A stretch of 37,592 bases of DNA from an uncultured Pseudomonadota bacterium (lineage in GTDB: Bacteria; Pseudomonadota; Alphaproteobacteria; Rs-D84): assembly GCA_902790415.1 (NCBI GenBank), contig CADARU010000011.1:1-37592 (forward strand), written 5' to 3'. Each line of letters starts with the position of its first letter. Positions within the stretch are counted from its first letter, which is position 1. A program made the translations under genes and the position numbers. The notes beneath the pieces are model-generated. The model searched no databases. It was not told the DNA's origin and saw nothing but the letters and a program-made list of their open reading frames with translations. This document shows, one piece after another, positions 1-37,592 of the stretch.

Positions 1-2
1 CA

Positions 3-98
3 ACGTATAGTTTGGCCAAAGTATTAAACGCAACCGGTATAACAATATCTGACTTTGTTTCCCTTATGCCAAATCACGATGATACAAAATCAAGATAA
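3..98 (+). CDS. C-terminal end of a probable XRE-type HTH regulator (partial)
   Basis: An open frame runs in from the left edge and stops at TAA 96-98, giving 31 residues. The segment with SLAKVLNATGITISDFV resembles the last helices of a helix-turn-helix_3 (XRE/Cro) domain, where 'la-kaLgvs-del' ends the fold. The start and most of the domain lie outside the window. The strong promoter of the ABC-F gene begins only 11 bases after its stop. The identification rests on a short stretch, so it could be a chance open frame; no other frame looks coding here. Confidence 0.45.
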   Translation, partial: TYSLAKVLNATGITISDFVSLMPNHDDTKSR

Positions 99-108
99 AA
101 CAAAAAAC

Positions 109-137
109 TTGACAAAATTTCTTTGCTGAATTATAAT
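109..137 (+). promoter_or_regulatory. Consensus sigma70-type promoter of the ABC-F gene
   Basis: TTGACA at 109-114 and TATAAT at 132-137 are both perfect consensus hexamers separated by 17 bases. Transcription would start near 144, leaving a leader of about 110 nt before the ABC-F start at 253. This is the strongest promoter match in the window and suggests that control acts after initiation, in the leader. Confidence 0.85.
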
Positions 138-167
138 AAGTGCAACATAAAAAAAGGATAGAGTCCA

Positions 168-182
168 ATGTTGCGTATGTAA
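168..182 (+). CDS. Four-residue leader peptide ORF (MLRM)
   Basis: ATG TTG CGT ATG TAA follows a purine-rich ribosome-binding site (AGGATAGAG, about 155-163) and lies inside the ABC-F transcript leader. Its stop codon is inside the left arm of the hairpin at 178-237. Very short leader ORFs upstream of antibiotic-resistance ABC-F and erm genes are known to control expression by ribosome stalling. That this one does so is an inference from position, ribosome-binding site and overlap with the stem. Confidence 0.55.
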   Translation: MLRM

Positions 183-237
183 GTAAAACTTTTATATAAA
201 TTGCCGTTGCCGAATGTAGCGGTCCGTTTTATTTACA
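178..237 (+). promoter_or_regulatory. Candidate attenuator: nested hairpins in the ABC-F leader
   Basis: Bases 178-189 pair with 226-237 over 12 bp with one G-U, closing a structure that overlaps the leader-ORF stop. Inside it, 204-210 pairs with 216-222 around a 5-base loop with two G-U pairs. The ABC-F ribosome-binding site (AAGGA, 241-245) lies just outside. A ribosome paused on the leader ORF would open the outer stem. No obvious U-tract follows, so control of translation or RNA stability is as likely as transcription attenuation. Confidence 0.5.
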
Positions 238-252
238 CCCAAGGACTTTATC

Positions 253-1638
253 ATGACATCTATTTCTTTATACAAGATTTCTTTTAATTACAACAATATT
301 GACGATTTGTTTTCCGAATTGTCGGTGTCTTTTGACAATCGTTCGCATGTCGCGATTGTTGGCGATAATGGTTGTGGCAAAACAACATTGTTAAAAACAA
401 TCGCCGGAATTTTATCACCTAGCGCCGGTAGGGTATCGCGAAGTGCATCTGTGTATTATATGCCACAAATTCATGATACGGATGCGCACAGTGGGGGTGA
501 ACGTCAGTCAAACGAATTGCGGCGCGCATTTAATTCAGGAGCAGAGATTTTGTTGCTTGATGAACCGACAAATAATTTGGATGCGACCGCGCGAATCAAA
601 TTCTTTAATGATTTAAAGAATTGGTATGGTGGTGCCGTCATTGTTTCGCACGATCGTGAATTGTTGCAACAGTTGGATTGTATATATGAATTGCGTAATG
701 GGCAAATTCATACATACGGTGGAAACTACGATTTTTATATGCACGCCAAACAAACCGAACAAGATGCACTTGAATCAAAATATGTTGATGCAACCAAGCA
801 ATTAAAGCGTTTGAATACGACCGTACAAATTGCGCAACAAACCGCGCAACACAAAGAAGCCAAAGGCCTTAAAGATGCCGCCAAGGGACGCAGAACGCGC
901 ATCCACGCAAAATCGTTAAAAGGTAAAAGTCAAGAAACCGAGGCAAAAAAACGTAAAATCATCCAAGAAAAAATGAACCAACAATTGGATGTGCGACAAA
1001 ATTTATCATCACAAATGCGTGATGATAAAATAAAAATTCCTGTGCCGATAATACCGTTTGCACATCGCGAATTGGTTCGTTGTGAAGGTGTGTCATTCGG
1101 TTATAACCACAAGGAAATATTCTACGATTTTTCAATGTCTGTATTTGGTGGCCAACGCATCAGAATAACAGGGCGTAATGGTTGCGGAAAAACGACACTG
1201 CTAAAATTAATATGCGGCAATTTGGAACCGGACCAAGGGATAATTAAAACCTTTGGTAAAATTGCATATTTGAATCAAGATTTATCTGTTTTGGATAAAA
1301 ATAAAAGTATTGTTGATAATATAATGGATATAGCCGTGTGCCTAAAACATGATGCGCATGTTATTGCGGCAAACTTTGGATTTCGTGGCGATGCATCAAA
1401 TAAACAGGTTGGCATTTTATCTGGTGGCTAACTATTAAAGGCGACATTGGCATCTGTTTTGGGTGGCACCAGTCAACCAGAAATGTTAATATTAGATGAA
1501 CCAACAAACAATTTGGATATAAAAAGTATTTCCATATTAGAAGACGCGTTAAACCAATATCGTGGCGCAATCTTGCTGGTTTCACACGATGAATTGTTTG
1601 TACGCAATATCAAAATAGATAAAACAATAGAATTATAA
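253..1638 (+). pseudogene. ABC-F family ATPase, interrupted by an in-frame TAA
   Basis: This is a soluble duplicated ABC ATPase without membrane segments, the ABC-F layout. These proteins bind the ribosome E site and act in translation or antibiotic (MLS/phenicol-type) protection. NBD1 has Walker A GDNGCGKTT, signature SGGERQ and Walker [14 protein letters not shown] basic, helical inter-domain linker follows. NBD2 has Walker A GRNGCGKTT and LSGG. TAA at 1429-1431 comes directly after that LSGG. The same frame then continues as [12 protein letters not shown], Walker [12 protein letters not shown] and the switch VSHDE to a stop at 1636-1638. Without the stop the protein would be 461 residues, compact for the family. 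A single change from CAA or GAA would explain it. The truncated 392-residue product lacks the second Walker B and should be inactive. A TTG at 1447 could restart a fragment. A sequencing error is possible. Confidence 0.85.
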
Positions 1639-1652
1639 AAAAGGGGCAGGTT

Positions 1653-2132
1653 ATGGCGACAATACATATTATTCATGGCTATATTGCTTTTGGCAAGACA
1701 ACCTTGGCAAAAAAGTTGGCACAAGAATTACCGGCGGTTCATCTAGATGCGGATGATGTTATGCGACAATTGTACGGCAAAGATTTACCGGAATCTGAAT
1801 TCGCGGCCAAGGTTCCACTGGTTATAAATTTTATGTGGGACATGGCGCGTAAAATAATAAATGCCGGCGCAGACGTGATAATGGACGTTGGGCCTTGGTC
1901 GCGCCAGATGCGCCAAGATGCATTAAATATTGCGCAACAAATTACACCAAATGTGATTTTTCATACAATTATTTTGGACACAAAAATCGCACGAGAACGT
2001 TTAATTAAACGCAATCAGGAAAATCAAATTTTAGATGTAACGACAACAGAATTTTTTGATAAATATTTGTCATTATACGAACCAATATCAGATGACGAAG
2101 TGCTAATCGTAAAACGATATTATCAAGAATAG
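1653..2132 (+). CDS. Small P-loop kinase (AAA_33 / zeta-toxin-like fold)
   Basis: This 159-residue cytoplasmic protein opens with a beta strand and the Walker A sequence GYIAFGKTTLAK (about residues 9-20). HLDADDVMRQLYG (about 31-43) looks like the acceptor-binding region seen in AAA_33 kinases, and LIKRNQEN near residue 115 looks like an arginine-bearing lid. Relatives phosphorylate small molecules, for example chloramphenicol 3-O-phosphotransferase, or sugars; the substrate here cannot be told. It starts 14 bases after the broken ABC-F gene, with ribosome-binding site AAGGGGCAGG, so both are probably on one transcript. An antibiotic-modifying role is only suggested by that neighbour. A bidirectional terminator follows. 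Confidence 0.7.
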   Translation: MATIHIIHGYIAFGKTTLAKKLAQELPAVHLDADDVMRQLYGKDLPESEFAAKVPLVINFMWDMARKIINAGADVIMDVGPWSRQMRQDALNIAQQITPNVIFHTIILDTKIARERLIKRNQENQILDVTTTEFFDKYLSLYEPISDDEVLIVKRYYQE

Positions 2133-2142
2133 TCACAAATAA

Positions 2143-2168
2143 AAATAAAGCCCAAATGGGCTTTATTT
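2143..2168. terminator. Bidirectional intrinsic terminator
   Basis: Bases 2143-2153 pair with 2158-2168 (11 bp, loop AAAT). The stem is flanked by A- and T-rich tracts on both sides, so it can end the kinase transcript and the converging MFS transcript. The MFS stop codon (2163-2165) lies inside it. Confidence 0.85.
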
Positions 2169-3377
2169 ATTAATCTGTTTTGCAACATTTTTCAAAGATA
2201 TTCCCAACAATATTGTCGCGCCGAACAAGCATATCAACATAGTTGTTATTCCGTATCCATCCATTAAAAATTTCGCCGCAATTAAAAATATTGAACCCAA
2301 CGCGGTGGATACCATTGCGCGTGTTGATAATACTGTGCCGCGTTCTTTGGATTCAACATTGTGGTGAATCAGTGTATAATATTGCAGATTGTTTAATTGA
2401 CGTATTCCGACCGACAATGCCAAAATTGCACATGCTGCATATATCAACGGCATACAGTTAATGTGTGTTGCCAACAGTCCCATTGTAATACCGGCGATAA
2501 TGGTTCCGATACTAATAATCGACACTTTGATTTCACCTAATTTTTCGCAAATTTTATACGCATATTTTGAAAAGAACATAGACGACAGTTGGTTTAGCGA
2601 GGTAAAAACCCCAAACACCGCAACCGGGACGGTTGCATCTTCCATAATTGGCTGTAATGCCCAAAACATAACAATAGTAAATGCCGCAAACAGAGATGGA
2701 AATACAATTAAATTCCGTAATTTGGGGTTCTTTAATGTTGTTGTAGTGATTGATAACGCATCAACAAAGGCATCTTTGTGTTTTACAATGCGCCGTACTT
2801 CCAATAATTCCGGCAGGAACAAAAACGCGAATATGGCACACGCGGCAAACAAAACTTCCAACCATAATATGCCGTTTGCGCCGATACGTGCAAATAAAAA
2901 TCCGCCCAACACAGATGCAATAAGTGTTGCGGCGGTTGCGATACTGTGTATGCCGCCGTATTCTTTCAAGAATTGTTTTTGTGTGTTGTTACGTTTTAAT
3001 AAATCGTATGTGTATGCTTCCAGTGTTCCGGAAAACAGCGCACTGGCGATACCCAATAATGCTTCACCCAAAACCAATGCCCAAAAACCGTACGCAATCG
3101 CGATTGTTGCAAATCCGGCCAAAGAAAAAATACCGCCCGCTATCATTACACGTTTACGACTTAGGCAATCGGACATATATCCCGATGGAATTTCAAATAA
3201 AAACGCCGCCAACCTGAAAATTCCTTGAATCAAAAAGAAATCACCAACTGTAATGCCTTTTTGAACATAGACTAAAACTATGACAGGGATAATCGTCATA
3301 AAATTATGAAAAAACCATCCGATACGTAACAGTTTTAATCCGCGTTTAACTGATTTTGCTTTATTCTCTTTCTTCAT
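2163..3377 (-). CDS. MFS transporter, probable drug/metabolite exporter
   Basis: This 404-residue inner-membrane protein has about 12 hydrophobic segments. The MFS motif A between TM2 and TM3 is clear (GYMSDCLSRKRVM, residues 66-78), and the TM4-TM5 stretch is glycine-rich (GEALLGIASALFSGTLEAYTYD). The short N-terminal tail is lysine-rich and cytoplasmic. Substitution in motif A (C in place of the usual R/K after D) is mild. The family contains proton-driven efflux pumps of the tetracycline/macrolide kind, and the position next to an ABC-F/kinase pair fits resistance, but the substrate is unknown. The start at 3377 is supported by an AGAGAG ribosome-binding site 8 bases upstream. It converges on the kinase gene and shares its terminator. 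Confidence 0.85.
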   Translation of the reverse strand: MKKENKAKSVKRGLKLLRIGWFFHNFMTIIPVIVLVYVQKGITVGDFFLIQGIFRLAAFLFEIPSGYMSDCLSRKRVMIAGGIFSLAGFATIAIAYGFWALVLGEALLGIASALFSGTLEAYTYDLLKRNNTQKQFLKEYGGIHSIATAATLIASVLGGFLFARIGANGILWLEVLFAACAIFAFLFLPELLEVRRIVKHKDAFVDALSITTTTLKNPKLRNLIVFPSLFAAFTIVMFWALQPIMEDATVPVAVFGVFTSLNQLSSMFFSKYAYKICEKLGEIKVSIISIGTIIAGITMGLLATHINCMPLIYAACAILALSVGIRQLNNLQYYTLIHHNVESKERGTVLSTRAMVSTALGSIFLIAAKFLMDGYGITTMLICLFGATILLGISLKNVAKQINK

Positions 3378-3492
3378 AATATTCTCTCTTCATGTGTAAA
3401 ATGCTATCACAAATTGGGAATAAAATCAAAGTATAAAAAACTTGTTGTAAATACGAATTTTTTATGCATTATTATCCCAAGGGAAACAAGAT

Positions 3493-4062
3493 ATGAAAAT
3501 AACTTTTGATTTAGATGCGGTGATTTTTAATATGACCCCATTACAGCGCGAAGCCGCGCGTCGTGCCGGTCAACCATATGTTAAACCGACCACTTGGTCT
3601 ATTACAGATATTTATGATGAATCTGTATGTAATAATTTACGCGAATTGTGGGGCGATGATATGCTCTATACCATGCCGGTGTTGGATGCAGGTATGCCGT
3701 ACATTTTGAATACATTATTGGCGCGTCCGGATATGGACATTTGTTTCGTAACCGAACGCAAATTAAAACAACCAGAAAAGACCTTTAAACAGTTACAGAA
3801 TGCCGGAATTCAATGTAGTTTTAACCAGGTTTATGATCAAGACGGTCTAAAATCTGATATATTAAAAGAATTAAAACCAGATGTTCATTTTGATGATTCT
3901 CCATGGGTGATAGAGGGGTGTTTGGAAAAGAAAGTCCCAGTTGTTATGATAAGCAACAATGTAACGTTGTATAACCATTATCTGCGGGGCAGGGTGGAAT
4001 ATTACAAGAGTTTGCGTGCAGCATTGATTAAACGTGGTATATACACACCAAACAAACGTTAA
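3493..4062 (+). CDS. HAD-superfamily hydrolase, 5'-nucleotidase (NT5C)-like
   Basis: This 189-residue soluble protein begins with the HAD motif I FDLDAVIFN (D6 nucleophile, D8 acid/base). Motif II is the threonine in CFVTERK, a conserved lysine follows, and motif IV is HFDDSPW. The HFDDSP form is characteristic of small 5'(3')-deoxyribonucleotidase-like proteins, so hydrolysis of a phosphate ester on a nucleotide is the likely reaction; the substrate is inferred. Ribosome-binding site AAGGGAAACAAG precedes the ATG. The gene appears monocistronic, between the MFS promoter region and a convergent terminator shared with the metK-like gene. Confidence 0.7.
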   Translation: MKITFDLDAVIFNMTPLQREAARRAGQPYVKPTTWSITDIYDESVCNNLRELWGDDMLYTMPVLDAGMPYILNTLLARPDMDICFVTERKLKQPEKTFKQLQNAGIQCSFNQVYDQDGLKSDILKELKPDVHFDDSPWVIEGCLEKKVPVVMISNNVTLYNHYLRGRVEYYKSLRAALIKRGIYTPNKR

Positions 4063-4068
4063 AACAAT

Positions 4069-4090
4069 ACCGCCCAAATGGGCGGTGTTT
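4069..4090. terminator. Bidirectional intrinsic terminator
   Basis: Bases 4069-4075 pair with 4080-4086 (7 GC-rich bp, loop AAAT), followed by GTTTTTATT on the plus strand and preceded by AAAACAAT, giving a U-tract on the minus strand too. It lies between the converging HAD and metK-like genes. Confidence 0.85.
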
Positions 4091-5101
4091 TTATTGTGTA
4101 ATTCCGCAAATCCCCTGGCGACAGAGTTCTGTATAAATCGGTTGGTCCAACCCCAGGGCGGAAATAAGTGTCCCTGGTTTCTGATTAACCCACAAATCAT
4201 GATATGTTGTTACACCGTTTTTAATCGTTTTTATCAGCCCACTTGGCAATTGGCTGCGGCCTATGCACGAAGACAGATAAACAAAACATTCGTCATTGTC
4301 GGCCAGATTTTCACACGCCAGCTTTCTTGCATATACGTTTAATGTTAAGTCTGCCTTGGTTGCGTCCTTGGTCCATGGACTGCCACCACCAATGGGGGCG
4401 GCCACAGAATAAAAATCACATGCTAATTTGCGTCCTGTTACACCACAATCTGCAATCGAACCATGATATGTATATCGTCCGGTGCCGTTAACGATAATGT
4501 TCGCTGGCCGTTCGCCCAATGTTTCCACAATAAATTCGGTCAGCGTTTGGCCATGTAACATAGGAATTGCAACAATGGCGGTTTCTATTTTATTGTCGTT
4601 CAATGTGATTTGGGTTTTGATATCCAACCCCAGATTGATTTTATTGCGCGCCAATTCGTATAACGCATTATTCAATTTCCTGGCCAGGTATAATTCCCGA
4701 TTTATTTTGCCCGCGCCTTGGCAAGCATATCCGACAAAAACGCCTTGGTCGCCCCATCCGTCTGCCATAACCCCACGGTTTATGTCCGCCGATTGAACAC
4801 CAATTAAATTAATGATATTCAATTTTGATGGGTTTATTGCACACTCGCCCCATGTGCGCGAATACTTTTCATCGTATCCGATTTCCGCCAACGCTTGTTT
4901 TACATAAGATTCAAGATTAACTGTTTCCACATTGCCGCTTATTTCGCCGCCAAAAACAACGGTATTATCCTTTATCATAACTTCAACCGCATATTTCACA
5001 TGTGCATCTTGTTCTATCATTCGGTCCAAAATGTAACTGGAAATATAGTCGGCTGTTTTATCTGGATGCCCAAGTGACACCGCTTCTGCTGTTCTTTGCA
5101 T
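4091..5101 (-). CDS. metK: Divergent S-adenosylmethionine synthetase
   Basis: MetK makes SAM from methionine and ATP. At 336 residues this is shorter than typical bacterial MetK (about 384). It keeps the family landmarks in altered form: SLGHPDK (9-15, usually SEGHPDK), FGGE (50-53), WGDQGVFVGYA (116-126), IADCGVTGRK (216-225) and GGGSPWTKD (238-246, in place of GGAFSGKDPTK). The catalytic His12 and Lys15, GDQG and the late KD are present. The missing length is mainly loops. The start at 5101 has GGAG 6 bases upstream and a hairpin that overlaps it. It could be the sole chromosomal MetK of a divergent lineage or a specialised paralogue; the window cannot decide. The altered SEGHPDK glutamate is the change most likely to affect activity. 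Confidence 0.8.
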   Translation of the reverse strand: MQRTAEAVSLGHPDKTADYISSYILDRMIEQDAHVKYAVEVMIKDNTVVFGGEISGNVETVNLESYVKQALAEIGYDEKYSRTWGECAINPSKLNIINLIGVQSADINRGVMADGWGDQGVFVGYACQGAGKINRELYLARKLNNALYELARNKINLGLDIKTQITLNDNKIETAIVAIPMLHGQTLTEFIVETLGERPANIIVNGTGRYTYHGSIADCGVTGRKLACDFYSVAAPIGGGSPWTKDATKADLTLNVYARKLACENLADNDECFVYLSSCIGRSQLPSGLIKTIKNGVTTYHDLWVNQKPGTLISALGLDQPIYTELCRQGICGITQ

Positions 5102-5109
5102 GATTTACT

Positions 5110-5137
5110 CCTTTGGTTTTTAGTAAAGAACCAAAGG
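5110..5137 (-). promoter_or_regulatory. Hairpin masking the metK ribosome-binding site
   Basis: In the minus-strand transcript, CCTTTGGTT pairs perfectly with AACCAAAGG (9 bp, plus strand 5110-5118 with 5129-5137). The 3' arm ends in the first G of the GGAG ribosome-binding site. The pairing would hide part of the site and could be a translational switch. It does not match a SAM-binding aptamer that I can recognise, so a riboswitch is not claimed. Confidence 0.45.
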
Positions 5138-5253
5138 TGGATTTAGATAACACACAACCCCACACACAAACGTGCGTAAATTCGCGTGTAAAATAATGGG
5201 AAAATTGCATATTACAACTCCATATTTAGTCCATTTAGAGGTAGGACAATTCT

Positions 5254-5268
5254 GGTTAAATCCACCTT
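5254..5268 (+). repeat. 15-bp direct repeat, copy 1 (GGTTAAATCCACCTT)
   Basis: The same 15 bases occur at 13307-13321, at the other end of the secreted-protein block. The core TAAATCCACCTT is also present inverted at 5134-5145 in the metK leader. Copy 1 overlaps a possible promoter (TTAAAT 5256-5261, TATTAT 5279-5284). It may be an operator, or a footprint of block movement. Confidence 0.5.
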
Positions 5269-5357
5269 GATTTGCATCTATTATATCAAAGTTTTTTTAT
5301 AAAATCAAGATATTGCGTTTCGGAAAAATTTTTTAATGGCGGTGGATTAAAAAGCCC

Positions 5358-5386
5358 TTGTATTAATTTTACCCATTTAGTATATT
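5358..5386 (+). promoter_or_regulatory. Probable promoter of the large secreted-protein gene
   Basis: TTGTAT (5358-5363) and TATATT (5381-5386) are separated by 17 bases. Transcription would start near 5393, about 50 bases before the chosen start codon at 5446. This argues against the longer open frame that begins at 5272. Confidence 0.55.
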
Positions 5387-5445
5387 TTCATTGTAACAAG
5401 GGAAGGGATATTTACAAAATACCGTATTTCTGTGGGTTTTATGGT

Positions 5446-8400
5446 ATGAAAAAGTTAATAACAAGATTTTTCTTTGCGATTTCTGTGTTAACCGTGGCGT
5501 TCACGGGGACGGCTTTTGCGGCGGAATGCACCGGTTGGGCATATTATGATTCCGGTTTGGAATCTTGTATTACTTGCGATAATTCGGGCTTTACGATTAC
5601 CACAACCAGTTTGGCTGCAAACACAAATTTTTGGTTCACCATGTCCCCCAAGGGCAGTTTTGCGGTTGATTGGGGCGATGGCACCATTGACAACATAGAT
5701 CGTGATAATACAACCGCAACGGATTATTCACACACCTATACAAACGGTGGTGTTAAAACGATTAAGTTTTGTGGTCGGGCAACGGAATATAATACCGCCG
5801 GTGGTGATAATGTTGTTGCGGCAATATCGTTTCATAAAAGCGATGCAGATAATACTTCCAAATGGATTGCATCGATATCCGGGGCATTGGGTTCGGTGTT
5901 TCCAACCGTATCTGATACACCGGCGGGTCAACCCCGTTTCCGCAGTACTTTCCAAAGTTCGACCAACCTGACCACGATACCGGCAAACTTGTTTAGTGGC
6001 GTATCGGGTTCGGCGGAAAGTATGTTCCGTTCAACATTTGACCGAAGTGGTTTAACGGCCATACCATATGGACTGTTTGCCAATGCAACCGGCGGTGCAA
6101 AAAATATGTTCCGTTCAACATTCTATATGTGTGCCAGTTTGGCAAGTTTGCCCGATGATTTATTTGCCGGAATTACAATTGCCGCCCAGGATGAATTTAA
6201 ATGGACTTTTTACAAGGCAACCGGGTTAGCCGGCAAATATATTCCATCAACCGCGTTTACGGGCCTGGTAAATGCGGGTGCACCATCGCCGGCCACTGGC
6301 AACATGTGGTATCAAACATTTGATGGGAGTAATTTAGTAAAAAGCTGTCCGCCCCGAACACGCCAATTTTTTACCGGATACGAAGGCTCGGTGGCGGAAA
6401 CTACATGGAACGGGGTTGTGTCTTGTGAACCAAGCAATCCGTGTGTTGGTGCGGAATATTGGGATTCAACGAACGAGGTTTGTACCCCATGTCCAACCGG
6501 TTATACTTATGATACCAGCAATGCCAAGGATTCAATTAACCAATGTAAGATTCAATGTGCCGATGGAACATATTTGGCGGCCACCGGTAATGCGACATGC
6601 ACCAATGCCGGTGTTGGTTATTATGCGGCGGGTGGTGTGTTCAGTTATGGTCAAACCAGTTCACGTACCAAATGTCCGGATGATATGCCGACAATAAATA
6701 ACACCACCACCGCATCCGATATTGAACAATGTGTTGTATATTGTCGTGGTAACAAATATCGCAATTCAAATAATTCTTGTGTTGATTGTCCAACGGGGTA
6801 TGTTGCCAATTCGGCGGATGGCAAGGCGGCAATTACCGATTGTAAAATTCATTGCGATGGTGGAACGTATTTACCAATTGCAAACGCACCATCGTGCGAA
6901 GATGTTGGTGATGGTTATTGGGCGGTGGCAACAACGGTTGCATACGGTTCAACCGTATCACGCACCCAATGCCCAACCGGTCAAACAACGGGTATGACCA
7001 ATGCATCCAGTGCATCACAGTGCAGGGAAGCATTATGTACCGGTGCAACATATCGTGATTCTTTGACGGGTGAATGCATATCGTGTCCGATTGGATATGA
7101 TGCACATACGGTATCTGGGAAAACATCAATAAATGAATGCCAGATTCATTGTTATGCCGGAACATATATTGCAAATGCGAACGATACGGTATGCACCAAT
7201 GTTGGTGATGGGTATTATGCGGCGGCATCCGATGTAAATTACGGTTCAACCGGTTCGCGTGGTCAGTGTCCAAACGGACAAACAACGGGGACACAAACCG
7301 CGGCCAGTTCATCACAATGTCAAACATCGTGCACGGGTGCACGATATTATGATTCTGCAACGGGGGCTTGTAAAGATTGCCCAACCGGATATACCGATAA
7401 CGTTACAAACGGCAAGAATAACATTAACCAATGCCAAGGCTACTGTGCGGGGGGGACAATTCTTGCAATATACACACCTCTTGAGTATTTACAGAGCAGA
7501 AACGGGAACCAATTTATTGATACTGGGTATGGGGTTACAAGTGACCACGTAAATGGAACCGTGGTGATAGAAAATCTTGAAGCAATAAATAATCCTGCGC
7601 AATATGATTCGGGTAATTTCTTTGGGAATTTATATGGAAAAGGTGGATTTAGTTCTGGATGGAAAAAGAACGTTTTTGGTGTGTGGCTGCAGAAAACAAA
7701 TGGTGGGGGTGAAAAAGCACGACATTCTGCCCCATTGAACCAGAATCAAGTATATACGATAACATATGATATCACTTTGACGCTTGGAAATAATGGCAGG
7801 AAAAATGGTGTTCCAACGATTATTGTTGATAATAATAGTCCAAAAACGGCGAATGTACAAGATGTGTCGATTAATTATGAGGGAAATACGATAAAATTAT
7901 TTACGAATGGCAGTGCATATGTTAAAGACGACAATACTATTGATCTTCCAAATGGCGATAAAATATTTGGTGGACGCATGTATTCAATGCAATTGTATGA
8001 TAATGGTGTGTTGCAATTAGACCTGATTCCTGCACGCCGTGAATCAGACGGTGAATTGGGTATGTATAATCGTGTTGACGGTGGTTTTTATGTGAATGCT
8101 GGTTTGGATACCTTTATTGCTGGTGCCGATATCGGTGATTCATTTGGTTCATGTGGCCCCGTGGGTAATGGATATTACATTGGTGCGACCCAAACGAATT
8201 ATGGTTCAACCCCGACACGCAACCAGTGTCCAAATGGTTTACCAACAATAGAAAATGGTGAAATTATAAATAATGCCACCAGTATTTATCAATGTGATGG
8301 TATTAATCCTTGCCTTGGGCCGAGGTATCCGGACCCGGGTACTGGTATATGCACGTTATGTCCAACGGGTTATGTTTCTAATACACAAAATGGAAAAGAA

Positions 8401-9135
8401 TCTGTATATGAATGTCAAATACATTGTGAACCAGGAACATATTTAGCAAATGCCAACGATGCGTCATGCACAAATGTTGGTAATGGTTATTATACAGATG
8501 ACAGTTTGATTAATTGGGGTGATGTCGGAATGCGTACACGTTGTCAAAACGGTGGTGTCACGAACATGACAAATGCCGGCTCGGCCGATGCATGTGTGCC
8601 GGTTGGAACGTGCAGTGGCGCAACATATATGAATTCTGGCACATGCGAACCTTGTCCAACGGGATATACCGACAATACGATAAATGGTAAAACGGCGGCA
8701 ACCGATTGCCAACTGCTTTGTCCTGTGGGGTCGTATTTAGGAACAGCGAACGCGACAACATGTACCGATGCCGGTGTTGGTTATTGGGCGACGGGTGGTG
8801 CGGTAAATTACGGTTCAACCAGTACGCGCACCCAATGTGCGGCGGGTCTTACCACCGTTGGATACGGACACGGTGCGGATGAAGCATCGGATTGTGGGCG
8901 TAAATTACATTTGGGCGATTTTATATTATACACCAAAACAACGAAACCAACCGCACCCGCAATAAATGTTCAGGTTGAAAACGATGCCACAACACATTAC
9001 ATCGGGGTCAGTGATACGGACCAAACATTAACACCAATTCATGTGACCCAGGGAAACACACAATACACCGCCTTTGACGACAGTATTTTACATGGTGAAC
9101 GTGATTTAGAAACCAATACGCGTATTACCCAATAA
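5446..9135 (+). CDS. Large secreted cysteine-repeat surface protein with inserted lectin-like domain
   Basis: The chosen ATG gives 1229 residues beginning MKKLITRFFFAIS with a classic Sec signal peptide ending AFA (about residue 24). The open frame extends upstream to 5272 but lacks signal-peptide logic there. Order: a PKD-like segment with DWGDGT (about 70-110); BspA/DUF285-like repeats with 'MFRSTF ... IP ... LF' (about 160-300); six cysteine-rich units of about 95 residues with CPTGY, C..GTYLA.AN...C, GYY and YGST.SR.QCP (nt 6442-8895); and a short cysteine-free tail without an obvious membrane anchor. A domain of about 229 residues resembling LamG/concanavalin lectins (nt 7465-8151) interrupts unit 4. 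The protein is exported and probably an adhesin or matrix protein. The ribosome-binding site is weak (GGG, 9 bases upstream). Function is not known. Confidence 0.8.
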   Translation: MKKLITRFFFAISVLTVAFTGTAFAAECTGWAYYDSGLESCITCDNSGFTITTTSLAANTNFWFTMSPKGSFAVDWGDGTIDNIDRDNTTATDYSHTYTNGGVKTIKFCGRATEYNTAGGDNVVAAISFHKSDADNTSKWIASISGALGSVFPTVSDTPAGQPRFRSTFQSSTNLTTIPANLFSGVSGSAESMFRSTFDRSGLTAIPYGLFANATGGAKNMFRSTFYMCASLASLPDDLFAGITIAAQDEFKWTFYKATGLAGKYIPSTAFTGLVNAGAPSPATGNMWYQTFDGSNLVKSCPPRTRQFFTGYEGSVAETTWNGVVSCEPSNPCVGAEYWDSTNEVCTPCPTGYTYDTSNAKDSINQCKIQCADGTYLAATGNATCTNAGVGYYAAGGVFSYGQTSSRTKCPDDMPTINNTTTASDIEQCVVYCRGNKYRNSNNSCVDCPTGYVANSADGKAAITDCKIHCDGGTYLPIANAPSCEDVGDGYWAVATTVAYGSTVSRTQCPTGQTTGMTNASSASQCREALCTGATYRDSLTGECISCPIGYDAHTVSGKTSINECQIHCYAGTYIANANDTVCTNVGDGYYAAASDVNYGSTGSRGQCPNGQTTGTQTAASSSQCQTSCTGARYYDSATGACKDCPTGYTDNVTNGKNNINQCQGYCAGGTILAIYTPLEYLQSRNGNQFIDTGYGVTSDHVNGTVVIENLEAINNPAQYDSGNFFGNLYGKGGFSSGWKKNVFGVWLQKTNGGGEKARHSAPLNQNQVYTITYDITLTLGNNGRKNGVPTIIVDNNSPKTANVQDVSINYEGNTIKLFTNGSAYVKDDNTIDLPNGDKIFGGRMYSMQLYDNGVLQLDLIPARRESDGELGMYNRVDGGFYVNAGLDTFIAGADIGDSFGSCGPVGNGYYIGATQTNYGSTPTRNQCPNGLPTIENGEIINNATSIYQCDGINPCLGPRYPDPGTGICTLCPTGYVSNTQNGKESVYECQIHCEPGTYLANANDASCTNVGNGYYTDDSLINWGDVGMRTRCQNGGVTNMTNAGSADACVPVGTCSGATYMNSGTCEPCPTGYTDNTINGKTAATDCQLLCPVGSYLGTANATTCTDAGVGYWATGGAVNYGSTSTRTQCAAGLTTVGYGHGADEASDCGRKLHLGDFILYTKTTKPTAPAINVQVENDATTHYIGVSDTDQTLTPIHVTQGNTQYTAFDDSILHGERDLETNTRITQ
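6442..8895 (+). repeat. Six tandem cysteine-rich coding repeats
   Basis: Units begin C.G..Y.D....C..CPTGY and end near the next C.G..Y, about 95 residues each. Units 1-3, 5 and 6 are continuous. Unit 4 is split between its C..GT.L and GYY segments by the lectin-like insert. The repeats are diverged at DNA level, so this is old duplication rather than recent slippage. Confidence 0.8.
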
Positions 9136-9195
9136 ATAAAAAAATAATCACAAAACGTGATTACGATTCAGCGTAAAATTAAAAAATGTTGATTT

Positions 9196-9489
9196 TTATT
9201 CCAACCAAATGTTTGCACGTGTTGCACTGGTCGTGGCACCAACCGGTATCGTTACTTCGCTTTTGGAAACCGTAACGGTTCCATCACTGGCGGTAACCGC
9301 CGTTACCATTGGTCCGCTCCCCGATTCAACAACATTTGTGGTTGTTAATTTATCCTGCTTTGCCGCATCAATTGTGTTATACGCCCCTTCGACATACGAC
9401 CTTGTTACCACTTTTGTATTAGGTGTAACCTCGGCAAAAGCCGGTATAACCAACAGAATTCCGATAAAGACACATAAAATTTTCTTCAT
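9196..9489 (-). CDS. Small exported protein, start-corrected
   Basis: This 97-residue protein begins MKKILCVFIGILLVIPAFA, a signal peptide cleaved after AFA. I chose the ATG at 9489 because AGGTGGG lies 8-9 bases upstream and the open frame beyond it adds only seven unsupported residues. The mature part has SYVEGAYNTIDAAKQDKLT and a Thr/Val/Ser-rich tail ending in WLE. The 'SYV.GAYN' stretch matches 'SFVRGAYN' in the next exported protein (9582-10487), so the two share a short N-terminal module. It is probably periplasmic or surface-exposed; function unknown. Confidence 0.65.
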   Translation of the reverse strand: MKKILCVFIGILLVIPAFAEVTPNTKVVTRSYVEGAYNTIDAAKQDKLTTTNVVESGSGPMVTAVTASDGTVTVSKSEVTIPVGATTSATRANIWLE

Positions 9490-9507
9490 TTTATAAACCC
9501 ACCTGAA

Positions 9508-9540
9508 CAATTATGTTGTATAAAAATACAATCATAATTG
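9508..9540. promoter_or_regulatory. Long intergenic hairpin between two exported-protein genes
   Basis: Bases 9508-9520 pair with 9527-9540 through 13 bp with one bulged base (arms CAATTATG/CATAATTG and TTGTA/TACAA, loop TAAAAA). It precedes the ribosome-binding site of the 9196-9489 gene on the minus transcript. No U-tract follows, so a processing or stability element is as likely as a terminator. Confidence 0.4.
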
Positions 9541-9581
9541 CCCAGATATAGTTTTAGTTGTTTTTATTAATTACCACCACC

Positions 9582-10487
9582 TTATTGTGCCGGGGTCGGA
9601 TTAGTCAAAGTAACTTCTTGGTTTGTATCCGTATTCCAAGTTGTGTACACTTTCAACACTTTCGCACTTTGTGACGCAACACTAGCTGCTACTTCATCAA
9701 TAGCTGCTCCCAATGATGAAGAAGTCAAACCTTGATTGCTTGTAAAATCACCATTCGCTGCCGTTGTTTTAACAGTGTTTGCAACGGAACCAGAAACACT
9801 AGCACCACTATTCAATGTAGTAATGTTAGTTGTATTTGATCCTACCTGTGTATCCAATGCGCTCAAGTTATCTGCAACAGTGTTAGCTGCCCTAATATAA
9901 TTACCATCGTTAACAGTTGTACCCGTTGTTAACCCATCAACAGTTGAATCTAATGCTTCGATAGCCCCTTGAATGGTTGTTGCACCCAATTGTGATGTTG
10001 TATCATTATATGTACCTGTTTGTGTGGCAATCTCATCAGCATCCAAATATGCGGCACCCTTTAATCCATGAACTTCCACATCAGAACCATTAACAGCTAA
10101 TGTACCGTTTGTTGAACCTTCTGCTACTGTAACATTTACAGCACCATTTGTCTCCGTTAATGCATTACCATTAACTTGAACCTCTTGAATCGCTCCACCG
10201 GCTGTACCTGCAAGTTCATTGATAGCGCCAACCAAAGAACCTTTTTCTGTTGTTGTCAATGCTTGTAAATTACCTTCGGCCGCCAAAGCACGTTGGTTTT
10301 CTTTGTTTGCAACGGCAATTGCTGCATTATATGCACCACGTACAAATGATGTTGATGCAACATTTGTGTTTGCGGTCGCATCCACTGGTTCCGCCGGAAT
10401 TGTATCCGCATAGCTTGGGGCCGCGTTTGCCGCCATTGGTAAAATCGCCAAAGCCGCGATTACCGATATATTTAAAAGTTTTTTCAT
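9582..10487 (-). CDS. Exported low-complexity Thr/Asn/Ala/Gly-rich protein
   Basis: This 301-residue protein starts MKKLLNISVIAALAILPMAANA, a clear signal peptide. The mature chain is rich in T, N, A, G, S and V with almost no aromatic residues or cysteine. It has repeating 'AL.ttekGSLVGAINELAGTAGG', 'TIQGAIEALDSTVDGL' and 'NLSALDTQVGSNTTNITTLNSG' patterns typical of phage-tail-fibre or trimeric-adhesin stalks. No YadA-type membrane anchor is present, so it may be released or held by partners. AAAGGAAAGAG precedes the ATG. It belongs to a run of four exported-protein genes on this strand. Function unknown. Confidence 0.7.
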   Translation of the reverse strand: MKKLLNISVIAALAILPMAANAAPSYADTIPAEPVDATANTNVASTSFVRGAYNAAIAVANKENQRALAAEGNLQALTTTEKGSLVGAINELAGTAGGAIQEVQVNGNALTETNGAVNVTVAEGSTNGTLAVNGSDVEVHGLKGAAYLDADEIATQTGTYNDTTSQLGATTIQGAIEALDSTVDGLTTGTTVNDGNYIRAANTVADNLSALDTQVGSNTTNITTLNSGASVSGSVANTVKTTAANGDFTSNQGLTSSSLGAAIDEVAASVASQSAKVLKVYTTWNTDTNQEVTLTNPTPAQ

Positions 10488-10582
10488 TCTCTTTCCTTTT
10501 GTTTGTTGTTTTGTTCGTTCGCATTATATCATAAAATGGCATCCCAAAAAACAATATAATGCATTAATTGTTATTTTTTTTA

Positions 10583-11161
10583 TTAGTTAAATAATGATTC
10601 GAAATCACTATCGCTCCATGTGCTTTCTATTTCCATTGCTTGCCATGTTCCATTACCGTTGTTATCGGTTTTGAAAACATATGTTGTATTGGTGCTTGGA
10701 TTGCTAATATCTAATTGAACCTTTTTATTATTGATTCTAATACCGGTATTGGCACCATCAATTGCGCTGTTATCAATAGCGTTTTTCAATTCATTGATTG
10801 CACCTGTGACGGTTGGTGCCGATGTTGTCAATGTCGTATTACCAACCGTATCTTGCAATGCCTCTACATCGCCGATTAAACCGGTTCCTGGATTTCCCTG
10901 GCTGCCCGCGGCACCAACGGTATTCGCCAAATCGCCAACATCCACTAAGCCACCATTACCGTCGCTTAATGCTGTTTGCAGGTCGGTGATATCACCTTGA
11001 ACATCGGTAACATCACCCTTGATTGCATCGTACACGTATTTCAAACCGGTATCCACATACCCCTTGGTCGTCAGTGCCGAAGTACTGGCGTCTTCTGCGT
11101 ATGCACCGATTGAAAACATCGATACGGATGCCATCAAACTGTACAAAACACTCTTCTTCAT
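10583..11161 (-). CDS. Exported coiled/fibrous protein
   Basis: This 192-residue protein begins MKKSVLYSLMASVSMFSIGAYA (signal peptide). Next come STSALTTKGYVDTGLKYVYDAIKGDVTDVQGDITDLQTAL, a heptad-like stretch, and 'TSAPTVTGAINELKNAID', which resembles 'GSLVGAINELAG' in the 9582-10487 protein. The chain ends SDFESLFN without an anchor. The AGGAG ribosome-binding site is good. It is 56 bases downstream of the 11218-11955 gene and probably co-transcribed with it. It is likely a surface fibre component of the same family as its neighbours, an inference from shared signal-peptide-plus-stalk architecture. Confidence 0.7.
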   Translation of the reverse strand: MKKSVLYSLMASVSMFSIGAYAEDASTSALTTKGYVDTGLKYVYDAIKGDVTDVQGDITDLQTALSDGNGGLVDVGDLANTVGAAGSQGNPGTGLIGDVEALQDTVGNTTLTTSAPTVTGAINELKNAIDNSAIDGANTGIRINNKKVQLDISNPSTNTTYVFKTDNNGNGTWQAMEIESTWSDSDFESLFN

Positions 11162-11217
11162 CTGCTTTCTCTCCTTTTTTTGTTTGTTTTCTTCGTTAGT
11201 TTTTATTTATCTCTTTG

Positions 11218-11955
11218 TTATGGTTGCACCTTTGGTGGTTGACCCGGGTGTAAAAAGCTGGGGTCAAAATCTTTGGCAACCTTTGCATTTGTTATCTGAC
11301 TTAAAATAGGGTCCAGGTATGCTTTATTATAATAACCTGTGTCAATTTGTTCCTTGGTATAATATTCCCCGTCCAATCCCGCCGCTTCTATCTTTTCATT
11401 TAAATCGTCAATATCCTGACTAATTGTATCTATTCTGTCTGGCAAGTTCGTTATATCTTCGGTCAAACGAATCGTTGCGCCGTTAATATCAATCCCGTCG
11501 CCTGGTTCCAGTGTTTCTTGTTTGGTGGCCATGTCCGCCTCTAAATCAATGATACGTTGCAGCAATTCAGAGTTATCTTTGCCCCCCGATGATGATTGGT
11601 TGTTTGCCGACAGTTTTGACCCCAGTCCCTTTAAGATATTTCCGTGTAACCCCGGTAACCGCGCAGATTCCGCCGCGTTCTGTGATTTTGATGCGGGCTT
11701 TGTGCCACCAGTAACGGTTGATGATTTTGTCGTTGCACCCGATAAACGCAAGGACGGTGCCCTTTGGCTTAATATTGGTGTTCTTATCTGGGTATCTTTG
11801 TCAAGGAAGGTGCTGCTAGCCACGCCACCAAGTTTTTTTACCGTGGGTGCCGCCATCAACGGGCGCGCCAAAACACCCGCCGTTATCAATGCAACCGCAA
11901 AAAACAGTCGTTTTTGATACAATCTACAGCCCTCTCTTGCACAACATTGTATCAC
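11218..11955 (-). CDS. Exported protein with coiled-coil stalk, GTG start
   Basis: This 245-residue protein uses GTG at 11953-11955, supported by a near-perfect GGAGGTGAT ribosome-binding site. The N-terminus is unusually cysteine-rich (MIQCCAREGCR) before a hydrophobic signal segment ending in MAA (about residue 36). The mature protein is Ser/Thr/Lys-rich. It then has a predicted coiled coil (NSELLQRIIDLEADMATKQE), a beta-like 'PGDGIDINGATIRLTEDI', a second heptad region (IDTISQDIDDLNEKIEAAG) and 'GEYYTKEQIDTGYYNKAYLD', and a proline-rich end. The pattern of short trimerising segments is that of tail-fibre or adhesin stalks. It is first in the four-gene run of exported proteins on this strand. 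Function unknown. Confidence 0.65.
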   Translation of the reverse strand: MIQCCAREGCRLYQKRLFFAVALITAGVLARPLMAAPTVKKLGGVASSTFLDKDTQIRTPILSQRAPSLRLSGATTKSSTVTGGTKPASKSQNAAESARLPGLHGNILKGLGSKLSANNQSSSGGKDNSELLQRIIDLEADMATKQETLEPGDGIDINGATIRLTEDITNLPDRIDTISQDIDDLNEKIEAAGLDGEYYTKEQIDTGYYNKAYLDPILSQITNAKVAKDFDPSFLHPGQPPKVQP

Positions 11956-12145
11956 AAAATCACCTCCAGAACAAACATGGGAACAAATTTTTTTAAATTT
12001 TTATGCTTGACTTTTTCGTTTTTGCCGTTTTTTTTTGCCATTGTTTTTTAAAAAAAATATCAGTTGTGTGTTTAAATTGGGGTGTTATTAACCCGATTTT
12101 GGTGTATTATTATTACAAACATTATCTTACAAAGGGATGGGGAAA

Positions 12146-12826
12146 ATGAAAAAAATTCTGTTATTAACAAGTGTGATTATGGCCGCCGGTGCTGCAAACG
12201 CGCAAACCGGATATTATGCTTCGGGAAAATTGGGAATAGGGGACACCACCATATATGTGGATGGTGATACCAAGTTTGGTGATTATTTGGTTAAGGAGTT
12301 TGGGCCGGGGTATCGTTTCGATGATTCGGGGTTGTTGTTGGAATTATCTACCGCGGTGGGAATTGATTGGTCACCGAACAGTATGTATGTAAAACAAAAC
12401 CCTTATGGCTGGTTCCATTTGCGGTTGGAAGGGGAATTTAGTTATAATAATTACCGCGAAGATGGAAAATTAAGACATAATTATTTGATTGATGCAATGA
12501 CAGAAATTAAATACGATCATGTGTTCTTGCTGGCTAATGGATATGCGGATTTCAGAATAGACAAGATTGTTCCTTATGTTGGTTTGGGGTTGGGATACAG
12601 TTTTGGTCGTGAAGAAGCGACAATAACAGATATAAACAAAGGCGAAGAACTTAGTGATTCTATCAATGATAACGGAATAATTTATGCATTGCATGCGGGT
12701 ATTGGGTATAAATATTCTGATATAACAACTTTGGATTTAGGATACAGACGGGTTTGGATGCCAACAGAAGAAGACGGTATGGATGTCTTTGGTACGGTTA
12801 GGTTTGGCGCCAGATTCCGGATATAA
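12146..12826 (+). CDS. Outer-membrane beta-barrel protein (opacity/OmpA-like barrel)
   Basis: The 226-residue product starts MKKILLLTSVIMAAGAANA, a signal peptide cut before QTGYYASGKLGIG. Alternating aromatic/hydrophobic strands separated by charged loops follow (FHLRLEGEFSYNN, DHVFLLANGYADF, IVPYVGLGLGYSFG, IIYALHAGIGYKYS, TTLDLGYRRVWM, FGTVRFGARFRI), giving an eight-stranded barrel like the OMP_b-brl family. The ATG at 12137 is rejected because AAAGGG abuts it; from 12146 the same site is 9 bases away. It is oriented away from the exported-protein run. A strong terminator follows. It is probably a surface structural or immune-interaction protein. Confidence 0.8.
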   Translation: MKKILLLTSVIMAAGAANAQTGYYASGKLGIGDTTIYVDGDTKFGDYLVKEFGPGYRFDDSGLLLELSTAVGIDWSPNSMYVKQNPYGWFHLRLEGEFSYNNYREDGKLRHNYLIDAMTEIKYDHVFLLANGYADFRIDKIVPYVGLGLGYSFGREEATITDINKGEELSDSINDNGIIYALHAGIGYKYSDITTLDLGYRRVWMPTEEDGMDVFGTVRFGARFRI

Positions 12827-12832
12827 AAAAAT

Positions 12833-12855
12833 CGCCCCGTTTGGGGCGTTTTTTG
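12833..12855 (+). terminator. Intrinsic terminator
   Basis: CGCCCC (12833-12838) pairs with GGGGCG (12843-12848) around GTTT and is followed by TTTTTTG. It ends the outer-membrane protein transcript. Confidence 0.85.
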
Positions 12856-12956
12856 TTTTTACTTAAAAAATTGCTGTGATAAGAACAAGCAAAACAGAAG
12901 CAGAAATAAATGCAGACTCAAAAAAAGACTTGTAAAACAACTACTTAGCAATTAAA

Positions 12957-13049
12957 ATGGCACTAGAATCAAATAAACCTGTGGATGATGTAATTATACC
13001 AAACCCCACAGTGCAAAGAATAAGAGAAATACGAAATGCTAAAAAATAA
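12957..13049 (+). CDS. 30-residue mini-ORF overlapping the next gene
   Basis: ATG at 12957 opens MALESNKPVDDVIIPNPTVQ and ends RIREIRNAKK, stopping at TAA 13047-13049. The stop lies inside the next gene, whose ATG is at 13036, a 14-base overlap that would couple translation. The peptide is hydrophilic with a basic C-terminus and no membrane segment. There is no strong ribosome-binding site, which lowers confidence. A small antitoxin-like or accessory peptide is possible, but nothing shows its role. Confidence 0.35.
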   Translation: MALESNKPVDDVIIPNPTVQRIREIRNAKK

Positions 13050-13224
13050 GGTTTTTTGGGCGGTTTTGATTGTAAGTGTGCTAGTTATTAGCATAGGGTT
13101 TGTTTCTATTCGCCAATATAGAGCAAATCAAAGCAAAATGTATCACGAATGTGTCCAAGATTGGGCAGATTCTGGCGCAACACAGGAAGAAGCTCGTTTG
13201 GCGTGTGATGATTTCCTAGAATAA
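13036..13224 (+). CDS. Small single-pass membrane protein (62 aa)
   Basis: The product begins MLKNKVFWAVLIVSVLVISIGFV, one transmembrane helix preceded by lysines (N-in). A hydrophilic tail with two cysteines follows (YHECVQDWADSG..., LACDDFLE). AGAGA lies about 10 bases before the ATG, within the upstream mini-ORF. A clear terminator follows 28 bases after the stop, so this is the end of a short transcript. Not recognised; the tail could sit in the periplasm with a disulphide. Confidence 0.55.
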   Translation: MLKNKVFWAVLIVSVLVISIGFVSIRQYRANQSKMYHECVQDWADSGATQEEARLACDDFLE

Positions 13225-13252
13225 CAAAATAAACAATTTGACAAATAGAAAG

Positions 13253-13281
13253 ACCATAGATATTTATCTGTGGTTTTTTTA
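13253..13281 (+). terminator. Intrinsic terminator
   Basis: ACCATAGA (13253-13260) pairs with TCTGTGGT (13267-13274), 8 bp with one T-G, loop TATTTA, followed by TTTTTT. It closes the small-membrane-protein transcript. Confidence 0.75.
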
Positions 13282-13306
13282 TATAAAACAAATTTCTGGG
13301 GCTAAT

Positions 13307-13321
13307 GGTTAAATCCACCTT
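13307..13321 (+). repeat. 15-bp direct repeat, copy 2 (GGTTAAATCCACCTT)
   Basis: Identical to 5254-5268, 8.05 kb away. Here GGTTAA is also the left arm of a small inverted repeat with TTAACC at about 13327-13332. Confidence 0.5.
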
Positions 13322-13590
13322 AAAATTAACCAAAAGAGCCAAAGAAAAAGTTGGACATGCCCCACCAAAATTCAAAGGTTACAAAAGTTGATAATATGGC
13401 AAACGAACAAAACTTCCTTTTGTTTTGTATATTACACAATAAAAATGAAAATTCCATCGATTTATACTACTTTTAGACATATAAAAACAGGTTAACCATA
13501 ATTAACAGAAATTAATATATTTAGTTGGATTCTGGTAGGATTTAAGAAAAAAGGCCTCGAAACAAAAAGTCTTGAAAACCTTGTAATCTG

Positions 13591-13632
13591 TGGCTCGCAG
13601 CTATAAATCAGCTTCGAACGACATACAGACTA
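13591..13632 (-). pseudogene. Possible decayed tRNA-Asn 3' half
   Basis: TGGCTCG, then TTCGAAC and GACATACAGACTA, occur in the same order as CCA end/acceptor, T-loop and variable-loop/anticodon-stem sequences of the intact tRNA-Asn (28470-28545), but the stems no longer pair. This could be an older integration scar; the similarity is short. Confidence 0.3.
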
Positions 13633-13736
13633 GATGTTTTTCATTAAATGAATCAATCCAAAAGATAAAATCAACAAATATACTTCAATAGTACAGAAAT
13701 CTAACAAAAACACCAATAAATCGATAATATTTCAAC

Positions 13737-13754
13737 TGACATACGGATTAACAG
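13737..13754 (-). other. att-like tRNA-Asn fragment A, left end of segment 1
   Basis: TGACATACGGATTAACAG is identical to 18 bases of the intact tRNA-Asn (variable loop through anticodon loop) and to the same part of the 21724-21768 half copy. Identity ends at the anticodon-loop heptamer TTAACAG on the right and before TGACAT on the left. It marks the left boundary of an 8-kb segment ending at the next copy. Confidence 0.6.
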
Positions 13755-13830
13755 AGATAAGTAATTGAATATAGTGTATTTTTTAAGTCCACCGTGAGCG
13801 TGGCTTACAGCCGATTTTTCATATAATTTT

Positions 13831-14279
13831 TGTATAAGTAAAAATAGCGGTATAACAAATGTATAATTTTGCGATTGTATTTTGTTGGAGCATAATGCAA
13901 ATATATCCAATGTTTTCCGTGGTTTTTGGCGAATTTTCCGTAATTTTGTTTTAAATTTTTCCGTTTGATTTTTATGCGATTTTTTGCCTTGTATGAATTT
14001 TGGATAAAACCCGAAAAATTGGGATACTGTGCGATACATTTTTATACACTTGTATAACAACATAAAATTTTCATGGTTGTATAAAATTTCGCCAAATCCG
14101 TATAATATCGCGTATAGCAACTGTATAATCCAAAAATATATATGCCATGTATAAATTCATGCAAAATTGCAAATATAACGAATGTATAATTTTGATTTTC
14201 TTATTTGCAAATTTTTTACAAATTTATAACAGATCAAGTATAACAAAGAAAATCAATAAAATTCAATTTTTTTGTATAA
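13831..14279 (+). repeat. Left TGTATAA direct-repeat cluster of segment 1
   Basis: Exact TGTATAA begins at 13831, 13860, 14051, 14078, 14122, 14148, 14183 and 14273. GGTATAA (13849), CGTATAA (14099) and AGTATAA (14236) are near copies. All are in the same orientation with irregular spacing. A matching cluster sits before the right end of the segment. They could be arm-type recombinase sites or regulator sites for the downstream ATPase gene. Confidence 0.6.
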
Positions 14280-14304
14280 ATATTCAATTATTATATCTTT
14301 TTTG

Positions 14305-14346
14305 CAACATTTTGATGTTGATTTGCAACTTTGTTTGTGGTATAAT
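14305..14346 (+). promoter_or_regulatory. Promoter of the AAA-protease operon with overlapping palindromic operator
   Basis: TTGATT (14318-14323) and TATAAT (14341-14346) are 17 bases apart, giving a leader of about 20 nt. The inverted repeat CAACAT-TTTG-ATGTTG (14305-14320) overlaps the -35 hexamer, the position expected for a repressor. The operon's first gene encodes a C-terminal helix-turn-helix that could be that repressor. Confidence 0.7.
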
Positions 14347-14372
14347 CACCACTGCAGAGAGAAAGGAAAACC

Positions 14373-15575
14373 ATGAAACAAGATATACGTCTTTATTTTA
14401 GTGCTATTCATAAGCTGTTTCGGGAAACGATTCCCGGTTCTGACGATACGGTAAAAAAACAAGTTAAACTTTTGATAGAAGAATTGAAAGCTGGCGGGTA
14501 CGAAAAAGAAGCAAAAATGTTAAATAATATTTTAGTAACAGATTCTGCAAAAAATGAATTAACGCCCATTAAAATACTCAAATCAAATCTGGGTTTTTGC
14601 GGAGAAGAACTTACTAAAGCTGTTTCGGTTCCAGTTAATAAAGAGACAGGAGCACAAATTTTAGAAGTCACATTTGTAAACGATTTGCCAGATGCTTCGC
14701 CTGTTTTTTCGGAAGCGATAGTTAAGGCAATTTCAAGCATATTAACGGAGTGGAGTAATGCGGATAAGTTAATCAACAAAGGCTTGGATCCTGTTCGAAG
14801 CTGTCTTATTTATGGTGCTCCAGGCACAGGAAAAACCCAGCTCGCATTATGGATGGCTAAGCAGTTGGGGTTGCCTGTTGTTACGGCTAGGTTGGACGGG
14901 TTGATGTCTTCATATCTTGGTACCACATCAAAAAACATAGGTAATTTATTTGATTTTGCAAATCGCTATAAGTGTTTGTTGCTACTGGATGAATTTGATG
15001 CTATCGCAAAATTTAGGGCTGATAATCAGGAAATAGGTGAAATAAAACGTGTCGTAAACACTTTATTGCAAAACATGGACACAAGAAAACAAAATGGTTT
15101 TACTATAGGAATTACGAATCATCCTAAATTGCTCGATCCTGCTGTATGGCGACGTTTTGATATTCAAATAGAAATTCCAAATCCCAGCAGAGAAGTATTA
15201 CAACAAATAGTACAAAGTAAATTGGGAACAGTAAAGCTAAAACCGTCTCAAGTTAAATTTTTATCTTGGCTTATAGATGGGGGTACAGGTGCTGATGCAG
15301 ACGTTTTGACTAGGTGGGTAAAAAAAGCAAAAATAGTTATAGGAAATGTTTTTGATTCTGAATTTTACACTTTGGTACAAGAATTTATATTTTTAAATGC
15401 AGGCAGGGTAAATCATGCTAACGCTAATATTGTCATGCAAGATAATCGAAAAGTTTTAACAAAAGAACTTTCTCAGTCACAATATAAATTTACTGGTACC
15501 GAAATTAGTGAAATTTTGAGTGTGGATAAGTCTACCATTTCCAGAATAAAAGCACCAAAAAACAAAAACAGTTAA
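14373..15575 (+). CDS. AAA+ ATPase with C-terminal helix-turn-helix, partner of the downstream subtilase
   Basis: This 400-residue cytoplasmic protein has an N-terminal helical region (1-110) and one AAA+ core: Walker A GAPGTGKT (148-155), Walker B LLLLDEF (202-208), sensor-1 ITN (247-249) and arginine finger WRRFD (259-263). The core is closest to the classic FtsH/katanin clade. The last 30 residues (FTGTEISEILSVDKSTISRI, about 373-392) form a helix-turn-helix. Ribosome-binding site AAAGGA precedes the ATG. The gene lies 15 bases before a subtilisin-like protease gene. ATPase/subtilase pairs of this type are known in mobile and defence-rich regions; the ATPase probably gates or feeds the protease. 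The HTH suggests it also controls its own promoter, which carries a palindrome. Confidence 0.85.
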   Translation: MKQDIRLYFSAIHKLFRETIPGSDDTVKKQVKLLIEELKAGGYEKEAKMLNNILVTDSAKNELTPIKILKSNLGFCGEELTKAVSVPVNKETGAQILEVTFVNDLPDASPVFSEAIVKAISSILTEWSNADKLINKGLDPVRSCLIYGAPGTGKTQLALWMAKQLGLPVVTARLDGLMSSYLGTTSKNIGNLFDFANRYKCLLLLDEFDAIAKFRADNQEIGEIKRVVNTLLQNMDTRKQNGFTIGITNHPKLLDPAVWRRFDIQIEIPNPSREVLQQIVQSKLGTVKLKPSQVKFLSWLIDGGTGADADVLTRWVKKAKIVIGNVFDSEFYTLVQEFIFLNAGRVNHANANIVMQDNRKVLTKELSQSQYKFTGTEISEILSVDKSTISRIKAPKNKNS

Positions 15576-15590
15576 CAATAGGATTTAAGT

Positions 15591-18035
15591 ATGCCAGCAA
15601 ACAACCCTGTTCAAGTAGTTTTAAATTCTGATCAATTTATAACATCAAAAGAGACATATTCTCATGCTGTTAGTCATAAAGATTTTTATTTTTCTGATGA
15701 CGAGGGTTTTGTAAGACATAAACAAACAATAATTGATTCTTTACAAAATTTACAAAATGTTTTAGAAACATCCGAATTGCCTGTTTGTTATGCTAAGTTA
15801 AAAATGCGTGAAGATGCAATTGCTAAAAGTTATAAACCGCTTACTATTTTTTGTCGTAGCAGAGACGATCAGGAGGATATGTTCGTTGGTGGTGGTAATA
15901 TAGGAGAAATTTATCTAGAACTAACCCCAAGTAGGATCGCAAGATCTACAAACATAATACACACAAGAGCAGAAAATACGGTTATTAAAATCAATAATAA
16001 GTCTCAACAACTAGAAGCTTCAGGAGTTCGTAGTGAATTGGGAGCAATAGATAATATTACAGAATACCCTAATGAAGAGAAAGCAGATTTTTCACCAGAA
16101 CAAGCAATTGAACATTTTAGAGATATAAATTGTGCAACTTATATTGTCAAATTATTTAGGCAATTACCGTCAATTCAAGAATTTAATACTTTGCCAAAAG
16201 ATATGCAAAAATTGTTTTCTGTTTTTATAAATGGGCTTAAACAGATATATGATGGCATTGTGATAAAAAACACAACTAATACCAATGGGAAAGCCCCAAC
16301 TATTGAAATAATTGTTGCAACACCTGGCACTTCGGAAAAGCCAGATTATAATTACGATTTGGATATACACACCCGGATAATAAATTTCTTGTGTGCATAT
16401 CCGTTGGTCAGAAAAATATATTTACCAGCAAAAATTCGTCTAGTCACTTCTAATTTTATAGAAACAACCAGCTTTAATCCTTCTGCTCCTGTTGCAGGAG
16501 TTAATTATCCAATATTAGGCATAATTGATGGTGGAGTTTCAGAGGTTATGGGTAATTGGGTGGCATACAAATACGATAGAACAACAGCGAATGACTTAGA
16601 ACATGGAACGTTTATTGCCGGATTAGCGTGTTTTGGGAAAAGTTTAAACAATGAGAATAATTGTCCAGAACAAGACGGTTGTTTTATTGCGGATGTTAAT
16701 TTTTTTAGTGCTCCAGAAAACATGTATATTACGAGTGATACTCTTGATGCTCTAGAATTGGCTATAAAAGATGTTAAGTTAAAAACGGATAATAAAGTCC
16801 GTATATTTAATTTGAGTATGAATCTTGAAAATTCAGACGCAACTAATTATGACGATTTTACACAGAGATTAGATCAAATAGCAGAAGAACATGATGTTAT
16901 CATAGTAATATCAGCCGGAAACATACGTAGAGGAAGTCCGTTGCGGACAGAATGGAGCAACGATATAAACACAAATTTACAAAATCTGGAAAATTATGTA
17001 GGTTGCGACCAAATAGAATGCCCAGCAATGAGTATTCGTAACATAAGTGTAGGAGCATTAAATCCGATGGATGATGCATGTGTAACATCTGTACCATTGG
17101 CGCCCACAAATTATACAAAGCGAGGTTTAAAATCTAAGATTATTCTCAAACCTGATTTAGCATACGTGGGAGGCAGAGGTGTTTCTGGTAACACGGGCTT
17201 AAAATCTATATCTCCATCTGGACAAATAATATCTGGAGCAGGGACTAGTTATTCTGCACCTTTAGTTGCTAGGATTTTAGCATCATTAAGTAACGACATT
17301 GTTGGCGGACAAAATTTAGCAAGAGAGACATTGATTGCATTATTAGTACATAGCGCAAAAGTTCCGGATTGTTTAGCAAATAAGGCTTATGAAAACATTT
17401 GTACGGATTTTGTAGGTTTTGGAATGCCAAGTAATAGTAAAGAAATATTAAATAACGATGATCATGAAATTAGACTTGTTTTTAATTCTGTTCTCAAAGA
17501 TCGTAAACGTATGGTTTTTGATTTTTCATACCCACCATGTTTAGTTAACGACAATGGTGGAATTACTGGTGAAATGGAATTAACTTTAGTGAGTACACCA
17601 CCAATTGACGACAGGTTTAATGCTGAACGAGTGAGAATAAATGTAACAGCTCAAGTCGGGCAATATTCACCAGATAAGTCCACACCTGAAAAACAAAAAT
17701 ATGATGGATTATTAAAACCTATTTTTGCATGTGATAAAAATCTAGATGGAACTGAACGAAACTTGATCAATGCTGGCTTAAAATGGGGAACAACAAAAAA
17801 ATACTTCTTCAGATCACCAAAAGGGACAGGAAAAAGTTCTGCTATGCGCTTGGTAGTTAGTTATGAATCTAGAGAAAATACCATTTTTCCACCAGAAGGT
17901 GTACCTTTTTCTGTGATTCTATCTATAAAAGATCCAACAAAAGAAAAACCTGTGTTTACCCAAATGAGACAACAATTGGATGCTGCCGCTATAAGTATCG
18001 CAGATATTCAGACGGCTAATCAACTTATGGTATAA
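15591..18035 (+). CDS. Subtilisin-like (S8) serine protease of a two-gene ATPase-protease module
   Basis: This 814-residue protein has no signal peptide, so it is probably cytoplasmic. The first 300 residues are a non-catalytic domain. The subtilase core has all active-site residues: Asp313 (LGIIDGGV), His338 (EHGTFIAG), oxyanion Asn444 (VISAGN) and Ser553 (GAGTSYSAPLVA). About 200 C-terminal residues form an additional beta-rich domain. Ribosome-binding site AGGATTTAAGT precedes the ATG. It is 15 bases downstream of the AAA+ gene. A cytoplasmic subtilase would be toxic if unrestrained, so control by the ATPase, for example activation by a phage cue, is the natural inference. No terminator is obvious after the stop. 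Confidence 0.88.
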   Translation: MPANNPVQVVLNSDQFITSKETYSHAVSHKDFYFSDDEGFVRHKQTIIDSLQNLQNVLETSELPVCYAKLKMREDAIAKSYKPLTIFCRSRDDQEDMFVGGGNIGEIYLELTPSRIARSTNIIHTRAENTVIKINNKSQQLEASGVRSELGAIDNITEYPNEEKADFSPEQAIEHFRDINCATYIVKLFRQLPSIQEFNTLPKDMQKLFSVFINGLKQIYDGIVIKNTTNTNGKAPTIEIIVATPGTSEKPDYNYDLDIHTRIINFLCAYPLVRKIYLPAKIRLVTSNFIETTSFNPSAPVAGVNYPILGIIDGGVSEVMGNWVAYKYDRTTANDLEHGTFIAGLACFGKSLNNENNCPEQDGCFIADVNFFSAPENMYITSDTLDALELAIKDVKLKTDNKVRIFNLSMNLENSDATNYDDFTQRLDQIAEEHDVIIVISAGNIRRGSPLRTEWSNDINTNLQNLENYVGCDQIECPAMSIRNISVGALNPMDDACVTSVPLAPTNYTKRGLKSKIILKPDLAYVGGRGVSGNTGLKSISPSGQIISGAGTSYSAPLVARILASLSNDIVGGQNLARETLIALLVHSAKVPDCLANKAYENICTDFVGFGMPSNSKEILNNDDHEIRLVFNSVLKDRKRMVFDFSYPPCLVNDNGGITGEMELTLVSTPPIDDRFNAERVRINVTAQVGQYSPDKSTPEKQKYDGLLKPIFACDKNLDGTERNLINAGLKWGTTKKYFFRSPKGTGKSSAMRLVVSYESRENTIFPPEGVPFSVILSIKDPTKEKPVFTQMRQQLDAAAISIADIQTANQLMV

Positions 18036-18064
18036 ACATCAGAGACTGAAGGTCGTACAAAAAC

Positions 18065-18682
18065 TTATGCCACCCATTTTGATCGTTTGTCCATGTATAA
18101 TGGCTCCAGGTTGCGTCTGAATTCTTCGACAATTTCGTTGATTTCTTTGTTAACTTTATCATCAGGTATAATTTTGCCGTCTTTCATCTCGCAAAATATA
18201 AAATCATACAACGGTTTATATTCTGGTGTGTCTTTGCCGTAATACAAGTTTTTAGATGCCTGCATGATTTTGAAATTATAATCAGTCAGTTTAAGTATCG
18301 CGATGATTATTTCTTTGCCCCAGTACATATATGCCTGATTTTGTAATGAACGTAATTTTTCAATAACGTCCTGTTGCTTTATTAGTCTCTGATGTGGAAC
18401 CAGGTGGTTTACTCGTTCCGGATACACATCGGCATTGCCAGGATGTGCTGCTGTTTCTGCTTTTATCCATTCAAGTGCTTCGTCATGTTCTGCTTGTGCT
18501 ATCATTGGCATTCTAACACCAATGTACAGGTCTTGAATATCGTAAACAGCACGCATAATTTCTGCGGCAAGTTCGATTTTCTTTTTGCCGATAAATTCGT
18601 GTTTCCAAGTATAAAGAGCAACCACAGCAATAATCGCTGTGGCAACTGATGCTGTACAAGAAATGATGTCTGTCGCTATCAT
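18065..18682 (-). CDS. Membrane-anchored protein of unknown function (205 aa)
   Basis: One N-terminal transmembrane helix (about 5-25, IISCTASVATAIIAVVALYTW) is followed by a 180-residue cytoplasmic, charged, mostly helical domain. That domain contains tryptophan/tyrosine-rich helices (YMYWGKEIIIAILKLTDYNF) and a Glu-rich C-terminus. AAAGG lies 9 bases before the ATG and a good promoter is present (TTGAAA-17-TAAAAT). It is divergent from the candidate nuclease gene and convergent with the protease. Single-TM proteins of this type are common in defence regions, but I do not recognise the family. It has its own promoter, so it is not part of the ATPase-protease operon. Confidence 0.6.
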   Translation of the reverse strand: MIATDIISCTASVATAIIAVVALYTWKHEFIGKKKIELAAEIMRAVYDIQDLYIGVRMPMIAQAEHDEALEWIKAETAAHPGNADVYPERVNHLVPHQRLIKQQDVIEKLRSLQNQAYMYWGKEIIIAILKLTDYNFKIMQASKNLYYGKDTPEYKPLYDFIFCEMKDGKIIPDDKVNKEINEIVEEFRRNLEPLYMDKRSKWVA

Positions 18683-18700
18683 GTAAAAAGCCTTTGGCAG

Positions 18701-18729
18701 ATTTTAAGACAAAACAAGATTTTTTTCAA
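18701..18729 (-). promoter_or_regulatory. Promoter of the 18065-18682 gene
   Basis: On the minus strand TTGAAA (18729-18724) and TAAAAT (18706-18701) are separated by 17 bases, placing the start of transcription about 12 bases before the ATG-proximal ribosome-binding site. Confidence 0.6.
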
Positions 18730-18766
18730 GTTCATCCCAATAAAAAACGCTAAAATTAACGAATCA

Positions 18767-18795
18767 TTGTGAAACAAAATAAAATATGATAAAAT
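18767..18795 (+). promoter_or_regulatory. Promoter of the candidate nuclease gene
   Basis: TTGTGA (18767-18772) and TAAAAT (18790-18795) are separated by 17 bases. The resulting leader would be short (about 15 nt), which supports the ATG at 18818 rather than the TTG at 18800. Confidence 0.55.
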
Positions 18796-18817
18796 TCCCT
18801 TGAAACAGGAGTTTATC

Positions 18818-19423
18818 ATGTGTGAAGTTACGAAGTTTAAGAAGGCTTTTTTTGATTTACCAAGTAGGGCATTCGGCGAAACTTATATCCAAGAAATTTT
18901 ATATAAAATATTAGGTGAAACTAAAAACAAAAAAAGAGTTTTTGATGCTGAACGCAAAGAAAATGGAAAGTCTTTGAATGGCGAATACAAAGCCGTTCGT
19001 GTTGTGTTTGAAAAAGAAACAGGCGATACAATATATGATCAAATTATGAATTTTAAGCCGATGAGCACTAGGATTGGTTCAATTTCGGATATCGAAACCG
19101 GTAAAATAGTTTCTAATTTTCAAAATATAAAATTAGAAGAAAATGGGGTTTTTGATTTTGACTATTTGGTTTATGTTTTGGTAGATGATTACGGTTTTCA
19201 TATTTTCGAAATAACTGGCGAAGATATGGAAAAGCATGTAAAAGACAAAAAGTTTAAGGGTTGGTCTGACAAACATGGTAGTAAAGAAACAGGTAAAAAT
19301 GGTCAATTTACTATACGGTCAGAAAGTTTGGATTTTCATAAAAAATTCTTAAAAAAGACAGTGTCGTGGCAAGAGATTTTAGAATTATCCAAAGAGATTC
19401 ATCTGAAAAAGAAGAAATCATAA
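18818..19423 (+). CDS. Candidate restriction endonuclease convergent with a DNA methylase
   Basis: This 201-residue soluble protein starts at ATG 18818, with CAGGAG 7 bases upstream. The stretch FDAERKENGKSLNGEYKAV (about 42-60) contains D-(12)-ExK, compatible with a PD-(D/E)XK catalytic site. A hydrophobic strand pair follows (DYLVYVLVDDYGFHIFEI) and the tail is lysine-rich. The main argument for restriction is context: its 3' end overlaps by 6 bases the 3' end of an N6-adenine methylase gene with its own promoter, and the two are the only genes between two unrelated membrane/protease genes. No family is recognised, so the endonuclease call is inference. Confidence 0.5.
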   Translation: MCEVTKFKKAFFDLPSRAFGETYIQEILYKILGETKNKKRVFDAERKENGKSLNGEYKAVRVVFEKETGDTIYDQIMNFKPMSTRIGSISDIETGKIVSNFQNIKLEENGVFDFDYLVYVLVDDYGFHIFEITGEDMEKHVKDKKFKGWSDKHGSKETGKNGQFTIRSESLDFHKKFLKKTVSWQEILELSKEIHLKKKKS

Positions 19424-21013
19424 ACCAAAAATTCCATTTATGATGGTTTCGACTTTGGAATATTCTTCATTGTCGATGAATTTTTCAATTTGATTTTGCA
19501 TTTGTTTGTCGATATCAGGAAGCGGCAAATTTTCTAAATTTGTCCTGCTGATTTTGTTTTCTCCGTAGAGTAACTTGTTCAATTTGTTATAAAGAGAACT
19601 GTTTAATAATGCCACCAAACATTTGTTACTAATGGTTAAATTTTGTGGAATGAAAAAATTGGCGCTATTCAAAGTTAATGTACCGGTTGTATCCAACGCA
19701 AAAATCATGTCTCTGCTTACGGTTTTATATATTATTTTTTCTTTGCTTCTGTAAAGGGAATCAGGGGCTACTTGTTGCAAGTTGTTTCTATCATATTTTA
19801 TATATTTGGTAGGTTTTGCTATTTTATATTTTGTTATATCTTTACCCGTTATCACTGGTTCTAAACCATCTGTTTTAACAGAAAAAACTTTGTTTTTATT
19901 GTCACCAGTAACAACACCCAAACCGAACAAACTCCCTTTTAAAGACTGAGTTTTTTTATCAAAAACTTTTTTTATCAAAACCTCTGTTTGATCGTTTATT
20001 GGTCTGAAATAATAAAAAGGTATGTCTTTTATTGTCGATGTTTTGATTTTGTCTGAATCATACTTGAAACTATCAGCTTTATTGTTCTTATCTAGAGTCA
20101 ATGTAATAATGGGGAACATTGTACCGGAAAAATTTGCACCATAAGATTTAATTTCTGTTAAATAGTTGTTGTCCAATATCCACTTTCTTAAGTCAGTGTG
20201 TTTCTTTACATTTATCACACTTTCTGGCAAGATGAAAACAGCTTTCTTTTTAGCTAATGGGGTAGCGTATATGACAAAATATGTCAGACTGTCTTCCGTT
20301 GCGACACACATTTTTGCCAAGCAAGATACGTCCAAAGTTGCGCCAAATGGCGGATTGCATAAAACATAATCAAATTGTTCACGATTTTTTAATATAAACT
20401 GGCAAAAATCGGACTGATATATTTTAGGCGCAGGGGCGTTGTTCCCGAATTTTAAATAGTAGTTTACTTTGCAACAAAAAACAGCGATTTCATCATAATC
20501 TATCCCGACAATCTGTTCTGGGTGTTTAATCTTTGAATTAAATATCAGATTGCCACTGCCAACAGCAGGATCGAAAACCACATCTGTTTCATTTATATCT
20601 AATTGCTTTACAATGTCTTCGATCATGGATTCATTTGTATAAAAGGAACCACTGGCAAGACGAACATCTTTTGGTGTTAGATATTGGTATATGCTACCGA
20701 TTAAATCTGTTTCCTGTTTTACCTTAGCAGGAACAGAAATATAAAAGCCTTTATCGTAGTGTTTATATTCAGCTAATTCCATACCTAGTAGCTGTTTGCT
20801 GACACCAAATAATATCGCTTTAACATCTACGCCTTTTTTGTGTTCTTCTAATAATTGCTTTAAGAAAGGTATGGTCTCTTTTGGATGCTTTATGTTGTGT
20901 GATGGTAAAATGTACTCTTTTTGCAAACGTTCTTTTTTGGCTCTGTTCTTATTTGTTCGATTAGATACAGAGACAAACGTATCAAAATAACCGGTCTGAT
21001 TAAACAAATCCAT
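19418..21013 (-). CDS. N6-adenine DNA methyltransferase with target-recognition region (Type II, gamma order)
   Basis: This 531-residue protein starts at ATG 21013, supported by GGAAAGG; the open frame extends to a GTG at 21052. SAM-binding motif I is DPAVGSGNL (148-156), the acidic motif II is GIDYDE and catalytic motif IV is CNPPFG (219-224). NPPF and the order motif I before IV place it with N6-adenine MTases of the type I/IIG HsdM-like fold. The C-terminal 200 residues (with FYYFRP, 'GLEPVITGKDITKYK' and 'NLENLPLPDIDKQMQ') resemble one specificity-subunit half, so DNA recognition may be built in. It probably protects sites cut by the convergent candidate nuclease. If no nuclease exists it could act alone as a solitary methylase or BREX-like component; no such partners are seen. 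Confidence 0.85.
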   Translation of the reverse strand: MDLFNQTGYFDTFVSVSNRTNKNRAKKERLQKEYILPSHNIKHPKETIPFLKQLLEEHKKGVDVKAILFGVSKQLLGMELAEYKHYDKGFYISVPAKVKQETDLIGSIYQYLTPKDVRLASGSFYTNESMIEDIVKQLDINETDVVFDPAVGSGNLIFNSKIKHPEQIVGIDYDEIAVFCCKVNYYLKFGNNAPAPKIYQSDFCQFILKNREQFDYVLCNPPFGATLDVSCLAKMCVATEDSLTYFVIYATPLAKKKAVFILPESVINVKKHTDLRKWILDNNYLTEIKSYGANFSGTMFPIITLTLDKNNKADSFKYDSDKIKTSTIKDIPFYYFRPINDQTEVLIKKVFDKKTQSLKGSLFGLGVVTGDNKNKVFSVKTDGLEPVITGKDITKYKIAKPTKYIKYDRNNLQQVAPDSLYRSKEKIIYKTVSRDMIFALDTTGTLTLNSANFFIPQNLTISNKCLVALLNSSLYNKLNKLLYGENKISRTNLENLPLPDIDKQMQNQIEKFIDNEEYSKVETIINGIFGL

Positions 21014-21052
21014 CTTCGCCTTTCCTTTTACACTTAAATAATTGCTGGTCAC

Positions 21053-21081
21053 ACTATAGAGCTTTTTTATTCTTTATTCAA
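21053..21081 (-). promoter_or_regulatory. Promoter of the N6-adenine methylase gene
   Basis: On the minus strand TTGAAT (21081-21076) and TATAGT (21058-21053) are 17 bases apart, about 40 bases before the chosen start at 21013. Its position upstream of the GTG at 21052 leaves almost no leader for that start, favouring 21013. Confidence 0.6.
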
Positions 21082-21659
21082 CATTAAAAAACCGGATAAG
21101 TATAGGATATTATATCAAGCTATTTGTGACGTAGTAATGTTTTGTCTGTTAAAAATGACATACGGAGTAACATTCTGTATGTCTTGTTGGGAAAAGATGC
21201 TCTGAAAGTGCTGGATTTCAGCTGCGTATAAAAAATGTATAAAAATGTATAAATATTTTGGACACAAAAAATCGTTTTTTGTATCCCAAATTGTATCCCA
21301 AAAATGCATCAATTTTATCTGGTATAAACAAAATCGTATAAAAAACGTAAAATTCCGTGTGTCAGTCAAAAGCAAAAACCCCAGAAATCCGGTCTTTTTT
21401 GTGCTACTGACACACGGACTAGCATTTTGGTATTTTTGCAATATAACATGTTGATTTTTGTGTAAAAAATACCATTTTTTGACAGGTGGCACACGGACGA
21501 AAATTCCGTGTGTCGGGGGTGTCGCGAATCTTTTGAAAGCCTTACTGGCATTGGTGTTGCTCTTGTTAGCAAAATATAACCAAAATTCTGGTATAACAAA
21601 TGTATAAATTTGTGTAAAAAATGTATAAATTTGGGGTCATTTTTGGCATTTTTAGGCAC
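21082..21659. other. Non-coding right end of segment 1
   Basis: Nearly 600 bases without a supportable gene. It holds att-like degenerate sequences (TGACATACGGAGTAACA at 21156; TGACACACGGACTAG near 21408; inverted CCGTGTGTC near 21354 and 21504) and the right TGTATAA cluster. Minus-strand open frames here are translations of these repeats. Confidence 0.7.
21225..21628 (+). repeat. Right TGTATAA direct-repeat cluster of segment 1
   Basis: Exact TGTATAA begins at 21236, 21246, 21601 and 21622. CGTATAA (21225, 21335) and GGTATAA (21321, 21590) are near copies. The orientation is the same as in the left cluster at 13831-14279, and the group ends about 95 bases before the tRNA half copy. Confidence 0.6.
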
Positions 21660-21768
21660 TTTATACCAGAACAAATTGCCGCGGCAAAAGTAAAGAAAAA
21701 CCGCAGAAATCTGCGGTAAATCGTGGCTCGGGCAACTGGACTCGAACCAGTGACATACGGATTAACAG
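21660..21768. repeat. 110-bp direct repeat, copy 1 (att B, left end of segment 2)
   Basis: This stretch matches 28409-28518 over about 110 bases with only a handful of differences. It contains the tRNA terminator hairpin (21701-21716) and the complete 3' half of tRNA-Asn (21724-21768). Similarity stops at the anticodon-loop heptamer TTAACAG, exactly where the intact copy goes on with the 5' half. Confidence 0.85.
21724..21768 (-). pseudogene. 3' half of tRNA-Asn (integration remnant)
   Basis: CCA end, acceptor strand, T arm, variable loop and 3' anticodon arm are identical to the intact tRNA-Asn at 28470-28545. The copy ends after TTAACAG and continues into unrelated sequence. It has no 5' half and cannot make a tRNA. 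Confidence 0.9.
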
Positions 21769-22090
21769 CAAATTGTGCTGATGATCAAAAAATCTCACAA
21801 AAGCCGCAGAAATCAGGGCTTTTTTGAGCCTTGTGTTTCTTTGCATAATGTAAAGTGGTGTGAAAATATGTGATTTTATAATCCCCTTAAACACACCGAG
21901 AAGCCCTTTTCATCAATGAATTTTTTTCAAATTTTCAATAATGAAATCATTATTGAAATCAATATTGATTTCATCTTTGATTTCAGAACTAAAAACTAGG
22001 GCTATTAAAGTGACTTTGTTGATGAAAATGTATTGCTAAAATATTCACTTTAAGCTAGTATTTTTACAGAAAAATAAACATGAACAACGA
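21769..22090. other. Non-coding left end of segment 2 with overlapping palindromes
   Basis: No gene is supported here. A hairpin with T-run near 21796-21826 (AAAAGCC/GGCTTTT) looks like a terminator. A 26-base near-perfect palindrome (21933-21944 with 21947-21958, AA centre) overlaps a perfect 18-base palindrome (21955-21972). These two cannot form at the same time. A possible promoter (TTGATG 22019, TATTCA 22042) precedes the small-membrane-protein genes. Confidence 0.6.
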
Positions 22091-22098
22091 GGTATAAA

Positions 22099-22224
22099 AT
22101 GGTTAAACAACATGAACCAAGAAAAGCAGTATTTATCAAAAAGGGCTGGTTTGTATTTTGGTGCCTAGCATGTCCTCCAATCGCCTTTTTATATGTCGTA
22201 TGTGCAGATAGTGTGGAGATATAA
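22099..22224 (+). CDS. 41-residue small membrane protein
   Basis: ATG at 22099 opens MVKQHEPRKAVFIKKGWFVF and continues WCLACPPIAFLYVVCADSVEI, one hydrophobic helix after a basic N-terminus (N-in). GAGG lies 7-8 bases upstream. Its stop is 5 bases before the next ATG, and the next gene's ribosome-binding site (GGAG, 22215-22218) lies inside it, so the two are translationally linked. Not recognised; it could be a small regulator or toxin of the downstream membrane protein. Confidence 0.6.
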   Translation: MVKQHEPRKAVFIKKGWFVFWCLACPPIAFLYVVCADSVEI

Positions 22225-22229
22225 ATATC

Positions 22230-23033
22230 ATGAAAAAATGGATATATAATGTTAAGACAATCTTAAAAAATAACTGGCCGTGGACGCTTCCTTTATTGTT
22301 GATGCTAGCGGGGATTGCCGTCTGGAAATATACTGATATAAATCAATCTGATAAGATTTCCGTGTCTGTTTTATTGGGAACGGCTGTTATATATTCCTTG
22401 CAATTTATAAACATGCATCAAACGTCAAAAAATCAAGAACAAATTCTTAAACAACAAAGAGATATTGCCCAAAAACAGCATGATTTTGATGTCTTTAAAT
22501 TACGTATGAATTTGCGAAATGATTTAGTCAAAGCATTTACTATAGCGTTATCTTCTGAAGATATCAGTATTACAAATGATGTAAATATGCACTTGGTAAA
22601 TATCGGCAAAATATGTGAAGATATAAAATTCGCATTTCCAAGAACAAAAGACCTAGATGCTGCAATAAAATCATTCAAAAAAAGTTGTGATGAAATAACA
22701 AGATTAGCGCTAGATAAACAGCTGATGATAGAATGCTCTCTTATAAGCAGAGGAAAAGCTTTATATATGACTTATAAAGGGTGTCTTAGAGTTGTGTTAG
22801 AAGATGGCAAATACACAACCCTTGTCATTGATGATAATAAATTGAACTCTTTAAAAATTTCAGAAAAAGAAAAGACAATTATACTAGGTACTATGTGTAA
22901 ATATATTAGTACTTCAAGTAACAAAGGTGAATTAGATCAACATATGTATTTGCTATTTAATAAGGCGATGTCTACAGGAAATTTAAGATTAAATAAAATA
23001 TTTGAATTTTTAGACAAACATATTAAGTTGTAA
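22230..23033 (+). CDS. Two-TM membrane protein with coiled-coil cytoplasmic domain
   Basis: This 267-residue protein has TM1 at about 16-34 (WPWTLPLLLMLAGIAVW) and TM2 at about 44-61 (ISVSVLLGTAVIYSLQFI). A coiled coil (TSKNQEQILKQQRDIAQKQ) follows, then a 180-residue cytoplasmic, mostly helical domain. Both termini should be cytoplasmic. It is in an operon with the 41-residue protein and the ASCH gene (12 bases downstream). The shape, two TMs plus coiled coil, is common among membrane effectors or sensors in defence loci. I recognise no family. Confidence 0.6.
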   Translation: MKKWIYNVKTILKNNWPWTLPLLLMLAGIAVWKYTDINQSDKISVSVLLGTAVIYSLQFINMHQTSKNQEQILKQQRDIAQKQHDFDVFKLRMNLRNDLVKAFTIALSSEDISITNDVNMHLVNIGKICEDIKFAFPRTKDLDAAIKSFKKSCDEITRLALDKQLMIECSLISRGKALYMTYKGCLRVVLEDGKYTTLVIDDNKLNSLKISEKEKTIILGTMCKYISTSSNKGELDQHMYLLFNKAMSTGNLRLNKIFEFLDKHIKL

Positions 23034-23044
23034 AGGGTATGTGG

Positions 23045-23305
23045 ATGAGAAACGTATTACATCTTGTATTGAAACATAAATGGTTTGATAAAATAGTATC
23101 TGGTGAAAAGACTTCGGAATATCGGGAGTGTTCTGATTATTGGAATAGACGATTGACCAACAAGCAGTATGATACTGTTGTTTTTCATAAGGGGTACACA
23201 AACATAACAGCTATATATACAATAAAGTCAATCGGCATAACACAGGCAAAAAATGATCTAGATTTGCCAAAATGTTGGGAAATTAAACTCATAAGTTTGC
23301 ATTGA
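23045..23305 (+). CDS. ASCH/PUA-like domain protein
   Basis: This 86-residue protein shows the ASCH signature: LHLVLKHKWFDKIVSGEKT, then SEYRECSDYWNRRL and YDTVVFHKGY. ASCH domains are beta-barrel RNA- or nucleotide-binding folds related to PUA, and some members hydrolyse N4-acetylcytidine. They are frequent in phages and islands. I use the ATG at 23045 because AAAGG at 23032-23036 is correctly spaced for it; the ATG at 23039 is too near. The 3' end overlaps the convergent methyltransferase gene by 17 bases. Function in this context, RNA binding or modification, is inferred. Confidence 0.75.
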   Translation: MRNVLHLVLKHKWFDKIVSGEKTSEYRECSDYWNRRLTNKQYDTVVFHKGYTNITAIYTIKSIGITQAKNDLDLPKCWEIKLISLH

Positions 23306-24854
23306 TGACATTAAGAATGTTTTTTATAGAAAATTTGTAATCTTTCTTGCCATTACCGTAATATAAGATCCATATTAAATAACCGACCACAATATCATAG
23401 ATTTTTACTAAATCATATGGCTCTTTTTTATCTTTAAAATAACTCAAAATGCTTACCACCAGTTTTTCGAGACTATCCTCAGATTCTACAGTTTTTATAT
23501 CCGGCTCATCTGTTTTCAAAAATGTAACGTATATGTCTGCGGTTGGGGAAAACTTTGACCAGTTTTTATTAAACGGCGTTCCATAGACATCAAAGAAATC
23601 AATGTCGTCCAATGCAAAATGCAGTTTTTTACAAGTGTTAATGACATGTTCCCATACAGAAAAATCTTTATTCTGAAAACATAAAGTGAACCTGCCGCCA
23701 GTTTTCAAGGCATTGTATATATTAGAAAGGGAAGCATCTAATAAATCAAAAAATTCCTTATTGGTTTTATTTTGAGCAGGGTTAACAATTATTTCATTTT
23801 CTGTGCAAAAAGATTGTTCCATCCAAGAATTCCATATATACGATAACTCTGAATATTGTATAGCATCACCATATGGTGGATCTGTAAATACATAATCAAA
23901 ATATTCCGGTTCAAGTGGTTCAGTGGCGGAACGGGTAAAGATAGAGTAATTACCAAGTTGGTGATTTTTTATTCTTTTTAGTAATTCAACTTTGCTTTGA
24001 ATAATATTATTTAGTCTTTCTTCAAATCTGAACCACACATTTTCGGATATATAATCATCAGGAATCCAATAATTGTTTACGCCCAATGGTCTGATATTGA
24101 TCCCTTTTAATTTGCTAACATGCAATAAGGTATTAGTAAAAGCGAGTTTAAAAATATCTATGTTTTCAGATGATATAAATTTATTTATACAATCATATAA
24201 TACTGATAGAGCATGCCAGTTCCTATTGCTATACATATCTTTGATAGATTTAATACCTTTGTACGAAAATCTATCTTTATAAAATTTCTTTGGAAAATCG
24301 ACCTTCGGAGACCAAAAAGATGATTCTTCAGAATCGTCTACACAAAATTCTGTAATTTCTCGTTCTGATTTTTTAGAAAGGCAATTAGGACAATAAGAAA
24401 CTGCTACAGGTTTTTGAAATTTTGGGCCGCTTTTTATATATTTTATAGCTAAATTTTTACCGCAACATCTACATTTTTGAGATAGTTGATATAAGCTTAA
24501 AATTGATGCTTTGCAGTTGGCAATCAACTTCTCTTGATCTTTATATAAACTGGTCAAATCTGTTGATGTATTAAGCGTTTCTTTGGTTATCAAAACAGAC
24601 ATGGGGTTCAAATCGCCACCAATAAAATTTCTGTTTAAACATATGGACTCTAATCCTGTCACTCCGCTACCACAGAAAGGGTCTAATACAATATCCCCTG
24701 GTTTTGAATATTTTTCTATGTATTTGCTAACGATGTACCAAGGTTTTCTAGACCAATACTTATGAATTTTATAGATTTTAGATATGTTCTTATCATAAGT
24801 TAACACATTGGTATTGAGTTTGTTAAAGAGGCTATCGATAATTTTTAAATCCAT
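23289..24854 (-). CDS. DNA methyltransferase M1 (DPPY type) with zinc-finger insert
   Basis: The 521-residue protein begins MDLKIIDSLFNKL. Motif I DPFCGSG (58-64) comes before catalytic motif IV TDPPYGD (323-329). A Cys4-5 cluster (CRCC and CPNC, about 127-157) probably binds zinc. DPPY marks amino-methylation of adenine N6 (or cytosine N4). The large central region would hold target recognition. The ATG at 24852-24854 overlaps the M2 stop codon as TAATG, and GGAAGG lies just upstream. The longer frame to 24878 is rejected for that reason. It works with M2 and the two divergent nuclease genes as one restriction-modification unit. Confidence 0.85.
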   Translation of the reverse strand: MDLKIIDSLFNKLNTNVLTYDKNISKIYKIHKYWSRKPWYIVSKYIEKYSKPGDIVLDPFCGSGVTGLESICLNRNFIGGDLNPMSVLITKETLNTSTDLTSLYKDQEKLIANCKASILSLYQLSQKCRCCGKNLAIKYIKSGPKFQKPVAVSYCPNCLSKKSEREITEFCVDDSEESSFWSPKVDFPKKFYKDRFSYKGIKSIKDMYSNRNWHALSVLYDCINKFISSENIDIFKLAFTNTLLHVSKLKGINIRPLGVNNYWIPDDYISENVWFRFEERLNNIIQSKVELLKRIKNHQLGNYSIFTRSATEPLEPEYFDYVFTDPPYGDAIQYSELSYIWNSWMEQSFCTENEIIVNPAQNKTNKEFFDLLDASLSNIYNALKTGGRFTLCFQNKDFSVWEHVINTCKKLHFALDDIDFFDVYGTPFNKNWSKFSPTADIYVTFLKTDEPDIKTVESEDSLEKLVVSILSYFKDKKEPYDLVKIYDIVVGYLIWILYYGNGKKDYKFSIKNILNVINANL

Positions 24855-25888
24855 TATTCCTTCCTCAACACGAGACAATAATGATGCAATATGTTAGCAG
24901 CCCAAGCTTTTGGGTATCCGTATGGGGATAATCCTACCTTGTCTTGTATCCATATTTTTTCATCTTTCAATACATACAATTGCGATAATTTCTTGGCTAT
25001 ATCCCAGGCAAGGGGGTACATGACGCCGTTCTTTTTAACATTTTTCACTATAATAACAACATACGCACCTTGTTTCATAAAATTATATAACTTTTGATAA
25101 ACCGCACAGACTTTATCTAAAAATACATCGTAATTATCAATGTTTCCAAGATCTGCATCCAGTTCTGAATAATTTACATCTAGTCCTTTGGTAGTACGTT
25201 GTTTCTTAAAACCATCGGTGCTTCTGTTTAAAATATCCCAATACGGCGGTGAAGATATGGAAAAATCAAACAAAGGCAAATCCAATGAGTCCAATTTTGT
25301 CGAGTCGTGATTATATATATTGTTATCAAATTCCGGAAAGCGTTGTTTGATAATATCATAATACTTCTTATTTAATTCTATGGCATATCCTATTCTATTG
25401 GTTCTTTTGCACGCTTCAAGGGTGCTTCCTATTCCAGCAAAAGGGTCTATGACACGTGCACCAGATTTTGTGAAAAAGCTGATAAAATCACTGACCATTG
25501 TTGGAGAAAAAGTTGCCGGGTGATCTTCAGTAGATAAATTTAAAAGTTTTTCTTGTTTTAAATCCGAGGGAAGAGCATTAAAAATGAACCAACTACATGT
25601 AAATTTTGTCCATTCTTTACCAGATAATTCATTTAAAGTGTTATCAATATCAAAAGCCCCTTGTTCTGGTTCAAGGAGGATCGCAGATGCGTTTTCAGGA
25701 TCCGCCTTTGGGCTGTATAGTTTGACATGATCCCACTGATTTAAAAAAAACTCAGGTATGTTTTTACAAGATATCCTTAAAAAATCTAGCCTTTTTCTCG
25801 CTAAATCGTTTTTAACGACATCAAGGCAAGGGACAATCTTACGCTTTGAATCTTTATAATATAATAATACACCAGATTTATCAGACAT
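24854..25888 (-). CDS. DNA methyltransferase M2 (SPPYW type, N4-cytosine likely)
   Basis: This 344-residue protein has motif I DPFAGIGS (148-155) and catalytic motif IV SSPPYW (212-217). SPPYW is typical of N4-cytosine MTases, though some N6-adenine enzymes have it. An N-terminal 140-residue part of unknown fold includes FTCSWFIF and a pre-motif 'EDHPATFSP', characteristic of this class. AAAGGGATAAG precedes the ATG. It is first in the two-MTase operon, divergent from the nuclease genes with 122 bases between start codons. Two different MTases for one system suggest an asymmetric target with each strand methylated by its own enzyme. Confidence 0.85.
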   Translation of the reverse strand: MSDKSGVLLYYKDSKRKIVPCLDVVKNDLARKRLDFLRISCKNIPEFFLNQWDHVKLYSPKADPENASAILLEPEQGAFDIDNTLNELSGKEWTKFTCSWFIFNALPSDLKQEKLLNLSTEDHPATFSPTMVSDFISFFTKSGARVIDPFAGIGSTLEACKRTNRIGYAIELNKKYYDIIKQRFPEFDNNIYNHDSTKLDSLDLPLFDFSISSPPYWDILNRSTDGFKKQRTTKGLDVNYSELDADLGNIDNYDVFLDKVCAVYQKLYNFMKQGAYVVIIVKNVKKNGVMYPLAWDIAKKLSQLYVLKDEKIWIQDKVGLSPYGYPKAWAANILHHYCLVLRKE

Positions 25889-25939
25889 CTTATCCCTTTC
25901 TTTCTAATTGACACTTAATATACAAAATACCGCACAAAA

Positions 25940-25950
25940 AGTACAGTACT
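25940..25950. promoter_or_regulatory. Palindrome in the divergent M2/nuclease promoter region
   Basis: AGTAC-A-GTACT is a perfect inverted repeat between the two divergent operons, the usual place for an operator that times methylase before nuclease. No controller-protein gene is seen in the locus. Confidence 0.4.
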
Positions 25951-26010
25951 AAATATTGGTTGTGTTTTGTGTGTAATGTGTATAAACTATCATGTGACAA
26001 GGGTAGTTTT

Positions 26011-27060
26011 GTGGACATAACTAAAGACAATATATTAAAAATTTTAAATGTTAATTTCGCCTATAAAATGATTGATTCTGTTTTGGGACCTGGGGTAGTT
26101 TTGTCCCCAGTGCAGTCGTTTATTTATTGCAATATAACAGGGGCAGGTTATCTCAATAATATAACGTTCCCATATTCTCCGAAAGGTTTAATGAAAATTT
26201 TTCATACCGCTTGTGCATGTGATATGGTTACGGGATTATTTGATAAGTATATGCCGAAATACACCCCGAAGAAGATTTGTTCGAGATACGGTTTTATTTT
26301 TGATAAACCTAAGACTTTGATACCTATTGAGGTTGCTTCTGAACAGGAATATTTTGAAACATTAGAAAAAATGTATAACTGTTTGGAGAAATACAATTTA
26401 CAGCCACATGATTTTGTCGTACAGAGAATAGAATGTTCCAAAAAAGGTAACGGTATGGAACCTTTTATGGAATTTTTAGCATGTGAGAAATTTAAGCATT
26501 TGGGTTATATTACAGAAAATCAAGTGCCTCTTGGCCACAGTATAGGCTCACCAGATTTTATGGCTTTTAGATCGGAAAATTTTCATGTTGGTTTACATTT
26601 GATAGAATTTGCTTTGCTGTTTTTAACAAAATCGTTTAACAATATAAATTTTCATGATGTAAGATCTATATATGATTTGGTTGTGGGAGAGGCTAAAACT
26701 AGCACAACACAAATGGTTTCGCAGATAGAAAAGTATACAAAAACAGGGTATTATAATAAGCAATTTGGTATTCATCCAAATAATATTGCAGTTGGTAAAG
26801 GCGTAGGGTTAATATATTTAGATAACAATCTAAATATTGTCATAAAGCCTTCGCAAGATAATGTATCAGATGCTGTCGAATACAAAAACTGGTTGTTCAA
26901 TAGTATAAAGGCATATTTATTAGTGAACTTATATGATGAACAACTTGTTCAGTTGTATAATCTGTATATAGGAAAAATTCCTGTGTCAGATATTGAGTTT
27001 TACGATTTTCTGCAAAAGGTTGATGCGGAACATATTTTGAATGTAATAAAAGAGGGCTAA
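26011..27060 (+). CDS. Candidate restriction endonuclease subunit R1 (PD-(D/E)XK)
   Basis: The 349-residue protein starts at GTG 26011, with AAGGG 7 bases upstream. The open frame to 25960 contains only TTG/GTG starts without ribosome-binding sites. The nuclease motif is SPDFMAF (Asp182) followed by VVGEAKTS (Glu227, Lys229), a textbook PD-(D/E)XK arrangement, with an upstream Glu in MEPFMEFLACEKF. The next gene begins at the base after its stop, so expression is coupled. With M1 and M2 divergent, it probably cleaves the unmethylated target, possibly as heterodimer with R2. Confidence 0.7.
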   Translation: MDITKDNILKILNVNFAYKMIDSVLGPGVVLSPVQSFIYCNITGAGYLNNITFPYSPKGLMKIFHTACACDMVTGLFDKYMPKYTPKKICSRYGFIFDKPKTLIPIEVASEQEYFETLEKMYNCLEKYNLQPHDFVVQRIECSKKGNGMEPFMEFLACEKFKHLGYITENQVPLGHSIGSPDFMAFRSENFHVGLHLIEFALLFLTKSFNNINFHDVRSIYDLVVGEAKTSTTQMVSQIEKYTKTGYYNKQFGIHPNNIAVGKGVGLIYLDNNLNIVIKPSQDNVSDAVEYKNWLFNSIKAYLLVNLYDEQLVQLYNLYIGKIPVSDIEFYDFLQKVDAEHILNVIKEG

Positions 27061-28113
27061 ATGTCTTTATCTAGTGATCAATTGATAAAACAAGAAATTA
27101 TAGACACAATAGGTTATTCTGTTGGAAAATTGAAATTAAGGATATTTCCAGAATCAAGTAACTTTGATCAACAGTTATTTTGCGATGGGGGGCTAACTTT
27201 TGGTGCGAATAAGTTGCAATATGGTTCATGTGATGCTGTTTGGTTTGTTGATGTGGATAAATATGAAGATCCGTATACGCATAAAATATACAATAAAAAA
27301 CCGGTTGTGGCCCTTGAGGGCACGGATGCGTTGGAACGAGGAAGTAGTGGGGATGCCCAATACCAACGATTTCATCATGCTTTAGGTGCTATAAAATCAA
27401 ATGTCATAGGGGTTTATTATTTGAGACCGGGAAAAAGTAAAATTAGACCAGATTTGTTTTTTATGGCATATCAAGCTTCAAAATACGAAAAAGGAATTTA
27501 CTTAATAATAAATGATCTAAATGTGTTAAAACAGTTGTTAGAGACAATTGATAGATATGGTACAAAATCACCGGAATTTGTTGAATTCATAAAAAAACAA
27601 AAAGATAATATGAAAAACATATGGGATGAATATTTTAATAAAGAATATGGTTCTTGGGATGTTTTTTCTGAAAAAAGATCTACAATTGTCAAAAAGGATT
27701 ATGTTATAAAATATGCCGGAAGAATGCGAAGGAATTTTACAGATTCTTCTCAAAGGGCTGGACACATAGCCGTTGGAGAAATGTACCTGACTAAATATTT
27801 TTTTCCTGATCATAAAACAGTTTATTTACTTCCTAGAATGACACACGCAGATGTGAAATATTTAGATCAACATAAAATGAACGATAAAGAATGGCGTTTG
27901 TTGCGGTTAGAACCCAATGTAGATATAGCAACAATGGACGATATTATAAATCTGCCAGATATTCTTAGAAATCGATTGGTGGCTATTTCTGATCAGCCTC
28001 TAAAGGGAGATGCGTTGCAAATTTATAGGGATTGTGTAAAAGAAATAGTTAACGGCTTGAACCAGGGAACAATAAAAATCAATTTTGATACATTGCTTCC
28101 TAATCCTGTTTGA
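27061..28113 (+). CDS. Candidate restriction endonuclease subunit R2
   Basis: This 350-residue soluble protein starts directly after the R1 stop (TAA then ATG), so it is translated by coupling. GSCDAVWFVD (Asp58) and PVVALEGTD (Glu86, Thr88) sit on strands separated by 27 residues, like a PD-(D/E)XK core with Thr where Lys is usual. 'DAQYQRFHHALGAI' and a basic region around 'KYAGRMRRNF' follow. ExT or ExQ variants occur in restriction enzymes, so activity is plausible. Pairing with R1 recalls heterodimeric enzymes with asymmetric sites such as BbvCI and Bpu10I. The nuclease call is from motif and context, not from a recognised family. Confidence 0.6.
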   Translation: MSLSSDQLIKQEIIDTIGYSVGKLKLRIFPESSNFDQQLFCDGGLTFGANKLQYGSCDAVWFVDVDKYEDPYTHKIYNKKPVVALEGTDALERGSSGDAQYQRFHHALGAIKSNVIGVYYLRPGKSKIRPDLFFMAYQASKYEKGIYLIINDLNVLKQLLETIDRYGTKSPEFVEFIKKQKDNMKNIWDEYFNKEYGSWDVFSEKRSTIVKKDYVIKYAGRMRRNFTDSSQRAGHIAVGEMYLTKYFFPDHKTVYLLPRMTHADVKYLDQHKMNDKEWRLLRLEPNVDIATMDDIINLPDILRNRLVAISDQPLKGDALQIYRDCVKEIVNGLNQGTIKINFDTLLPNPV

Positions 28114-28448
28114 TAATCATTCAAGATTTTTCAATAGTGTTGCAATCTGAGATAATTTACGCATAGTGCTCGTTACAAGCTTTGATAAAACTATATAAGA
28201 GGGTATATATGTGTATTTAGGGTGATTATAAAATCACACCGGTGTTTTTGTGCTCTTATAACTATTTGTTTTGATTATGTTTTTTAGGTCCAGACACACG
28301 GACTGGTGTGTTATTTCTGACACACGGATACCCGTCCGTAATACTTTCATACCAATTTTTGTATGAAAATGTGTGCTTTTATGTGAAAAAATGACATTTT
28401 TGGGTCTTTTATACCGGAACAAATTGCCGCAGCAAAAGCAAATAAAAA
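28114..28448. other. Non-coding right end of segment 2
   Basis: No gene is supported. A hairpin (GTGATT/AATCAC, 28222-28237) followed by CACCGGTGTTTTT may terminate the nuclease operon. Two degenerate att-like motifs (GACACACGGACT near 28294 and TGACACACGGATA near 28318) precede the 110-bp repeat. The minus-strand open frame over this area is the translation of the tRNA and its flank. Confidence 0.65.
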
Positions 28449-28518
28449 CCGCAGAAATCTGCGGAAAATTGGCTCGGGCAACTGGACTCGAACCAGTGAC
28501 ATACGGATTAACAGTCCG
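28409..28518. repeat. 110-bp direct repeat, copy 2 (att C)
   Basis: Matches 21660-21768. It includes the terminator hairpin and the 3' half of the intact tRNA-Asn. Together the copies bracket segment 2 (about 6.75 kb), as expected for integration at a tRNA gene with restoration of the 3' half. Confidence 0.85.
28449..28464 (-). terminator. tRNA-Asn terminator
   Basis: CCGCAGA pairs with TCTGCGG and on the minus strand is followed by TTTTTA. The copy at 21701-21716 accompanies the tRNA half copy. Confidence 0.75.
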
Positions 28519-28545
28519 TTGTTCTACCGACTGAACTATGCCCGA
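28470..28545 (-). tRNA. tRNA-Asn (anticodon GTT)
   Basis: Read on the minus strand the 76 bases fold normally: acceptor TCGGGCA/TGCCCGA, D arm GTTC/GAAC, anticodon arm ACGGA-CTGTTAA-TCCGT, T arm ACTGG-TTCGAGT-CCAGT, discriminator G and encoded CCA. The anticodon is GTT. It is the intact gene at the centre of the accretion zone. Both halves are duplicated elsewhere in the window with the break in the anticodon loop. Confidence 0.97.
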
Positions 28546-28557
28546 ATAACGCGACAT

Positions 28558-28586
28558 ATAATAACCCTAAAATCCGCACAAGTCAA
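28558..28586 (-). promoter_or_regulatory. tRNA-Asn promoter
   Basis: On the minus strand TTGACT (28586-28581) and TATTAT (28563-28558) are 17 bases apart, directly upstream of the tRNA 5' end at 28545. A near-identical promoter stands at the orphan half copy (31968-31996). Confidence 0.8.
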
Positions 28587-28930
28587 GGACTTTCTAAACA
28601 TTTTGCAAAGAATTTTCGTCTGCCCTAGTAATCCGCCTTTTGGGGCAATTTTTGCCAAAGTGTAGACTTGGTGTAGACGGGAAAAAATCAGGTAAAAAAT
28701 ACGAACTGTTTTAGCAAAAATACTCTGCATTATTCCGTATTCCTATGCGGTTTATCAAAAATGGTGACACCCGATATTTAAATTAAAATTTGCTTGAAAT
28801 CAGGACCCCAAAAATACCCCTCACAAAACCCAATCTGTTTGTACTTTCCGCCCCAACGGCAATGAATCATTACCTTTACAAATTTCTAAAAATCGTGCAT
28901 GCTTATTACAGTAAAACATAAGGTAATGAT
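28587..28930. other. Non-coding left end of segment 3
   Basis: No gene is supported. Two TGTAGAC copies (28661-28667, 28672-28678) match the cluster at the other end of this segment. The remainder is AT-rich sequence upstream of the first membrane-protein gene, with AAGG as its ribosome-binding site. Confidence 0.6.
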
Positions 28931-29476
28931 ATGAGAAACATAACAGCAATAATAATTTTTAGCCTTTTATTGTGTATAGTCGCAGTCGCGACTTATTGTC
29001 ATATTTGTTTTGGACACATGGACACGATAGGAATGTTTATTGTCACAGCATTAACCGCCCTTGGCACGTGTGGTGTAACAGTTCTAAACGTATTTCCTTA
29101 CAAGCATAAAGACAAGTTAGAAGCGGTGTTATGTAAACGCAAAGGAAAGTTATATATCATGATTTACAGTAAATGCAATCACACTGTATATCTTGGTTCG
29201 GATAAATATCATACAGCAGAATATTTTGATGCATACGCATTATGGTGGCCACAAAGCAATCAATGTACCGAATTTAATTCCAGGGCGTTATTTGTTAATC
29301 CTGGGGATAATATGGCGGTGCCTCCGCGTGGTACAATAGGGTATCCAGTCAACCAAAAGGTTTTTGGCAAACATGATCTCAACAAAATCAGAATACAAGT
29401 TATGACCAGTAATGGGTACAGGATAGAAGTACGAAATGCTTTAATACAGCAAGAAAAAACTAAGGAAGAAAAATAA
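28931..29476 (+). CDS. Two-TM membrane protein coupled to a trypsin-like protease
   Basis: This 181-residue protein has TM1 at about 4-22 and TM2 at about 33-53 (IGMFIVTALTALGTCGVTVLNVF), then a beta-rich cytoplasmic domain of about 125 residues with YIMIYSKCNHTVYLG and a lysine-rich end. Its stop is 2 bases before the protease ATG, and the protease ribosome-binding site AAGGAAG is inside it, so the pair is translationally coupled. The likely role is membrane sensor or effector for the protease. Family not recognised. Confidence 0.6.
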   Translation: MRNITAIIIFSLLLCIVAVATYCHICFGHMDTIGMFIVTALTALGTCGVTVLNVFPYKHKDKLEAVLCKRKGKLYIMIYSKCNHTVYLGSDKYHTAEYFDAYALWWPQSNQCTEFNSRALFVNPGDNMAVPPRGTIGYPVNQKVFGKHDLNKIRIQVMTSNGYRIEVRNALIQQEKTKEEK

Positions 29477-29478
29477 TT

Positions 29479-30342
29479 ATGGAAAACGAAAAAGATATAT
29501 TATCTCGTGCTGTTATACCTTTTATGATATGGGATCAGAGTATTCCATATTTAGAAAACGAAATGCCCCCCATTGGTAAGTGTGGTACTTGTTTTTTTAT
29601 TCAAGATAATGATGAATATTATGCTGTTACAGCCCGACATTGTTTAGGTGATACTGATCCAAAATATATTTTTATAACATTACCGAATAAAATAATGAAG
29701 TGTGTGCCAATATCTAAAATTATATTTTCTAAACATAATGACAGTCTTAATACTGATACAGATGTTGTTTTAATGAAAATACCGATTTTAGATACTTTAA
29801 TTGCAAAAGTGCAACCAGAAGCAAATAAACTGGCACAAGATATTTTAAACACCCCGTATATGAAAAAACAGATTAGGCTAAATAAACGTAGAACACCAGA
29901 AAAAGCACTTGCTAAAACAATGGGAAGTTCTTTTTATAAAAATTTAAGAAAACATCAAGAACAAGAAATATTAAATTTAGTGGATATGGCATATACAGAA
30001 GATTTACGTTTTTGTGTTTTTAACTTAAAAAACAATCATAATATAAAAACAGGTGATATTTGCGTGTCTTTAGGTATACCGAATAGCGATTTCGGTATAG
30101 ACTATAATCAAAATACTATACATTCACTTATTTTAGGAACGAAATGTGTTTTTAAGGGATTTGATGCAAACCGGCAAGATTATGTGTTTGAATACACTGA
30201 TACTGATAACTTAAATGGTATGAGCGGTGGGCCAATAATATATGAAGATTCTGTGATTGCTGTGCAACACAGTATAGAAAAGGGCAAAATATATGCAACA
30301 CCAATAACAACAAGTTTTGTTAGAAATGCAGATAGAGTATAA
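29479..30342 (+). CDS. Trypsin-like serine protease, cytoplasmic
   Basis: This 287-residue protein has no signal peptide. The chymotrypsin-fold triad is complete: His54 (AVTARHC), Asp95 (TDTDVVLM) and Ser249 (GMSGGP), with the oxyanion glycine in place. The N-terminal CGTCFFI is the first barrel strand. A lysine-rich helical insert (about 115-165) separates the Asp and Ser parts. Trypsin-like proteases of this kind occur in bacterial conflict systems, where they are switched on by partner proteins; most other bacterial members are periplasmic (HtrA type), which this is not. Coupling to the 2-TM protein suggests activation at the inner face of the membrane. Function in defence is inference. 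Confidence 0.85.
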   Translation: MENEKDILSRAVIPFMIWDQSIPYLENEMPPIGKCGTCFFIQDNDEYYAVTARHCLGDTDPKYIFITLPNKIMKCVPISKIIFSKHNDSLNTDTDVVLMKIPILDTLIAKVQPEANKLAQDILNTPYMKKQIRLNKRRTPEKALAKTMGSSFYKNLRKHQEQEILNLVDMAYTEDLRFCVFNLKNNHNIKTGDICVSLGIPNSDFGIDYNQNTIHSLILGTKCVFKGFDANRQDYVFEYTDTDNLNGMSGGPIIYEDSVIAVQHSIEKGKIYATPITTSFVRNADRV

Positions 30343-30419
30343 AAGCACGATTGTTTAACAATAAAATTTTACTAATAAAAACAACAGATGATGTGTTTGT
30401 GGCTACGTACAGTTATAAA

Positions 30420-30448
30420 TTGACTAATTGGGTTTAAATTGCTATTAT
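30420..30448 (+). promoter_or_regulatory. Promoter of the 4-TM protein gene
   Basis: TTGACT (30420-30425) and TATTAT (30443-30448) are 17 bases apart. Transcription would start about 20 bases before the AAAGGAG ribosome-binding site of the 30474 gene, which is thus independent of the protease operon. Confidence 0.75.
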
Positions 30449-30473
30449 TCTCGTTAGAACAAAGGAGATATAT

Positions 30474-31265
30474 ATGTTATACTTGATCGGCAAGATTTTT
30501 GGTCTTTTATTTATAATGAGCGTCGCATTACTATTTGACAAAAAGAAAACCAAAAAGAGTATAATACTAACTAGTATCTTTACCTTATTATTTTGGTCTG
30601 TGTTTGAAATGATAGCAACATTGGACGGCAATTTGATATCATGGCGTCTGGCTTTTGTTTTATTCTTGAACAGTTTAATTACAGGTATCATAGCGATGGC
30701 TATTGTTGACATTACAATAATAGTTGACCGTCTATATGAAAAAAAGTGGTATACAAAGATATTACCTTGGTTTGCTGGAATCTTATATGGGTTAGTATTT
30801 GTAATTGTAGTGCCGTTAGTGATTATGGAACAGGTTAAGTTGTACAGAGAGACAAAACAGGTTGAAGAAACGGTTGAATCCGTAGCACAAGTTTGGGGGT
30901 TTATTCTTTCAAAAGAATTGATTACGGATTGGTGCAAACCTTATTACGAACTAAAAGTATACCCGAAAAAATTTGCTGAAACATTCGGTCCTATCAAACT
31001 TAATGCGGAAAACTTTATTGTGGAAACCGCTAAAAAAAGCGGCGAAGATATAAGCGTTATGCAAGTTGCAAAAGCAAGTATTGTAGATACAGCCAATAAA
31101 AGTTATGAAGAAGATTATGTAGCAACCAAAAATAAGAAAGAACAAAATGGAGGCAAGTATTCAAAAAAAGATTATTGCAAAATGATAGACGACAAAGCGG
31201 ATTTTCATATATCTAATACGAAGCAATATTTTGAACAATTATTTAACCTATCGCTTGATAAATAA
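30474..31265 (+). CDS. Four-TM membrane protein with C-terminal helical domain
   Basis: This 263-residue protein has about four hydrophobic segments in the first 125 residues (LIGKIFGLLFIMSVALLF; IILTSIFTLLFWSVF; LAFVLFLNSLITGIIAMAI; ILPWFAGILYGLVFVIVV). A 135-residue charged cytoplasmic domain follows, rich in Lys/Glu. The strong AAAGGAGATATAT ribosome-binding site and consensus-like promoter predict good expression. It lies downstream of the protease pair in the same segment but on its own promoter. Possibly the membrane effector or immunity component; not recognised. Confidence 0.6.
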   Translation: MLYLIGKIFGLLFIMSVALLFDKKKTKKSIILTSIFTLLFWSVFEMIATLDGNLISWRLAFVLFLNSLITGIIAMAIVDITIIVDRLYEKKWYTKILPWFAGILYGLVFVIVVPLVIMEQVKLYRETKQVEETVESVAQVWGFILSKELITDWCKPYYELKVYPKKFAETFGPIKLNAENFIVETAKKSGEDISVMQVAKASIVDTANKSYEEDYVATKNKKEQNGGKYSKKDYCKMIDDKADFHISNTKQYFEQLFNLSLDK

Positions 31266-31281
31266 ACAATATTGTTTTTTA

Positions 31282-31494
31282 TTACATTGGTTCGTTTTTC
31301 CTCACTGTAACTATTTGTGCAAACTTGTATTGAATGCGGCGGAGCAACCATGCCTGACGACAGGTCAATTTACCACCATTTGTTCGACGAATTGCGGCCT
31401 GTAGTTCGCGTAAAGACCGACATGCGGCAAAATACAGCATCACAAAATCTGTGCGATGGTTGGGCAAAATATCGTCAAAATGCGTATGTTTCAT
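31282..31494 (-). CDS. Small basic protein (70 aa) of unknown function
   Basis: Start ATG at 31494 (MKHTHFDDILPNHRTDFVML) is supported by AAAGGA 6 bases upstream; the frame to 31527 has none. The second half is basic and helical (SLRELQAAIRRTNGGKLTCR, then QAWLLRRIQYKFAQIV), compatible with nucleic-acid binding. Its higher GC and codon use differ from the adjacent segment-3 genes. It may be an old chromosomal or mobile-element gene such as a regulator or excisionase-like protein; nothing decides. Confidence 0.5.
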   Translation of the reverse strand: MKHTHFDDILPNHRTDFVMLYFAACRSLRELQAAIRRTNGGKLTCRQAWLLRRIQYKFAQIVTVRKNEPM

Positions 31495-31527
31495 AGACAA
31501 TCCTTTTAAAGTTGTCGTATTTGGCAT

Positions 31528-31917
31528 AATCTTTCGCCACTTGTCCAGTCATTTGTTCGGAAAAATAGCATATTGTTCTGTATTTCCAAATAGAAGTATA
31601 AAGAACAAGGAATCGTGTGTCCGTGGTTCTTTTAATTTACCGGGGTGTAGCAAATGTGTAGACAGAATGTAGCGAAAATGTAGACAGAGTGTAGCGAGAA
31701 CAAGGAATTGCGGTAACGATTTTCTGCAGGGTTGAAAAGGGTGTGTAGATGGGGTGTAGACCGCCTGGTGTAGACAGGGTGTAGCAGATTATTTATAACA
31801 AGACGGAGTTAGATATAATTTAAGGGTAAAATAGTATGAATTTTTGTCTGTAATTGTAGCGTATTTTAGCGCATTTTTTCAGATAGAGAGTAATGTGGAG
31901 GGAACCCTTTGGTGCCG
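31528..31917. other. Non-coding right end of segment 3
   Basis: About 390 bases with no gene supported. It contains the TGTAG repeat cluster, a further TGTAGC near 31855 and an att-like CGTGTGTCCGTGG near 31614. It ends at the orphan tRNA half. Confidence 0.65.
31646..31785 (+). repeat. TGTAGAC/TGTAGC direct-repeat cluster
   Basis: TGTAGAC begins at 31657, 31679, 31755 and 31769, TGTAGAT at 31744, and TGTAGC at 31646, 31668, 31690 and 31780. All nine are in one orientation with irregular 10-50 base spacing; two more TGTAGAC are at the left end (28661, 28672). Such clusters are usual where tyrosine recombinases bind attachment-site arms, but no recombinase gene is seen. Confidence 0.65.
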
Positions 31918-31955
31918 TTAACAGTCCGTTGTTCTACCGACTGAACTATGCCCGA
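31918..31955 (-). pseudogene. 5' half of tRNA-Asn (orphan, with promoter)
   Basis: Acceptor 5' strand, D arm and 5' anticodon arm through TTAACAG are identical to the intact tRNA-Asn, then sequence becomes unrelated. About 45 bases of upstream flank are also shared with the intact gene. It cannot form a tRNA but sits behind a promoter. Confidence 0.9.
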
Positions 31956-31967
31956 ATAACTGCGCCT

Positions 31968-31996
31968 ATAATAACTCTAAAATCCGCACAAGCCAA
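31968..31996 (-). promoter_or_regulatory. Promoter of the orphan tRNA-Asn 5' half
   Basis: On the minus strand TTGGCT (31996-31991) and TATTAT (31973-31968) are 17 bases apart. It is homologous to the intact tRNA promoter at 28558-28586, differing at one -35 base. It would transcribe the half tRNA and read into segment 3. Confidence 0.65.
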
Positions 31997-32078
31997 GGAG
32001 TTTTTTTGTTTTTATAATGAAGTGTTCCTTGTTGCAGGATTATTTGGCGGAAATTTTAACGCTTTTTTATGATAATAC

Positions 32079-32107
32079 TTGATTTTTCTAAGAAAACACA
32101 ATATAAT
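32079..32107 (+). promoter_or_regulatory. rpsA promoter
   Basis: TTGATT (32079-32084) and TATAAT (32102-32107) are 17 bases apart. It gives rpsA a leader of about 100 nt. Confidence 0.8.
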
Positions 32108-32114
32108 CGGTGTT

Positions 32115-32139
32115 GATTTCGCGGGCGGGCGCGAAAATC
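32115..32139 (+). promoter_or_regulatory. Hairpin at the 5' end of the rpsA leader
   Basis: GATTTCGCG (32115-32123) pairs with CGCGAAAATC (32130-32139) with one bulge, loop GGCGGG. rpsA has no clear Shine-Dalgarno sequence, and S1 is known to autoregulate its own mRNA in enterobacteria; a similar role here is inferred. Confidence 0.45.
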
Positions 32140-32212
32140 GGTCCGATTAACCCCGCAAGACCTCGTCTTTACTATGAATTATATGGCGATGGCAAACTTT
32201 GTATGAATTTAA

Positions 32213-33901
32213 ATGAAAGATTTATCCAAAGATTTATTTAACCCGATTGCCGGTGAAGATTTTGTCAAAATGTTTGATAAAAACTACGGCACCCAAGAAA
32301 CATTGCAAGGTTATGCAACCAAAGGAACCGTCAAAGATATTCGTGGCGATTTCGCAATGGTTGATGTTGGCCTGAAATCCGAAGGTCGCGTTCCATTAAA
32401 GGAATTTGGCGCATCTGTTCCATCTGTTGGTGATATTATTGACGTTTTTGTTGAACGTTATGAATCACGTGAAGGAACTGCGGTTCTGTCTTACACCAAG
32501 GCGCGTGCAGAAAAAGCATGGAAAGAATTGGAAAAGACCGTTGCCGAAGGCATTGACCCAGAAGGTACAATTATTGACGTTGTTCGCGGTGGTTATACTG
32601 TAGACATCAACGGCGTGTTCGCATTTATGCCTTCATCCCAGGTTGATCATAAACCGGTTCGTGATGCAAAATCTCTGATTGGTTTGAAAGATAAATTCCG
32701 CGTATTAAAAATGGATGCGTTGCGTACAAACGCGATCGTTTCGCGTCGTGCAATCCAATCTGACACAATCGCGGCGGCACAAAAAGAAGCATTGAAAAAC
32801 ATTTCTTTGGGTGCGGTTTTAGAAGGTACTGTTAAAAACATCACAGATTATGGTGTGTTTGTTGATTTGGGCGGTATTGACGGTTTATTGCACGTTACAG
32901 ATTTGTCTTGGAAACGTGTTAACCACCCACGCGAATTGGTTCATGTTGGTGAAAAGATTAAGGTCAAAGTTATTCAATTCGACCCAGAATCTCATCGTAT
33001 TTCATTGGGCGCAAAACAATTGGAAGAAGATCCATGGGATACCGCTTCTCGTGCATTCAATGTTGGTGATACAGTAACTGGCAAAGTTTCTTCTTTGACT
33101 GATTATGGTGCATTTATCGACTTGGGCAATAATATTGAAGGTTTGGTCCACATGTCTGAATTGTCTTGGACAAACAAAAATATTCACCCGTCCAAAGTGT
33201 TGCAGGTCGGTCAAGAAATCAACGTTGTTGTTTTGGGTATAGACCAAGATAAACGTCGCATTTCGTTGGGTTACAAACAATTACAACCAAACCCATGGAA
33301 ACAATTTGCCGAAACACACAATGTTGGCGATATCATCACTGGCCCAATCAAGAACACAACCGAATTTGGTTTGTTTGTTGCATTGACACCTGAATTAGAT
33401 GGTATGGTTCATATTTCCGATTTGTCTTGGAATAAATTGGACGAAGAAGAATTGAAAAAATTCGTTCGCGGCCAAGAAGTTACTGCAAAAATCTTGGACA
33501 TCAATCCGGAAAAAGAACGCGTCACATTGGGTATCAAACAATTAACCGAAGGCGCAGATAACAACGCGGCATCTATCAAGAAAGGTGCGGTTGTTTGTGG
33601 TACAGTGTCTGAAATTACACCAGACGAATTGATTTTGGCATTGCCAAACGATATCAAGGGTGTAATCCGTCGCACTGATTTGTCTCGTGAAAAATCAGAA
33701 CAAGACACATCTAAATTCAAAGTTGGTGATTCTGTTGAAGCATCAGTTGTGTCTGTCGATGGTAACACAGTCAAATTGTCTATCCGTGCGTTACAGGTAA
33801 CGTTGGAAAAGCAAGCGGTCAAAGAATACGCTAACGAAGCCAACAGTGGTTCCGTTTTGGGCGATATTTTGGGTGCCGCCATTGAAAACAGTAAGAAATA
33901 A
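32213..33901 (+). CDS. rpsA: 30S ribosomal protein S1 (bS1)
   Basis: This 562-residue protein has six S1 (OB-fold) domains at about 33-102, 118-183, 199-270, 286-357, 374-445 and 458-530. The central ones carry the usual 'TDYGVFVDLGGIDGLLHVTDLSW' type sequence. Domains 1-2 bind the ribosome and 3-6 bind mRNA. The length is normal for alphaproteobacteria. The ATG is preceded by AT-rich sequence without a good Shine-Dalgarno, as in other rpsA genes. It has its own promoter and leader hairpin and a strong terminator. The usual cmk neighbour is absent; the tRNA-Asn island zone ends 250 bases upstream. Confidence 0.97.
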   Translation: MKDLSKDLFNPIAGEDFVKMFDKNYGTQETLQGYATKGTVKDIRGDFAMVDVGLKSEGRVPLKEFGASVPSVGDIIDVFVERYESREGTAVLSYTKARAEKAWKELEKTVAEGIDPEGTIIDVVRGGYTVDINGVFAFMPSSQVDHKPVRDAKSLIGLKDKFRVLKMDALRTNAIVSRRAIQSDTIAAAQKEALKNISLGAVLEGTVKNITDYGVFVDLGGIDGLLHVTDLSWKRVNHPRELVHVGEKIKVKVIQFDPESHRISLGAKQLEEDPWDTASRAFNVGDTVTGKVSSLTDYGAFIDLGNNIEGLVHMSELSWTNKNIHPSKVLQVGQEINVVVLGIDQDKRRISLGYKQLQPNPWKQFAETHNVGDIITGPIKNTTEFGLFVALTPELDGMVHISDLSWNKLDEEELKKFVRGQEVTAKILDINPEKERVTLGIKQLTEGADNNAASIKKGAVVCGTVSEITPDELILALPNDIKGVIRRTDLSREKSEQDTSKFKVGDSVEASVVSVDGNTVKLSIRALQVTLEKQAVKEYANEANSGSVLGDILGAAIENSKK

Positions 33902-33929
33902 TTTTTGCGATTGTTTTCAAAACAAATAA

Positions 33930-33955
33930 AAATCCCCGCTTGCCTGCGGGGATTT
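33930..33955 (+). terminator. rpsA terminator
   Basis: AAATCCCCGC (33930-33939) pairs with GCGGGGATTT (33946-33955), loop TTGCCT, followed by a T-rich stretch. Confidence 0.85.
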
Positions 33956-33969
33956 GTTTATGCTACAAT
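33940..33969 (+). promoter_or_regulatory. Promoter of the adenylate-kinase gene, overlapping the rpsA terminator
   Basis: TTGCCT (33940-33945, the loop of the terminator) and TACAAT (33964-33969) are 18 bases apart. The start would fall about 20 bases before the kinase ATG. Confidence 0.5.
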
Positions 33970-33995
33970 CCTAGCACCAACAAAAAGGATGAAAA

Positions 33996-34571
33996 ATGAC
34001 ATATAAAATGATTGTTATGATGGGTGGTCAAGGCGTTGGCAAGGGAACACATGCGCGCCGTTTGATTGAACGCGATGGGTATCATTATATTGAAGCAGGG
34101 GCTATTTTACGTTCTTTGCCATCAGATTCTAAATTGGCGCAAATAATGGCACGTGGTGAACTGGTCCCAGATGCCGATTTGTTTGAATTGTTGGCGGAAA
34201 AATTTAATGTTAAGCATGATATTATTGTTGACGGTTTTCCACGCACAATTGGTCAGGCACAGTGGTTGGTGAAAAACTTTGCAAACAAATTTGATATGCG
34301 TGTACTTTATTTAAATGTCCCGGAAAATGTTATGCTGGAACGCATACAGAATCGTGTCCGCGAAGGTGGCGGTCGTGCCGATGATGCAGATAGCGCAATT
34401 GTTCGCCGCAGATTGGACAATTTTTGGAAAACAACGGTGCCTGCAATCGATTGGTTGCGCACTGCACCAGGTATAAAATTTTCTGATGTAGATGTTAGTG
34501 AATTTGATTTTGAAAAGAACTTTAATAAAGTCCTGGTTGCGTTAAATTCAAGAAATTCTCTTGCGCACTGA
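33996..34571 (+). CDS. adk: Adenylate kinase family protein
   Basis: Adenylate kinase converts AMP + ATP to 2 ADP in the cytoplasm. The 191-residue protein has P-loop GGQGVGKGT (10-18), AMP-binding region 'YIEAGAILRSL', signature DGFPRT (79-84), arginine-rich 'RIQNRVREGGGRADDADSAI' with a short LID, and RRRLDNF. The LID lacks zinc cysteines and is short, as in the 190-residue class. Thr in the usual 'G..LR' region is replaced, so another NMP kinase specificity is possible. AAAGGA precedes the ATG. Its end overlaps the convergent corA-like gene by 24 bases. Confidence 0.8.
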   Translation: MTYKMIVMMGGQGVGKGTHARRLIERDGYHYIEAGAILRSLPSDSKLAQIMARGELVPDADLFELLAEKFNVKHDIIVDGFPRTIGQAQWLVKNFANKFDMRVLYLNVPENVMLERIQNRVREGGGRADDADSAIVRRRLDNFWKTTVPAIDWLRTAPGIKFSDVDVSEFDFEKNFNKVLVALNSRNSLAH

Positions 34572-35432
34572 TACAAACAGCGCATATCCAACCAATAACG
34601 CCATAATCATAACAAAGATGATTGTGGCGGTTTCTTTTTCTTCGGCAAATGGTAACGTCATGTTCATACCATAATATCCCACAACCAGGGTAGGGGCCAT
34701 CAGTATAATGTTCCACATCGTCAAACGATTAATATACGTGTTAGAATCCATGTTAATGACACTTTCAAACGTTTCTTTGATGGACTTTAACATTTTTGTA
34801 TAACTGGTTACGACTTCGATACCTTGGGATAATTCAATGCGTGAATCTTCAACCAATTCCACACACTCGTCAGTTTTTGCAAATCCGCGAACTTTTTCCA
34901 GTTTATCTAACACCGACAGATTGCCCTTCAAACCGGTCATATACAAAGTGTAACTGTTTTCAACGTCTAATAATGCCAATAATTCTGTTTTGCGAATTTG
35001 TTGTTGCAGGTTTTTCTTGGACGCGACAACACGTTTGTTTAATTCTTTCAGGCAACGCAGATAAGATTCCGCAATATAATATATGATATTTAAAATAAAT
35101 TCTTCGCGTGAAGATTTTTCGTTTGCCTTGATTTTATCTAATAAATCACAGCGTTTGCGACATACGGTAATAACCCGGTTTGTGGAATAAATAATAGACA
35201 ATGGTTCGGTATGCCATTGGGTGTCTGTTTCGCGATTAACAATAGGAAAACGGACGATTATAACCTTGTAATCGTCTTCAACCTCTATACGCGGCTGTTC
35301 ATCAGGGTCCAAAATGTCAGATATAGTATCTTCGTCAATCTTGTAATCGTCTTGCAGTTTTTCGAAATCTTCGTGATCTGGGTTTCCGACATTTACCCAA
35401 GAGAATGTTTTTAATTTTTCTGTTACAAACAT
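34548..35432 (-). CDS. corA: CorA-family divalent cation transporter
   Basis: The 294-residue protein has a large cytoplasmic N-terminal part with the long helix bundle (about 110-235) and two C-terminal transmembrane helices (about 236-254 and 270-288). The selectivity motif YGMN (254-257) sits at the end of TM1, followed by the acidic periplasmic loop PFAEEKE. The C-terminus is basic (RKRIS). This is the pentameric Mg2+/Co2+ channel layout, a little shorter than E. coli CorA (316). AGGAG precedes the ATG. The 3' end overlaps adk on the other strand. Zn2+ or Ni2+ transport (ZntB-like) cannot be excluded, but ZntB has the same GxN. Confidence 0.85.
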   Translation of the reverse strand: MFVTEKLKTFSWVNVGNPDHEDFEKLQDDYKIDEDTISDILDPDEQPRIEVEDDYKVIIVRFPIVNRETDTQWHTEPLSIIYSTNRVITVCRKRCDLLDKIKANEKSSREEFILNIIYYIAESYLRCLKELNKRVVASKKNLQQQIRKTELLALLDVENSYTLYMTGLKGNLSVLDKLEKVRGFAKTDECVELVEDSRIELSQGIEVVTSYTKMLKSIKETFESVINMDSNTYINRLTMWNIILMAPTLVVGYYGMNMTLPFAEEKETATIIFVMIMALLVGYALFVSVRKRIS

Positions 35433-35595
35433 TGCATTCTCCTATTGTGTGTTACTCTTTATACCGATGCACCATTTTATTCCTAAAAAAGCAAAAATCA
35501 AATTGAAAAATTATATAACGTAAAAAAACATAGGAAAACAATGCTGTCGAAATATCAAAAAATTTTTGGTATTATTAGTTTCACAAGGCTAAGAT

Positions 35596-35733
35596 ATGAA
35601 AAAAAGATTCAAAGTTCCTGATTCTTATACAATTTCACAGATTTTGGTGCGCGTGGTAGTTATTGTTTTGTGCGCACTGTTTGTTATTTGGGCCGTGCGC
35701 TTTGTTCCACCTGTTATCCACCTGGTATTTTGA
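35596..35733 (+). CDS. 45-residue small membrane protein
   Basis: ATG at 35596 begins MKKRFKVPDSYTISQILVRV and continues VVIVLCALFVIWAVRFVPPV to IHLVF, one hydrophobic helix with a basic N-terminus (N-in). AAGG is 7 bases upstream. An intrinsic terminator (35760-35779) follows within 27 bases of the stop, which supports a real transcription unit. It is too short for standard gene calls. Function unknown. Confidence 0.6.
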   Translation: MKKRFKVPDSYTISQILVRVVVIVLCALFVIWAVRFVPPVIHLVF

Positions 35734-35759
35734 CGTTTTTTTTGAACACGATAAAAATA

Positions 35760-35779
35760 AAATCGGCAAAAGCCGATTT
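35760..35779 (+). terminator. Intrinsic terminator of the small membrane-protein gene
   Basis: AAATCGGC pairs with GCCGATTT around AAAA, followed by AATTTTCC; A-rich on the left, so possibly bidirectional. Confidence 0.65.
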
Positions 35780-35787
35780 AATTTTCC

Positions 35788-35850
35788 TGGCGGATGGTGA
35801 GGGATTATCTCGGCACTTTGTGCCTGCGTTGCAACCGTGACGATTTTGGT
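35788..35850 (-). pseudogene. Decayed tRNA-Ser copy (3' part)
   Basis: The first 19 bases (35788-35806) are identical to the CCA/acceptor/T-arm start of the intact tRNA-Ser at 35970. The remainder shows weaker similarity (GTTGC...CCGT...GATTTT). It cannot fold as a tRNA. Confidence 0.6.
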
Positions 35851-35939
35851 GCGTTAACACTTCCAAAATCTACTTGTTGTCGAACCCAGCAACTTCGTTG
35901 CAGAGCCTAATCCCAAATCGCCATTCCAACACCAATAAA

Positions 35940-35961
35940 AAATGTCCCAAGTGGGACATTT
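35940..35961 (-). terminator. tRNA-Ser terminator
   Basis: AAATGTCCC (35940-35948) pairs with GGGACATTT (35953-35961). On the minus strand it is followed by a T-run. Confidence 0.75.
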
Positions 35962-35969
35962 TCCATTGG

Positions 35970-36059
35970 TGGCGGATGGTGAGGGATTCGAACCCCCGGA
36001 CGAGTTGCCCCGTCAGCGGTTTTCAAGACCGTCGCATTCGACCGCTCTGCCAACCATCC
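35970..36059 (-). tRNA. tRNA-Ser (anticodon TGA)
   Basis: Ninety bases on the minus strand fold as a class II tRNA: acceptor GGATGGT/ACCATCC, anticodon loop CTTGAAA (anticodon TGA), long variable arm typical of serine, T arm with TTCGAAT, discriminator G and encoded CCA. Terminator directly downstream. Decayed partial copies lie on both sides (35788 and 36137). Confidence 0.95.
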
Positions 36060-36136
36060 GAAACTTTCATTCGTGCGACGCTCTTGCAAACCGGCGGTTT
36101 TGGTGTTGCGTATGATTTCATCATCCTCGCACCGCG

Positions 36137-36181
36137 CTTCGCAGTCAAGACGTCGCTTTTCGACTTGCGTTGCCAACCATC
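36137..36181 (-). pseudogene. Decayed tRNA-Ser copy (5' part)
   Basis: TTGCCAACCATCCG matches the 5' acceptor and D-arm start of the tRNA-Ser. TCAAGAC and GTCGC...TCGAC further in align with the anticodon arm and D arm of the intact gene, with small indels. Not functional. Confidence 0.6.
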
Positions 36182-36236
36182 CGAATTTACAAGGTGCATT
36201 TTACAGTGTTTTTTTCAAAAACGCAATGTTTTTTAT

Positions 36237-36265
36237 TTGACATTTGATAAAAATATCTATAGAAT
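36237..36265 (+). promoter_or_regulatory. tRNA-Ala / rpsU promoter
   Basis: TTGACA (36237-36242) and TAGAAT (36260-36265) are 17 bases apart, about 17 bases before the mature tRNA-Ala end. rpsU, 45 bases after the tRNA, may share this transcript. Confidence 0.8.
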
Positions 36266-36281
36266 ACGTCCACAGAGTTCT

Positions 36282-36358
36282 GGGGTTGTAGCTCAGTTGA
36301 TTAGAGCGCCTGATTTGCATTCAGGAGGTCGTGGGTTTGAGTCCCATCAGCTCCACCA
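36282..36358 (+). tRNA. tRNA-Ala (anticodon TGC)
   Basis: Seventy-seven bases with acceptor GGGGTTG/CAGCTCC (two G-U pairs), anticodon arm CCTGA-TTTGCAT-TCAGG (anticodon TGC), T arm with TTTGAGT, discriminator A and encoded CCA. It lies directly upstream of rpsU. Confidence 0.95.
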
Positions 36359-36402
36359 AGATAAGATACCAATAAAAAACGCTTAAAGGGGGTGAATAGA
36401 GT

Positions 36403-36609
36403 ATGGTTAAAGTTCTGGTTCGTGATAATAACGTTGAACAGGCATTGCGCGTTGCAAAACGTAAATCACAAAAAGAAGGCCTGTATCGTGAATCCAAAGA
36501 ACGTCAACGCTATGAAAAACCTACTACAAAGCGTAAACGTAAAAAAGAAGAAGCCGTTCGTAACGAAAAGAAACGTCAATCGAAACAAAGAATGGTCTTC
36601 GGATTCTAA
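36403..36609 (+). CDS. rpsU: 30S ribosomal protein S21 (bS21)
   Basis: The 68-residue, very basic protein begins [20 protein letters not shown], followed by the lysine/arginine-rich helix and C-terminus typical of bS21 ([20 protein letters not shown]). bS21 binds the 30S head near the anti-Shine-Dalgarno. AAAGGGGGTGAA is a strong ribosome-binding site. The gene sits between tRNA-Ala and a strong terminator. Confidence 0.95.
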
Positions 36610-36614
36610 GAATA

Positions 36615-36643
36615 TAAAAACCGTCCGCCCGGGCGGTTTTTTT
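36615..36643 (+). terminator. rpsU terminator
   Basis: AAAAACCG pairs with CGGTTTTTTT around a GC-rich palindromic centre (CCGCCCGGGCGG), then T-run. It reaches the stop codon of the convergent secreted-protein gene. Confidence 0.8.
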
Positions 36644-37574
36644 ATTCGTCTTTGCCGTAAATAAAAGAACCGGTACCAGAATTGCCATAAAATTTCTGTT
36701 CCACAATATCCCACATACCGTTTTCGGGAACAACAAAATCCCCAACTCTCATACACGCCGGCACCGGAACAAAATGACGCATTAAAACGTCATCTTCATA
36801 CAGTTTTGCTTCGTACATATATATGTAATTGTTGTATGGGACGTTTGCATATGTCGGATTGCTGTATCCAAACAATACAAGTGGTCTGGATGTTGTATCA
36901 GAAGAAGGCCGTGAAAGACTTGTTATTGTTTGGGTTCCAATACTAAATTTTCTGTTTTTTGCATCCAAGATATATGTTTGTTTTGTAAATTTTATATTTG
37001 CGGGGGTTGTATCTCTATACTTATATGTGCAACCACTGCTTTGAAATGCACACAACCATGGCTGCAATCTATGATTATATCCACGTGTTTTATTCCAATT
37101 TATGGAAAAAGTAAAACCACTAGATTTATCTGGTTTTGAATGCCCAAAAAACCAGGCGCCAGTCTCATTATAATCTTCGTCCCATCGCATAATCAATTCG
37201 GCACGGCTTTTTGGGGATGCGTAAAAATCAGTTAGTATGGCATTTGTTTTTGTGTTTTTAAGCCATAAATTCTCGTCTGCGTCAATCAGCCGGCCATTTT
37301 CATCGTATGTATAGTTTTCGGTATCGGTAAATGGTTCGCATAAGAAATATGTTTTATTATCGTGTTTTATATGTAACGTATCTGTTAATGGCGATATTGT
37401 TAGTGTTCCATACCAAACTTCATTACCAATACCAAATGCCAAGGACGGACTTGTGTATTTTGTCTGGGACAGGGCGAAAGATTTATTACCAATATGCAGG
37501 GTGTGCGCGTTTACAATGCCCGCAGTAAACGCGCACATAAGAAATATAAAAACACACAGAAAACGTATGTTCAT
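36642..37574 (-). CDS. Secreted lectin-like protein related to the insert of the large surface protein
   Basis: The 310-residue product starts MNIRFLCVFIFLMCAFTAGI with a signal peptide ending in VNA (TTG at 37583 is the alternative). The mature part is beta-rich with YTSPSLAFGIGNEVWYGTLT and 'NLWLKNTKTNAILTDFYASP'. The end, 'RHFVPVPACMRVGDFVVPENG' to 'FYGNSGTGSF', has the same plan as 'LDLIPARRESDGELGMYNRV' to 'GFYVNAG' in the insert at 7465-8151. Both are LamG/concanavalin-like endings common in surface proteins of gut bacteria. Its 3' end meets the rpsU terminator. Role unknown; exported, perhaps glycan- or host-binding. Confidence 0.65.
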   Translation of the reverse strand: MNIRFLCVFIFLMCAFTAGIVNAHTLHIGNKSFALSQTKYTSPSLAFGIGNEVWYGTLTISPLTDTLHIKHDNKTYFLCEPFTDTENYTYDENGRLIDADENLWLKNTKTNAILTDFYASPKSRAELIMRWDEDYNETGAWFFGHSKPDKSSGFTFSINWNKTRGYNHRLQPWLCAFQSSGCTYKYRDTTPANIKFTKQTYILDAKNRKFSIGTQTITSLSRPSSDTTSRPLVLFGYSNPTYANVPYNNYIYMYEAKLYEDDVLMRHFVPVPACMRVGDFVVPENGMWDIVEQKFYGNSGTGSFIYGKDE

Positions 37575-37592
37575 AGGAAACAATACACCCCC

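Follow-up and report, generated by a model that had tools for sequence, protein, structure and literature searches.

Phased half-sites upstream of HTH-bearing ietA genes suggest autorepression of an IetAS toxin–antitoxin operon

The window (i.e., the whole stretch of 37,592 nucleotides analyzed here) contains a gene pair at positions 14373–18035 that, by sequence comparison, is IetA plus IetS, an already known toxin–antitoxin/anti-phage pair in which an ATPase restrains a protease. We infer that this helix-turn-helix (HTH)-bearing toxin–antitoxin/defence operon probably represses itself, with IetA serving as both the antitoxin and an autorepressor that acts on a phased operator. Self-repression by IetA is likely because the protein has a putative DNA-binding tail and a run of half-sites shared with its relatives lies over its own promoter. 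Although the IetAS pair and the antitoxin role of the ATPase in homologues are already known, the phased array and the predicted link of the HTH to self-repression are likely to be new. The features concerned are listed in Table 1.

Table 1. Features of the ietAS operon and its upstream region in the window. L046 is the closest homologous locus (80% identical).
Feature	Position	Strand	Remarks
Half-site 1, TCAAT	14263..14267	+	Degenerate; in phase with sites 2–4; TCAAC in L046; weak alone
Half-site 2, TCAAT	14284..14288	+	Degenerate; GCAAT in L046
Half-site 3, GCAAC	14304..14308	+	Identical in L046; fits clade consensus YGCAHC
Palindrome CAACATTTTGATGTTG (CAACAT-TTTG-ATGTTG)	14305..14320		Real; chance-level; unconserved
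Predicted -35, TTGATT	14318..14323	+	Consensus match only; conserved in L046
Half-site 4, GCAAC	14325..14329	+	Within the -35/-10 spacer; exactly 21 bp from site 3
Predicted -10, TATAAT	14341..14346	+	Consensus match; TACAAT in L046
ietA	14373..15575	+	400 aa; AAA ATPase whose C-terminal end forms an HTH; candidate antitoxin and autorepressor
IetA Walker A, GAPGTGKT, residues 148–155	14814..14837	+	From sequence; no variation at G148, P150, G151, G153, and K154 among 45 sequences
IetA C-terminal trihelical HTH, residues 359–393	15447..15551	+	Family profile and model; recognition helix near DKSTISRIK
ietS	15591..18035	+	814 aa; cytoplasmic protease of the S8 (subtilisin-like) type; candidate toxin
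IetS catalytic Asp313	16527..16529	+	Sequence and homologue alignment
IetS catalytic His338	16602..16604	+	Sequence and homologue alignment
IetS oxyanion Asn444	16920..16922	+	Sequence and homologue alignment
IetS catalytic Ser553	17247..17249	+	Sequence and homologue alignment

For the gene pair, the open reading frames, Pfam matches, and structure model agree with the preliminary description of an AAA+ ATPase that ends in an HTH and is encoded 15 bases before an S8 protease gene. Both genes are on the same strand, and the 15 nt are those between the ietA stop and the ietS start. Three traits of the IetAS family are found here, namely an ATPase gene directly followed by an S8 protease gene, full-length matches to the PADLOC models (IetA, PDLC02195, 481.6 bits over residues 8–397; IetS, PDLC02199, 741.9 bits over residues 3–812), and intact Walker motifs and catalytic tetrad. 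The scores against the NCBIfam equivalogs are 265 bits for IteA (NF042959; curated cut-off 510) and 281 bits for IteS (NF042956; curated cut-off 900). On these below-cut-off scores, the pair is related to IteA/IteS but outside those equivalogs, as a diverged branch. The toxicity of IetS, its neutralization by IetA, and the anti-phage activity are expected by analogy with homologues (PMC8562856; PMC5006074). Single-protein scans of viral contigs with IetA or IetS gave no matches, and searches of the orders of G426, G608, and G087 found no further IetS.

IetA contains an AAA module (PF00004, E = 2e-29) with a Walker B motif (LLLLDEFD) at residue 202 and an Arg-finger motif (WRRFD) at residue 259. 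Comparison of its AF2 model (pLDDT 90.4) with known structures found the fold closest to p97, FtsH, Vps4, NVL, and PAN, suggesting that the module belongs to the classic clade, nearest the protein-remodelling ATPases. A sigma-54 activator, in which a bEBP AAA+ module also carries a C-terminal HTH, was rejected; the IetA sequence has no GAFTGA motif and the fold is nearest to classic AAA proteins. As for a DnaA-type initiator, the structures most similar in fold belong to classic-clade AAA proteins, a list whose lack of DnaA does not decide against such an initiator. IetS (PF00082, E = 4e-26) has an AF2 model with pLDDT 85.5, for which Tk-SP and KP-43 are the best PDB matches, and no signal peptide as judged by eye. 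The cytoplasmic S8 protease described earlier, with its four active-site residues, was recovered exactly; among 46 homologues, these residues are invariant wherever aligned (Asp 46/46, His 46/46, Asn 45/45, and Ser 43/43).

The C-terminal part of IetA (residues 348–393) is modelled as a four-helix tail at pLDDT of about 93–97. A single-sequence Pfam search detected the HTH weakly (HTH_11, E = 0.0096), and the HTH family profile matched many HTH families in Pfam and, among PDB structures, DeoR/SorC-type regulators along with sigma factors and MarR proteins. These profile matches and the model suggest that the HTH may bind DNA, and it is the sole DNA-binding domain encoded in the operon. The HTH is present in most IetA proteins, including the named iteA product of Acidovorax, where it likewise occupies the C-terminal end, and is not peculiar to the window locus. 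As in type II toxin–antitoxin operons, the antitoxin gene comes first and encodes a DNA-binding domain, here an HTH by profile and model.

Upstream of ietA, the predicted promoter has 10 of 12 consensus matches, a 17-nt spacer, and a TG ahead of the -10. Four head-to-tail half-sites of about 5 bp, at steps of 21, 20, and 21 bp, lie on one helix face, and all four positions are common to the window and L046. The array in the window rests on homology because the window taken alone has just two good half-sites, its array score was reached or exceeded in 4 of 30 shuffles, and GCAHC pairs at 20–22 bp (GCAHC-N15..17-GCAHC) occur 104 times in the genome, a number that is uninformative on a regulon.

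Among the relatives, the operator-like array is a conserved trait of the operon promoter, as in type II toxin–antitoxin systems, at the level of the family, though weak in the window alone. Every one of 15 alphaproteobacterial clade-1 loci has two to seven GCAHC sites at 20–21 bp steps. These loci contain 49 GCAHC pairs at 20–22 bp against 0.24 expected (none on the reverse strand), and motif-free 5-mer matches at lag 21 numbered 61 against 4.3 ± 2.7. An independent set of 52 HTH-bearing IetA loci on viral contigs gave z scores of 18.8, 18.2, and 16.6 at lags of 21, 42, and 20, respectively, and 20 further HTH-bearing loci gave 11.2 at lag 21. In comparison, HTH-less loci (11 observed vs. 12.4 expected) and non-IetA AAA+ loci (16 vs. 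17.9) show no excess. The arrays usually comprise three to seven same-strand half-sites every 20–21 bp (two helical turns) that span the promoter and 5' leader, and their 3'-most site falls between -6 and -90 relative to the start codon. Only about 5 bp are conserved per unit, and the half-site sequence differs from locus to locus across several phyla, where the loci may be on a chromosome, a plasmid, or a viral contig. For example, the array in a Bacteroidota locus consists of three AGAAAC words at steps of 21 and 21 bp; an Enterococcus locus also has an array. A search of the open-access literature found no description of an operator or HTH in IetAS. The array thus appears to be a previously unremarked feature of IetA promoters that is shared by dozens of relatives.

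By locus, an array was detected in 52 of 75 HTH-bearing members of the main clade and in one of the eight HTH-bearing loci outside it. Overall, 53 of 83 HTH-bearing loci have an array compared with 0 of 22 HTH-less loci (Fisher, 1e-8), and the region 350–520 nt upstream of the same genes has none (0/73). The HTH-less group, in which retention of the same operator had been named in advance as evidence against the proposed regulation, includes the founding pTiC58 IetA, which has no phased array. However, this association does not represent many independent events, since HTH loss is essentially confined to one clade on the tree.

These patterns may alternatively be explained by another regulator of the host or element that binds the array, or by an iteron- or partition-like site, with the HTH of IetA serving elsewhere (e.g., in binding phage DNA). 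Iterons (17–22 bp direct repeats) occur on plasmids, and a number of the loci are plasmid-borne; after correction for AAA relatedness, no co-variation between half-sites and HTHs was detected (partial Mantel r 0.03, 422/2000). In addition, a DUF6088 gene lies upstream of the HTH-less pTiC58 ietA and similar wHTH-like ORFs are found at L007 and L008, so separate regulators exist in the IetAS family. Nonetheless, we regard this explanation as unlikely: the array lies directly upstream of HTH-bearing ietA genes on different replicon types in several phyla, HTH-less loci and adjacent upstream DNA do not have it, and the operon's only DNA-binding domain belongs to IetA itself. It is also quite improbable that IetA is a DNA-bound scaffold and that the array is a site of activation, as might be suggested by SgiAT of SGI1, for which a need for positive activation was suggested (PMC5006074). 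The relatives of SgiAT lack the HTH (SgiA shares 50% identity with pTiC58 IetA), and the array sites continue past the promoter as far as the 5' leader, a position expected of a repressor.

The preliminary description instead took a palindrome, CAACAT-N4-ATGTTG, as the operator, which would suit a dimeric IetA. The palindrome exists, is perfect, and touches the predicted -35. However, one such repeat (6-bp arms, 2–8 nt spacers) was seen against 1.35 expected in 150 nt, three of its 12 positions are mismatched in L046, and two to five are mismatched in the other 12 relatives, whereas the direct repeats at 20–21 bp that share its left arm are conserved, making a palindromic operator very improbable. 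More generally, the earlier proposal of an ATPase that uses its HTH to bind its own promoter and also controls the protease is consistent with the array contrast between HTH-bearing and HTH-less loci and with the antitoxin role published for homologues; it was the palindrome that did not hold. The same proposal predicted that a trigger displacing the ATPase from DNA would free the protease as well. Finally, although the upstream regions are AT-rich and some of the inferred words are A/T runs (e.g., at L218 and L153), DNA curvature or low-complexity promoter DNA is a very improbable source of the periodicity. Curvature gives a period of about 10.5 bp, yet lags 10–11 are weak (z 3–4) compared with lag 21 (z 19–21); moreover, the best motif (GCAHC) contains GC, and neither the dinucleotide shuffles nor the HTH-less loci show a peak.

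Under autorepression by IetA, each subunit of an IetA oligomer would use its one HTH to read the array, and the oligomer would block its own promoter. The two best half-sites of the window flank the -35 hexamer, and therefore bound IetA would occlude RNA polymerase. Meanwhile, IetA would keep IetS harmless, as published for homologues. If IetA were lost, titrated, or redirected (e.g., by plasmid loss or phage infection), transcription would rise, and freed IetS would cleave cellular or phage proteins and stop growth. A more speculative and rather doubtful extension is that about six subunits form a ring or spiral around which the promoter DNA wraps, with one HTH per 21-bp unit, such that the promoter would be an antitoxin store and the system a DNA-integrity-sensing protease switch. 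Damage or competition from invading DNA would then both de-repress the operon and strip IetA from the protease. Six 21-bp units correspond to a circumference of about 430 angstrom (about 136 angstrom across), close to the predicted size of an AAA ring together with DNA.

Several elements of this arrangement have precedents. Type II antitoxins have autoregulatory DNA-binding domains and P1 ParA-type ATPases autoregulate, such that one protein also binds its own promoter, and DnaA combines an AAA+ module with an HTH at the C-terminal end. IetA differs from these in that its AAA module is nearest to p97, FtsH, Vps4, and PAN and its putative sites are 5-bp words repeated head to tail at two-turn intervals. 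Plasmid iterons and ParR/parC-type 20-bp repeats are tandem same-strand sites with a spacing of about two turns that are read by oligomers; unlike these, the IetA array has only about 5 bp conserved per unit and lies at the promoter of a protease/antitoxin operon rather than at an origin or centromere. The founding toxin–antitoxin pair, IetAS of Agrobacterium pTiC58 (Yamamoto et al., 2009, as described in PMC8562856 and PMC5006074), has the same gene order with an AAA ATPase (antitoxin) adjoining an S8 protease (toxin), but its IetA has 328 aa and no C-terminal HTH. In SgiAT and mycoplasma TA132/TA133, the ATPase antitoxin neutralizes a toxic subtilisin-like protease, and removing the antitoxin alone is lethal in mycoplasma; for these systems, the pertinent sections of both papers report no DNA-binding domain or autoregulation (PMC8562856; PMC5006074).

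The mechanism of IetAS has been described as unknown (PMC11878078). A family-wide, operator-like array with clear geometry predicts that the ATPase represses itself, where it binds, and in which oligomeric register. Moreover, it predicts that the family splits into an HTH-bearing branch that represses itself and an HTH-less branch, exemplified by pTiC58, that is regulated separately. If true, an AAA ATPase of the protein-remodelling type would act as a sequence-specific repressor via a phased array.

The ATPase-protease module of the window is a new member of IetAS, and its proteins give full-length matches to the PADLOC models of the AAA ATPase IetA (PDLC02195, 482 bits) and the S8 protease IetS (PDLC02199, 742 bits). 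Both also match the NCBIfam IteA/IteS models, at scores below the equivalog cut-offs. The PDLC02199 model matches a Lactococcus lactis control genome as well, at E <= 1e-60. The two-gene layout (15-nt gap) and the D313/H338/N444/S553 catalytic site of IetS hold as previously described, and these residues are invariant wherever aligned among 46 homologues. The AAA module of IetA is of the classic p97/FtsH/Vps4/PAN kind; its Walker A and B motifs start at residues 148 and 202, and a WRRFD motif follows at 259. IetAS was first reported as a toxin-antitoxin pair on pTiC58, with IetS as toxin and IetA as antitoxin (Yamamoto 2009, as cited in PMC8562856 and PMC5006074). According to the same two sources, functional relatives include SgiAT in SGI1 and mycoplasma pairs, and deletion of the ATPase alone is lethal in a mycoplasma pair. 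IetAS is now listed as a defence system with unknown mechanism (PMC11878078). Since these roles are published for IetAS and its relatives, the suggestion that the ATPase gates the protease agrees with the antitoxin role of homologues but is prior art.

Features of the window (coordinates in nt)
Feature	Position	Strand	Remarks
1287-aa ORF	5272-9135	+	TTG start; no Pfam match
Phased half-sites	14263, 14284, 14304, 14325		steps 21, 20, 21; match L046 (closest relative) site for site
Palindrome	14305-14320
Sigma-70-like promoter TTGATT-17-TATAAT	14318-14346		kept in L046
ietA	14373-15575		400 aa
ietS	15591-18035		814 aa
Eco57I/TaqI-like methyltransferase	19418-21052	-	in AT-rich stretch
Two overlapping methyltransferase ORFs	23289-25888	-	529 aa (TTG start) and 344 aa
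tRNA-Asn	28470-28545
Trypsin-like peptidase ORF	29479-30342	+	181-aa ORF ends 2 nt upstream; pair spans 28931-30342

For the helix-turn-helix (HTH) tail of the window IetA, the sole Pfam HTH match is HTH_11 (E 0.0096). An AlphaFold2 model (45 sequences; whole-model mean 90) has four helices at residues 348-393 (pLDDT about 93-97), and a profile of 37 IetA tails matches DeoR/SorC-type regulators, sigma factors, MarR, and CRP proteins in the PDB, as well as HTH_23, HTH_38, HTH_3, HTH_24, and others in Pfam. The HTH proposed to end the ATPase is thus real and family-wide, and most bona fide IetA sequences surveyed carry it. HTH-less sequences form one clade (22 sampled), which includes IetA of pTiC58 and of a P. 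aeruginosa plasmid of the Pf-phage kind (L044), and the IetA tree points to essentially one loss event. Of two further sequences that lack the HTH, one is cut off by the end of its contig and the other probably comes from a disrupted gene. On a Cupriavidus plasmid (L080, 3899-4900), the annotated ORF of a close IetA relative lacks the HTH and the S8 gene is annotated in pieces; this ietA is probably a disrupted copy. In the HTH-less loci of pTiC58 (L232, 37031-38860), L007, and L008, a distinct gene of the DUF6088 type (wHTH-like) lies a short way upstream, as if regulation had shifted to another protein.

The preliminary description took the palindrome CAACAT-TTTG-ATGTTG for the operator, which was not borne out. 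Perfect 6-bp inverted repeats in the 150 nt upstream are at chance level (one seen, 1.35 expected). The right arm is gone in L046 (80% identical), which nevertheless retains both the promoter and the GCAAC words on either side, and the other close relatives lack the palindrome (2-5 mismatches in 12). Judging from comparison of homologous promoters, the real signature of HTH-bearing ietA is not the palindrome but an array of head-to-tail half-sites. Each of the 15 loci in the window's clade has, upstream of ietA, two to seven same-strand GCAHC words in steps of 20 or 21 bp, or 41-42 bp where one word is degenerate (e.g., 21,21,20,21,21,21 in Rhizobium L033 and 21,21,21,20,21,21 in L077). Within this clade, GCAHC pairs at 20-22 bp spacing number 49 (0.24 expected), with none on the opposite strand. 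A motif-free count over all lags, which is not conditioned on array scoring, gives 61 exact 5-mer matches at lag 21, where dinucleotide shuffles yield 4.3+-2.7, and a secondary signal at lag 42. The aligned half-sites read YGCAHC and the intervening DNA is uninformative. Taken alone, the window array is weak, with two good sites and a score that 4 of 30 shuffles reach, and GCAHC pairs are frequent across the whole genome; the array claim therefore rests on the homologues.

Among 52 IetA loci from viral contigs, retrieved after the array rule was formed, the unconditioned free-lag tests gave z values of 18.8, 18.2, and 16.6 at lags 21, 42, and 20, respectively. For a further 20 loci with the HTH, z was 11.2 at lag 21, and the test was flat in the 22 HTH-less loci and in 21 non-IetA AAA genes. 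Per locus, with step counts conditioned on array scoring (as are the steps given for the window), arrays were found in 52/75 main-clade loci, 1/8 other HTH-bearing loci, none of the 22 HTH-less homologues, and 0/73 control stretches 350-520 nt upstream. The score was also reached at 7/75 ietA coding starts, probably from codon periodicity. Branches use different half-site words (GCAHC in the window's clade, GATAT in one sister clade, AGAAAC in Hymenobacter, GAAC in Enterococcus, and CGTTC, TGTTC, GGAAT, and others elsewhere). The spacing of two helical turns, the same-strand orientation, and the placement over promoter and leader are constant, with positions relative to start approximate where homologue start codons were picked by rule. 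Three viral-contig loci (L213, L219, and L223), sister to the HTH-less clade, bear the HTH without a detectable array and are an exception to the rule. No description of a phased operator tied to the HTH-bearing IetA branch was found in the open literature.

The locus lies within an AT-rich stretch (GC 0.31-0.36 over about 12-31 kb, compared with 0.37-0.44 on either side) and IetS is absent from the three same-genus genomes examined, suggesting horizontal gain. Besides IetAS, positions 12000-31000 hold the Eco57I/TaqI-like methyltransferase, two ORFs for N6/N4 methyltransferases, and several others that have no Pfam match, and the region looks like a defence island. The overlapping methyltransferase ORFs each match only the C-terminal part of N6_N4_Mtase, with BREX PglX/type II-like PADLOC matches. 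The peptidase pair, with weak LmuA and HamA matches, is a possible second protease-based defence module. In other genomes, ietS is split into two ORFs (L035, 5235-7697, Aureimonas pSA4125) or has an in-frame stop (L057 and L062), a pattern that reads as toxin decay with ietA retained.

Taken together, IetA is most likely antitoxin and autorepressor in one. We infer binding of IetA to the array from position, exclusivity, and geometry rather than from co-variation, because half-site similarity tracks HTH similarity no further than general relatedness (partial Mantel 0.03) and the HTH appears to have been lost essentially once. An IetA oligomer on the phased array would occlude RNA polymerase and, separately from repression, IetA would restrain IetS; by analogy with homologues, IetS would be toxic and IetA would neutralise it. 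Loss or redirection of IetA would then both raise transcription and free the protease. Wrapping of promoter DNA around an IetA ring (6 x 21 bp, about 136 angstrom) is numerically plausible, if speculative. The phased operator turns a vague regulatory idea into a directly testable one.
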